A stretch of 64,000 nt of DNA. Source: Panax quinquefolius (Eukaryota; Streptophyta; Magnoliopsida; Apiales; Araliaceae). The stretch lies in contig CM035152.1 in assembly GCA_020205615.1 (NCBI GenBank), positions 116,720,043 through 116,784,042 on the forward strand. The letters run 5' to 3'. Below, piece by piece: positions 1 to 64,000 of this stretch (positions within the stretch are counted from its first letter, which is position 1; each line of letters opens with the position of its first letter). Position numbers and translations under genes: made by a program. The notes beneath the pieces are model-generated. The model searched no databases, was not told the DNA's origin, and worked only from the letters and a program-made list of their open reading frames with translations.

Positions 1-2
1 CG

Positions 3-482
3 ATGGGGAATGCTGTGATTATTTTTGAGCAATTTTGTGAGTGTCATTTGAAGTTAGGGAGGAGGGTGTACATAGCTAACTTACTTTCGATGGTTATGCA
101 TGATTTCGATATCACCTTGAGTATGGATTGGCTGAGTAAGCATCGAGCCACTATTGATTGTCAGGCGAGGAAGGTTATTTTTGGAACCTTAGAGGCTCCA
201 GAATTTAAGTTTCAATGTTCAAAGCCGAATGGTGTTGTAAAGTTGATCTCAACTTTGAAGGCAAGCAAAATGATTGCTAAGGGACGTGATTATTATTTGG
301 CTTATGTGAATGATACCTCGAGGGATGAGCCACAACTTGATGATTATCCAGTTGTGCGAGAATTTCCTGAGGTATTTCCTAGAGATCTGCCAGATTGCCA
401 CCTTGAGGAAGTTGAGTTTACTTTTGAGCTCATTCCAAAGCGGAACCTATCTCTAAGGCACCCTATAGGATGGCTCCATTAG
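3..482 (+). pseudogene. Element A protease C-terminal part and linker to RT
   Basis: The protein would be the second half of the retroviral-type aspartic protease that cuts the Gag-Pol polyprotein, followed by the linker to reverse transcriptase. The segment with DFDITLSMDWLSKHRATIDC (about residues 34-53) is the conserved end of Ty3/Gypsy proteases. The stretch VVREFPEVFPRDLP (about residues 117-130) is the standard linker before RT. The catalytic Asp motif lies upstream of the window. The frame ends in a shift near 475-482, and the RT resumes in another frame. Ordinary chromovirus pol; the lineage is inferred from motif style. Confidence 0.8.
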
Positions 483-1720
483 AGTTCTGAGAGTTGAAGG
501 AACAATTGCAGGAGTTGTTAGATCGTGTATTCATTAGACCGAGTGTATCGCCATGGGGTGCTCCAGTATTATTTGTGAAGTAGAAGGACGGATCTATGAG
601 ACTGTGTATAGATTATAAGGAGCTAAATCGGATCACTATCATGAATAGATATCCATTACCACAGATAGATGACCTTTTTGATCAGATCCAAGGGGCAAAG
701 TTCTTCTCAAAGATAGATTTAAGGTTGGGGTACCATCAGTTGAGGGTGAGGGAAGAGGACATTCCAAAGATAGCTTTTCATACTCGGTATGGGCACTATG
801 AGTTTTTAGTGATGTCATTTGGGTTGACTAATGCTCCGAAAGTGTTTATGGATATGATGAATCGGGTTTTTAGCGAGTATTTGGACCAATTTGTCATTGT
901 CTTCATTGATGACATTTTGGTGTATTCCAAGTCTAAGGAGGAGCATGAAGAGCATCTTCGTACTATTTTGGGGGTTCTGTAGAAGAATAAGTTATATGCT
1001 AAGTTCTCCAAATGCCAGTTTTGGTTAGAATAGGTAGCATTTTTGGGATATGTCGTGTCTGCTAAAGGTATTAAGGTGGATCCTGCGAAGGTTGAGGCTA
1101 TCATTAATTGGCCAAGGCGTACCACCGTAACTGAAGTAAGGAGTTTCTTAGGTTTGGTGGGGTACTATAGGCGATTTGTGGAAGGTTTCTCTTTGTTAGC
1201 TTAGCCATTAATTCAGTTGATGAAGAAGGGCATAAAGTTTGTGTGGAATGAGGAACGTGAGAAAAGTTTTGAGGAGCTTAAGAAGAGGCTTGTGTCGGCT
1301 CTAGTGCTTACATTACCATCAGGGACAGGAGGTTATCAGATTTATAGTGATGCTTCCAAGAAGGGATTAAGGTGTGTTTTGATGCAAAATGGTAAGGTAA
1401 TTGCTTATGCTTCCAGACAACTTAAACCTTTTGAGGTGAATTACCCTACCCACGACTTGGAGTTAGCAGCAGTTATTTTTGCCCTAAAGATTTGGAGGCA
1501 CTATCTATATGGAGAGACTTGTGACATTTTCACCGACCACAAGAGCCTTAAATACATTTTTACTCAGAAGGAGCTTAACATGAGGAAGAGGCATTGGTTG
1601 GAGCTTCTCAAGGATTATGATGATAGGATTCAGTATCACCCCAGTAAGGCTAATGTGGTTGCAGATGCTCTTAGCCGGAAGAGTTCAGGAGGTGTAGCTA
1701 CCTTGGTTACACAACCTTAA
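483..1720 (+). pseudogene. Element A reverse transcriptase and RNase H, broken
   Basis: RT copies the element RNA into DNA and RNase H removes the RNA strand. The RT core is clear at about 540-1130: [22 protein letters not shown], the catalytic FIDD box (902-913, the YxDD variant usual in plants) and the thumb/connection motif [18 protein letters not shown]. RNase H lies at about 1310-1690: IYSDAS with the first Asp, [10 protein letters not shown] with Glu, FTDHKSLKY with Asp and VVADALSR with the last Asp. In-frame stops fall after LEF, LFVK, GVL, FWLE and LLA. Several are explained by CGA to TGA or CAG to TAG. A further frame change separates it from the integrase. Confidence 0.88.
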
Positions 1721-3231
1721 CTTCTCTTGGATATAGAGCGTGTGGGTTTGGAGCTATATGCTAGAGGTTCTGATGGGTTGGTAGCAGGTATGAGGGTGGA
1801 ACCTTCTCATATTTTGCATATCAAAGAAGCCCAAAAGGAGGATGGCGAGTTGGGCTATAGCACAGAATATGGATGAGGGTAGGCAGCCAGAGTTTTGCAT
1901 TGATGAGCAAGGTGTGATATGGTTTGGTAAAAGGTTATGTGTTCCAGTGGATCCAATGATTCATGAGGTAGTGTTGACTGAAGCTCATAGTTTGCCATTT
2001 TCTATTCATCCGGGGTCTACAAAGATGTATAAGGATCTGAAAGAGAATTTCTGGTGGGGTGCAATGAAAAGAGATGTAGCTGAATTTGTGAGTAAATGTC
2101 TTACTTGTCAGCAAGTAAAAATTGAGCATCATCGGCCTGGTGGTTTGTTGCAATAATTAGAGATTCCTGTGTGGAAATGGGATGACATTTTGATGAACTT
2201 TGTGACTGGTTTACCGAGGACTCTTAAAAAGAATGATGCTATTTGGGTGGTAGTGGATCGTTTGACCAAATCGGCTCATTTTCTAGCTATTCGTGAGGAT
2301 TTTTTGGTAAATAAGTTAGAAGATATTTTTTAACATGAAATTGTTAGGCTTCATGGGACACCGGTTTCTATTGTTTCATATTGGGATCCGCAGTTTACTT
2401 CTCAATTTTGGAAAGGATTTCAACAAGCTTGGGGAACGCGACTCAACTATAGTATGACTTTTCACCCGCAAACAGATGGACAATCAAAGAGAACTATTCA
2501 GACGTTAGAAGACATGTTGTGATCATGTGCTTTAGAATGGACAGGAAACTGGGATGATTATTTGAGTTTGGTGGAGTTCGCATGTAATAACAGTTGGCAA
2601 GCTTGTATTGATATGGCTCCTTTTGAAGCATTATATGGTAAGAAGTGTTGGGCTTCAACTTGTTGGGATGAGGTTGGAGAAAGGATAATAGAAGGACCTG
2701 ATTTGGTTAGGATTATTACGAAGAAGGTAATAGTTGCTAAAGAAAAATTGAAAGAAGCTCGATCGCGGCAAAAAGGTTATTCTGATATTCATAGGAGGGC
2801 TCTTGAATTCACACCTGGTGAACACGTGTTTTTGAAAGTTTCTCCATGGAAAGGTGTTCGAAGGTTTGGCTTGAAAGGAAAGCTTAGTCCGCATTTCATT
2901 AGCCCTTTTGAAGTCCTTGAGAGAGTTGGGGAAGTGGCATATCAGGTGGCTTTACCTCCACATTTATCTCATGTGCATAATATCTTTCATGTTTCGATAT
3001 TAAGGAAATATAACTATCATCCGCTTCATTGTTGTGCAATACCCGTTACATAAGATTCAAGAAGATCTTACTTGTGAGGAAGAAGCCGAGGGGATTCTAG
3101 ATCGTCAAGAAAGAATTATGAGAAGAAAGACAATTCCTTTTGTTAAAGTCTTGTGGAAAAACCATTCGGAACTTGGGAGATGGAGGAGTCTATTCGGGCG
3201 GAATATTCGCATCTTTTCGATAATTAGGTAA
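1721..3231 (+). pseudogene. Element A integrase with chromodomain-like tail, catalytically dead
   Basis: The HHCC zinc-binding N-terminus is at 1970-2156 (AHSLPFSIHPG followed by CLTCQQ). The catalytic core is at about 2160-2600 and the GPF-like C-terminal module at about 2800-3010. All three catalytic acids seem lost: the usual MDF reads MNF, the Asp of SDRDP is Tyr (SYWDP), and the Glu of GQSERT is Lys (GQSKRT). The tail at 3034-3231 (RRKTIPFVKVLWKNH) resembles the chromodomain-like end of Tekay/Del integrases. Stops and frame changes interrupt it near 2332, 2521 and 3030. It would have inserted cDNA into the genome. Confidence 0.83.
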
Positions 3232-3261
3232 GCTCGATTCTTTTGATTCAGGGGACGGAAT

Positions 3262-3281
3262 CCTTTTTAAGGGAAAGGTGA
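3262..3281 (+). promoter_or_regulatory. Element A polypurine tract
   Basis: The purine-rich run AAGGGAAAGGTGA ends exactly before the LTR start TGTAATACCC. In Ty3/Gypsy elements this tract primes plus-strand DNA synthesis. Confidence 0.75.
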
Positions 3282-3828
3282 TGTAATACCCAAAAAAAAG
3301 AGTATTTAAGTAAGCTTTAAAATAGTTAATTGGGCTTTCCTTATGTTTGGGTCAGATTCTATTTAATTTATGTGGGCTATAACAAGTAAAGGATTGCATT
3401 AATTTTGGACCTTTAAATTAATTGGGTCTAATTTATATTTGTGTAATTTTAAATCTTAATAAAATTAAAAGAATTAATAAAATATGTTAATTAATAATTA
3501 AATAATTAAAACCTAGCTATACCTTATTAAGTCTGATGAAATAAATCGTGGGTATAGAACTGAAAAGAAAAGGAGGTGGCGGCAAGGGAGATCAGAAGGG
3601 AAGAAACTAAAGCATGTGTCCTTTCTTCTTTTTATTGGGTTATGGGTATAAATTAAAGGCAAATAATTTTTATAATATGTGATAGTACTATGAATATGAT
3701 TTGTTTATTCCCTAGAAATATATTACTTTGATTGGACATACCATTCTAATTGAATGACTGATGAGAGTCTGAGCATAGATATGTGTGAATATGTATAATA
3801 CCTGCTGCAATTCGTTGACACATACACA

Positions 3829-3864
<36 letters not shown>

Positions 3865-5349
3865 ATTTACAGAAATTTAATAGGGGAAAGTGATAAATAA
3901 TAATATAATATTGTTATTACAATTAAAATATATCTTTTGATTACAAATTGAATATAGTATATTAAAAATTATTGAATGTATGAAAATATAATTTATATGA
4001 GTTCATAATTTAATTATATGTATTATATTTTATTTTGATAATTAGATCGGATTGAGGGAGTTTAGCGGGTGATATTTGGATTCGACAAATTATTTTGATA
4101 CTACATTAAGGTACGGATTCCGTACTTTTTTAGCGATACTCCTTTAAAATTAATTCGTTCGTTTTGTTACTCATTTAGAAATTTGGTATTGCCTCATTAG
4201 GATTATTCCTTCTTGTAAAAATTATTGAGATAGTTTTGTTTTGGCGTTGATATTAGAATTCGTTTTTGTACTCTTTGAACTAGTTAATCGTGTCAATAAG
4301 TTTTGGAGACTTTATTCGTTTATATTATTCTCCGTATATTTTTCGTTCATATCCAAGAGATTGTTTTGATCATTGATATTTTGTGAAAATTAAGAATGTT
4401 CGTAATTGATAAATTTAATTTCATTTGAAGATGATCATGTAAGCCTTGTGATTTGAACCTCTTTTGGCTTATATTTTGTAGTTTGATCCATAGGGTATAC
4501 TTGAGCTAACCACCTGTGGGGGTACCACGGGCATGTCCTCTTGACACAAGGGCATGACACCTTCCGTGGCGGTGTGATCAGTCCACGACATATCCTTTTG
4601 TATGCTCTAGGTATGAGCTTTGGCCATTTGATATATTTATTCAGGATACGTATGGGTCGACCGAGTATTTGATTTGATTTAATTTATTTGGCGGATTAGT
4701 GACGTATGTGTCGTGCGTACTATCCGATTTGATTTGCATACATCATGATACCGATGTATTTGTTAGCCTTTGGCTATTTGTATTTGAGCTTAGTATGAAG
4801 TTGTCACCTTACAACCATTTGATTCAGCCTTATTTGTTTGGGATTCTTTTGGCTATAATTATTCAATTGACAATGTTAATTATTTATAAATGGACTCACA
4901 AATTTTGATCTATTCGTAATTCGTTTATATTTCACATGTGTTCATTCATTTGACTCTTTTAGATTCATTACTTATTGTGATATATTTATTCATCTTCATA
5001 TCCGTACTGGGCATTTGGCTCGCATTTGTGTTCTTTTTTTAATGAGTAATCGGGGTGATCAGGATTTGTGGGATGAGAGCTACCTTTGATCCAAATGAGT
5101 AGATTAGCTTTTGAGATTTTTATTAGACTTGGTTTTCCTAATATTCTGTATATGGATGTCTGGGCCATTTTGGCATTTATTTTTTTAATAGTAGAGACTA
5201 TGTAAATGTGGAGTTCCTTCTATCTAAGTTGGAGTATGTGACATTTGGTATTCAATTTTATTGGAGATATTTTGAGATTTATTAGAGGTTTGTATTTATT
5301 ATGTTTATGCATGACATCCCTTTTTCCTTATGGGAAAGGGGGTGTTACA
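3282..5349 (+). repeat. Element A 3' LTR, 2068 bp
   Basis: It starts TGTAATACCC and ends GGGTGTTACA, which are near-perfect inverted ends with the canonical TG/CA. It follows a polypurine tract. The interior is AT-rich with one (TA)n tract at about 3834-3863 and no convincing gene. The small ORFs at 4699-5168 and 5245-5583 start in the LTR and look like chance. The start matches the TGTAAxACCC-type ends of the nested element at 44878. Confidence 0.85.
3834..3863. repeat. (TA)n microsatellite inside LTR
   Basis: About 15 uninterrupted AT/TA dinucleotides following CACACACAGAG. It probably expands and contracts by slippage. Confidence 0.9.
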
Positions 5350-6374
5350 AATGACCTAGACATTTTATTTGTAAATGCCAAAAAGTTATCATGCATGGAG
5401 ACTACTTTCCTCTCCAGTCTCCTTAGCCTGTGGTCATCATTCTCTGAAATGGCATGGGGTGAAGCAGCTGCCTCAGTCGATTGTGGAGACAGAACCGATG
5501 ATGGAGCTGGAGAGATGAATCATTTTCCCCTTGTTTGTGGTGTGCCTCCTGCCCAATCCTCAAACTTCGCGATAGTGGCATGAGTAATGTCTTGGCTCAG
5601 ATACTGTATTTGCTCATCGTCCCAAGTAACTCCCGCTCTTGCACAGAGATGGGCTACAACTGAAGCGTGTGGGATGCTGCGTGTGGTGCTCCACCTCATA
5701 TAACGGAGCATGTTTTGGTTAAGGAGGTGACCCACATCTATGTATTTGCCCGTGATGATTCCCTAAAATATGATTGCTCGCTCAGATGGAATGTCATGTT
5801 GGTGCGAAGATGGCAGTAGCTTGGCACATATAAATAGATTCCATGCCTTTACATAGCAATTAAGCGCTGAACTTGGGAAATTTATGGGCTGACTCGTGCC
5901 TTGTTTATAGTTCCATCGAGTACCAAGCACACACAAGTCTGTAATAACTCTATCTAAACCAGTCTCAAACCTAGCAGCCTCCACCCAATTAGTGCGACCA
6001 GCCGGCGGGTCGGGCAAATTGAAGACCCCCCTAATTGTCTGTGGGCGATAGTCCACTTGCACGCCTCTGTCAAACGACAACCCACTCATTGTTTCCTTAG
6101 CATTGGCGTAGAACTCCCGTATAATAGCCATGGGAGCAGGCATCGGACTGGATACAACTCCCACCCAGCCTCTCTCTCGTATCATTTCCAAAAGTTTTCC
6201 ATCTTGTTTCCCGGGATTAAATCCTCGTTCCTTCACAAACGTTTTGGCCACAATCCTGTAGTAGTCCACCTGAGCCTCTAAGCTAACAAACTTGGTGAGG
6301 TCCAAGATGTCTTCATCTTGACTGCTTGAAGAGGAGGACTCAAGGGTGCGGGAACGTGCGCATTTAAGACCCAC
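5350..6374 (-). pseudogene. Athila extra ORF, 'putative plant transposon protein' type
   Basis: The frame runs from ATG at 6374 to the junction with element A at 5350 (about 340 codons, C-terminus lost). Two stops interrupt it, near 5763 (after RAIIF) and 5531 (after TRGK). Both are consistent with C-to-T changes (CAG to TAG, CGA to TGA). The N-terminus is Ser/Glu-rich (SSSSSSQDEDI). Motifs such as FVKERGF and WVGVVSSP, and IRGVFNLPDPP near residue 110, match the domain annotated as a putative plant transposon protein (Pfam PF20167) found downstream of pol in Athila elements. The function is unknown; it occupies the env-like position. The last part (LRRLERKVVSMHDNF) may form a coiled coil. 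Confidence 0.65.
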
Positions 6375-6639
6375 GGAGATTGATGAAGAAAAGCCCTAAC
6401 TGAAATAAGAAGAAGAGAATTTGACTAAGAAGAATAATCTCTGTATATGCGAAAAAGAAAACCCCCAAACTTGTCGCTCTCAACTACTTTGACAAACCCT
6501 AAGTATTTGAATGGGTGATATGTAGAAGAGGTTGAGTGTGGGAAAGAAAACCGAAGGAGTAGGAATCGTGGTGGGGTTAGGAGTTTTTGAATGGAAACCG
6601 TTTGGATAATGAGAAGGGGTAGAGCTTCAATTTTGAAAG

Positions 6640-7277
6640 AGAAGTGGGAAGGCACACATCTGAAAAGTTATAACTGATATGAAAAATGAAGACGTGAGTC
6701 ATGATTTAAATTACTTAAATCTACCTGGGACCGGACTCGGGTGCGGCCGCACTAAGTATGTTCTTTAGTGTGGTACGGGCGCGCTGGGCATGGCGCGGAC
6801 GCTCTGAGATTAGGCTTGATGTGGGCGCAGTGATTTGAGGGTTGAGAGCTCGAAGTCCCAAGACGGCACGCCCAACTTTCAGTACTACCTAGCTGCATGC
6901 CGCCTCGCTCCCCAAATGAGGCGATTTGCACATAAAAAAGCAACCAACAACAACTTTCTACTAGAAATCAAACCTACATACCAAGCATTCACAAAAATGA
7001 GATATACTAATTCCCAAATCAAAATTAGCACTGAATAACATGTATGAATGATTGTATATCCAAAAATGCTCTATATGTTATTCCTATTAAAAATGATATG
7101 TGCATTCAGCTCTATCAAAATTTGTGTCAAAAATTTTATAATCAGAAAAATTAAACATGGGGGGGAGAAATAGACATGATTTACAAAGAATTAAACATGA
7201 GGAGAGAAGAGAGATAATGGGGTGCCTCCCATTGAGCGCTAGTTTTTAGTCTGGTAGCTCAACTATCTCTGCTCTTA
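6640..7277 (-). other. Athila spacer between pol and extra ORF, with GC-rich motifs
   Basis: No gene is seen. Just after the pol stop the minus strand reads GCGCTCAATGGGAGGCACC, a conserved Athila post-pol signature. At about 6737-6835 there is a GC-rich patch with GGGCGCGCTGGGC and GGCGCGGACGC, unlike the AT-rich surroundings. Similar motifs recur at 16852-17000. Confidence 0.55.
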
Positions 7278-8432
7278 TTAAGTTGTAGGAAGAATTGAGG
7301 CGACATTCTGCCTGTCAACCTCACCACCATAGTAATGCTTAAGCCTCTGTCCATGAACCTTGAAGGGCTTGTCTGGAAACTTGTCAAAAATTTCTATCGC
7401 ACCATGTGGATATACAGTCTTCACAGTGAAAGGCCCTGACCACCTTGACTATAGCTTCCCTGGGAAGAGTTTAATTCTGGAATTAAATAACAACACTCTT
7501 TGCCCTGGCTCAAACACCCTTTCCATAATCTTGAGGTCATGCCATCTTTTCACCTTTTCCTTGTACAATGTTGAATTTTCATAGGCTTGCAATCTAAATT
7601 CATCCAACTCATTAAGTTGGAGTAGGCGTTTCTCTCCTGCAACCTTCAAGTCAAAATTTAGCTTCCTTATTGCCCAATAGGCCTTGTGTTCGAGCTCCAT
7701 GGGAAGGTGACAAGCCTTTCCATACATAAGCTAAAATGATGACATACCCAACGGTGTTTTATAAGCAGTCCTATAAGCCCATTCCACATCATCCAGCTTC
7801 AGCGACCAGTCCTTCCACGTGGGATTCATAATCTTTTCCAGTTTTTTCTTCACCTCATGATTTGATACTTCTTCTTGGCCATTATTCTGGGGGTAGTAAG
7901 ATGTAGTAATTTGATGATTAACCCAATATTTGGCCAACAGTGCTGTGAACTGGTAATTACAAAAATGGCTTCCTTCATCACTAATGATTGCCTTAGGAGT
8001 CCCAAACCTCGTGAAAATGCTCTTTTGAAGAAACCTTAGAACCACCTTAGCATAATTCATTGGTAGAGCTGCCACTTCCACCCACTTGGATACGTTGTCG
8101 ACTGCAAGTAAAATGTACAAGTTCCCACATAATGAAACGAAGGGCCCCATGAAGTCTATCCCCCAAGCATCAAAGATCTCCACCTCAATGATTGTATTCA
8201 AGGGCATTTCATTACGCTTAGATATGTTCCCCACCCTCTGACATCTGTCACATTTCTGAACAAAGTTGTAAGCATCTTTGAAAATAGTAGGCCAATAAAA
8301 ACCTTCTTGCAAAACTCTGGCCTCTGTCCTTTCACCTCTATAATGACCTCTATACACTGATGCGTGGCAATCCTGTAATATACCCTCTATCTCGCTATAT
8401 GGAATGCACCTTCTTATCATTTGATTAGCACA
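7278..8432 (-). pseudogene. Athila integrase
   Basis: Integrase joins element cDNA to host DNA. The zinc-binding region shows the HHCC pattern (CHASVYRGHY then CDRCQR). The catalytic core keeps all three acids: GIDFMGPF, ISDEGSHF and NGQEEVSN. The C-terminal part shows MYGKACHLPMELEHKAYWA and RWHDLKIMERVFEPGQ, both typical of Athila. Only one in-frame stop, just after GKL near 7449, breaks the C-terminal region, which otherwise continues to the TAA at 7278-7280. This is the best-preserved enzyme of the element. It has no chromodomain, as expected for Athila. Confidence 0.85.
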
Positions 8433-8639
8433 CTACTTGAACAAGTACGGCTCATCCCAAATAAACCATTTTACATCGTGTAGAAACTTCTTCTTTATAT
8501 GCCTAGTCAAGTCAGAAGGGATTATCTTGCTTACTAGGAAGTTTGCATAATCTACAAACCATGGCACTTCGCCTTTCCCGACAAACAATTGCTCATCTGG
8601 GAAGGACTCATTAATCATAACTTTGTCATTTACATCCCT

Positions 8640-10407
8640 TCCTGGATTTTCCAATCATGATAAGTGGTCAGCCACTCGATTCTCAGTCCCTTTTCTGTCC
8701 TTGATTTCTAAGTCAAATTCATGCAAAAGAAGTATCCACCTGGTCAGACAAGGTTTAGCATCTTTCTTTGCTACGAAGTATCGGATCGTTGCATAGCTTG
8801 TATACATAATCACTCTAGTCCCAATCAAAAAAGCTTAAAACTTATCGAATGCATACACCACTGCTAGAAGCTTTTTTTCTGTGGTAGAGTAGCTCAATTG
8901 GGCATCAGTAAGGGTCTTGCTGTCATAGTAGATGAAATGGAAAACCTTTTCCCTACGCTGGCCCAAAACATCTCCCACAGCAAAGTCACTTGGATCACAA
9001 ATCAACTCAAAAGGTAGGTCCCAATCTGGTGCTGTAATCACAGGTGTCGTAGTCAACTTCTTCTTTAAATGTTCAAATGCAGTCAGGCATTCTTCATCAA
9101 ATTTAAACTAGACATCCTTTTCTAATAAACTGCAAAGTGGCTTTGTTATCTTCGAGAAGTCTTTTATAAACCTACGGTAGAAGCCTGCATGTCCCAAAAA
9201 ACTACGAAATCCTTTAACAGAAGTAGGTGGAGGTAAATTCTCAATAGTCTCTAATTTAGCTCGATCCACCTCTAATCCTTTCTTTGAAACCTTATGTCCC
9301 AGTATTATACCTTCTTGTACCATAAAATGGCACTTCTCCCAATTTAGAACAAAATTTGTCTCAACACATCTTTTTAACACCATCACCAAAATTTCCAAAC
9401 ACAGGTCAAATGAATCTCCAAAAATAGAGAAGTCATCCATGAAGACTTCAACATTGTACTCAACCATATCCAAAAAAAATAGCCATCATACACCTCTGAA
9501 ATGTGGTCGGGGCATTGCACAACCCAAAAGACATCATTCTAAACGCAAATGTTCCATAAAGACAAGTAAAGGTAGTTTTTTCCTGGTCTTCTGGAGCTAT
9601 CACAATCTGATTGTATCCTAAGTACCCATCCAGAAGGTAATAATATTCATGGCTTGCTAGCCTATCCAACATCTGATCAATGAATGAGAGGGGAAAATGG
9701 TCTTTCCTTATAGCCTTATTCAGCCTGTGGTAGTCCATGCAGACTCTCCACCCCTTCACTGTCCTGGTAGGTATTAGCTCGTTGTTCTTATTTGATACCA
9801 CTGTCATACCCCTTTTCTTCGGCACACACTGCATTGGGCTCACCCTAGAGCTGTCTGAGATCGGATATATAATCCCTGCATCTAACCACTTTAGAACCTC
9901 TTTCTTAACCACTTCCATCATAATCGGATTCAGTCTTCGTTGTTGCTCCACTAAAGGTTTACTATCATCTTCCAGCAGGATCTTGTGTATATAGAATGAG
10001 GGGCTTATCCCCTTTATGTCTGCTATGGTCCATCCAATGGCTGATTTGAACTCTCTTAGTACTCGTAACAATTTATCTTCCTGGAAAGATGTAAGTGAAG
10101 CAGAAATAATAACAGGTAACTTTGAAAATTCACTCAAAAATGCATACATTAAGTGATCTGGAAGAGGTTTAAGTTCAAGATCTAGAGGCATCTCAAGTGA
10201 TGGCTTGAGTTATGCTGATGTCTCCCCAGAAAGCTTGAGTGGCTCGACAGGAATCTTAAATCTTTGAAACTGTGGCATTGTGTCAAGAATGTGCACAAAT
10301 TCTACAATCTCCGTATCTTCCATCTCTGAATCCCCCAATATAGCAATTTTCAAAGGCTCATTATCAACCAGATTTCTAACTTCTTCATTCAACATTCTTT
10401 CTACCAT
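8640..10407 (-). pseudogene. Athila reverse transcriptase and RNase H
   Basis: RT motifs run from VLKWLDAGIIYPISDSSRVS through WRVCMDYHRLNKA and MMSFGLCNAPTTFQRCMMAI to the catalytic FMDD box (9432-9443 on the minus strand). They end in the connection motif FRSFLGHAGFYRRFIKDFS. A single frame change near 9465-9473 lies just before FMDD. RNase H follows (CDPSDFAVG, TTEKKLLAVVYA). Its third acid appears lost: the usual YTDH reads YTSY near 8800. Single stops occur at about 10208, 9108 and 8835. The adjacent protease is in the same frame. Confidence 0.87.
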
Positions 10408-10422
10408 ATCAATCCAAAAGAA

Positions 10423-10968
10423 TTATTCCTCGTCGGTAGGAAACTTCATAGCCTTAAACACATTGAATGTAACTTCTTGATCATGAACTCTCATTGTCAA
10501 CTCTCCTTTCTGGACATCTATCAGAGTTTGTCCCGTGGCTAAGGAAGGTCTCCCAAGGATGATTGGTATATTTCTATCTTCTTCATAGTCTAAGATGATG
10601 AAGTCAGCTAGGAAGATAAATTTATCTACCTTGACCAATACATCTTCCACAATACCCCTCGGATAAGTGATGGATATGTCAGCAAGCTGTAGTGATATAT
10701 TCATTGGCTTTGGAGCCAGCAATTCCAATTGATTGAAGACTGACAGAGGCATAAAATTAATGCTCGCCCCTAAGTCACACAAGCATTTGTTGAAAAACAT
10801 CTTTCCAATAGAACAGGGTATTGTGAAACTGCCCGGATCCTTAAGTTTTGGAGGTAACTTATGTTGTAGCACTATACTACACTCTTCTGTCAAGGCTACT
10901 GTTTCAAAATCTTCTAATCGTTTCTTCCTTGATAGAATTCCCTTCATAAACTTTGCGTAGCTCGGCAT
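10423..10968 (-). pseudogene. Athila aspartic protease
   Basis: A 181-codon open stretch with the catalytic box CDLGASINFMPLSVF (the DLGAS form seen in Athila). It ends in IPIILGRPSLATGQTLIDV, the conserved flap-to-end region. It matures the Gag-Pol polyprotein. It is uninterrupted here and in frame with RT, but the link to gag is broken by frame changes between 10968 and 11480. The N-terminal SYAKFMKGILSRKKRLEDFE is the usual Athila lead-in to the protease. Confidence 0.85.
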
Positions 10969-11282
10969 TTGCTCTAATACCTCTGCGAAGGGTATATTGA
11001 TCTACAGTTTCTTGAATACCTCCAAAAACTTTGCAAATTTTTTACCTTCCTTTTGCTTTTGTAATCTTTGTGGATATGGAACAGGATGGTAAACAGATGA
11101 TGGTTTGGTTATGGGTTTCTCAGGTAACTCTTCATGAACCTTCTCCACTACCCTCTATTCAGAACCTTCTTTTAACAAGCTATCATCAGAGCCAGTTTCC
11201 TCCTGGCGCGGCTACGCGACATTCCCTTCTAAATTGGACGCGAGTGCGGCGTCCTGTAAATCTGTAGTCTGTTTCCCTGATT

Positions 11283-12599
11283 TTAGTGTAATGGTTTACA
11301 TTGTTCCTTTCTTTCCCTTCTTAGATTGGTTTCAGTAGTACTTGTCAATGTCCCTTGTGGTATGCTATTCAACATATTGGCCATTCGGCCAATCTGAGTC
11401 TCCAAGTTCTTGATAGCCACAGCCTGGCTCTTTATCATAATTTCTGTATTAGCCATGTAATTCAGCATCATCTCCTCCATTTCTGACTTCTTTTCTAGTT
11501 GTGGAGCAGGTGGTGGATGGTGTTGCTGTTGTTGTTAAAATCCAGGAGGGTAAGGTGGTTTGGGTGCATACTGTTGGTGAGATGGTTATGGTTGGTATTG
11601 ATGTTGGGACTGAAATTGATGTGGTTGTTGGTGTTGTTGCATGTTCTGATTGTTGTTCCAACTAGAATTGGGATGGTTGCAGTTGTTGGAATTGTAAGAA
11701 TTCTGAAACTAATTCTAGTTCTTTTGGTAGTTGCTCACAAATTGCATTGATTCTAAACTGATAGGACACTGGTCTATTTGATGTGACCCCGCACATATCT
11801 CACATACATAAGCAACTAGCTTGACTTTACTCTCCGCCAATGAATCAATCTTCTTTGTCATGGCTGCCATTTGTGCTGACAATGCTGTAATGGCATCCAC
11901 TTCTATTATCCCCACAACTTTAGGTTATGGCATCCTGGCCGTAGGATTCTGGAAATTGTTCGCTGACATAGTCTCAATAAGATCATACGCTTCTTCATAA
12001 CTTTTATCCCACAAGGCTCCTCCTGCAGCAGCATCTACTATTGGCCTAGACTGCCAAACCAATCCATTATAAAAAGTATTTATAACGATCCAATCAGGCA
12101 TTCTATGATGAGGGCATTTTCTTAGCATTTCTTTGTAGTGTTCCCAGGCTTTATACAGTGATTCACCCTGTTGTTGTCCAAACTGGGAAATCGCAATCCT
12201 CATTTTTGTTGTCTTAGCCATAGGGAAAATTTTTGCTAAGAACATCTGTGCTAAGTCTTCCCATGTGGTGATTGACCCCGATGGTAACGAATGGAGCCAA
12301 CTTCTTGCCTTATCCCTCAAAGAAAATGGGAACAGTCTAAGCCTAATTGCATCTTCTAACATCCCATTGTACTTAAAAGTGTCACATATCTCGATGAAGC
12401 TCAACAAATACTCATTTGGGTCATCTGTAGGAGCACCTCAAAATTGAACTAAATTTTGGACCATCTGTATCGTGCCTGGCTTAATTTCAAATGTATTTGT
12501 TGCTTTAGCTGGCCTTACAATACTCGACTATAACACATTAATTTTAGGCATGGAATAATCCCTTAAGGCTCTATGTTCTTCTCTAGGCTCTTCTGCCAT
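11283..12599 (-). pseudogene. Athila gag with zinc knuckle
   Basis: The start is taken as the ATG at 12599 (MAEEPREEHRALRDY), giving the usual Athila N-terminus. The capsid-like retrotransposon gag domain follows (LRLFPFSLRDKARSWLHSLP near 12310, then WEDLAQMFLAKIFP). A CCHC zinc knuckle CEICAGSHQIDQC lies near 11800-11765. The tail is Gln/Asn/Pro-rich (11510-11715) and ends in IKNLETQIGRMANMLNS, a conserved coiled segment of this family. There are stops near 12525 and 12440 and frame changes in the Gln-rich tail. Gag forms the virus-like particle. About 1.3 kb is normal for the family. Confidence 0.85.
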
Positions 12600-12842
12600 G
12601 TTGGATGATGATGTCTCAGTATTTATTTGTGTATTCTGACGTGCACCCGCTTTCCAAGCTCTACTGTTGATATTATCCTGTGCAGGAATCAACTCAGGAT
12701 TTGATGATCGTGTGCGCGTATACTATACACAAGTACCTGAAATGCAAACAAAAATAAAATAGAAATGAGATAAGATAAGAATTGTTCAAGTCAAACAAAT
12801 TTAGCTTTAGCTGATGATGACAGCAATAAAAATAAACGCCTT

Positions 12843-12860
12843 TCAAAGGCAACGGTGCCA
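12843..12860 (-). promoter_or_regulatory. Athila primer-binding site
   Basis: The minus strand reads TGGCACCGTTGCC, matching the conserved Athila PBS TGGCGCCGTTGCC except for one G-to-A change in a CG. It lies about 245 bp before the gag start. The 5' LTR should end a few bases to the right, near 12867. Confidence 0.7.
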
Positions 12861-12867
12861 AAAACTT

Positions 12868-14387
12868 GTTGTCTTTGTTTCGGTTTAACAAAACAGACTC
12901 TAACTCATGCAAGTATACACGGGTCTATTCACCATCTGGTACAGAGGTAAAAGCCTCTTGCGATCTCTTCAGCCCATCTGTCAAAGCAACTATCCCAGAC
13001 AACAAGCAAGGCTGGGGCAATTTCAAAATCGGCGACAACTTGATATTGTGACCCTTATAACAAGATTGGGGCAATCTCAGAAACAGTGACAACTCAACAC
13101 TAGAGCATTTATCAACCATCCTAAGGAGGAAAATGCACCAGTCAACACCATCAGCATGGTCCATCATCATCAGAGCTTCCCTCATATCATCTCACTGGCG
13201 ATTCGGATATTGTTTACTCACGATTTGGTCAACAAAGAGACTTTCTCGTATGAATCCCCGGCAACAACATGCAAAAGGACTAGGGCATTTTTCCGATTCC
13301 AGGAAAGCGAAGGATTTTAAGGCAGGATCAAGCCTCTCATCAAAAGAAAGAAAACTCCTGAAAGAAATCATGGCGACATAAGCGTGCCCCTACGAAAGAA
13401 GGGGAAAATTCTCAAAAAGTTCTTAACTAAAGGCCAACGACAAAAGGTCTGGCGAATGAAATCTACACCGTCAAATGTGTTAATTTGCGTCAAATCCTCA
13501 TAAATTGAGGCCTCTAAACTGAAGTTCAAAAGTTTGACAGCGAAAGAACGAGCTGCACCCTCTAGGGATATCAATAGCATTTAGGTCATCACTTCAGTCG
13601 GATTACGAATCAAATGTTCAAGGAAATGGAGCATAAGCACTCAACAGCGAAAGAAAACTACAAATCACCTCAAAAAGGGTGAGGCGCTACATCAACGTAC
13701 ATCTCTATCCAGCGTAACATAAGGCAGAGTCTAGCGAAGCAAACCTTTAAATATTACTTCAGGGAAGGTATCGGGAGATCCGGTATTCAAAACCATTGGC
13801 ATCAATTCAGCGCAACATCAATACAGTTCAACGATGAAAGCTTTATATACCGTCGTTTGAGTGGGAACCGAAACAGTTGAGTGATGTCAGCGTATTCAAC
13901 TACCAGCAGGATAGGATCTGTTGTCAAACTACCATCAGGGTAGGCACCATTGTAAACTACTAGCGTATGCATCGGCGACATCTCCATTTCTCTTCATCAA
14001 ACAGGCATTAGCGACATCGACAAAAAGCCAAACCATTGTAGTCAACACCAGCATAAGCATCAGCAATCCCCGGTAAAGGTAAAGCGATTTGCAAAAACAT
14101 TTTAAACATGCATCATAACATTCATTACATTGCGATTTGAAATTTATGATATACGATATGCAAAATGTGATGTGCGAGTTGCTAAGTGAGATTGGCCAAA
14201 AGCGAAAGGCGAAGTGCGAAATGCGATGTGCGATTTGCGAACTGCGATTTGCGAAAATATTTTAACATTCATCAACACATTCTCTACATTTTGCATCATT
14301 AAAAATACCTTGTCATATTTCAAGTGTCTACTAATCTTTATCATGTCCATTCCATTGCATTGCATGAACATGATAAAGAGGGGAATC
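12868..14387 (+). other. Non-coding internal 3' region of element G
   Basis: No convincing gene. Paired phrases GGGGCAATTTCAAAATCGGCGACAA (about 13014) and GGGGCAATCTCAGAAACAGTGACAA (about 13067) suggest a decayed minisatellite like the GGGGTCACAACG arrays of element F. At 14137-14265 there is a low-complexity run of TGCGA/TTTGCGA-type words. The left 200-500 bp could include remains of an Athila 5' LTR. The polypurine tract ATAAAGAGGGGAATC lies at 14373-14387. Confidence 0.5.
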
Positions 14388-15384
14388 TGTAGACACTCGA
14401 AATTTTCTTTTCCTGTTACTAACTATACAGGAGGAAAAAAGTATCTTTTTCACTCCAGAGATAACCCTGGAGGACCACAACATCAATTCCAACCTCAAAG
14501 ATAACCCTGAGGATATTCAGAGTCAACAACATGACAACCTCAAAGATAACCCTGCAAAAAGACAACTACAAATGTACGAAAACCGGAGATAACCCCGGGA
14601 AGGTCAAAATGGTCATTCTTCCAACTCAACTTCACTTCAAATCAAATACACTCATTTCAACTCAAATTGTTTCAAAAGAAGTCCCACAAGAACCATATCT
14701 TAACTTCGGAGCGCAAACTCCCAAAACAGCTTAACGGATTGCCTGACGGAGACCCAGAAATGCCATTTCGATCATGGACCCATCTTCTTGGAATCAAAAA
14801 AGGGCAAATCATATGTCATTGCATAGCTCTCAGAAATAGCTTTCCAGAATGGTATGGCACGCCGTGATCGGAGGCTCGGATTAAAGTTCTGCAAGTTCGA
14901 GCGGACATCGCAGTACACGAGTGCACGTACTTCGAGACAGCGGGACCCGCAAAGCCCGGGGCACCCCGGGCAGCCGCGGGTGCATCTGTGGCTGCCGTAG
15001 GTACACCTGCGGCTCCCCCACTCTATAAATAAAGGGCTTGGGGTGGCTATATTTGGAAGAGAAATAGAGAGGAAACCTGTCCAATTAGTTTGTACACACC
15101 ATAAACTGAGTGCTTTCTTATTTCAAACACTTTTGAGCTTATATTCTATCATATTTTTACTGGCGGGAGCCGAGTATTCATCCATTTAAAGTTATAGAAG
15201 TCTTCTTTGGCAGACCACTATAATCCTTCTTACACACTTTAAAGCCTTTCTCTTCATCTCTGCACACACTATTCTTCATATTGAGAGTCATGTTGTGTGC
15301 GTATGCCCAGACTTCGGTACATGGTTTTCATTTTTATCTGTATATATATACTTATATATGTATATATTTTATATATGTACTAAC

Positions 15385-15440
15385 ATTATCGAGTTATGCC
15401 TCGAGTGAGCCTAGACTTATGTCTGGGGCGTTTACTTGCT

Positions 15441-15488
<48 letters not shown>

Positions 15489-15626
15489 CTATTATTGGAC
15501 ATATCAGATGAGTGCAGATTTTATATCAAGGAGCGTTTATTGCTTTTATATATATATATTTATATATATAATTATTATCGGAAATATCCGATGAGCCCGG
15601 ATTTTATATTCTGGTATGTTTATCGC

Positions 15627-15676
<50 letters not shown>

Positions 15677-15945
15677 CATTTACATCAGTTCGGAGTTTAC
15701 TTCGTGCTTTTTTTAAATTTTTATTTATATTTCGTCACTTTACCGAGTTTACTTCGTGGCGGTTGATCGTTCTTTTACCGCTTTCTTTACATTCAAGTCC
15801 CTTACCGAGTTTTACATTGGCGGTTGATAACATTACTACTTTATTTACATTTTCGATCCCCCATGGAGTTGCTTCATGGTGGTTGATCGATCTGTCTCAT
15901 ATATATATTACGACTTATATATATATATATATATATATATATAAC
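15385..15945. repeat. LTR minisatellite with (TA)n tracts, element G
   Basis: Units carrying a GATGAGCCCGGATTTTA-like phrase, a CGTTTATTGCTT-like phrase and a (TA)n tract repeat about three times (15385-15680). They are followed by shorter units with GAGTTTACTTCGTGGCGGTTGAT (15700-15890). TA tracts lie at about 15446-15487, 15629-15672 and 15918-15942. Tyr/Ile-rich ORFs across this zone are artefacts. Confidence 0.8.
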
Positions 15946-16446
15946 TCTGCCATCGCTTTCCATACAAATTGTGGTATCATGTGAGCCTAGGAATCACGTG
16001 ATCACAAATTTAGTCTCATTGAATCTAGATTCTGCCCGTGATGGACTTTTTTCAATTGTAGTTAGCTTGTACATTATTTCTGATGTACGATTTTCCTTGG
16101 ATGGCTTTCATGCCCATGAGGATTTTAAGATCTGCCAGATATTATTTTTCAAGATGCTTCGCATCTCAAAAATAAAAGCAAATAAGCCGAACATTTAATA
16201 ATAAAATGGAAGTATGAAAAGGTCTCAATTCCTATTGAGCACAGGGTTTGAAAAACCTCTTTTACAAAACTTCAATGCTATATCTTGCTTAAAACTAAAT
16301 TTTTCTATAAATTCAAACCCTTTGTATATAGGTGCGAACGAGGCCTCGCACTACTTTCAAATAATTGCAATTGATCCACACACACACACATTCATATAAT
16401 AGTTTCTTGAAAAGTGGCGGTCACCGTGGAAACACGGATATCGGGG

Positions 16447-16463
16447 GGTGCCTAACACCTTCC
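16447..16463 (+). promoter_or_regulatory. Conserved Tat/Ogre LTR block
   Basis: GGTGCCTAACACCTTCC recurs identically at 39787-39803. From memory it is a strongly conserved segment near the 3' end of LTRs in the Tat/Ogre lineage. The inverted GGTG/CACC halves could form a small hairpin. Its role in transcript ends is inferred. Confidence 0.5.
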
Positions 16464-16732
16464 CTCCGCATAATCAAGCCCCCGAACCCAAATGAATCTC
16501 AGTTTTACAGACCCGTTTAGCAGTGTCATATCACTGGGTCAATGTGCAAACCTTTTCCGGTTGCGTTGGTGCAACCAGTTAAAAACACCAACTGGCGACT
16601 CTTAAAGTCAAATTGTCGACATTACACATGTCGGACCTTTTTCACTTATTTTTTCAAACAAATCTCACATAACAATGAGAACACCAAAGAACAAGTAACG
16701 AAAAGGGACAACTAAAAATCCCGACGTCGACA

Positions 16733-17299
16733 ATAATAACTGATAATAAATCTTCTTTTCAAACCAACCAATACACATAAATATAGCAAACATGCTCTAG
16801 CTTTACAAAATGGAAAGTTAGCATTTTAATTCAAGTCTGACTGGCACGGCCGCACGGCATTATAATAAAAATCGGGCGTGGGCGCGCTGGCACTGCGTTG
16901 TTGATTCTCCTGGCGCAGGCGCGCCATCTCTCTTTGCAAAATGGGCGCGGGCGCGCCTTGCCTTGTCTGCGTGTGATGGCCTCCTAACGCGGGCGCGCCG
17001 TGTCCGCCTTATTCTCAGGTGCTTGATCGGCGTACTGGTGCCGGATTCTACATCTTGTTGGCTTCTTGTCTTTGAGGTTGTTGCTACTTGCTACTTGCTT
17101 CTTCTTCTTTTTTTCACTTTTTTCTTCTTCATTTAACCACATCAAAGGCCCTCTAACTGTCCTCCTCAAATGCTTGATCTCAGTTGCCATCTTCATTTTA
17201 GCACAAATGCACCATGTTATGCCTTTTATGCTATCATCATGCCTTGCCATACCATTTTCATGCCTTAGGATTTTCTTTTAAGCAAACTACAAAAAAAAC
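16733..17299. other. Unassigned remnant with GC-rich motifs
   Basis: No convincing gene. Between 16852 and 17000 the words GGCGCGCTGG, GGCGCAGGCGCGCC, GGGCGCGGGCGCGCC and GCGGGCGCGCC recur at about 45-bp intervals. They resemble the patch at 6737-6835 in the Athila spacer. An 88-codon minus-strand frame at 16984-17250 ends in a Lys/Glu-rich stretch; it may be a piece of the same Athila family but is too short to call. Confidence 0.4.
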
Positions 17300-17464
17300 A
17301 CAAAAAGCAATAAAAACATATTAAAACTTCTTAAGTTGAGCAAAATTTTAGTAAGTTGGTAATCAATAAGTAGGTATAAAACCTACTTATCATATGACAA
17401 CCTAGTTATGATGATTAGAATATGTAGAGATAGGTATGCTATAATTTCGATGACGAAATTCTTT

Positions 17465-17478
17465 GAAGGAGGGGTGAA
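17465..17478 (+). promoter_or_regulatory. Element C polypurine tract
   Basis: GAAGGAGGGGTGAA lies directly before the LTR start TGTGATATCCCG. It is the expected plus-strand primer site of a Tekay/Del element. Confidence 0.7.
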
Positions 17479-19143
17479 TGTGATATCCCGAATATTATTA
17501 ATATTTCTTTTAAGGGAAATATTAAATGATTAAATAAAGGTTAGAGATTTAACCTAATTATTAATAAAAGAAATGTGAAAAGAGTGGATTAATTTTTTTT
17601 ATTTTATCTATGTGCTTATAAAGAGCCCATAGGGTATAAAATGATTGGGAAGAGAGACTTTTAATATAAAAGACTCTAACTAAGAATGTACTGAGACAAT
17701 ATAAATATAATTTTTCATAATGAAAAGAAAGTAATATGTGGAGTTGAATAAATTTTATGAAATGTAGTAAGCAATGGTATTATTAAATGTATACCTTGAT
17801 TATTCAAAATAAAAAGGAAGCCAAAATGGCTTAATTGAGAAATATTTTTGACATAAATCCACATATGAAATCAATTAAATAATTATATTATAATATAATT
17901 AATTTCGTTCAAAAGTATTATTTAGTGACAAATAAGAAAAATGGTGGGTACTACCATGAAGTATTTAAATTACATAGAGCTATCATTTTTAATGATGTAT
18001 GTGCTAGCTATTTTACTAGCTTAAAGAACTGTGGTGGATAAAAATATATGTATATTAATATGTAATATAAGTCCATATTAAATATTGGACCATATCAAAT
18101 TTGCTAGGTGTGCTTGCAAATAATTTGGTGTTACGGACCATTGCCTTACGTAAAGTGGGGTACTAAGAGTCCAAGTTATATAAATTGGGCCAAATTAATT
18201 TTTACATGTAGGTATTCAAGCCTTATTTATTTTATTAATATGATATGAGTGCATTGAGCCCAAAACAAAGTCGTGCCCAGCCTTGCATTAGACCCAATTC
18301 GGCAGCCCATATTGGAGAGAAAAGGAATTGTTAGTTCAAATTAAAAGAGCAGTGACATGGTTGTTGGTCAGTTAGTAAGCTAACAGTTAGTTTGTAATTT
18401 AGTTAGTAGCTATAAAGTATAGAGTGGTTGTATGAGCCAAGTTCATTGCATGAGCCAAGTAGCTACTAGAGGACTGAATAGGGGCCAAGTAGACTGCAGA
18501 GTAGTAAGAGGCTGCTAAGCCTTGTAGAGGCTATGTAGTGGTAATGAGGAAGGCCAATGTAGGGGCCGGATAGGAGCTAAAGAGAGCAGCCAGGTAGAGA
18601 TAATGATGGAGAGCACCAATAGGCCAAGTAGGCTGATTGAGAGAGAGAGAAAGCTCAGCCATATATGGCCATACAATGCACCTGAAATCAAATGACTTCT
18701 AAACTTATCCAAGTTCCAAAAGCAATATCAATAGCAGTCCATTAGATTGAGAGAGTAGCAAAGCTACGACTAGAAGGGAAGGAAGGATTGAGCAGCAAAG
18801 CTACTTCAATCAATCAAAGTTAGCAAGAAAAGCAAACTTAGACTCTTTCCATTCCTTTTCCATTTTATATTTGATAGTAGAATGGGTTGTTAGTGGCTAT
18901 AGTATTAAATAAGATTATGGTGGCTGTTATGATAATATTAGAGCTTTGTGTGGTTGTTGAGGCATTATATGGAGAACCTTAATAAATTAAAAGCCAAAAG
19001 GCTGGGGGGAAATGGACAGGAAATTTGTGGTTACATGTAAATAAAATCATGCTCACCAATTGTTTGATTAAATGTCCAAGTAGGGGTTTTTATAGTATAA
19101 AATCATGCTAGCTATGAATTAGAATCCAAATCATGTCTACAGG

Positions 19144-19479
19144 CTCATATATTGAGATGAATGCCTCAAACATGCTTCTATGCTTAAAAAAAATGTTGTA
19201 GTATAACTTGCATGCTATGATAATTTTATTTTAGATAGTAGAGTAACTTACTCCAAGATCATAGAGTGCAACTCCACGATCGTAGATCTCAACTTAAAAG
19301 TCATCTACGGGCTCATATATTGAGATGAATGCCTCAAACATGCTTCTATGCTTAAAAAAAATGTTGTAGTATAACTTGCATGTTATGATAATTTTATTTT
19401 AGATAGTAGAGTAACTTATATAGAGTGCAACTCCACGATCGTAGATCTCAACTTAAAAGTCATCTGCAGCCCCCCCCCC
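19144..19479. repeat. 168-bp tandem duplication
   Basis: The segment beginning CTCATATATTGAGATGAATGCC at 19144 repeats almost exactly from 19312. The second copy lacks about 13 bases near 19420 and is followed by a C-rich run (about 19469-19486). Confidence 0.85.
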
Positions 19480-20701
19480 TCCCCCACTTTGAGTCTCAAA
19501 TTAGAACATTTGTAAATTGAGGTTCCCGGACCAATGAAAGAAGAATTAAAAGCCTATTTAGGGACTGTTTTAAACAAAAGATAGAATCCCTCCATTTAGA
19601 TGTATTAAACCATGAACATATAATATACAGAAAGTACTTGTGGTGATAAAACTTGTACTTGAAAGCTTGAAGGTTGTTATGGTGGTTTAGTACTAACTCA
19701 TGCTAATAATGCCTAGAAATGAGTTGTTTTGGTATGGATACATGAGAAAAGATTCAAGCTTTTTACATTATGTGATGATGAGTTTTAAGGATAATTTGAA
19801 GTTATATGAATGCTTAGATAACCCTTGAATCATAGCTTGGGGACTGTTTGTGAGTAATAGCCAAAACTGTGCTCAAGCTCTAGATTAGAGAACTGTTTTG
19901 GTCAAGGAAAGTACCTAAACTTTTGAGTCAGTAAGGAGACCATAATATGTTCATAATTAACATTTAAAAGTTGTTTCTTAACTTAGTTGAGGTCCATATT
20001 AAGTACTACTTAGTTTTCATGTTTAGGGCCATAAAAAGTAAGCTTTAAAGTGTCATCTAACACTTAAAGGAAGAGAGGCCACACCTAAACCTTATAGGTA
20101 AGTTGCAATAGCTATAATATGGCATAAGTAAGCTACACAAGTTAAAGAAACCAAGTCTAAACTGTTTTAAATATTGGACTTGTTAAAAATCACATTTTAG
20201 GCCAAAAGTGGTCCGTTTTGGGTAAATTTTAGTACCTAAATTTATAAGACTATAATGAACTCATATAAAGTTGCTAATACATGTTTGTGATGATTCCTAA
20301 TCATTGTCATGACCAAAGCTAGTAAGAAAACCAAGTTAGGATCTATTTTTCAAGCCTAAAGTGAGCTTTGATAGGTCAAAATTGGTTAAATGACTAAACA
20401 AAGTGAGATGATGGTAAAAGTAATTTTAGGTAACTAAAATACACATGCCTAGACTGTCCAAGTAGCCAAAACTAAAAGAAATTTAAGAGGTGTCAAAATC
20501 AGTTTTGGGAAAAAATGCTAAACTGTCTAGTTTGAGCCTCAGATAAAGTAGGCCTAACTGATATGAATGAGGAACATAAACCATTATTAAAATACCTTGA
20601 TATGTGGTCTAGAAGTAGGGCTTGATGGTTGAGCCAAAAGCTTAAGAAAGAAATTCCAATAAATTTTCAAAGTAGGCAATAAACTCAATTCTGCAATAGT
20701 T

Positions 20702-20975
20702 AGGTAGTAGAGTGAACTCTGAAAATCATAGAGTAAAAATAGTAGAGTGAAAATCGTAGAGTGAACTCTGAAAATCGTAGAGTGAAAATAGTAGGGTGAA
20801 AATTGTAGAGTGAACTCTGAAAATCGTAGAGTGAAAATTGTAGGGTGAAAATCGTAGAGTGAACTCTGAAAATAGTAGAGTGAAAATCGTAGAGTGAAAA
20901 TAGTAGGGTGAAAATCGTAGAGTAAAAATAGTATAGTGAAAATAGTAGAGTGCAGATAGTAGAGTGAAAATGGGT
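20702..20975. repeat. GTAGAGTGAAAAT minisatellite array
   Basis: A compound array of 14-bp units close to GTAGAGTGAAAATC, alternating with longer units that contain GTAGAGTGAACTCTGAAAATC. About 17 copies. Looser copies occur at 21152-21182. The minus-strand ORF crossing it is a translation of the repeat. Confidence 0.85.
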
Positions 20976-22737
20976 AAACACCCTAGTTTCTGCCCAGTTT
21001 TGGTTAAATTTCATAACTGAATTTAAGAAACCAAACCATGGAAAATACCATGTTATATGATCTAAATGCTTGCACAAACAAAAGATCAAATGGGTTAACT
21101 CATAAATTCCAAAAGCATCATCAAAGTGGCCTAAAATTAACTTCTGCTGCAGTTGGTAGTAGAGTGGGTAGTAGAGTGGAAATGTAAAATACCCATTTTG
21201 AGGCACTATCTTAAGAAGTCTTAAGAGGTTGTTTCAATTGACTAACTATGGAATTAAATAATATGATGTATGGTCTAAAAGCTTTTTCAATCATGGAACT
21301 CAAAAGCTCATTACAAAGATTCATAAAAATTTCCAAAGTACCCAAGAAAATCATATTTTCTATTTTTGGAATTATGATGGAATAATGGGATTTGATTCCT
21401 AGAAATGTCACAACATAACGTAAGATAATATTTGAAGTGTATAATGACCAATGATTTGTATCATGTTATTATTAGACCAAAATGAGTATATTTGAGAATG
21501 TATAAGAAACAAATATACAATGTATACCATGTGTGTATGATCACAAAGTGATGAACGAAGGCTATATGCCTAATCTAAGTCTAACAAACTTAGATGAGTA
21601 CTGTTTAACCAAATATGGTATGATGTAGTGGTGTGATACACACACAGAAAACTATAAGTGCGATAAGCTAGCACATGTAGCGATGAAAAGGGAAATAAAG
21701 CCGAGTTATATAAATAAAAAAAGTTGAATATTACGGTGGTACAAGGACAATATAAGTTAAAGTATGTTATTAAAGTAAGGTTAACCATGAGATCAAGTAT
21801 TGATTGTGTTTATTATCAATCTCACATACCGTGTAGGTCATGCAGAGGAACACGACAGATTAGCGTAATGGTAAAACACAGGTACAGGCAAGTTTTTCAG
21901 AACTTGTTTTTATATGTGAACTTGTTAATTGTAATGTGAACATAGTCCCTATATTATATGTACTCCTTGTGAATAAATTGAGATGTGCATTATGTGCTAT
22001 ACTGTGATATAAATTTATTGAATCAAATTAATGATTGATATGGATTGAGTTATGGAAACTTACTATATTCATGATATATATGAGGTATATGATAAGCATA
22101 AAGCACGTATAATTGTTGGGTATGAGCATTATGATGCCTGAATAAATGCAATATATGAAAAATTATATGAATTATGTATAAACTGCAAAGCATGTATAAT
22201 TTAAGTTGTGTTTAAAATGTTAAAAATGCGTTATGTGATAACTGTTAAACTTGTTGGGCAATATAATTGCTCACCCTCGCTATAAATAATTGTTTTCAGC
22301 TAAATCAAAGCGAATCGAAGGATTCAGGATAGATAAAGGAAAAAGGAAGAAGTACTTATTGAAGTTATTCGTATAGCTCTAGCTATGCTAGATAACATTC
22401 ATATGACATATTGTAATTACATAGTCAAAGAACATTGTATAGAAGAATAGTTAAGTGTAGTTGTAAGTTCATGGATACTTAAAATCAATATATCCAAGTG
22501 AAAAATATTATTTATAACTTGAAATGTATAATTTAAATCAATATGATTTGAAAGTGTAACACCAGGCTATAAAGGTTGCGAATTCTGGAAATAGAAGGAA
22601 TTAATGTATTAATTGGTATCAAAGTGAGGTTGTATTCATTATTTTATGAATAAAGGTTATAAATAGTCATATGAAGGTTGTATAGTAATACACCAGGTCC
22701 GAGGTTCAAGGGACCCGGATTTGGGGGCGTTACAATT

Positions 22738-22755
22738 TGGTATCAAAGTTGTAGG
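22738..22755 (+). promoter_or_regulatory. Element C primer-binding site, tRNA-Met type
   Basis: TGGTATCAAAGTTGTAGG lies three bases after the LTR end. TGGTATCAGAGC is the common initiator-Met PBS of plant chromoviruses, and this copy differs by one base in the first twelve. Confidence 0.7.
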
Positions 22756-23850
22756 TTATAAACCTTAGGTAAGTGTACCTTAGGCTATAACCTTAAAGAA
22801 GAAAGATGAAAACAACGAGGAATAAACTTGAATAAAAGTTTAAGTAATAAAAAATGAATTAAAAAACTTCACAAAAAAGTTTGTATATATATATATATAT
22901 ATATATATGAATTTTGGAAAATTTATAAAGGGAAAAATGTAAATATAAATAAGAAAAGATTCCAAGAAGAATCTTGAAGCGTTATAAAAGATGAGATTCA
23001 AGAGTTACCTGACTCCAATAATAAAGATAAAGAGAAAATGATAAATAGACAATGTCTATAAGATAAAAAGCGTAAATGAAATCGCGTTGTTACATGATTG
23101 AAGAGAAAAGTGAGAAGATCGTAGGACGATCATTGGGTAAAAAAAAGGGGGTCGTAATGTAAAACGATTGTTATCAGAATGATTTATGAAGTAACATATA
23201 ATCTATTAAACGAATCGAAAGTTATAGCTTGATGCTATAAAAAAAATGTACTATGAGATAGTACGAGGAAAGAGTTGAAAGTGATGAGATACGAAATAAA
23301 GAAAATTCATAATGAGCAAAGAGAAAATTAGGATTTTATGGGATTTCAACTGAGGACTCATGTGATAGTTGAGTTGTAGAAACCTTTGTATGGGCTGGGA
23401 TTTTGTGCTTGGTTTAACAACCACTTAGTCTATTACATTGATAATTGTTGGAATGTTGATATCACGCTATCAATATATGTATGGTGATAAGGTTATTCTT
23501 TTCTCATATTTATATATGATAGTAGAGAATATTAAGTTTAGGTGCGAGTTCTTAAAACTCATGCTTATGGTAAGCTTGTGACTCATGATCTTATGGTATG
23601 TTTTGAGCCCCAAAGCGTATGGACAGTCCATGATTTGTTCTTGGACTACGTATTGTTAGGACAAGTTTCTAAACTCATATTATTGTGGAAAGTTCCTAAA
23701 CACATAATGTGTGGTAAGTTTGATGAACTATACTAGGGTATAGGAATGTTGTAGAATGGGAACTAATTATTTTCATTGTATTATGCATTAAGAGTGTTAG
23801 AAATAGATAGAATGGTGAAATAGTGATATAATGGAGAAAGTTAAAGTTGA
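22756..23850 (+). other. AT-rich leader-like region without recognisable genes
   Basis: Probably the untranslated leader and a decayed gag-proximal region of element C. There is one (TA)n tract at about 22881-22908. A 64-codon frame at 23542-23736 contains repeated phrases (CTTATGGTAAGCTTGTGACTC) but resembles nothing I know. The border with the CACTA sequence to the right is not defined. Confidence 0.4.
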
Positions 23851-24122
23851 TAAAGGAAATGCATCACAAGAATGATGACGAGGATTTTCAGACTCCAGAG
23901 CAGCGACGTCGACCCCGCCGGATGATTTTCCTCCTACTGGTGGTATTACTAGATTAGGTTGATATTTTGTATAACAGTAATTTAGATGTTTTCTAAAACA
24001 TTTTTAAATTATTGCAATTTAGCTTGTTTCTTTGTAAATCAATGTATTTTACTTTAGTTTTGTAAATAATTGAAGTTACTTTTATTCTTTGTAGTTTTAA
24101 AGTTATATCATTGTAGTTTAAC

Positions 24123-24158
24123 AACTAATACAAAATCATAAATAGAAAACACTTAAAA
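24123..24158 (+). repeat. Left terminal inverted repeat of inner CACTA
   Basis: AACTAATACAAAATCATAAA and onward pairs with the reverse complement of 29672-29707 with about eight mismatches. The canonical CACTA start is mutated to AACTA. Confidence 0.7.
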
Positions 24159-24229
24159 GATGACGTTTTTATAAAAAAAACATTGTGGTATTTTTTTACA
24201 ACATTTTTTAACAAAACGTTGTAGATACA
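24158..24229. repeat. Left subterminal repeats of inner CACTA
   Basis: Words GACGTTTTT, ACATTGTGG, ACAACATTTT and AAAACGTTGTAG match those near the right end. Such clusters bind the element's transposase or TNPA-like protein in known CACTA systems. Confidence 0.65.
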
Positions 24230-24231
24230 TA

Positions 24232-24486
24232 CTCCCTCCGTCCCAAATTAATTGCTCAGTTTTAACTTTTTAAAATCAAATTGACCATTTTTAAAACTAA
24301 TCTTTTTACTATTTTTGCTAAAATATAGGTGAAGAGATCATAACCAAAAGAAAGTATATACAATTTATTACTAACCCCAATTTTTATAATTTTAGAAATA
24401 TATTTATATATGCTTAATTATTAATTCTAAAAATAGTCAATTTGACTTAAAAAAGTCAAAACTGAGCAATTAATTTGTTTTTGTCC
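24232..24486. mobile_element. Stowaway-like MITE, about 255 bp
   Basis: It starts CTCCCTCCGTCCCAAATTAA directly after a TA. The segment AAATTAATTGCTCAGTTTT near the left end is the reverse complement of a segment near the right end (AACTGAGCAATTAATTTG), with continued pairing inward. The outermost right end is replaced by TTTTTGTCCC. It is a Tc1/mariner-derived miniature element inserted in, or carried by, the inner CACTA. Confidence 0.7.
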
Positions 24487-25189
24487 CTTCTTCTTTGATT
24501 TCAGTTATGAATTGTGGTCCAATTCATTTTCAGATGTGTATTGGTTTTAAAATTATTTTATGTACTAAAATTTTAATGGATAAATGACTAATTTTTGTTG
24601 TTCTTATCAATTAATTAATACTCCTACTTTGAGTTCATGTATTTTTTATTTGATTGGATTTTGAAAATAAGTAAAAGAAAGTTTTTTTTTAGACAAAGCT
24701 ATCTTTTGATTTCCAGATTGTTTGAGCTTTTGAAGGTTATTTATATTCTTGTCATATTTACGAGTATACTTGACTGTTATAGGTTAATGCTCTTATAGGT
24801 TTCAGAATCTGCTACAATTGATTTCATGACTGAATATGTTGTTTGTGAATTTGCATTGGGTTTAAATTTTTCAATCCATATTATATTAAATCTCTCATGT
24901 TATGTACTATCTATCTGTAAATCTATCATACTACAACCTCATTCTTTTTTTGTTTAAAGTAATATGTAATATACTCTGTAGTTGACAACATGAGTGTTAG
25001 TTCTTGTAGTCTTGCGAGAGACTAGCAATAAAATTATGTCATGATTTACATTTCCGTATTACCAATCAGATATATGCTTCCTTGTACATTTTGTTCATTT
25101 TTGCTGGAGGAATGTCAGTTCTTTTGGATCGGAACTAAAATTTTGCATTTGCTTAATATCTTTAATTTAATATTATAATTGTGCAACAG

Positions 25190-25496
25190 GTAGATGCTCA
25201 TATTCAACAACTTGATCAACATATGAAAAAATTTAACCAAGAGCTTCAACGTGGTATGTTTCTTTTAGCTTCAAAACTTTTGTCATTCTACATAGAACAT
25301 GTTGATGGGTACACTTGGCTAGACTTGTTGTATTTCTGTTTCAGAAAGTTGCCTTTTCTCTTCTAAGGATTCGTCTAATTTTAAATCTGATTTGGGCAGA
25401 AAGGGATAACAGTGCTGCAACTGGATCGCCTACTTCAACTCTTGATGGTAGTGTGAAACCTGGAAGGAGTGAAAGTGGTAGAGGAGGTTGTAAGAA
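25190..25496 (+). pseudogene. ING: Captured fragment of a plant ING-type (inhibitor of growth) gene, two exons
   Basis: Exon 25190-25253 follows a CAACAG acceptor and ends before GTATGT. Exon 25400-25496 follows GGGCAG and ends before GTAACT. In phase they give VDAHIQQLDQHMKKFNQEL, then RERDNSAATGSPTSTLDG and a Gly/Arg/Lys-rich end. This is the coiled N-terminal histone-tail-binding region and linker of plant ING1/ING2-like proteins. Those proteins read H3K4me3 through a C-terminal PHD finger and join histone acetyltransferase or deacetylase complexes. The PHD finger and the start of the gene are absent, so this is a captured internal piece. The expected GRGGRKK reads GRGGCKK. Confidence 0.75.
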
Positions 25497-25770
25497 GTAA
25501 CTACCTATCCTTGTTCTGGACTTCTTCAATTTTCACTTCTAGATATATTTATATTTCGAATCTATAAGTTGAGGCTTGTGATCCTAGTGATTTATTTATT
25601 TATTAATTGTTGTAGTTATTTTTTTCCCTTTAAGTAAGTTGCTTTATATTTTAAACTTATAAGGGAAAACGTCTGAACTGATGGGAGGTGGTTGCCTTTC
25701 ATAAAAGAGAAAAGGAGTAACAAAGGGCATGACTACTCGGGATTTTTAGAAGTCACTTTTTAATCTATAT

Positions 25771-25976
25771 AATACTCCTCAAACACCACCAAGATCTCCT
25801 AGCCCTGATTTATATAAAGAAGAGTCTCCAGGTAGATAATCTAATGGTCTTATATATTTTGTATAGGTTATTCCTTTTATTTCCTTGTAGTATTTGGTAA
25901 GACAAACTAACATTACAAATTCTGATTTAATTTTACAGAAGTTGTGTTCACTATCCAGCGCAATCATCTCAAGTTG
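25771..25976 (+). pseudogene. Captured exon pair from an unrecognised gene
   Basis: Exon about 25771-25831 reads TPQTPPRSPSPDLYKEESP and ends before GTAGAT. Exon 25939-25976 follows TTACAG, reads EVVFTIQRNHLKL and ends before GTAAGC. The phase is continuous across the 107-bp intron. I do not recognise the parent; the Pro/Ser-rich stretch suggests a disordered part of a nuclear or signalling protein. A further 31-bp candidate exon lies at 26190-26220 (CCAG before, GTAATG after). These pieces lie between the ING and coatomer fragments and may be from a fourth source gene. Confidence 0.45.
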
Positions 25977-26349
25977 GTAAGCCAATTATCTTGTAAAAAA
26001 TAGTTGAAGAAAGACTTTTTCAACTGTTTACCCATGGATTATCTTACTTGCTCAGTTTCATAACCAACTGCCTTTTGTAGTTCATTGCTAGCTGAAGTAT
26101 CTGCATCCATGTATACACCATCACACAAGCCTACCTTGTCCTTCTAGGCCACAAAACTCACTAACATGCAGCTAATATTTTGCTGCCAGAGAACACATCT
26201 GCAGAAGTTTACAAGAGAAGGTAATGAGCTTGTTATCAAAAACCAATTATAGGTTCATTTTGTTCTCCTTTCACTTGGCATTTGAAATAGGCAAGTAGAA
26301 TGTCAATAGATACTACATTTTATTAATTTCTTGAAAGATACTACATTTT

Positions 26350-26638
26350 CTTGGAATTGAGGGACCAAAAACCTCTGATCCAAGCAAATACATAAGGTAT
26401 ATCTATAACCGAGTGATACTTGGGAATGCAACTGTTCGAGCCAGTGCCGTAAGAACATTGGCTAAGTTTGGTGCCATGGTTGATTCACTGAAGGTAAATT
26501 TGTTTCTTTTTTTTTCTCTCTTTATAACATCAATTTAGGTTTGGTTATAAGCTACTAACAGAGATGATGTGTTATATTGTGTTGCAGCCTCGCATTTTTA
26601 TTTTGTTGAGACGCTGTCTCTATGACAGTGATGATGAG
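26350..26638 (+). pseudogene. COPG: Captured fragment of coatomer gamma subunit gene (COPG), two exons
   Basis: Exon about 26350-26493 reads [20 protein letters not shown] and continues through [15 protein letters not shown] to SLK before GTAAAT. Exon 26588-26638 follows TTGCAG and reads PRIFILLRRCLYDSDDE before GTCAGT. This is the adaptin-like HEAT-repeat trunk of the gamma subunit of COPI, the coat that drives Golgi-to-ER vesicle transport. The parent protein is near 880 residues and only about 65 are kept. No stop interrupts the two exons. The fragment sits in the same orientation as its neighbours within the CACTA element. Confidence 0.85.
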
Positions 26639-27174
26639 GTCAGTTGTATTTTTATTTAAAGTCTATAGTTTATGATTCTTATACACTGTAGTGATATTTT
26701 ATACTTGTTTAGAAGTTGGAGCATAAATTAGGTCTTCTAGTTTGTTTTCCTTGTTCATTGTGGTTTATTATTTTCACATTCACAAGCTTATCATTTGAAG
26801 GTGGAATTCTCAATTGAAGGCTATGCTAAATTGGTATTATTGTCTTAAATTTTTCTTGTTCGAATTAGCTACGTCATAAACTTTTCTTCCGTTCTACTTT
26901 AAAGGCATTTTATCCACAGGGTTGTTGATTGGTTTTCTATTTAAACCTTTGAAGGGATTAAATTTTGAGTTTTGCCATAACCTGTGCCTTACATTTTATG
27001 ACACCGACACTTTTGGACCAAAGTTAGAGCCTGCTTTTGCAATGAGGAATTCATATTCTAAAATGTACTTGTTTGTGACTGTAGGATCATCTTCTGTAAT
27101 TTTTTTCTGTCTTGACTTAAATTGTACTTCTCCCATAATTGTTTCATCTTAGTTTATAATCACATGGATTATAG

Positions 27175-27817
27175 GTTACCCTTCTTTGTCGGGGTCCTGG
27201 AGATTCATCTCAAAATGAATCAGCAGCTACAGTTGGCATAATTAAGGTTCTAACTTTGAGTTAGTTATTCTAATCCAATTCTTCTGTCTTGCATATTTTT
27301 CTAACAAATTGATGGCATGCAGTCATTAATTGGACACTTTGATCTGGATCCGAATCGTGTTTTTGACATTGTAAGTTACCCCTTCATTATAGTCATCTAA
27401 TATAACTAGGACTTGTCAGAACAAAAAAATTGGTTTATAGTTCACTCATAGTAAACATTTTTTTAGGGGTGTGTTGAAATAAAATTTGTCTTGGTAGTGT
27501 TTCTGACTTGTGTTTGAGCCTGTAGGTTCTGGAGTGTTTTGAACTTCAGCCTGATAATGTTGTCTTCTTGGATCTGATTCCTATATTTCCCAAGGTTTGG
27601 ATATACACACAAGCACATATTGTATTGTTCATGCTTAATGGACGCATTTCTTTTACTAATTCTTGGCCTTTTTTTTGCAGTCCCGTGCTTCTCAAATACT
27701 TGGGTTTAAGTTTCAATATTATCAGCGTATGGAAGTTAATAGTACTATACCGTTTGGACTCTACCAGCTTACTGCTCTACTGGTTAAAAGGGACTTCATT
27801 GATCTTGATAGCATTAT
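27175..27817 (+). pseudogene. THO2: Captured fragment of THO complex subunit 2 gene (THO2), four exons
   Basis: Exons 27175-27246, 27323-27370, 27526-27594 and 27681-27817 each have AG/GT borders and join in phase without a stop. They read VTLLCRGPGDSSQNESAATV, then SLIGHFDLDPNRVFDI, then VLECFELQPDNVVFLDLIPI and then SRASQILGFKFQYYQRMEVN onward to FIDLDSI. This matches the N-terminal third of plant THO2, the scaffold of the THO/TREX complex that couples transcription to mRNA export and small-RNA production. About 108 of some 1800 residues are kept. The exon-intron layout is retained, so capture was at DNA level rather than from cDNA. Confidence 0.88.
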
Positions 27818-29160
27818 GTGAGTATTTTGTGTATTCTAGACTTGCAATGTGCCTAAAGTGTCAATTTGGTTCATGTCTGGGAATGTAAATTAAAAAAATT
27901 ACCTACTAACACCTCACATAGTCTTGGATTTCTGGTAGACTCTTGAATTTCATATTTTAAAACGTTTCAGAAATTACATTTGTACCATTTTTGATGATTT
28001 GTCATTGCGGTCTTAAACTATATACAATGAAGCACGTTTCTTGTCTTTCGGTCTCAGTCAGTAGATCTAATATCACTGCCATATTCTTAAACTATATACA
28101 ATGATTTTGTTATTTTTTAACTCCACCTTGGATCTGTGACTTATGTGAGACAAAAACATTATTCTGTGTATGGTTGCAGATGGTTGCTACTGTCATGAAT
28201 TAGATAGGTTGCTCTGCTTGCTGATGGTTGAACTTGCTTCTATCCTGTATTTCTAATGGATCTGTTCAGTTGCAATTGTGATGTTTATTTTTGATCAGAT
28301 AAGTGGTTTTCTATTCTGCCTTGTAGCTTTTTCACGTGGTTTCTCCTTTTATTTTAGTCATCCTCTACATGGTGGGCTATCCTAGCTGACTTCTGCCATA
28401 GAACATTGCTGGAATTGTGAAACAATACTAATATTTCTTTGGGCTTGTGGTGCTGCAGTAGCTAATGATCCATGGTCTGTTTTACTGTCATAATCTTGCT
28501 GTGTTGCTTTCTTCTTTACCTGCAAGGTATTACTGCTATTGCTTTTGCTATCCTATATGCAACTGTACACATGCTATTCTGAGGCTCAGCTACCATAAAT
28601 GTTGTTTTGATGACTTGCTTTAATTTTCAGATTGGAATATTTCAAAATTTGGTGATGGGATTATCAGTTTCCTTTTAGCTGTTTAAGCTTTGTGTGCCTA
28701 GCTGTATATGATGGTGATTGTAAGAAGCTTGGCATACTAGCAGTCCACAGTTACCAGTTTTAGCTCAGCAATAACTGACAGTATATGATGGTGTACCCTT
28801 AGAAAGTGCCTTGAGTTAACGGTGGATATGTACAGGGTTAGATGAATGTACGTATTTTGGAAGAACCTAGGCTTTTTTGCACATGCTTAGGTAGTAGCTT
28901 AATTTTATAGATAGTTTGGTTTATTTTGTGGATGCATGTAATCAAATTCACAATTCAATATAGTAGTAATTTATATTGAAAAGTAAATTTGAGATGCATA
29001 TATGGATAGTTTGGTATATATTTTATGGATGTAGTAATTTGAAACGGTAAACGAATGGTATTATTGGGATGTATTTTGAATGGTTGATACATTTTGGCTT
29101 TAAATTTAAATGAGAATTTAGACCTTTTAGCTATATATCATGGCATTAGCAGATTGCAAG
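27818..29160 (+). other. Non-coding interior of inner CACTA
   Basis: No exon is recognised. The left part may be the following THO2 intron (the donor is GTGAGT at 27818). The part from about 28800 onward, with ATGTACGTATTTTGGAAGAACC and TGGATGCATGTAATCAAATTC, looks like the 3' untranslated end of a CACTA transposase gene, which would be the element's own sequence. Confidence 0.4.
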
Positions 29161-29194
29161 TGCACTGGTAATATAGGTGAATCACAACTTTTTT

Positions 29195-29694
29195 TTTTCA
29201 AGTCAATCTACAACATTTTAAAAATGTTGTATATTTGTATAAATAAATGACACCTTCTAAACGTTGTATAAATTTTTTTTAAACTTTGTCTGTTGCTTTC
29301 TATGGTCGATATTTAAAAACAGTTGTTATATGCATGTATTACAACATTTTTAAGTCACACTACAACGTTTTAAAAACGTTATATAAATTTGTCTAAATAG
29401 ATGACACATTCTAAACGTTGTGCAAATGTGCGCCTAAACGTTGTCTGATATATTAAACTGTAACATTTTAAGCCAGAAAACGTTGTGGAATCATACCTTC
29501 TACAACGTTTTCAAGAATCTACTAATTTATGGAAAACAAATCTACAACGTTTTTTTTCTTAAAAAACGTTGTATAATGTGTCTAACTACAAAGTTTTAAA
29601 AACATTGTATAAGGGTATCAAATAGATGACACCCTTAACCACGACGTTTTTCTGATAGAAACCACAACGTTTTTTACGCGTTATCTATTTACTG
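29195..29694. repeat. Right subterminal repeats of inner CACTA
   Basis: About a dozen words of the type ACAACGTTTT or AAACGTTGTA in both orientations, with variants ACAACATTTT and ATGTTGTA. They are spaced roughly 30-60 bp apart and several form small palindromes. This density next to a TIR is typical of CACTA elements. Confidence 0.75.
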
Positions 29695-29707
29695 TTTTGT
29701 AGTAGTG
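29672..29707 (-). repeat. Right terminal inverted repeat of inner CACTA
   Basis: It ends in TTTTGTAGTAGTG and is followed by AAC. It pairs with 24123-24158. Confidence 0.75.
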
Positions 29708-31410
29708 AACGTAAACGTGTATATATATTGTTCTTCAAAGTAGTCACGTTGTGTTGATTAACATATAAGTTTTTGGATGTAGTGAATGATTAATTACTGT
29801 ATGTATTGTTGGGATAAAGCATGTTACAGGTACAAAAATGGGGTTTAAAATCCTGAAAACTGTAAAAATAAAAATAATATTTTAAATATATATATTTCCG
29901 ATGGAATAAGGTAATTCCGACGGAACTTCCGTCGTTGATAAGAAAATAAATGTATTTAAAAAATCCTCTATTTCCAACGAAATAGTCCTTACTATTCAAA
30001 GGAATCTTAAATCATGTGACAGAATTACATTTTACCAAATCATTCATGTAGCCTACACGTGTCCCCTTATTTTCGAAGGTCTAAATCCGTCGGCAATAAT
30101 CCGTCAAAATTAACCAATCTACCCTCGACAGAATTGTCGACGGACTAATCTCCGACGAGGTTAAATTCGACAAAATTTTCAGTCAAAATTCTCCCTTTTT
30201 CTTGTAGTGATATATATTTATTTAAGAATAAAATTGTTGTAGAATAATAAGTTACCATTATGAACAAACATTGCTAAATAAAATTTACATTTTCGAGCAA
30301 AGTTTGTAATATATTAATTCCTTTAAAAGGTTTGATTAATGCGCTGAAGGAATTTTATAAAGAATAAAAATTTTCATAAAATACTATAACATTAATTATA
30401 GTAGACAATTGTATGGTTTGTATTTATTTATTATTTTTAAGAAAATGTTGTAATCATTCCAATACCAATAGTAAGTTAATTTACGAAATTCAATTTTTTT
30501 TTTATAAACTACATATATAAAACAAATAAAATATTAAAAATAATGCTATTTATAAAATAAACCTATGTTTTACCTTCCATAGAAAAACTAAAATACTACA
30601 CTAAAAAAATTATGTCTCTTTATAAGTTAATAAGTTAATTATTACGATTATATATTTTAGTATAGCTATATTAGAATAATTTTGTTGTTCTCCATCTTAA
30701 TATTTTAGTTTGTAGATAAATATGATATAATAGTAGAATAATTTGTTACTATATCATATATCATTGCTAAATATATTAACAATGATCCATATATAATTTA
30801 ATTTAGGCTCGTGAGAATTAATATTATTAAATGACTTATATAAGAAATATATTTTAGTTCATGGATAATTATGATATAAAAGTAGAATAATTTGTTACTA
30901 TAAGAATTAAAATAATAATTTACTCTAAAAATGTTAAAATCATAAATAGTATTTTGGTTCTACATAAATTCTAGGTTTAAAAAGTATTTTAATAGTAGTT
31001 AATAAAATAAAATCAAGAGATTTTAAAAAGTATTTTAGTATGAATTAAATTCTAGTCCTATACCGAAGAACAAGAACCAAAAAACTTAGTTTTACCTTAT
31101 TATATATGTACTAGCTAAGCAGCTAAGCACCCAGTGCAAAGTACAGGTAGGCTTTTTAAATAAAATATTTAACTTTTTTTTGACATATAATTATTTTAAA
31201 TTTCTTGAGTATTATATATATGTTTTATTTTAATTTTATAAATTAATCAACAGGATAATTATAAACTTGGCTCAAAAATTGAATAAATATATCAGTTATA
31301 ATTGTCGTTGACTCACAATTAAGTGTCAACAGTAATGTGGATTTAGTTATTTTAGTTTTTTTATTATTATTATTATTATTTATATTATTATTTGGTATTA
31401 TTATAGTTTG

Positions 31411-31647
31411 TATTTTTTATGTTCCATAAAAAGAATCTCCTAGAACTAAAAAGATAAAAAAATTATTTTGCAAAAAGGTTTAACTTTTTTTTATTGAAGA
31501 TGGTATAAATGACTTAATATCTTAAAAGTTAACAATATAATTGTACTATTACTTCTATTACTAAATTAAGTTCATTATCTTTGTGGATAAATATGGATTT
31601 TGTCTTTATTGTAAATGAGATTTATTGTGTGCAACGGAGGGAGTAAC
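31411..31647. mobile_element. Possible Stowaway-like MITE remnant
   Basis: The right end GTTGTGTGCAACGGAGGGAGTA-like sequence (31626-31647) contains CGGAGGGAGTA, the usual MITE terminus. A degenerate partner GTTCCATAAAAAGAATCTCCT lies near 31420. The pairing is weak. Confidence 0.4.
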
Positions 31648-32339
31648 ATTCTTCTTTATGTTGTTTTGATCAATTTGGTAGTTAATTTTTTGTTTTTGGA
31701 GCAATGTATTGTTAGTATTACAAGCTTAATAATCTAATCAGTGCGAGACATGTGCTAGTTTGCGAAAAATACATGTTTAACTTAGATAACATCATTTTTA
31801 AAATACTATTTGTCTTGTCGGCAATTGAGATATTCCGGCCAATTTTAGGCTGAATTTGAATTTGGGGGCTACATTATATGTAATTAGACATTTTATGTAG
31901 TAAATTGTAAGCCCAAATTTTTTAGGGGCCCACTTTTTACATTTTATAGACTTCTTTTTTTTTTTGGTTTAGGTTTTTATTTATTGGATATATTTTTTTC
32001 TACTTAGGACAAGTATATGGGATGGTATTTTAATTAACTTATGGTCCAAAGAAATGAGACTGATTCAATCATTAAATTTGAATGAGACTTTATAAAAGTC
32101 GTATCCTTAATTTCTGCTATGTCAAATTCTAATTGTTCAGCGACCAATGAAAGAGATTGGATTTGATTATAATATAATGGGTGGACAGGTGGTAATGAAT
32201 ATGTTGAAAATTGTAATGCTGACTTTATTGAATGGTTTTTTTTCCACCACGTCAAAACCAAAAATATCTCTTTTTGAAGTTTTGTATTTTAAAACATGAG
32301 AATGATTAATTGGGGATTAACATGTTTATTTTTATATAT

Positions 32340-33600
32340 TTTGCTATTTTTTAGGGTTTTTAATATTGAATCTTATTATATCTTTGTGATTGATTTACGT
32401 TCATAGTTATAGTTAGAGAATTCTGTAAAAAAAATCTAATTAGTTCATTTCATTATTCAATTTTAAGTTGAGCAAGCTATCCTGACCATTTTATAATTAC
32501 AATTACAAATTTGAGTTTAATGGCTTGAAGTAATTAAACACAGCTGGAGGGATTGAAAACTTTCAAATTTAGGTTCCTTCTGCATTAAGTAAGCATTAAT
32601 TCCGTTTTTAACATTAATTCCGTTTTATAGTTAGCTGCAGAAGAAGTTGTGGCACGGAAGTTAGATGGGAAAGAAGTAAGTTTGTGGGTGTTAATTTGAA
32701 GGAGTTTTTCACATTAATTCCGTTTAGATAGCTGCAGAAGATGTTGTGGCACGGAAGTTAGATGGGAAAGAACTAAGTTTGTGCTTGTTAATTTGAAGGA
32801 GTCCGGAAATGGACTACAATGACAACAATTAAACTTTTACTTTCCAATTGCAGTTACGAGACATAATATGCTTAAATGACAATGTGAACATTTTCATTCA
32901 CATAGTTGACACTTATGCTCAATTTTGTTTGCCCAATTCTGAGTCATGTGCTAGTCACGTGTTTTGAAATTTTTCAGAACATGAGAATGAGCAACTGATG
33001 AGCAGTTGGTGATGTTATTATGTGTACTTCTATATGTTGTGTTATTTTTTAGGGTTTTTAGTTTTGAATCTTTTATGTCTTTATTTGTGATTGATTTACG
33101 TTAATGGTTATAGTTATAAAAATCTCTTAGTTCATTATTCAATTTTAAGTTGAGCAAGCTATCCTGACCATTTTATAGTTTAAAATAAAAATTTGAGTTT
33201 AATATAACGGCCACAAGTAAACACAGATAGAGGGATTGAAGACTTTCAAATTTAGGCTCCTTCTCCATTAATTAAGCATACTTGTCGTACAAGATAAGTG
33301 CAGAAGAAGTTGAGGAACGGAATATAGATGGGAAAAAACTACGTTTGTGCTTGTTAATTTGAAGTACTCCGGCAATGGTTGACATTTTCCTGCAATTGTT
33401 GCGAGTCTCGCAACCTCTATAGTTGGCACTGGCTGAAGTACACATGTTCTTTCAAGTTGCTAGCAAATTTCAAGAATATATTTATTGAAACATAATATGC
33501 TTAAATGACAATTTGAAAATTTTAATTCCCATATGGGCACTTATGCTCAATTTTGTTTGCCCATTTCGATTCATGTGCTAGTCACGTGTTTTTTTAATGG
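32340..33600. repeat. Two diverged copies of a roughly 0.6-kb segment
   Basis: TTTTTTAGGGTTTTTA, then TTCAATTTTAAGTTGAGCAAGCTATCCTGACC, later CATAATATGCTTAAATGACAAT and ATGTGCTAGTCACGTGTTTT occur in the same order at 32345-32965 and 33044-33593. Within the first copy a 95-bp piece starting GCTGCAGAAGAAGTTGTGGCACGG (32635 and about 32731) is itself doubled. The origin is unknown. Confidence 0.7.
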
Positions 33601-33687
33601 AATATAATTTTCTTTTACCTACATAATTTTATTGAGGCTATGATTATCTTTTGACTATATATAAAAAAGAATAACATGCACTGACAC

Positions 33688-36600
33688 TGTAATGCCCTCA
33701 AACCCGGCACGATCTACTTTCAAATTCGGGTCCACGGTACTACTCATTCAATGCACACACTTATATAATTTTAAAATATAAATATAATTTAAATATTATT
33801 TCAATATACCACTTCTAATCCCAAAGTTCTAAGACCTTTATATTTTCAAATTATAATACTAATGAATATTACATCATTTATCTATTATAACAATATATTT
33901 GTGACTTTTCTCCGTCACAACAGATACATATAATTTAACATGCAATTCTTCTAATCAATACTTGATCCTTTCGCTAACCTTCTCGTATTCCTCTCTTTGT
34001 TCTAACTTTGCTGAAAATATTTTATTTTAAGCAAGAGTGAACATTTAATTGATCAACAAGTATAATAGTTGAATAAACAATCAACAACATAATGAATATC
34101 AACACATTCTTTGAAAACTTCAACAATTAAACAAAAGTTGTGAAACAATTTTGAATAAATAGGAACAAGCATTTTCTTTCATATAACGTTTTTGAAACGA
34201 CATATTGACCAATCCTCAAAACCTTAATCTTAATTTCTTCTATGTTCTTTCTTAGATTTGACATTTACTTCACTACTATGACATAACATTTACCAACATA
34301 ACACATTATTGCAAGGGGTGCAATACATACGAATACTTGATCAAATTATTTGATTTGGCACTATTAACTTATCACAATTCAAGCATTATTACAATTCATA
34401 TTTCACAAATAAATAATTTGACTGAAATAGTTCAACAAATCGAGTGAAGCTGAATCAAATGGCAGAAACTCATTTTTCATAGCTTATATCACATCATACG
34501 ATGAATTTTATATAGCAAATAAAATTTCACAGTTTAAACTCACTTGCACAAAATAATAAATTTGTACAAGGTCATAGAATACTAGCATAATATATAAACT
34601 TTGCATAAGTCAGAAAACATGAATTCACACAATATGAAAGTATTGCGTAAATTAGAACATGCATTCAACACATAAATTGAATGAGAGTTCGAAAAGTTGC
34701 CTGAAGTGTTCTTTAATTTATACGCTAAATCTTCCTTCAATTGTTCTACACAATTTAATTAATGATGATATACTAATTAGTCACATAAAAACTTCATATA
34801 TTGGTTTACGTTAAATTATTACTCATTTTATATATGTTGTTCGCGTTTTATAAATAAAGTAGTGCAATAATCTTTCAAAAATGTCTCTTGGCGTCGCGGC
34901 ATTCAGGAACACCACGACCCTCATAACGACCTTTTATGATGGTCTATTTTCATTATTGTTCATTTTATAATATTAATCTTTTATAAGTTGGAACATTTTA
35001 GAACAATGTCAAAAATATCGCACGTCGGCGCGACATGGCGCGGTGACAGGCCCATGGCATGCCTGACATGCACGATGCCGCTTGACGTCACCTAACACGC
35101 CCAGACGTGCACCATGTTGCTCGGCGTACCTTGACACGCCCAAGCGTACATCACTTGGCTCAAAAAAATACCCCGACGACACGCCTGCATAGCTCCCTGG
35201 TCAAACAACCCAATGAGTCATGGTCCCGACGCCTACGACTCGAGGCCCTGGCGACCCATAGCTTTGATATACGACGCCTTATAGATGTTGCTTACGGTCT
35301 GGTCACAGCGCCGACAATGCAAGAACTCATGCCCAATAGCCCGCTACTTTGACAACCCTTATTCCATTCCTTTCAAACCTCATAACTTGTTCGTTTTAAG
35401 TCGGAATAAGTCCTTTCTTGCGTCATTTTCTTATTTGTAACAACCTCTACAAATTCTCTAGGTCAAAATTTTTTCGAGACCCAATATAAAGCTAAAACAG
35501 TGGCCCCAAAAACCTTCGACGCCTAGTTTTCTACTTTGGCATATTCGAGATGCCTTTTTCCGAAGGGCATAACTCCCTCCTCCGAAGTCGGAATGAGGTC
35601 TTTCTTAAGCCTATAGATTCCTTATTCTACGTACTAAAAAATCCCCAAAAAAGAAAAAAATTCCATAGAATTAAACAACACAAAAAACTGAATCAAAAGT
35701 CAGCGCACAAATTGTTTTTCTTAATCTTTCTACTAGTTTTACAAAAAAATTTTGTCGTCTCCAATAATCACAACAACCATAACAACCACTGATCAAAATA
35801 AAAACTTAGGATGAAAGGTTTAGAGTTGGGTTTTAGGTACATCTCTTTAGTTCTTTCTTTCTTATTCTTGCTTGAAGATGCTAGCTTACTTTCCTTGTTC
35901 TCTTCCTCTCCTTCAATATCCATGAGTCTCTTTCTCTCTAACTCTCTCTCTTCCCTCTTAATTAGGAAATGAAAATGAAATGAATTGATAAAGCTTGCAA
36001 ATATACTTGTTATATGATTTATTTAAGAGACTTAACCATACTTTAGTTAAAACTCACCAACTTCTAAATTAATACTAACCCTCCCCTAGTTAACTTAATC
36101 ATCCCCTCGATCCATTAATTATGCCAACTAGGGTTACTTTAGAAGACATAATAAGTGATAAACTTGTTTAAAATCAAAACTTACTAAAGGTAGTAAGTTT
36201 TAATCCCTCTTTGTCCCCCTTTACTTAGTATGGAAGGAATTTTGGTCCCACCTTGGTCTCTTCCTTTTTAGCTTTTTACTTTATCCCACATGCTAAACCC
36301 TAGCCAAGCCACACCAAAACCCTAACCAAGCCTTTAAAATTCTAGATTTAGTCCAACTAAATTTATTTAGTTATTTTATTTTCTAGTTAGGTTTTCTAAC
36401 TTTTTTGGTTAGTCGAAAAATCGACTTTCACGGATCGTAATTTAAATTACGCACTCCATCCCCATTTCCCGAACAAATGCTATATCGTATTTCAAAAAGT
36501 TAAAAAAAATGAAAAATCATTTTTCACGTGAATAATATTTTTACTTCTTTTTCCCGAAAAAACTTTTATTAGAGATTTCATCTATCTTCCTCAAATAAAT

Positions 36601-36853
36601 GCTTTGACGTAATTCAAAATTTTGAAAATAAACGTTTATTAGCATTTTCAGCATTTTATGAATAGTTTTTGTGTTTTTCTCGAAAAAAAATTCTCCCAAA
36701 ACTCTCAACACTCATGCATAATCACGTAACACCTAAACTAGGTCATTAATCGACCTATAAACACATAACACAAATAATATTCATAAATGTTCATTTATTA
36801 GATATTCACATTAAAACCTATTACAAGGTCATCCGATTTCTCGGGTCGTCACA
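33688..36853 (-). mobile_element. Element E: solo LTR of a Tekay/Del-like element, 3166 bp
   Basis: On the minus strand it starts TGTGACGACCCGAGAAATCGG and ends GGGTTTGAGGGCATTACA. The flanks are GACAC at 33683-33687 and GACAC at 36854-36858, a perfect 5-bp target duplication. No PBS, polypurine tract or coding region is attached, so this is a solo LTR left by recombination between the two LTRs of a full element. The interior has a CG-rich stretch at about 34890-35340. The ORFs at 35107 and 35550 show no family motif. Confidence 0.85.
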
Positions 36854-36858
36854 GACAC

Positions 36859-37640
36859 CCCTTTGCAGATAATTATAATAACACCCATCACCCGTCTACT
36901 TTTTTCAAATAAAAGTCAGTACCCGACCCCTATTCTACAGTATATAACATTCACCAGTCCTAATGTAGTTGACCAACTAATAACCAAAATATTTTTAATA
37001 TAATGTCTAATACATCTAATACACCCTTCAAGTTATACTTTTTAATATATCCACTAAATATAACTTTGTGTATTATATATATATTTTAGACTTAACTTGA
37101 TCTATTTAATTAAATTATGAACTTGTGCAATAAATAACATAAATTTCAAAAATAATAAATATTCATTTTATCAAGAAAATAAAGGCATGCACTTTTTGCT
37201 AATTAAATTTCTCAAAGATTAAAATTTACGTAACATACATTCAAATATATTTTCTTGTAATTAAAAAGTACAATTTAATACCCATAAACGTACAAAATAA
37301 TGCAAAAAGAAATTATAATTAAAATTTATGTAAAACAAACTTATTATTACAAAACGAATCTTACTATTCATATAAAAGAGTATTAAAATTATATTAATTA
37401 TTTTTCTCAAATATTATCCTAAACATAAGTCACATTTGGACATATATACTTATTTACAATAAAAATATCAAATATTGTTACTAAAAATATATATAATAAA
37501 AGAAAAATCTTTTTACAAGATAGAGATAGTAATAAATATTATTATATTTTCTTTTTATTCAATATTGCACAAAAACAACACCAACTGTATACTAAAAAAT
37601 ATAATCAAAATCATAAAAATCTTAAATTTTAACATATACT
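36859..37640. other. AT-rich spacer, nothing recognised
   Basis: Very AT-rich sequence with no ORF of note, no TIR and no tandem repeat. The last 5 bp, ATACT (37636-37640), should be the left target duplication of element F. The right copy is outside the window. Confidence 0.6.
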
Positions 37641-38763
37641 TGTAGACACTCAAAATTTTATACACACCATTCATCGACATTGCGGGAGAGGCGATTCGCT
37701 TTTTTGAGATAACCACAGGAGGCGGCTCACATTCATTCCGGATACTACCGAAAGTTCAGTTTTAACCCCGGAACACACACCGAGAATATCAGTTCCAACC
37801 TCGGAGATAACCCCAAGTTTCATCCTTGGAGATAACCCCAAAGAATACCATTGCAGTTACGGCGATAACTCCGGAAATGCTTGTTTCAAATGCATGCAAT
37901 CAGCTTCAATCTCAGACCTCCTGCCGAGGCACTCATTCCAAAAACCTAGAGCTAACACCGGGAAGACAGTCACACTTATAGATGACCTTGCGAAATTCAA
38001 AAACTTGCAGCAAACCAATCTCAGATGTAACCCTGAGCAACGTTTACTATCAGCCCAAACCGGAGATAACCCCGGTGAAGGGAAAAATTGTTATCTTGCC
38101 CCCTCAAACCCCAGCGCGCCGTCTCAACATTTCATACATACATTTCTACACAACAATATCCCACAAGAGCCAAGGAGTTCCAATCCCGAGTGACTATTAC
38201 GCATGGCAGCACACCGGATAGAATTTGAAGCTTGAAGACCATGGGCATGGTCCCCTCTTCCTGACTTCGTACAACCTCTAATCCCATGCCATTGCATAGA
38301 TCTCGACAAAGCGGTCCAAAAAAGGTCTTGTACACCTCGTTCGGATGCTCGGATTGAAGTTCTGCAAGTTGACGGACATCACAAAGGCACAAGTGCAGTG
38401 GTGCATCATGCCAGCTGCATGATTACATTCACTTGCGGCTCCCAGCTCTATAAATATAGAGCTTGGGGTGGCCATTTGTAAGAAAAAAAGAGGCGAGGAA
38501 GCCCTGTCCAATTTGCTCTGTACACACTTCATATTGAGTGATTTCTCATTTTAAACACCTGTTAGCTCACATATAGCTATATTTTACCGGTGGGAGCTGA
38601 GTGTTTATCCATCTAGAGTCATAGAAGCCTGCCTAGACAGCCCACTGTAAGCCTTCTCATACTCTATAAAGCCTTTCTTTTCATCTTTACACACACTATT
38701 CTTCATATTGAGAGTTGTGTTGTGTGTGTATGCCCGGACTTCGGTTCGTGGTTTTCATTTCTG

Positions 38764-38872
38764 TCTGTATATATATATATATATATTTATATATGTATAT
38801 ATTTATATATGAACTAACATTATCGAGTTATGCCTCGATTGAGCCTGAACTTATATGCAGGCGTTTACTTTA

Positions 38873-38953
<81 letters not shown>

Positions 38954-39368
38954 AGTGGTCGAACTACATCGATGAGCCCAGATTTGACATACTTGAGGCG
39001 TTTACTTGCTTATATATATAAATATTTATATATATAAACTGTTGTCAGACTTTGTTTGATGAGCCTAGATTTTACATCCGGAGCGTTTATTGCTTATATA
39101 TATATATATATACATTTCATCAAGCACGGAGTTTACTTGAGGCCTTTTCTTTATTTTATTTATATTTAGTCCCTTTTGAGTTTACTTTCGTGGCGGTTGA
39201 TAATCTTCTGACTTTATTTACTTTTCTGATCCCCCATGGAGGTGCTTTGCGGTGGTTGATCATGTCCATATATATATATATATTCACCGCTTTTATATAT
39301 TTACATTTCCGATCCCCCATGGAGGTGCTTCGTGGTGGTTGATCATGTCTGTATATATATATTTACAG

Positions 39369-39409
<41 letters not shown>

Positions 39410-39410
39410 C
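38764..39410. repeat. (TA)n tracts and tandem phrases in element F LTR
   Basis: TA tracts at about 38768-38786, 38874-38950 and 39368-39408 alternate with GATGAGCCCAGATTT and GTTTACTTGCTT phrases. They are followed by two copies of GATCCCCCATGGAGGTGCTT (39230 and 39312). Same architecture as 15385-15945. Confidence 0.85.
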
Positions 39411-39786
39411 CGCTTACTGCTTTTCATATAAACTGCGGCATCATGTGAGCCTAGGCATCATGTGATCACAGATTCAGTCCACTGAATCTAGATTCTGTTC
39501 CCGTGATGGACTTTTTCAGTTATAAGCAACTTGTACATTATTTACGGTGTCTGAATTTTCTTAGATGGGTTTCATGCCCATGAGGAGTTCGTCATCGCTG
39601 TATATTATTTTCTAGAAGATGCCTCGCATCTTGAAAAATAAAAGCAAACAAGCCCTTTTGTATATAGGTGCGAACGAGGCCTCACACTACTTCCAAATAA
39701 ACTTCACATTGATCCACACACACACACACATTCATATAATAGTTTCTTGAAAAGTGACGGTCACCGTGGCAACACGGATGTCGGGG

Positions 39787-39803
39787 GGTGCCTAACACCT
39801 TCC
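39787..39803 (+). promoter_or_regulatory. Conserved Tat/Ogre LTR block
   Basis: Identical to 16447-16463 (GGTGCCTAACACCTTCC). The surrounding sequence, up to ACCAACTGGCGACTCT, is also nearly identical between the two LTRs, more so than the upstream halves. Confidence 0.5.
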
Positions 39804-40074
39804 CTCTGCATAATCAAACCCCCGAACCTAAATGAATCTTGGTTTCACAGACCCGTTTAGCAGTGTCACATCACTGGGTCAATGTGTAAACCTTTTCTCG
39901 GTTGCGTTGGTACAACCAGTTAAAAACACCAACTGGCGACTCTTTCAGTCAAATCGTCGACATGATACATGTCGGACCTTTTTCACTTATTTTTTCAAAC
40001 AAATCTCACATAACATGAGAACACCAAAGAACAAGAAACGAAAAGGGACAAATAAAAATCCCGACGTCGACAGG

Positions 40075-40092
40075 TGGAGACTCTGCTGGGGA
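40075..40092 (+). promoter_or_regulatory. Element F primer-binding site, tRNA-Arg type
   Basis: TGGAGACTCTGCTGGGGA, two bases after the LTR end. It is one base from the TGGCGACTCTGCTGGGGA PBS that I know from Ogre/Tat elements, which use tRNA-Arg. Confidence 0.75.
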
Positions 40093-40824
40093 GAAGAAAG
40101 TTTAAGCCGCTATTACAAGCTTTTCAAAACTATTATATGCTTGTGTGTGAATGTGGCATTTACATTTATGATGAATGTGTATGAAAGCATTTTACTTACT
40201 ACACTGCAATATATCTATCTGTGATATTAGTGCATCACACATGTCATCATTTTCATAAATGGTGAGACATGTTGTATGTGAATGTATGTTGTGTGGTTCC
40301 TCCATCAGGAGGCTATCCTATCGGTGTTTGATTACTGGACTCGTAGGGAGACTAATTCCAAAGAGGCTCAGGAAAGGCACCACCCAGATTCGCTCCAGTT
40401 GAAAGACCGAATTAACTTCCCATCAAGTAGATTGTGATGATCTGGGGACCTTCATGCCAAAAAGTCGCGAGAGTAACCCTAAGATAGGTCAGCCTCTGAT
40501 AAACCAAACGCGGAGGAAAGTCTCTTCATGCTTTCCATTTTCTATTACTTGTAAAAGCATTTACTTGTAATTTTATTCCATATTCATGTAATGGAAAATA
40601 TGAAGAATTATGTGCACATGCATATTTAAAATTAGCATGCTATCCTGTATTACAAAAACAACTGACATCCATTTTGCAGGATAATATTCCTAACACGGAT
40701 ACATCACATAACATGTAAATATTTACATTATCCCTAAGACTAAACTACATAAGTCTTTTGTAGGGAAACAATTGGGCCTGTTACCCGCTCAAAATCCAAA
40801 AAGGCCACGAGCCTACAACCAATC
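40093..40824 (+). other. Element F untranslated leader
   Basis: No gene is recognised; the frame at 39832-40224 spans LTR, PBS and leader and is chance. The sequence AACTCTCCTCATCAGGAGG-like near 40300 and the run to 40824 are the leader expected before Tat gag. Confidence 0.5.
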
Positions 40825-42626
40825 ATGTCTTCTTCTGACTAGTCTAATGCTATTTCTCGAGAAGAATTTGACGGATTAAGTAAACAAATTACAGATTTGG
40901 CTGTTTTGCTTAAAGAATTGCACCAGTCTACTTAGGGTACAAAAATGCCCACACATACATAATCCTCTACACAAGGAGGAACACAATGTTTGGATAAAAT
41001 GATTCTAGAACCTCAGTTGGATACGACCAACAAAGACCCTGAAAACACCCATCTTAAAGGAGATCCAGACACTGGTGATATCAGGAAGAAGGTCCTTCAA
41101 ATGGAAGAAACTTTCCGTTCTTTAAAAGGGATTGGAACACATGAAAGTGTTTCATATGCTGACCTTTGCATATTCCCTGGTGTTCATTATCTAGAGAAAT
41201 TCAAAACCCCTGACTTTGAAAAGTATGATGGATTAGGGGATCCTTACACACATTTGAAGGTGTTCATTGGAGAACTTGGATCTTATTCGGAAAATGAGAA
41301 GCTCAGAATGCAGCTGTTCCAGAAGAGTCTGACTAGAGAAGCCCATTCATGGTATACCAGATTAGATAACTCAAAGATCCATAGCTAGGAAGAACTAGCT
41401 CACGCCTTCCTCACTCAGTACAGTTTTCAGTCTCAGATGGCTCCTGACTGGTACCAGATTACCAAGGTCAAGGAACAGTCTAATGAGTCTTTCAGAGAGT
41501 ACGCTCAAAGGTGGAGGCACCTTGCTGCTCAAGTTATTCCTTCCATGATAGAGTCAGAAATGGTTATGACTTTTATAGACATACAAGGTGCTCCTTTCTA
41601 TGAAAGAGTCTTAGCTGGTATTGGCAAACCATTTTCTAAAATGATCAAGCATGGAGAGATGGGATTGAAGTCAGGAAAGATTCAAGACCTAGCCGCTCTT
41701 AAAGCAGTTGCTGAGCACATCCAATCCGGATCTTATGGAAACAACCACCGGAGGGTCCATAAAAAGAAAGAGGAGGATGTTTCCTTAATACTACAAGGTT
41801 AAAAAGGCAGTCAGAACATACCTATACAGAGGATAAACTACTCCCCTTTTCAAGCACAGTCTTCAAACCCTCCATTGCCTAAAGGTGGAGATGCAAAGTG
41901 CCCTCGAACGTTCACACCCTTAGGGGACTCGCTCGAGAATATTCTTGCTCTTCTGACTACTCAGAAGAAAATCACGCATCTTCTTCCACCAGCCAACCCT
42001 AATGGGAGGGGTTTCAATGCTACTCGGAAGTGTGCTTATCATGCTAGAGCACCTGGACAAGAAACTCAAGATTGTTAGGCCTTGAAACATAAGATCCAAG
42101 ATTTAATAGACAACAGTGAGATCGTGGTTACTAAACCAGATCAACCTCATGTGCAAGACAACCCTCTTCCTCAACATAAAGAAGAAGAGGTCAACATGAT
42201 TAGTTGGAGCGCTAGATAGAGTTCTAATTTTAATGGTGAATCATCCCAAATCATCAAAGACGGTGTTGACGGATGGGATTACGCAAAGTTTCAATTTGCT
42301 ATGGAACGAAAGATGAAAGCTCTTTGTAAGCAAATTGAACAATTGGCAGAACTAGTGACCTATCAGCATCAAGTCACACTCTAGTTAATCAGCCAGGAGC
42401 ATGCCCATCTCCTTCCTTTTGTTATGAATGCTCCACCATCACCTTCAGAAAGCGGAGCTATGGAGGATAAGGTTGCGAAGAGAGCAAATGCTAAAGCCCA
42501 TCGGGATTTTTCCAATCAAAGGGAATTTACATACTTGGGCCAACCTATGGAGGAGATATTTTAGATGCTAATCAACGAAGGAGAATTACCTCCCTTCTCC
42601 CTCCAATTAATCCTCGTTCAAGACGG
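40825..42626 (+). pseudogene. Element F gag, broken
   Basis: The start is taken at ATG 40825 (MSSSD). A single frame runs to 42078 with stops near 40840, 40933, 40960, 41386, 41800 and 42076. The capsid domain is clear: YEKFKTPDFEKYDGLGDPYTHL-type text at about 41190-41265, LRMQLFQKSLTREAHSWYTRL at 41300-41365 and FREYAQRWRHLAAQV near 41490. At 42030-42100 a Cys-His motif (KCAYHARAPGQETQDC) followed by ALKHKIQDLID is typical of Tat gag, where it replaces the usual CCHC knuckle. The stop at 41386 reads AGC TAG GAA where Tat gag normally has Trp. Confidence 0.82.
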
Positions 42627-44335
42627 TTGAACTCCGATGGAGTATGTCAATATCATTCACATTCTCGCGGTCACAACACAGAAGAATGTTGGGCACTTCG
42701 TCACCTTATTCAGAATCTAATTGATAGCGGTGTTCTACAACTGGCAGACGATGACACTGTGATACTTGAGAGTGGGAATACCTGTCCTATTAAATGGAAG
42801 GGATTAGTATCAGTTATATCCGCCGAGGCTGATGAGACTGTCAAATCATTCTCCATCCAAGCAATTCAACTCAAAGGAGCTGACAATCCTTTGAAAGTGG
42901 CTGCATCAGAGCCAATTTCTTTACCCTTCAGACCACAATATCCTGTTGTTAGCTTACACAAAGTCCCATAGAATTATGGAGAAGCTGAAGGATCCATGTC
43001 TCATATTAATGCTACAGTGTCGAAGGAAAATCCACTGTATCTTCCTCAGAGGATAATGAAACCCGCCATAAAAGCAAAGAGGAAGATTCCCATGGAGAAA
43101 ATTGAGAAATTCCTCCGCACTATGGGTCATAATGAAGCCAAGGTGGTTCTAAGCTTAAAAGAAGCTCCACATCAGATCTCAATACTGGACTTGGTTTTCT
43201 CTTTCGAGGATCACAAGAAGATCTTATTAAAGGTTTTGGAAGAAGCCTACTTGCCGAAATCAGTGGATGTGGAAAAATTTCAACATCTGGTTGATCACAT
43301 TTTCAACAACAATGTGATATCCTTCACTGATGACGATATACCGCCCGAAGGGACCGATCATTGCAAGCCATTGCACATCACGGTTTTGTCCACCGGGTAT
43401 ATGTTAGCTGGAGTTCTGATAGATGGAGGTTCGTCTCTGAATATCTGTCCTTATGCCACCTTGGTAAAGATGAACATCAATCTCAAATGGATCCGAAGTA
43501 GCCATACGATTATCAAAGCTTTTGATGGATCCCGACGAAATTCTGTCGAAGAGATTGAGCTGCCAATTGAGATTGGTCCAAACACATTCAATGTATCCTT
43601 CCACGTCCTCAAGATAGATTCAGGATATAACCTACTATTGGGGAGGCCATGGATCCACATGGCTGGAGTCGTTCCTTCCACACTACATCAACAACTCAAA
43701 TACATTGTCAATAATAGCCTAGTCACTGTCAATGCTGAGTCGTAATGTACTGAACAAGGAGATCTACCTATTATCAGCTTCAATTCAGAAGTTGAGCCGA
43801 TCATTTTTCATACTTTGGAAGTGAGTAACACGCAATACCATCCTATTGGAGCGCCACTTCCTGTACCCAAGATTTCTGCCGAGGTTATGTCGGCCACTCA
43901 AGATATGATGTCACTGGGTCATCAGCCTGGACAAGGGCTTGGTAAAAATTAGCAGGGTATTAAGCACCCCATTCAAGTAACCAGTCAATCTGGGACATCC
44001 AGACTAGGCTATTCTGCCAGTTCCAGTTACAGGAATCCTCATAAGAATAAGCAGGTTCCTCAAGCTTCTGCCACACAACGATTTTCTCCACCTACACCTC
44101 ATGAGCTGATACAATCTCTGGTAAAGGTGCCAGCCCATGTTATGGCCATGCTGTTTCCCAAACCAGTACCATTTAAAGCAAAAGAGGTCCTGATTCCTGA
44201 TCCTGAAGTGGAAGAGAGGGAACAGAAATGTAAACATGACATTGCCCTGATGATGTCAGGCATACACATCATTGTCCATGATGAACATACAAACATATAT
44301 ACTCCAGACGATCAGGACTTTAACCCTCCATAACT
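42627..44335 (+). pseudogene. Element F protease region with Cys-His motif and G-patch
   Basis: One frame carries, in order, CQYHSHSRGHNTEECWALRH (about 42648), the aspartic protease with VLIDGGSSLNICPYATL (about 43414-43464) and LLLGRPWIHMAGVVPSTLHQ (43633-43692). A glycine-rich G-patch-like stretch lies near 43905-43950 (LGHQPGQGLGKN), followed by a Pro/Ser-rich linker ending near 44335. The catalytic D-G-G/S box is normal for Tat. Stops lie near 42969, 43743 and 43948. The G-patch after protease is a known trait of several retroelements and may aid RNA binding. Confidence 0.8.
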
Positions 44336-44519
44336 GCAGTCCATCAGGACTTTACCCTCGACAATTGGAGCAGCACTCAATACATTGGTCGACGAGGGTA
44401 AAACGGGCAGAAATCCCTCTGCCTTGTAGATAACTTTAATTGCTTACTTTTCTATACAATATTAGTAGTTATTTTATCAGTACATGCTAACACTTTTGTA
44501 TGATTAAACAGTTTCATAT
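44336..44519 (+). other. Spacer before RT in element F
   Basis: No clear frame. The repeated phrase CAGGACTTTACCCTC/CAGGACTTTAACCCTC (44312 and 44346) suggests a small duplication. Confidence 0.4.
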
Positions 44520-44877
44520 ATTAAGTGAAAACATATTTTGTTTTAGGACTCTAAATTTAGATGTGCCTGTACTTGCTGATGAGGTGCCTTTTCTCCACAA
44601 GGACTGTAACTTTGATGAAAAGTTGAACTCAGACTTGATGGAAATTTAAGAGGACATTGAGACACCTCAGGAGATTAAGGAATGGGTCAAAGACAAACCT
44701 AAACCCAACCTTGACCAAACCACTTCTTTCAATCTTGGTACCTTAGAAAGCCCTAAGCTAATCCAGATTGGTTCAGACCTCACCCCAAACCAACGTAATG
44801 ACATGGTTGTGCTATTAACCCAATTCCAAGATGTGTTTGCATGGTCTCACAAAGACATAGTGGGTTTGTCCACTGAC
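44520..44877 (+). pseudogene. Element F RT N-terminal segment, cut by element D
   Basis: The stretch KLIQIGSDLTPNQRNDMVVL and FQDVFAWSHKDIVGL leads into Tat reverse transcriptase, where a conserved HRLPI segment should follow. That segment is found at 53650, after the nested element. The last five bases CTGAC (44873-44877) are duplicated at 53634-53638. An in-frame TAA lies near 44647. Confidence 0.85.
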
Positions 44878-46971
44878 TGTAAGACCCCAGTTTTTATGAA
44901 TAAAGATGATTTTTCTATAAATATCATTTTTAAATATTATGGAATGAATTTGATATAATGTTATAGTTGTGGGTAATATTTATAAATTTTGCAAAGTACG
45001 CAAGTTGTTATATAATATTCGATTGGTCGGAGAATATTCATTTTAACAGGGAATATTCGCATGCAATCTATTACACAATCATTGGTGGACCCATGACGGA
45101 ATTATTATGGATTGAGAAAACGACAAAAAATATTTTATTAAAAATTACGACGGAAGTTTTACAGAATTATCTTTGTTGAACTACTTCGGTAGTAAAAGTA
45201 CAAGATGTCTGGCGTGATTACATAGTAGTACACGGTATTGATTATTGATGCTTACGTGAGAAGTCACTCAGTTTTGTTTAATTATTGCCATAGTAATTGT
45301 TGCATAGTATTTCACTTTATTTGATTCAATTATTGTCGATATTTTATATATTATTAAATCAATAATTGAGATAACAAAGTTATTAATATTATTATTTGCA
45401 ATATTAACAATGTCTAGAAGTTACATCGAGGAGAGGTTTGGTCACCTAATTGCTACATGATAGGAGAAATTCTTATTGGAAAACCCCTCTTTCCTGGGAA
45501 CGACCTGGTCGATTAATATTGTGAATTATAATAATGATGATAAATGTTGTTAAAAATATTGAGAAGATTTTTATGAAGTAGTTGTTGTAAATTTTGCTTA
45601 TTATTTGGATTCTCATTTACCCATTTTTAAAATAATCGGTATAAAGTTGTTTAGTATAAATATAATGGGACCCACATGTGATTATGAGATGTTGGTGGGA
45701 GGGGAACACGTGGAGCCCACGTGTGGAAGAAAAAAATGAAAGGGGTTGGATTTTGTTCACGGGTGGGAGGAGATTTCAAATAAACATGTGTTATATTTAT
45801 ATATGTATATATAGATATATTATTGTAGTTTTTTTTGTTTGTATTAGATAATGGAATTGAAATTCAATCAACCGTATTGCATCCGTGAATTGTTTCTGTA
45901 GCATCTGTGAGTTTTACAAATAGTATCCTTTCTATTCTTCTATAAATAGAAGCTCATTCTTTCATTATTTCTTACAAATTCACTGAAACTCTAGAGGGAG
46001 AAATTATAGAGAGAAAGAAGAAAAGTATTCTGCTACTTCACTATTCCTACATCCAGTACTCTTCTTCTTAAGGTAAGGGGTATTATTTCTTTTGTATTCA
46101 TGAAGAGAACTTCTGTTATTCCATTATTTATCATTCTGTTGGAATAACCTGTATACGTGAGTTACCCTATACTTGGTGAAATTCTTCTATTATTCCATTC
46201 TTTATTATTCTGTTGGAACATCCTGTCTGTGCTTTACGCACGACCTAGTTCCGTTATTTATTATTCTGTTGGAACATCCTGCTGCATGCGTTTTACTTGA
46301 ACACGGGTTCCGCTTTTATTATTATTCTGTTGAAATATTTTATGCATGTGTTTTACGCCGCACTGGTTAAAATCTTTATTATACATTTGGAATATCTCGC
46401 ATCAGACGCTTTTACGCGGACTGGTTCCGTCTTTATTATTTTGTTGGAATAACTTTGCTCATGCGCCTATCGCATTTCTGGTGATTTCTTTTGTTATTCC
46501 ATTCTTTATTATACTCGGTTGATTAAAGTTTTGACTTCTATACTCTATGAAATTAGTAGAATATCCTTGATATTTGCGCTTCATCCAGTATCTTTTCATG
46601 GAAATATTCTTCTGAGCATTCTTGAATTTTACTCTACAAAGAAGTATCATGTTGACAATTTGGACGTTATTGGTTCCTGGACAAATTAATTCTTGAACCT
46701 ATTTTATTGAATTCTTATATCATTGTCATCATCCTCATGTTTATATTATGTTGAAAGTCATGGCCTGTAGTGCATAGATGGACTTGGTATGATTATGACC
46801 AGGGATTATTCGGTATAATCATGACCGTAATGTTACAAATGATGTGGTAAAAGTCCTCATTGGCCCGTAGTGCATTGATGGACAGTTGTTGGCATGATCA
46901 TGACCATTGATGAATACATGAATATCCTTGGCCCGTAGTGCATGGATACTTTATGGTTATGATACTAATGA
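44878..46971 (+). repeat. Element D 5' LTR, 3' end deleted (2094 bp left)
   Basis: Collinear with 50976-53069 of the 3' LTR, with scattered substitutions and small indels. After GATACTAATGA the sequence jumps directly into gag, so about 564 bp of LTR, the PBS and the leader are missing. The TATATATGTATATATAGATAT tract at 45797 is kept in both copies. Three degenerate TTTATTATTCTGTTGGAACATCCT units occur at 46190-46440. Confidence 0.9.
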
Positions 46972-47487
46972 GAGGTTTGAAACCCGAGATACGTCAATAT
47001 CTTATCTCTCGTAAACTGTGTTTGTATTCAGATGTTGTTAATAGGGCTCAGTTATTGGAGCACGATAATGAGTCAACCCAACCAAAAGAGAGTAAGAAAT
47101 ACAAAATGATAATACCCGGTGATAATACCATCGTGAAGTGGTGATAATAAGCGTGGAGGGAATCAACGTGCCAAAAATGGTAACCACTTCGGTGGTAATC
47201 ATGGCCAAAACAATAAGAATGGACATTTCAAGAAGAGGAGATTCAACAATGATGGAAAGACGTCAACACCAGCACCCGTGGTTAAGGAAGGAGAACGACC
47301 ACCTATCATATACTTCAAATGCGGAGGGGAAGGACACATCAGTCCAAACTGCGCGATGCCGTCCAAAGCATGTTATAATTGTGGAAGAGAAGGTCACCTA
47401 GCCCGATTTTGTCGTTCACCGAAGACAAGTTCAGCTAGGATGGAGGCACCAAAGGACGTCCTAGAAAAGTCAAAGCCATTAGTGTAA
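46972..47487 (+). pseudogene. Element D gag C-terminal part with two zinc knuckles
   Basis: The N-terminal capsid portion is deleted. What remains starts at GLKPEIRQYL and runs through VVNRAQLLEHDNES, the end of the capsid domain. After a frame change and stops near 47143 there are two CCHC knuckles, CGGEGHISPNC near 47317-47351 and CYNCGREGHLARFC near 47370-47412. They package element RNA. Two knuckles in tandem are less usual than one in this lineage. Confidence 0.8.
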
Positions 47488-49532
47488 GGGAGAGCGTTTG
47501 TCGTGACCTCCCAGAAAGCAAGGAACCCGAACGAGGTCAACACGGGTAAGCTTATCATAAACTTTAGCGAAGTATATACCTTATTTGATACCGGTTTTAC
47601 CCATTCTTTTATTTCTCCTACTTGTGCTCAACGTTTAAATTTGACTCCGGAGAAATTAGACTTTAACTTATCTGTTGAAACTCCATTGGGAGAAACCTTC
47701 ATTACATCCACTGATTATAAGTCTTGTTTGGTTCAAATCGGTACCCTCACATTACCTGTCAATCTTATTTCATTGAAAATACTTGCATTTGATGTAATTC
47801 TAGGGATTGATTGGTTAAGTACTCATCATACAAAAATTGATTGTTTTCGTAAGGTTGTTAGCTTTCATATTCCTAACCAACCTATTATGCGAATTCAAAC
47901 AACCAAACCATTAAAATCAATCACTGTCATCTTAAGCCATAAAGCTATTTGTTTATTGAAAAATGGATGTCAAGCTTTCTTAGCTCATGTCACGGATCTA
48001 AACAAAAATACGTTAGTTTTGAATGATATTTCTATTTTTAATGAATTTCCTGACGTATTCCCTGAAGAACTTCTTGACCTACCCCCAGAGCGTGAAATTG
48101 AATTTTGTATCGACCTTGAACCTGGTACAAAACCTATTTCTAAAGCCCCATATCGAATGGCTCCTATTGAACTTCAGGAGTTAAAGACCCAACTGCAGAA
48201 ATTGTTAGACATTGGCTTTATTCGTCCTAGTACTTCTCCTTGGGGTGCTCCTGTTCTATTCGTGAAAAAGAAAGATGGGAGTATGTGACTTTGTATTGAT
48301 TATCGGGAGTTGAATCATGTCACCATCAAAAATAGGTACCCATTGCCACGTATTGATGACCTGTTTGACCAGTTGCAAGGAGCCAAATTCTTTTCAAAGA
48401 TTGATCTTCGTTCTGGATATCACCAATTGAAGATTAGAATTGATGACATTCTAAAGACGGCTTTTAGAACTCGTTACGGGCATTATGAATTCCTAGTCAT
48501 GTCTTTTGGATTGACTAATGCTCCTGCTGCCTTCATGAATATGATGAACTGAGTATTCAAGGAATATTTGGATCACTTTCTGGTCGTCTTTATTGATGAC
48601 ATCCTTATTTATTCCAAAAGTCGTGAAGATCATGAGCAACACTTGAGGCTGATACTCCAAAAACTTCGTGAATATAAGCTTTATGCCAAGTTAAAGAAAT
48701 ATGAGTTCTGGCTTGAGGAAGTAGCATTCCTTGGGCATGTGGTATCAAGTCATGTAATATCTGTTAACCCAACAAAGATTGAAGCTATTCAAAGCTGGGA
48801 GCAACCTAAATCAGTGACCGAAGTACGTAGCTTTCTCGGCTTAGCTGGTTATTATCGGAGATTCGTAGAAGGGTTTTCTCGAATCGCTAATCCATTAACT
48901 CAGCTGACTCGGAAAGATACAAAATTCGGTTGGAGTGAGGAATACGAGAAGAGTTTTCAAAAACTCAAGAGGAGACTCATTTAAAGACTGCTACGACAAT
49001 ACCATCTGGCTCAGAGGGATTTGTCATCTACAGTGATGCTTCGGGCAAAGGGTTAGGATGTGTTCTCATTCAACATGGGAAAGTCATAGCCTATGCCTCT
49101 CGACAACTCAAAGAATATGAGAGGAATTATCCTACTCATGATCTAGAGTTGGCAGCAGTCATTTTTGAACTGAAGATTTGGAGGCATTACTTGTATGGGG
49201 AGAAAGTGGAGATCTTTACAGATCATAAAAGCCTCAAATATTTCTTCACTCAAAAGGAACTCAACATGCGACAGCAATGTTGGCTTGAACTTTTGAAAGA
49301 TTATGATCATACCATCCAATACCATTTTGGAAAAGCGAATGTGGTAGCTGACACATTGGGTAGAAGATTATATGCGGGTACGAGTGCGATATTATCAACA
49401 CAAAGGCCCATTTTGTGTGACTTGCAAAGGATGAAGATAGAGTTAAAGACTCCAGGGACCCACATGATGATGGCAAATATACGAGTAGAACCTACTTTAA
49501 TCGATAAAGTTAAAAGTCGCTCAAGTTTATAG
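47488..49532 (+). pseudogene. Element D protease, reverse transcriptase and RNase H
   Basis: The protease has LFDTGFTHSFIS (about 47582-47617) and VILGIDWLSTHHTKIDC. The linker FNEFPDVFPEELLDLPP leads to RT with [37 protein letters not shown], the catalytic FIDD (48589-48600) and [21 protein letters not shown] frame change near 48984 precedes RNase H ([40 protein letters not shown]). Two in-frame TGA stops, at about 48286 and 48550, stand where Arg is usual and fit CGA to TGA. The last RNase H motif reads VVADTLGR where the family has VVADALSR. Confidence 0.9.
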
Positions 49533-50964
49533 ACACGGAGCTGATGCGTATAAGGAAGAAAGTACAAGAAGGTGCTATGCCGGAAGCAAGAATCGATGAA
49601 GAAGGAATACTTTGAGTCAACTCCAAACTTTGTGTTCCTAACGACCCTGAGTTAAAGTATAAAACCATGATGGAGGCGCACAACACACCGTTTGCAATCC
49701 ATCCTGGGAGTTCCAAAATGTATCATGATCTTCGACATACATTTTGGTGGGAAATATGAAGAGGAGATAATATTTGTTTATCTCAAGGTGTTTAACTTGT
49801 CAACGAGTCAAGGCGGAGCATCAAGTACCAAAAGGTACATTGCAACCACTTGAAATTCCAGAATGGAAGTGGGAGCACATTACCATGGATTTCGTTACTG
49901 GTCTTCCCAAGGTTTCTCAAGGCATAGATGCAATTTGGGTCATTGTTGATAGATTGACCAAGTCTGCTCATTTCTTACCAATACTAGAAACTTATACACT
50001 TGAACGTCTTGCTCGTATATACATAAACGAGATTATAAGACTGCATGGTATGCCGGTATCCATAGTTTTTGATCGAGACCCAAGATTCACTTCACGATTT
50101 TAGGTTAGTTTACAAAAAGCTATGGGCACAGATTTACGATTTAGTTCGGCATATCATCCTCAGACGGACGGGCAATCAGAGAGGACTATTCAAACTCTTG
50201 AAGATTTATTAAGACTTTGTGTCCTTGACTTCAAGGGAAGTTGGGACAAGTTCTTACTATTGGTGGAGTTTTCCTACAACAACAGTTATCAAGCATGTAT
50301 TGGCATGGCTCCATTCGAGGCGTTGTATGGAAGAAAGTGTCATTCTCCAGTATGCTGGGATGAGGTGGATGAAACAACATTGTTGGGACCGGAGTTGGTA
50401 CGTATGACTACGGAAAAGATTCAAACAATTCGACAAAGTATAAAAACCTCACAAGATCGACAAAAGAGTTATGCTGATATTCATCGAAAGGACGTAGAAT
50501 TTGATATTGGAGATTATATATTGTTACGTGTTGCTACATGGAAAGAAGTTATGAGATTTGGAAAGAGAGGAAAGCTCAATCCTCAATTCATTGGTCCATT
50601 TTTAATCCTCGATCGAGTAGGGACTGTAGCCTATAGACTCATTTTACCACCAAGTAAGTCTCGTGTTCATAACATTTTTCACGTATCCATGTTACGTAAA
50701 TATGTGAAAGACCCGAACCATATTATTGAGTTAGAACCGGACAAAATAGCGGAAGATTTAACGTATGAAGAGGTTCCTGTTCAAATCTTGGATAAGAAGG
50801 AACATATTCTACGCTCCAAGGTTATACCTCAAGTCAAAGTTTTATGGAGGAACCACGATGTTGAGGAAATGACCTAGGAGTTAGAATCTGAAATGAAATC
50901 AAGGTATCCTTACCTCTTCGATATACCAGGTATGTACCCTAATTTTGAGGGCAAAATTTCTTAA
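49533..50964 (+). pseudogene. Element D integrase with chromodomain-like tail
   Basis: The HHCC region is split: HNTPFAIHPGSSKMYHDL is near 49680-49735 in one frame and CLTCQRVKAEH near 49789 in another. The catalytic core keeps all three acids: MDFVTGLP, FDRDPRFTS and GQSERTIQ. The C-terminal module GKLNPQFIGPF and the chromodomain-like tail (ILRSKVIPQVKVLWRNH) run to the TAA at 50962-50964. A TAG near 50101 interrupts the core. Another near 50875, in ACC TAG GAG, stands where Trp is usual. The polypurine tract starts right at the stop. Confidence 0.9.
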
Positions 50965-50975
50965 GGAGGGGAGGT
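50963..50975 (+). promoter_or_regulatory. Element D polypurine tract
   Basis: AAGGAGGGGAGGT directly precedes the 3' LTR start and overlaps the integrase stop codon. Confidence 0.8.
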
Positions 50976-53633
50976 TGTAAGACCCTAGTTTTTATGAATA
51001 AAGATGATTTTTCTATAAATATCATTTTTAAATATTATGGAATGAATTTGATATAAAGTTATAGTTGTGGGTAATATTTATAAATTTTGCAAAGTACGCA
51101 AGTTGTTATATAATATTCGATTGGTCGGGGAATATTTGTTTTAACAGGGAATATTCGTACAATGGCACAATCATTGGTGGACCCCGCGACGGAATTATTG
51201 TGGGATTGAGAAAACGACAATTTTTTTTATTAAAAATTACAACGGAAGTTTTACCGTTAATACTGTTGAACTACTCGGTAGTAAAAGTACAGTAATACGC
51301 GTGGTTACATAGTAGCACACGATATTGATTATTGATGCTTACGTGAGAAGTCACTCAGTTTTGTTTAATTATTGCCACAGTAATTGTTGCATAGTATCTC
51401 ACGTTATTTAATTCAATTATTGTCAATATTTTATATATTATTAAATCAATAATTGAGATGAGAAGTTATTCATATTATTATTTTCAATATTGACGATGTC
51501 TAGAAGTTCTGTCAAGGAGAGGTTTGGTCACCTAATTGCGCGCCAATAGGTAGAAATCCTTATTGGAAAGCCCCCTCTTTCCTGGGAACAACCTGGTCGA
51601 TTAATATTGTGAATTATAATAATGATGATAAATATTGTTAAAAATATTGAGAGGATTTTTATGAAGTAGTTGTTGTAAATTTTGCTTATTATTTGGATTC
51701 CCATTTACCCATTTTTAAAATAATCGGTAGAAAGTTGTTTAGTATAAATATAATGGAACCCACATGTGATTATGAGATGTTGGTGGGAGGGGAACACGTG
51801 GAGCCCACGTGTGGAAGAAAAAAATGAAAGGGGTTGGATTTTGTTCATGGGTGGGAAGAGATTTCAAATAAACATGTGTTATATTTATATATGTATATAT
51901 AGATATATTATTGTAGTTTTATTTTGTTTGTATTAGATAATGGAATTGAAATTCAATCAACCGTATTGCATCCGTGAATTGTTTCTGTTGCATCCGTGAG
52001 TTTTGCAAATAGTATCCTTTCTATTCTTCTATAAATAGAAGCTCATTCCTTCATTATTTCTTACGAATTCACTGAAACTCTAGAGAGAGAAATTATAGAG
52101 AGAAAGAAGAAAAGTATTCTGCTACTTCACTACTCTTACATCCAGTACTCTTCTTCTTAAGGTAAGGGGTATTATTTCTTTTGTATTCATGAAGAGAACT
52201 TCTGTTATTCCATTATTTATCATTCTGTTAGAATAACCTGTATACGCGGGCTACCCTATACTTGGTGAAATTCTTCTGTTATTCCATTCTTTATTAGTCT
52301 GTTGGAACATCCTATCTGTGCTTTACGCACGACCTAGTTCCGTTATTTATTATTTTGTTGGAACATCACTCTGCATGCTTTTCTTGTGGGACTTCCGGTT
52401 TCGCTCTTTATTATTACGTTGGAATATCCTCGTTTGTGCGCTTTTCTGCCGGACACTGTTCCGTCTTTATTATTACATTGGAATATCCTATACATGCGTT
52501 TCTGTGGGACCTAGTTCGTCTTTATTATTATTCATTGGAATAACTGCGCATTTGGCTATCTATCGCATGCCTGGTGATTTCTTTTGTTATTCCATTCTTT
52601 ATTATACTCAGTTGATTAAAGTTTTGACTTCTATACTCTATGAAATTAGTAGAATATCCTTGATATTTGCGCTTCATCCAGTATCTTTTCATGGAAATAT
52701 TCTTCTGAGCATTCTTGAATTTTACTCTACAAAGAAGCATCATGTTGACAATTTGGACGTTATTGGTTCCTGGACAAATTAATTCTTGAACTTGTTTTAT
52801 TGAATTCTTATATCATTGTCATCATCCTCATGTTTATATTATGTTGAAAGTCATCGTGGCTTCTGTAGTGCATAGATGGACTTGGTATGATTATGACCGA
52901 GGATTATTCAGTATAATCATACCAGTAATGTTACAAATGATGTGGTAAAAGTCCTCATTGGTCCGTAGTGCATTGATGGACGATTGTTGGCATGATCATG
53001 ACCATTATTGAATACACGAATATCCTTGGCCCGTAGTGCATGGATAATTTGTGGTTGTGATACTAATGAATATCCTTGGTCGTAGTGCAAGGATGATGTG
53101 GATTATTTATTAAGCTGAGTCCCAGCGATAAAAGTGATGAAAAACCTTTTATATCATAAAAGATAGTAGATTTTATTCTCTACTTGACTCTTTTAATGGA
53201 TTGCTTGTTCTGCTGCAGTTAAACTTGATGTCTATTGTATTTTATCAGTTTAACATTGTTGAAGACTAATGATAATTCATTCTGCATTATCTTAGTCATA
53301 ATATTTCTTACTAGGCTAGTTGAGCTCACCCTTTCTTTCACTGTTCTCTTCAGGAAATGATAACGTAGCCGGGACTAGTCGGGGAACGGAGTGACAGTCC
53401 AGATGATAGTATTAGTAGTCCTCACTATTTTGTTAAATAGTGTGACAATAAATGCAATGAGGACTTATTCTGAGAGTGGATATTGTCTAGAAGACATTAT
53501 TTGTATTAAAACTCACAGTTTGTATTTTGTCTTATTTTACACGACAGTTGTATTATTAAGTTGTATTTGAATTTTGTACCATGTATTTGGCGACTTAAGA
53601 TGGGTGATGTATACCTATTTTGGGGGCGTCACA
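50976..53633 (+). repeat. Element D 3' LTR, complete, 2658 bp
   Basis: TGTAAGACCC to GGGGGCGTCACA, followed by the CTGAC duplication. It keeps the final 564 bp missing from the 5' LTR. It contains TATAAATAGAAGCTCATTC at about 52031, a good TATA-box candidate also present at 45944 in the 5' LTR. The 154-codon frame at 52318-52782 and others here are chance. Confidence 0.92.
52031..52040 (+). promoter_or_regulatory. Candidate TATA box of element D LTR
   Basis: CTATAAATAGAAGC, conserved in the 5' LTR copy near 45942. It is followed about 30 bp later by CATTATTTCTTAC, a plausible start region. Prediction only. Confidence 0.45.
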
Positions 53634-53638
53634 CTGAC

Positions 53639-54817
53639 ATTGTCCTTCATCGCCTTCCCATTAAGGTGGGATTTAAGCCAGTCAGGCAGAAGCTCAGGCA
53701 ATTGAAACCTGAGTGGAGTTTAAAGATGAAAGAAGAAATTGAAAAACAATTTCAAGCTGGCATTATCATGGTGTCCACATATCCGAAATGGATATCCAAC
53801 ATTGTTCCCGTGCCTAAACCAGGAGGAAAGGTGCGAGTTTGCATGGATTATTGGGATTTGAACAAAGCTTGCCTTAAAGATAGCTTTCCCGTGCCCTTTA
53901 TCCACATTCTTATTGACAATATTGCTCAATACGGCATGTACTCCTTTGCCATTTGCTTTGTGGGGTATCATCAGATTATGGTCGCTGAGGAGGATCGTGA
54001 GAAAACTACTTTTATCACGCCTTGGGGAACCTTCTGCTATAGACGGTTGTCTTTCGACCTCATCAATGCCGGGGCAACCTATCAGCGAGCCATGATGGCT
54101 GTTTTCCACGATTTAATGCATAAAAAGATAGAGATCTACGTGGATGACATCATTGTCAAGTCCCGAAGGGAAGAAGACCACTTCGACCATCTCAAAAAGC
54201 TCTTCAATAGGTTGCGTAAGTACAACTTGAAGTTGAATCCAGCTAAGTGCACCTTTGGCGTTAAATCAGGTAAGTTGCTAGGTTTCCTAGTCAGCCACAA
54301 AGGGATTGAGCTGGATCCCACCAAAATCCAGGCCATCAAGAAAATGCTCATTCCTCAGACATAGAAGGAAATACGGGGATTTTTGGGAAGAATCAACTTC
54401 ATTAGCAGGTTTATTTCTCAACTCATGGCAACCTGTGAGCCCATTTTCAAATTGTTAAGGAAGAACTCCTCCAGGAAATGGAACGATGAGTGTCAAAAAA
54501 CCTTCCGTACAATCAAAGAACAACTAGTTAACGCTCCTGTTTTGGTACCTCCCAGGGATGGTGTTCCCCTGTTCATGTACCTGTCCATTAATGACAATGC
54601 TTATAAAATTTGCATCTTTCAAGAGAAAGATGATAGAGGCCAAGAACGAGTTATCTATTACCTCAGCAAAAGATTCGGCATCAGTGAACACAAGTACACT
54701 CTGATTGAGAAGACTTGTTGTACTTTAGCATGGGCTTGCATGAGGTTACAACATTACCTCCATGGTTACACAACCCATCTCATATCCCGCGTGGATCCTC
54801 TTAAGTATATGTGTTGA
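53639..54817 (+). pseudogene. Element F reverse transcriptase and first RNase H
   Basis: The RT resumes after element D with HRLPIKVGFKPVRQKLRQL. It continues through VRVCMDYWDLNKAC and TFCYRRLSFDLINAGATYQR to the catalytic YVDD box (54137-54148) and ends with IRGFLGRINFISRFI. A TAG at 54362 breaks the frame just before IRGF. The Gypsy-type RNase H (54540-54817) is recognisable by VIYYLSKRFGISEHKYTLIE. Its first catalytic Asp region reads MYLSINDNAYK where the family has a D-N-A-[VI]-G-like motif, so activity is doubtful. Confidence 0.87.
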
Positions 54818-55564
54818 AGAAGACCATCTCAATGAATTGTCGGTCTTATCCGGATGGCGAGTTGATCCTACAACAATTTGACATTATCTACGTGACGCAA
54901 AAGTCTATCAAAGGTCAAGGAATTGCGGATTAACTGGCCGCCGCACCTATAGGGGATTACAAACCCTTAGAAACATATTTCCTCGATGAAGGAGTAATGA
55001 CAGTTTAGCAACACCATCAGTACGATGCATGCTACACATGGAAAATGTATTTCGATGGAGCTGTTAACATAAAAGGTTCTGGAGCTTGAGCAGTTCTAGT
55101 ATCCCAGAGGGGAGCGAGATCCCATCGCCAAGTTAAATTGCGGTTTATCAAGACCAACAAACACGGTGAAGTATGAAGGTTGTATCATGGGGCTAAAACT
55201 TACCCGTTCAATGGGCATCAAGTGGTTAACTGTCTTTGGGGATTCAGAGTTGGTAATTAAAAAATCCACAGGAATCTATCAAACAAAAAAATTACATTTG
55301 CTGCCTTACCATCGGCAAGTTCTACAGATGGCTTTGGAGTTCAAAGAAATCTCCTTTCCACACATTCCTCGTAATAAGAATGATTTTACGGATGCATTAG
55401 CAACGTTGGTCTCCTTGATTCACATACCTAACAAGGAAAATATGCCAAACATCACATTTTCCCTACAAAAGGCCTCAGCCTATGGAAACTATGTTGGAGA
55501 AGTATCGGATGAGCTACCTCCCATCTACAACCCTTGGTATCAGCACATCAAGGAGTATCTGTGA
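54818..55564 (+). pseudogene. Element F second RNase H (Tat-type)
   Basis: The motif MYFDGAVNIKGSGA at about 55048-55089 carries the first catalytic Asp. YEGCIMGLKLTRSMGIKWL with the Glu, VFGDSELVIKK with an Asp and PRNKNDFTDALATL with the last Asp follow. This is the extra plant-like RNase H acquired by the Tat lineage and placed between the Gypsy RNase H and integrase. A TGA after GSGA and a frame change near 55160 break it. The stretch 54818-55020 links the two domains and has several stops. Confidence 0.83.
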
Positions 55565-56782
55565 GATGGATCTACACCCGCTGAGGCGAGCCTGACTGAA
55601 AAGATGAGGATCCATAGACTTGCTATGAAATTCTACCTGAGCGGAGATGCACTCTACAAAAGAGATGCATGATTAGGTCTCCTCAGATGTCTGGACAAAG
55701 ACCAAGCTCAAAGGCTCATGGATGAGATCCATGATGGAGTATGTGGCCCACACATGAGCGAACCCCTACTTGTTAAGAAGATCCTCAGAATATGGCATTA
55801 TTGGCTTACGCTCAAAGCTGACAGTGATGATCACGTCAAGAGGTGCTATTAATGCCAGATTCATGGGAATGCCATCCACGCCCCTCCAAGGGAACTCCAC
55901 AATATGAGTTCGCCGTGGCCCTTCTTAATGTGGGGAATGGACGTGATCGAGTCCATCGAGCCCAAAGCTAGTAATGGACATCGGTTCATATTCACCATGA
56001 TCGACTACTTCACCAAATGGGTAGAAGCAGCCTCTTTCCCTAGGGTTACCAAAGAAGTCATCATTGCTTTCATCCGAATCAATATTGTCTATCGATATGG
56101 ACAACTAGAGGTCATTGTGTCAGACAATGCTAAGAACCTCAACAACAAAATGATGGAGGAGTTATGCAGTAAATTCCACATAAAACACCTTAACTCCATC
56201 ATCTACCGTCCAAAGATGAATGGTGCTATTGAAGCGGCTAATAAAAACATTAAGAAGATCATGCAGAAAATGTCAGCCAACCACAAAGGAGGGCCAGACT
56301 TCTTGCCTCTAACTTTATTAGCCTACAGAACTTCAGTGCGTACTTCCATTGGGGCAACACCCTACTCATTAGCCTATGGGATGGAAGTAGTGCTTCCCAT
56401 AGAGGTGGAAATGGAATCCCACATAGTGTTGATGGATGCTCAATTAGATGAAGACCAATGGGTACAAGACAGGTATCACCAATTATCTCTAATAGACTAA
56501 AGGCAAATCGCGGCTATCTTCCATGGTCAGTTATATAAGCAAAGGATCGCAAAATCCTACAACAGGAAAGTCCGGCTATGACATTTTAAACAACACGACT
56601 TGGTTTTGAAGAAGATCATTGACAACCAAGATCAATCTAAGGGAAAATTCGCTCTTAACGGGGAAGGCCTGTTTGTTGTCAATGAGGTATTGACAGGAGG
56701 CGCTCTAAGATTACAGGAAAAGGATGGCGATGAAATTCCACAGCTTATCAACTCGGACACCGTGAAACGATACTATGTCTGA
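55565..56782 (+). pseudogene. Element F integrase
   Basis: Zinc-binding residues lie at about 55730-55860 (MDEIHDGVCGPHMS, then RCY-stop-CQIHGN). The core has all three acids: WGMDVIESI, VIVSDNAKNL and NGAIEAANKNIKK. The text RTSIGATPYSLAYGMEVVLP precedes the C-terminal part. The frame continues to TGA at 56780-56782 (VKRYYV). Stops near 55562, 55670, 55850, 56498 and 56579 break it. No chromodomain, as usual for Tat. Confidence 0.87.
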
Positions 56783-57995
56783 AGTTATCATCAAGCAAAC
56801 ATCCTGGTTTTTTTTATCATCAAATCACTAGTCATTCCGATTTTCTAACCCTTTTTACATACTTTTCTGCCCCTCAGAGAAATATACACTTCAAACCAGC
56901 AGCCTGGTTTCACCCCATTTCAACCCTTTCACACAATTTCGGTTATCCCTCCAGGGATTGAACCCTTCACACCTGCAGTTTATCATGAAAACGGGATTAA
57001 ACTTTTCTACGCTTGCAGTTTGTCCTGAAGACGGGATCAAAATTTTTTCACACCTGTAGTTTGTCCCAATAATGGGAACAAACTTTCTTCTCCCCGCAGT
57101 ATAGCCTGCACATAGGATTCATACCTCTCTTCGGCTGCAATTCATCCTGAGGGGTGAACTACGTCGACCTGATCTCCCTGATACCCAGAAGTACGTAGGC
57201 AGCCATATTCTATATAGCCCGGTAGCAATAAAAAAAAATAACAAAAACATTTCTACCCTTTTTCTACAAAAACAAAAACAACAAAAACACTTCTACACCC
57301 TTCTTCATTAATAAAGCTTCTACACCTATCCGCCTTTTACATTCAGCGTTGAATCTCTTACACCAGGTTTGAACTATGCAGACCTGATCTCCTCTTCAAT
57401 AGGAGTACGTAGGTATCCATTTATGGTTCGGTCTAACCCCTTACCAGAACAAAAATACTTGTCACACGGTACTTGTCACACGGTACTGGGATCAAACTTC
57501 AATCCATCACATTTCATCGGCTTCAGACTAAAGGGATGGAACTACCTAACCTCTCCTCACAAATAGGAGATTCGGTGACCATCTAAGCTGCAGTTGTGCC
57601 TCAAAAGGTAACCCCAATCCATAAGAGATGGAATTAACTAGGCTTCTCACAAATAGGAGTACTGGCGACCATCTGTGGTGCGGTCAATCTCAGAGAGGAA
57701 AAGCCACACTCCTCTCCACATTTCCATATAGAAACCAGTCCCAAGACACCAAAGATGGTAGGGATACACACAGATCAATGATCAGTTCTGAGAAATCCTG
57801 CGACATCTCAATGTCTATACATCAAGGATGAGGTCAGAATGCATCAAGATCACAAGCCCTGAAGAAACAGGAAAATATCAAGCAAGTATCAAGGCACAAC
57901 TGAAAGGGAAGTGAATCAAAATATATTTCCCTGCCATATATAATATTATTTGGTATATACATATGTGATGTACATGAAAAAATGGCTAAGCTAGT
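56783..57995 (+). other. Element F post-pol spacer with 40-bp repeats
   Basis: At 56975-57160 five units of about 40 bp carry CTGCAGTTTGTCCTGAAGACGGGAT-like text. AGTACGTAGGCAGCC at 57191 and GAGTACGTAGGTATCC at 57401 repeat a phrase I associate with Tat post-pol regions. A GCGACCATCT phrase recurs at 57574 and 57665. No gene is seen on the plus strand. Confidence 0.65.
56975..57160 (+). repeat. Five 40-bp degenerate tandem repeats
   Basis: GCAG/GTAG anchors lie at 56975, 57015, 57056, 57096 and 57137, a 40-41 bp period. Each is followed by a (T)TCCTGA(A)NACGGGAT(C/T)AAA-like core. Confidence 0.7.
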
Positions 57996-59733
57996 CTATG
58001 CAGGAAAATACAAGTCTATATACGGATCTGTATGCATGAGAACTATCAGATCTAACATAACATTCCTCTCTGAAGAAGGAGGTAACACTGCAAGCTCCTG
58101 CCAAATGGTATCTACACGAGCTAGCAGATCCGAGGCCAACTGCATGGTGGCATGATGCTCATCAATGTATGCACTTATATCGGCAAGGATGCCAGTCGTG
58201 ATGGATCTCACTGAAGTACTATTTATGACGGCCACATCCCAAGCAGATAGGGCAGCATCCCGCTCTACAATCAATGCATCTCTGGCTGATCTAGCCTCAT
58301 CCCTCTCTAATAGAGCTGCGTCTCTCCCATCAAGAGCTGTCAACATCTAGGCCCTAGCCTGATCACTCTCAAAGGTCATTAAATATAGACTCTGCTCCAA
58401 ATACTGTGCTAAATGCTGAATCATAGTAGCACTCGTAGTGGGAGAATCCATCACAAATGCTGGCAACCCAGCAGTCAAATCCCCATCCATGGGAATATCA
58501 GTCTCCTCCATAGGTTCCTCATCGTCGAAATCAATCCCCTGCACTGTGGATACTACCGCAGCCAATGTAGTTTCTGTCTCCATCCATGCAGAATACTCTA
58601 CAGAACAACCCAGATGAGTGACAGAAAACTTAGCTAACTCTCGCTGATCCCAACAGGCATACAACCTGGATCTGTCCTTTGCTGATAAGTGGTGAGAAGC
58701 GAAGCGCTGACTCGATGCCCCCTCAAAAGGATGGAAGTCTTGGAACTTGTCAAACTGACACATCACGGCCAGTGGATGGTAAGTGATCATGCCTCTCAAG
58801 CCAGCAAGAAGAAGATAATCCATGCCTGGAGCATGAGTAATGAAGTTGTAGGGTGAGCTAAGCCCTGTACATGGCAATATAGCAAAACGGATCTCCGATC
58901 CCTGCTAGGAAAGCTAACCAAGATGCAGTATCTATACACTCCACAGGCTGAAAGGAGTATGACATGGCTATATCATGAGTGAAACAATACCCATGCCATC
59001 TGAAAGTGCCAATCGATCTTAAGTGTGACATAAACCACACATACAGCATGACCGAGCTGCTTGTAAACACTCCCGTCGGATAAGTGCATCAGTATGTGGC
59101 TGACCTCATAGTCTCTGCTATGATCATCGATATAATGGTGTGACCCTCCCTGAGAGCTCTCACTGCCATAATGACTCCTATGTGCAACTCATCCATGTAC
59201 CGTGGCATGTAGACATACGACAGTACGCATAATAACAATACATCCACTCTGGCCAGATGCCAATGATCCTCCGGTGTGGTGAAATCCCCGGAATGTTGTA
59301 CATAACTATCCTCTAAGCCAAATTTATCAAATAGAAAACACTGGGATATAACGTGGCCAGATGTGAGCTCATCATGCACCACCCTACGCCTCAATCCAGT
59401 GAGGGTCATGAACTGCCTACTCATGTCTCTAATTTCCATATGCACGCAAGGTCTGTCCAGTGGCAGCATCATCAAACATGCATACTCCTCCAAACTAGGA
59501 GTCAACTCCTAGGTCCCAAATCGAAAAACCTGCCTCTCCGATACCTAGTGCTCCAGCATGCCCTCCACTAATCCTGTGGGAACCTAAAACATCAACAGGG
59601 TCATAGTATGCTGCAATAGATGATCTCTAGTCACCCTGTCTGATGGTGACATACTATCATACCACGATCGCATACCAGATGCCACCAAAAATGGTGGGGT
59701 ATGATCAATACGGCTAACTATCGAAGAAGACAT
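57996..59733 (-). pseudogene. Antisense gene 1 of element F, DUF7745-like with coiled-coil tail
   Basis: Minus-strand frame from ATG 59733 (MSSSIVSRIDHTPP) to TAG at 57996, about 578 codons. It carries RVTRDHLLQHTMTLLMF, then ELTPSLEEYACLMMLPLD, then WLAFLAGIGDPF and a Leu/Gly-rich LLLAGLRGMITYHPLAVM. An Ala/Arg/Glu coiled coil (LLERDEARSARDALIVERDA) follows. The order LTPTxEEY, WxxFL, YxPLxVxxQF and coiled coil resembles the plant family Pfam DUF7745, common in retroelement-rich DNA. Stops lie near 59586, 59550, 59514 and 58348, and there is one frame change near 58870. Three fit CAG or CTGG to CTAG/TAG. The function is unknown; it is convergent with pol. Confidence 0.55.
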
Positions 59734-60039
59734 CTGTATGGGCCGTGTCATAAGACCATCCAGGGGTCAATGCTGAATATCTCTGGACATACATACATAT
59801 GTAGAACATAATAACATGCATGATACAATAGATGGCAATATGATATAGGGAATGAAAAACTATACATACATTCCTAAGTATATCATCATCTAAATACATC
59901 TCTGTACAGCTAAAATACAGGGAAATGGTGCAAAACTGCCCTACATCTAACAAAGGCCTATCAAAAGATATAGCAAAAATGGGGCGAAGCTACCCAATAT
60001 CTAACAGAGGCCTATCAAAAGAGATAACGAGAATATGCA

Positions 60040-61994
60040 TCAGAAGAAGACAATGGTGTTAATGTCTACATCATCAATAATGTCTAGCGGATGTATCTCC
60101 TCCTGAGTCACTGGATCTCTATCCACAGGGATGTCAGGCCTATACAAGGGAGGATCTGCACCGACAAAACCATATGGGTCACCTGAGGGGCCAGCGCCAG
60201 AGCTGGAAGGATCAAAAGTATCTTCCTCTAAAGGATCTCTACCCAAATGTCGGATAAAGAAATGTGCCCGTTCCAACTACCGGGTCAAACTGTCAATTTA
60301 TGTCACATGAGTCGGATCTCTGACATAGGCTAGCCAATCCATCATCATAACGGATCCTGGAACCATATCCCCCATGAACTGAGTGGTGTGGGTCTGGGCA
60401 CCAATGGTACGAGGGAACCACCAATGCTGGAACATCTCCTGAGTGCAGGGACCCTCTGATAATGTGAAATTGTCAAACCCCAACAATGGGATATCAATGA
60501 TGGGCGACTGTGAAACAGGCCAATAACACCTGGCAAGAGGCAAGATCGGCATGCGAATCTCTCCTGTAGAGCTCCTGATAGCACGCTCTCCTAAGTAGAG
60601 CTCCCATCCTCCATCTGTGAAGAGATGAATCCTACGGGTGGAAATCACATGCTCAACACCAGTTGGGTACCTATCCTCAAATCTAATGCTCAAATGCTCC
60701 CCAAAATAGGGAACCCATGTGATAACATCCGCTGTCAACAACTCCAGCTGTAGGCGGCAATGAGTAAAACCCTCAGAAACAGGGACCTCCACAAATATGG
60801 AATGATGCCATCTTCGTCCTCATAGATAGGTGTCTAAACCTAACACACTCACAGGACACAAACATGGAAGCCTCTCATAGGCCCAAAACTGCCAACACCA
60901 AGGCAAACATCTGCTATCAGTCAACACTCTTAACCTATACATGGGAAAAGATAATAGAAATACTCACCAGCAGAAACGGGTAGAATCCTAACCAAGCCTC
61001 GGTCAAGCCCTGCGATCGCATGCGCATTCCCTTGAGGAAATACGTAAAGGTGTAGGAACCCCAATCATACTCTCCTATACGGTCCACATGTCGAGTGGCG
61101 TTGATTAAAGCGAAGGATACCGTAGAAGAGTTATTTGCTATGTAGCAGCCCCTAATGATCATCAGGAACAATCGCCGAAGAATGCAATCCCTAACTCTCA
61201 CATCATCAGGTATTGGCTCACTCAAACCATTTCACATAGATCTACGCCAAAAGGACACATCTGACGCAGCCCTACCTTGGCGCCTCCACCAGAACTCCCA
61301 ACAAGGATCTGACGGTAGTCGAGGTAATATTCGCCATACAAGGCACTTGAGCCCCTCCAAACTCCATACCTGTGATAAACCGCCAATTCATCGGCATCAT
61401 CATCACCTCACAGTCCAGCAAATAGAGTGACTGAGTCTGGTGAAACCAGCACTCAGACAATGCCTTGAGGTAACCCCAGGGACAACGACGGGGAAGAATG
61501 GAGAAGAACGTCTCGAATCCCCAGCCATGTATAATCACTCCATAGTCATCATGCAAAGCCTGATACATAGAGTGAATGCCAAACCAATTCCCTCGAGGCT
61601 GTGTAAAGCTAGGAACCTACATCAAATGCAGATAAGGATCAGAACCCTTTACTCCTCATCAATAAGAAATAAGGATGATTAAGATCTAATTTTATACCTC
61701 ATTTGCGTGCAGGTAAACTGAAGGGTGTCGACTCAAATCACCCAGAAGCTTTGGGTTCACCACTTGAATGCCTGGCAAATCCCTATGGGGAACACGTGCA
61801 GTAGGAGCAGGAACCTCAACCGGTGCATCCTCCTCCTCGTCCTCGACATCCAGCACTTCAACCTGGATATGACATATCACCGCCTCCACCAAATGACGAG
61901 GCTGTCTAACAGAACGGGGTGGAGGTACTTCAGAAGCCCTTCTCCGTACACCAGAAGTAGTCCTGCGAGAACTACTCGACTGATTCGGATCCAT
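60040..61994 (-). pseudogene. Antisense gene 2 of element F, plant-mobile-domain-like, with introns
   Basis: The proposed start is ATG 61994 (MDPNQSSSSRR). Exon 1 61994-61698 ends before GTATAA. Exon 2 starts at 61616 after GATGTAG and runs to about 61276. A third coding stretch 61225-60966 ends before GTGAGT, and the last runs from about 60810 to 60040 with two stops near 60297 and 60279. RVRDCILRRLFLMIIRGCYI, HVDRIGEYDWGSYTFTYFL and LTEAWLGFYPFLL resemble the plant mobile domain (PMD), as does GWGFETFFSILP. PMD proteins are found in retroelements and in host silencing factors such as MAIN. The acidic Pro-rich tail is unrecognised. The PMD call is moderate; the exon 2/3 junction is uncertain. 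The 300 bp between the two antisense genes shows nothing. Confidence 0.5.
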
Positions 61995-63033
61995 ATATTT
62001 GGACAACAAGTCTCCAAATCACCTCAGAAAGGGTGTGGTAATGTTTAACCTGGAGCTTTTCAAAATGCATTTTTATGACTACATGCATACATGCATTATT
62101 TTAACATACGTCTACAATAGAGTTAAGAATGCATGACTACCCAATGCCTACGTTTTAGAAAAATTTTGCCATAGTCCCCATTGTAAATAGGACTATCCAC
62201 ATGCACATAGGCATGACTAGGTGGCCATTCAGTAGCAAACCTACCCACAGTCATATACATCCTACATGCATTAATACATCACAGTAAAAAATCCGTAAGT
62301 GTAGTTTAATTACCAGGATTATTTTGCTTTTCTACCTTTACTCATTTGTCCTCAAATAGGATAAGAAATGACAGTAAAAGGCACCAATTTGACTATTTCA
62401 AGTCAAATTTTTTCATATCATTATGTTCAGCATGGTTTGATACTAACATTTACTATATTGAATATTTTTTATCAAGTCATATCAGCATGCATATTTTCTA
62501 CTATGTGTATAATGGCATTTCATGTGATAAGTCATTTTCCAACAGATAGAAACTAGAAAAGAATACATGCATACATTAACAGGACAGTGTAGAACACTTG
62601 TACGGTGGCAGAATGTGCAGAAAGTCGCCCGAACTCAGCAGATCTGAAGAAGAGCTCTCGGATTTCCTTCGTGGCGTAACTTGAAAATGACTTATAAAAG
62701 CAACCTGCAGGCTTTATATAGCCACAGTTGGCCGTAAGTCCACCTGCGGTACCCCTACGTGGGTCCCACCCCTTCGGCTCAGTCCAGTTCGAGTTGCAAA
62801 GGAGGTCTCATAAGCTAAAAAGGCCAAATCAGAAATAAAAACGCTACAAGATTGAGCAGAATAGCCTGGAATCCTGGTTTTCACGGGCCAAACTTTGGTT
62901 CCGAACATCACTGTATTCACCTGAATGCAAGGTATACTATACCAGTGACCTCAACTTTTGCAAATCATGCTAGGCAATGCCTCACAAAGGTCCGATGCCG
63001 CCAAACACAGGGTTGTAACCCTAAAAGAAGTAT
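61995..63033 (+). other. Region upstream of antisense gene 2, no gene
   Basis: It would contain the promoter of the antisense genes. No TATA box stands out with confidence. GCTTTATATAGCCACAG at about 62711 (CTGTGGCTATATAAAGC on the minus strand) is a good TATA-type sequence for minus-strand transcription, about 720 bp before the ATG at 61994. No plus-strand gene is recognised. Confidence 0.45.
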
Positions 63034-63376
63034 CCCCGGCGGGGGTCACAACGCCAAGTTTAAACATTGATAAAGTTTCCCCGACGGGGGTCACAACGCC
63101 AAGTTCAAACATTGATAAAGTATCCCTAGCGGGGGTCACAACGCAAACTTTCAATCATCCACGTATCCCCGGTAGGGGTTACAATGCGTTATTCGTCTAT
63201 GAACGAATTCCCCGGTGGGGGTTACAATGCAATTCAACCATTGATGTACGTGTCAATGAAGGTCAAGCATCCTTGACGTCATTTCAACCGATGGCTAGTA
63301 AATCCATCGAAGCATCGGAGGCCATTCGATGATCTTATCCATCAGTGCACTTATCCATAACCTTCCCCGGCGGGGG
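63034..63376 (+). repeat. 45-bp tandem repeats with CCCCGGCGGGGG core
   Basis: Core words at 63034, 63079, 63124, 63167, 63210 and 63365 are spaced 45, 45, 43, 43 and 155 bp. The first three units also share GTCACAACGCCAAGTTCAAA and CATTGATAAAGT. The core is an imperfect palindrome able to form a GC hairpin. Further phrases (AAGGTCAAGCATCCTTGAC, AACGTCAAACAGCCTTGAC, AAGGTCAGGCAGCCTTGAC) repeat at 63260, 63415 and 63476. Confidence 0.85.
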
Positions 63377-63886
63377 TAACAACGCAATGAAATTATTGAT
63401 ACACACGTCAATGAACGTCAAACAGCCTTGACAATTTGCCCAACAGGAATCTCTCCGATGATACACACATCAGCGAAGGTCAGGCAGCCTTGACAATACA
63501 TACTATTGGCAGTAACTCTGACAGGATCGTGGTATATGTTATACACATCCTCAAACAGACAAAGCTTTATCCCCACAGATCTCTTGCACATGAGAGGCAC
63601 ATCTTTGGAGTAGAGTCTGTATCAAGGATCCAGGACCTTGGTGATAACCCCAATGTGAACATCCTTAAAAATTTGGATCGTATGTCCAAGATATCACTGA
63701 TTGTTATCCTCGACAGGATTAACAGGGAAACGACAATCATTCCATCATGTTGGAAAACAATCTAACAACCCACATGCATCATGCAATTGCATCATGTTGC
63801 TACACATGTCATCATATTTATCATGTTGTATTTCAAGTGTCTAGGATTCTTTATCCTATCCATGCCTTGCATTGTATGAATATGAT

Positions 63887-63899
63887 AAAGAGAGGCATT
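63887..63899 (+). promoter_or_regulatory. Element F polypurine tract
   Basis: AAAGAGAGGCATT precedes the LTR start, as AAAGAGGGGAATC does at 14375 in the sister element. The flanking TGATAAAGAG is shared. Confidence 0.7.
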
Positions 63900-64000
63900 T
63901 GTAGACACTCAAGATTTTTTGTACACCTGTTACTGACATTGTAGGAGGGCAGATTCGTCTTTCAGAGATAACCTTGGGAGACAGCTCACATCCATTCCGG
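63900..64000 (+). repeat. Element F 3' LTR, first 101 bp
   Basis: TGTAGACACTCAAGATTTTT and the following GAGATAACC, GGCTCACATTCATTCCGG-like text match 37641-37740. The rest lies beyond the window. Confidence 0.9.

Follow-up and report, generated by a model that had tools for sequence, protein, structure and literature searches.

A Non-autonomous CACTA Element Carrying Pieces of ING, Coatomer Gamma and THO2 Genes in Panax quinquefolius

Results

Structure of the Element

Positions 24123–29707 of the window (the whole 64-kb stretch of DNA analyzed, located on C2) are a complete non-autonomous element of the CACTA (En/Spm) superfamily with AAC on both flanks. The size of the element is approximately 5.6 kb. 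Its features, including the target-site duplications, are listed below.

24120–24122, no strand: left target-site duplication AAC, read directly, equal to 29708–29710
24123–24230, + strand: left CACTA end with degenerate terminus and short subterminal region, 19/24 nt match to the right end
24229–24477, + strand: truncated MITE of a multicopy family with the CTCCCTCCGTCCC terminus, 96–98% to 39 other loci
24476–24934, no strand: block A, common to several family members (L038, L028/L042, L041, L043; parts in L044, L048)
24935–25765, + strand: ING gene piece comprising two complete exons with three intron parts, 97.5% to L039, 95.7% to L040
25190–25253, + strand: ING exon 1 in the piece, AG/GT intact, frame open
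25400–25489, + strand: ING exon 2 in the piece, AG/GT intact, frame open
25762–26311, no strand: block U, putative exons, 97% at C8:23.853M (L050), 96% at C9:40.838M (L051)
26312–26685, + strand: coatomer gamma (COPG) piece, 97.6% to L021, with two complete exons bordered by intron parts
26338–26493, + strand: COPG exon 1 in the piece, AG/GT intact, open
26588–26638, + strand: COPG exon 2 in the piece, AG/GT intact, open
26686–26816, no strand: block X, joined to COPG and foreign to native COPG, which diverges at 26685
26815–28092, + strand: THO2 gene piece, 96.6% to L023 in an alignment of 1281 columns; it holds four complete exons with introns, preceded by the final 19 nt of another exon
26815–26833, + strand: truncated THO2 exon, 3′ end only; the native open frame crosses the left limit in L023
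27175–27246, + strand: THO2 exon, AG/GT intact, open
27323–27370, + strand: THO2 exon, AG/GT intact, open
27526–27594, + strand: THO2 exon, AG/GT intact, open
27681–27817, + strand: THO2 exon, AG/GT intact, open
28093–28104, no strand: 12-nt filler TATATACAATGA, equal to 28019–28030 (direct repeat), both copies following TCTTAAAC; compared with native THO2 and block V
28102–28778, no strand: block V, without approximately 250 bp present in L049
28805–29707, + strand: right CACTA end with subterminal repeats, same terminus at many loci
29708–29710, no strand: right target-site duplication AAC, read directly

Read inward, the right end is CACTACTACAAAA and begins as a CACTA-type terminal inverted repeat, and the left end, AACTAATACAAAA, is degenerate. 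Compared with the reverse complement of the right terminus, the left terminus matches at 19 of its first 24 nt; of 200000 random pairs drawn from the window, one matched as well. The AAC repeat has the 3-bp length of CACTA target-site duplications and implies insertion as a unit, so that the original prediction of CACTA-related inverted ends with AAC flanks agrees with our data. The left-end stretch is also found, at 80–91% identity, on the left side of L022, L024, L025, L028, L030, and L031. As the left terminus no longer begins with CACTA, this copy may no longer move.

The subterminal motif ACAACGTTTT, allowing for at most one mismatch, has 25 sites in the 64 kb, 17 of them in 29180–29707 (528 bp), three in 24123–24230 (108 bp), and five elsewhere in the window; none is found in the interior 24231–29179, nor does the element interior contain a CACTA terminus with at most two mismatches. 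Hence, of the subterminal clusters suggested for both ends, that on the right is genuine and that on the left short and weak. When 24480–29180 was scanned against Pfam in six frames, THOC2_N and Adaptin_N, both on the + strand, were the only families obtained, with no transposase, as anticipated. No host gene around the element was identified in the window, where only gypsy remains are seen, further off. The short and degenerate left end, the truncated MITE in the mosaic, and the further blocks beside the gene pieces refine the earlier picture.

Captured Pieces and Their Parent Loci

Exons of ING, coatomer gamma and THO2 had been proposed to lie inside the element, to come from unlinked loci, and to have kept their introns. 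All three points hold: the exons are identified by Pfam and PDB matches and by alignment to genome loci, the corresponding genes on other contigs align through introns, and the best donors reside on C1 or C9 (ING), C15 (COPG), and C23 (THO2). The ING piece aligns, introns included, to both L039 (C1:21.15M) and L040 (C9:102.13M). The joined native exons of L040 match the Pfam ING family (1.5e-17); the 54-aa ING fragment alone matched no ING entry, and no homologue was retrieved with it or with a 44-aa fragment.

The COPG piece matches Adaptin_N in Pfam (6.2e-10) and coatomer gamma-1 in PDB (2.2e-22), and its parent, L021, is a COPG gene on C15 in which the neighboring COPG exons are present to the left and right of the matching stretch. 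Another COPG locus, L034 (85%), was discarded as a donor candidate. A native origin of the joint between COPG and block X was rejected as well, since L021 diverges there and the L021–L034 alignment continues past the joint. The left limit of the THO2 piece falls within an exon; the piece matches THOC2_N in Pfam (3.5e-17) and THO complex subunit 2 in PDB (6.4e-15); later exons of its parent on C23, L023, match the same PDB protein (1.9e-20), and a 91-aa stretch of L023 beyond the captured piece matched no Pfam family. Outside the gene pieces, L021, L023, L039, and L040 show no match to the element. Given this sharp break-off against parent loci on other contigs, the exons are not part of an intact local gene.

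All eight complete captured exons of ING, COPG and THO2 retain AG/GT splice sites and contain no stop codons. Divergence from the parents is 21/831 for ING, 9/374 for COPG, and 36/1274 for THO2, and 18/550 for block U, the latter counted against the element L050 and not a parent gene. These values, 2.4–3.3%, are homogeneous (P = 0.83), suggesting that all pieces may have been captured over a similar period. Of the 12 changes in the exons, nine are non-synonymous, including one in an intron-split codon; this is about the neutral expectation, and thus we see no sign of a useful protein from the captured exons.

The pair of putative exons previously listed as unknown falls in block U, which is DNA common to other elements. 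Both L050 and L051 adjoin the right end of the family, that is, they are other elements, and were rejected as native U genes; the genome search for a parent gene of block U retrieved only such elements, and Pfam and PDB searches for its identity gave no result. The MITE matches (39 other loci among the best 40 scored of 3032 candidates) come from a family whose right terminus is kept in all seven fetched copies; here it is cut off at 24477.

Relatives in the Genome

The genome searched was the window's own assembly (3.57 Gb). Right-end searches gave 2090 and 2599 first-look candidates, with the best 40 scored in each. Among the 40 scored of 2599, the last 228 bp of the element were found, besides the element itself, at 39 further loci with 93–96% identity, and 38 of these matches stop at the base corresponding to 29707. 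In four relatives both ends are present, CACTA-type on each side within two mismatches, together with identical 3-bp flanks (TAG, AGT, ATT, and AGA). Relatives with the same family ends carry other genes, and the chimera as a whole was not observed again among the matches listed and scored in the interior and right-end searches. The putatively fucosyltransferase-like L056 piece yielded nothing useful in the PDB search. The possibility that this copy served as the donor for relatives is weakened by its own private changes, absent from them.

Joints Between Pieces and the Mode of Capture

The joint between THO2 and block V contains the 12-nt filler copied from a local template. Words common to both sides are found at the ING|U joint (AATC, 4 nt) and the X|THO2 joint (TG, 2 nt); comparison of the U|COPG joint with its sources revealed no clear microhomology. 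Several joints are common to other elements: the COPG|X joint is spanned by 17 of 39 scored matches at other loci, and among the scored matches the U|COPG joint is present at two other loci, A|ING at one, and V|right end at at least two. As chimeric joints recur inside other family members, captured pieces have been passed on or recaptured, and not every piece need come directly from its gene. The suggestion that a Pack-CACTA took these pieces from host loci is therefore supported with this qualification.

The filler points to template switching during repair. From the few joints available, we suggest that breaks inside the element could have been repaired by a polymerase switching template to unlinked DNA, leading to capture, and that some pieces would then have been handed between family members, since the same joints recur in otherwise different elements. 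A different mechanism, tandem insertion followed by joint mobilization, where the outer ends of two nearby family members carry off the DNA between them, the process being repeated for each gene, has been proposed for Arabidopsis Pack-CACTA and rice and maize Pack-TYPE elements in the sections of the reports considered here (PMC8903248, PMC13317346). The intron–exon stretches in native order fit this mechanism, as they fit any DNA-level capture. However, pieces from different contigs are directly joined, with neither the subterminal motif nor a CACTA terminus left in the interior at the above mismatch thresholds, and the locally copied filler is not predicted by excision alone; we thus regard tandem insertion as a rather unlikely source of this element, although it may have acted at joints other than the few that point to repair.

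Orientation of Captured Genes

Six-frame Pfam scans of seven elements identified 14 captured gene families, all of them on the sense strand of the element (6/6 in the five elements for which the two ends were verified). Maize Helitrons, too, hold captured gene pieces in one orientation, and the common orientation of all identified gene pieces could therefore hint at a gene-carrying Helitron that landed in a short CACTA element. Against this, no CTRRT preceded by a perfect hairpin of at least 7 bp is found inside the element (stems of 7–9 bp scanned), and relatives with differing gene contents have the same family ends, making a Helitron highly improbable. A single Helitron-pattern match at the first bases of the element proved to be a script artefact.

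The excess of T over A, used as a strand proxy, is positive in the ten COPG- or U-linked interiors; of five other interiors, three are clearly positive, L052 is near zero, and L053, which has a nested gypsy piece, is negative. In 13 background windows the skew ranges from –0.124 to 0.095, and it lends the one-strand rule weak support. Gene capture in this CACTA family may be strand-polarised, with pieces retained left-to-right only, via either transcription-coupled capture or quick loss of antisense captures, and circulating as second-hand modules; we consider the chances of this being right and wrong to be balanced. Antisense captures may vanish quickly, e.g., by silencing essential parent genes. 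A phrase on transcriptional orientation in PMC2686159 concerns a subject other than the capture strand.

Discussion

The element is very probably a Pack-CACTA, that is, a non-autonomous element whose interior is largely host gene pieces and other captured DNA, presumably moved as a unit by the transposase of another element. The evidence is formed by the ends, the 3-bp duplication, the large family sharing these ends, and the parent genes elsewhere, whose introns match. A local gene cluster, whether intact or decayed, that resembles a CACTA element at its ends by chance, in whose favor no point was found, is scarcely credible, as the pieces end sharply against parent loci on other contigs and the right terminus is present at 39 other scored loci, stopping at the same base in 38.

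Pack-CACTA elements are a known kind, represented by soybean Tgm-Express1 and by elements of Arabidopsis, rice and maize. Tgm-Express1, a 5.7-kb CACTA element of the soybean wp allele, is of similar make-up and carries parts of introns and exons from five unrelated host genes (PMC1947982). It differs in its gene set and in that it sits in a gene, its exons being spliced into transcripts, whereas no host gene was identified around the element described here. The Pack-CACTA and Pack-TYPE elements of Arabidopsis, rice and maize, as far as the relevant sections describe them, likewise have CACTA terminal inverted repeats, target-site duplications, and host coding DNA inside, often drawn from two or more loci (PMC8903248). 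In contrast to them, joints recur here across elements, and all captured genes identified in the seven scanned elements share one strand; in the same sections, element orientation is set arbitrarily, and so the strand bias is untested there.

CACTA elements of Chenopodium also carry captured gene fragments, in the parts of the report considered, upstream of the coding domains of the element (PMC8978399), unlike the multi-gene element without transposase described here. Capture with microhomology, explained by template switching (gap filling, FoSTeST), is reported in the relevant part of the study on animal Pack-TIRs (PMC8277862) and resembles our observations; however, 59.8% of donors there are on the same chromosome, while here the matched parents are on other contigs.

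The element is a further well-documented case of a multi-gene Pack-CACTA, here in a large plant genome and with the parent genes in hand, and shows chimeric joints recurring between elements. If capture is indeed strand-polarised, a single transcript starting at the left end would contain all captured exons in the sense direction. Were the one-strand rule to hold genome-wide, it would provide a handle on how such elements pick or keep gene pieces, with either transcription or silencing as the sorter.

Ends of the element and its family

The element lies exactly at 24123–29707, as originally predicted, and the AAC flanks claimed for it could be read directly:

24120–24122, AAC target-site flank, left
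29708–29710, AAC target-site flank, right

The right end begins CACTACTACAAAA, and the left end is its degenerate form, with 19 of the first 24 bases matching, a score reached by one of 200000 random pairs. Subterminal clusters had been predicted at both ends; the right one is strong (17 sites), the left one only weak (3 sites), with 5 sites elsewhere in the 64 kb.

These ends belong to a large family. In the species' own assembly (G000, 3.57 Gb, 821 contigs, the window being on contig C2) a search with the last 228 bp of the element produced 2599 first-look candidates. Scoring covered 40 of them, own copy included; the 39 others are 93–96% identical, and 38 of the 39 stop at the base equal to 29707. 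Termini were examined in 14 fetched loci, and in four relatives both ends are present and the 3-bp flanks are identical:

L022, TAG flanks, 5569 bp
L028, AGT flanks, 4787 bp
L030, ATT flanks, 4533 bp
L031, AGA flanks, 5332 bp

No such paired ends were found within the stretch examined in the other ten loci, one of which, L034, was rejected as an element, being a paralogue of the coatomer gamma gene (COPG). L022 is a complete Pack-CACTA (1265–6833 of the locus, TAG flanks) whose cargo is a calpain piece and, at about 1.6 kb or more with several exons, a longer COPG piece. The related locus L024 (2200–7100) holds COPG and at least five other gene pieces (DEAD_2 helicase, ABC transporter, RCC1, zf-DNL, TRM13); L025, L026, and part of L035 are similar to it.

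Much of the window is occupied by gypsy-type retrotransposon remains, and the snoRNA, which fits the window's origin in a plant genome, overlaps a gag-like open frame on the minus strand:

3–3053, 5763–12407, 47503–56500, gypsy-type remains (protease, RT, RNase H, integrase, gag)
12100–12206, plus strand, plant snoRNA snoR71 (Rfam RF00097, 53.4 bits)
29827–30209, short further CACTA-like piece, close by on the element's right

The latter has a right end CACTACAAGAAAAAGGG (read inward from 30209), TTCCGACGGAA-type repeats, a degenerate left end near 29827, and flanks TTA and ATA that do not match exactly.

Interior mosaic and parent genes

The interior of the element is a mosaic (blocks A, U, X, and V are stretches with no parent gene traced):

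leftmost, MITE cut off at 24477 (right terminus kept in 7/7 fetched copies)
between MITE and ING piece, block A
24935–25765, ING piece
25762–26311, block U
26312–26685, COPG piece
thence to 26816, block X
26815–28092, THO2 piece
between THO2 piece and block V, 12-nt filler
between filler and right end, block V
from 28805, right CACTA end

For the COPG piece, identity to the gene L021 is 97.6%, and more coatomer gamma exons lie there on either side of its counterpart; the COPG exons, joined, match Adaptin_N at 2.2e-30. The THO2 piece matches L023 at 96.6% identity, and the later exons of L023 match THO complex subunit 2 (1.9e-20) further along the protein than the captured part. The ING piece has two similar parent loci, L039 and L040, the joined exons of the latter matching the ING family at 1.5e-17. 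Identity to the parents extends through introns and ends abruptly at block limits, which bears out the claim of host-gene pieces with introns kept. As the matched parents are on other contigs, capture occurred in trans, in agreement with the proposed origin from unlinked loci. The ING and COPG pieces both start and end in introns, while the left limit of the THO2 piece falls inside an exon (19 nt left of it) and its right limit in an intron. The pieces contain eight complete exons, all with AG and GT and no stops. Between two stretches that block V shares with the locus L049 (28102–28210 and 28207–28746, alignments overlapping by 4 bases), L049 has about 250 bp more.

Substitutions relative to the closest relative are 21/831 in ING (L039), 9/374 in COPG (L021), 36/1274 in THO2 (L023), and 18/550 in block U (another element); the four rates are homogeneous (P=0.83), so the pieces appear to be of similar age. 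Exon changes (12/684) are somewhat rarer than intron changes (54/1795; P=0.09). Amino-acid replacements make up 9 of the 12, including one in an intron-split codon; these counts give no sign of selection on the captured exons. If spliced, the complete exons of COPG and THO2, six in all, are predicted to form a single open frame of 177 codons.

Joints between the pieces

AATC is common to both sources at the ING|U joint, and TG at X|THO2. At the THO2|V joint, ...TTCTTAAAC is followed by TATATACAATGA and this by block V, which starts with a shared TGA; the 12 inserted bases equal 28019–28030, also preceded by TCTTAAAC. At U|COPG no clear shared word was seen, and a 14-nt direct repeat is present. 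These marks agree with template switching during break repair, by which the pieces would have been joined, a mechanism described for animal Pack-TIRs (PMC8277862). The tandem-insertion model (PMC8903248 and PMC13317346) may apply to some capture steps.

Strand of the captured pieces

Seven elements (that of the window, L022, L028, L030, L031, L029, and L024) were subjected to a six-frame Pfam scan with E up to 0.01, yielding 14 distinct captured-looking families: Adaptin_N, THOC2_N, Peptidase_C2, BRO1, SNRNP27, DHHC, Hist_deacetyl, PRORP, Cation_ATPase_N, DEAD_2, ABC_tran, TRM13, RCC1, and zf-DNL (WD40_RLD, overlapping RCC1, was left out). PRORP, as well as THOC2_N and Adaptin_N as scanned in the window's element, is below the curated cut-offs. 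All 14 are on the sense (left-to-right) strand of the element and none on the opposite one, with a two-sided chance of 0.00012 if pieces are independent, and 0.016 with one vote per element; COPG was counted once, since all relatives had been found via this shared piece. In the five elements whose ends are both verified, 6/6 families are sense (chance 0.03); as these are just 6 of the 14, strand polarization is rated slightly less likely. For L024 and L029 both ends are not verified and scans may extend past the element; in L029 the left-end match is on the wrong side of the right end.

Five more loci were sampled from among the first entries of the right-end list: L054 carries a sense-strand piece of a DEAD-box helicase, L052 and L056 contain sense-strand open frames of tentative identity, the gypsy piece of L053 was taken for a nested retrotransposon, and L055 has no recognizable content. 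One-strand capture is known for maize Helitrons; no paper testing strand bias in CACTA elements was found among the open-licence papers searched.

Joints shared within the family

Of the 39 other scored matches for COPG|X (40 of 59 candidates scored), 17 extend across the joint; U|COPG is crossed by two loci, A|ING by one, and V|right end by at least two. No scored match spans ING|U, and among the matches listed none spans THO2|V, or X|THO2 past the 2 shared bases. The element carries private changes and is thus a cousin of these relatives, not a direct donor. Where a joint is shared, the relative contains a shorter part of the chimera, set in otherwise different surroundings, which suggests that captured pieces are passed between members of the family.
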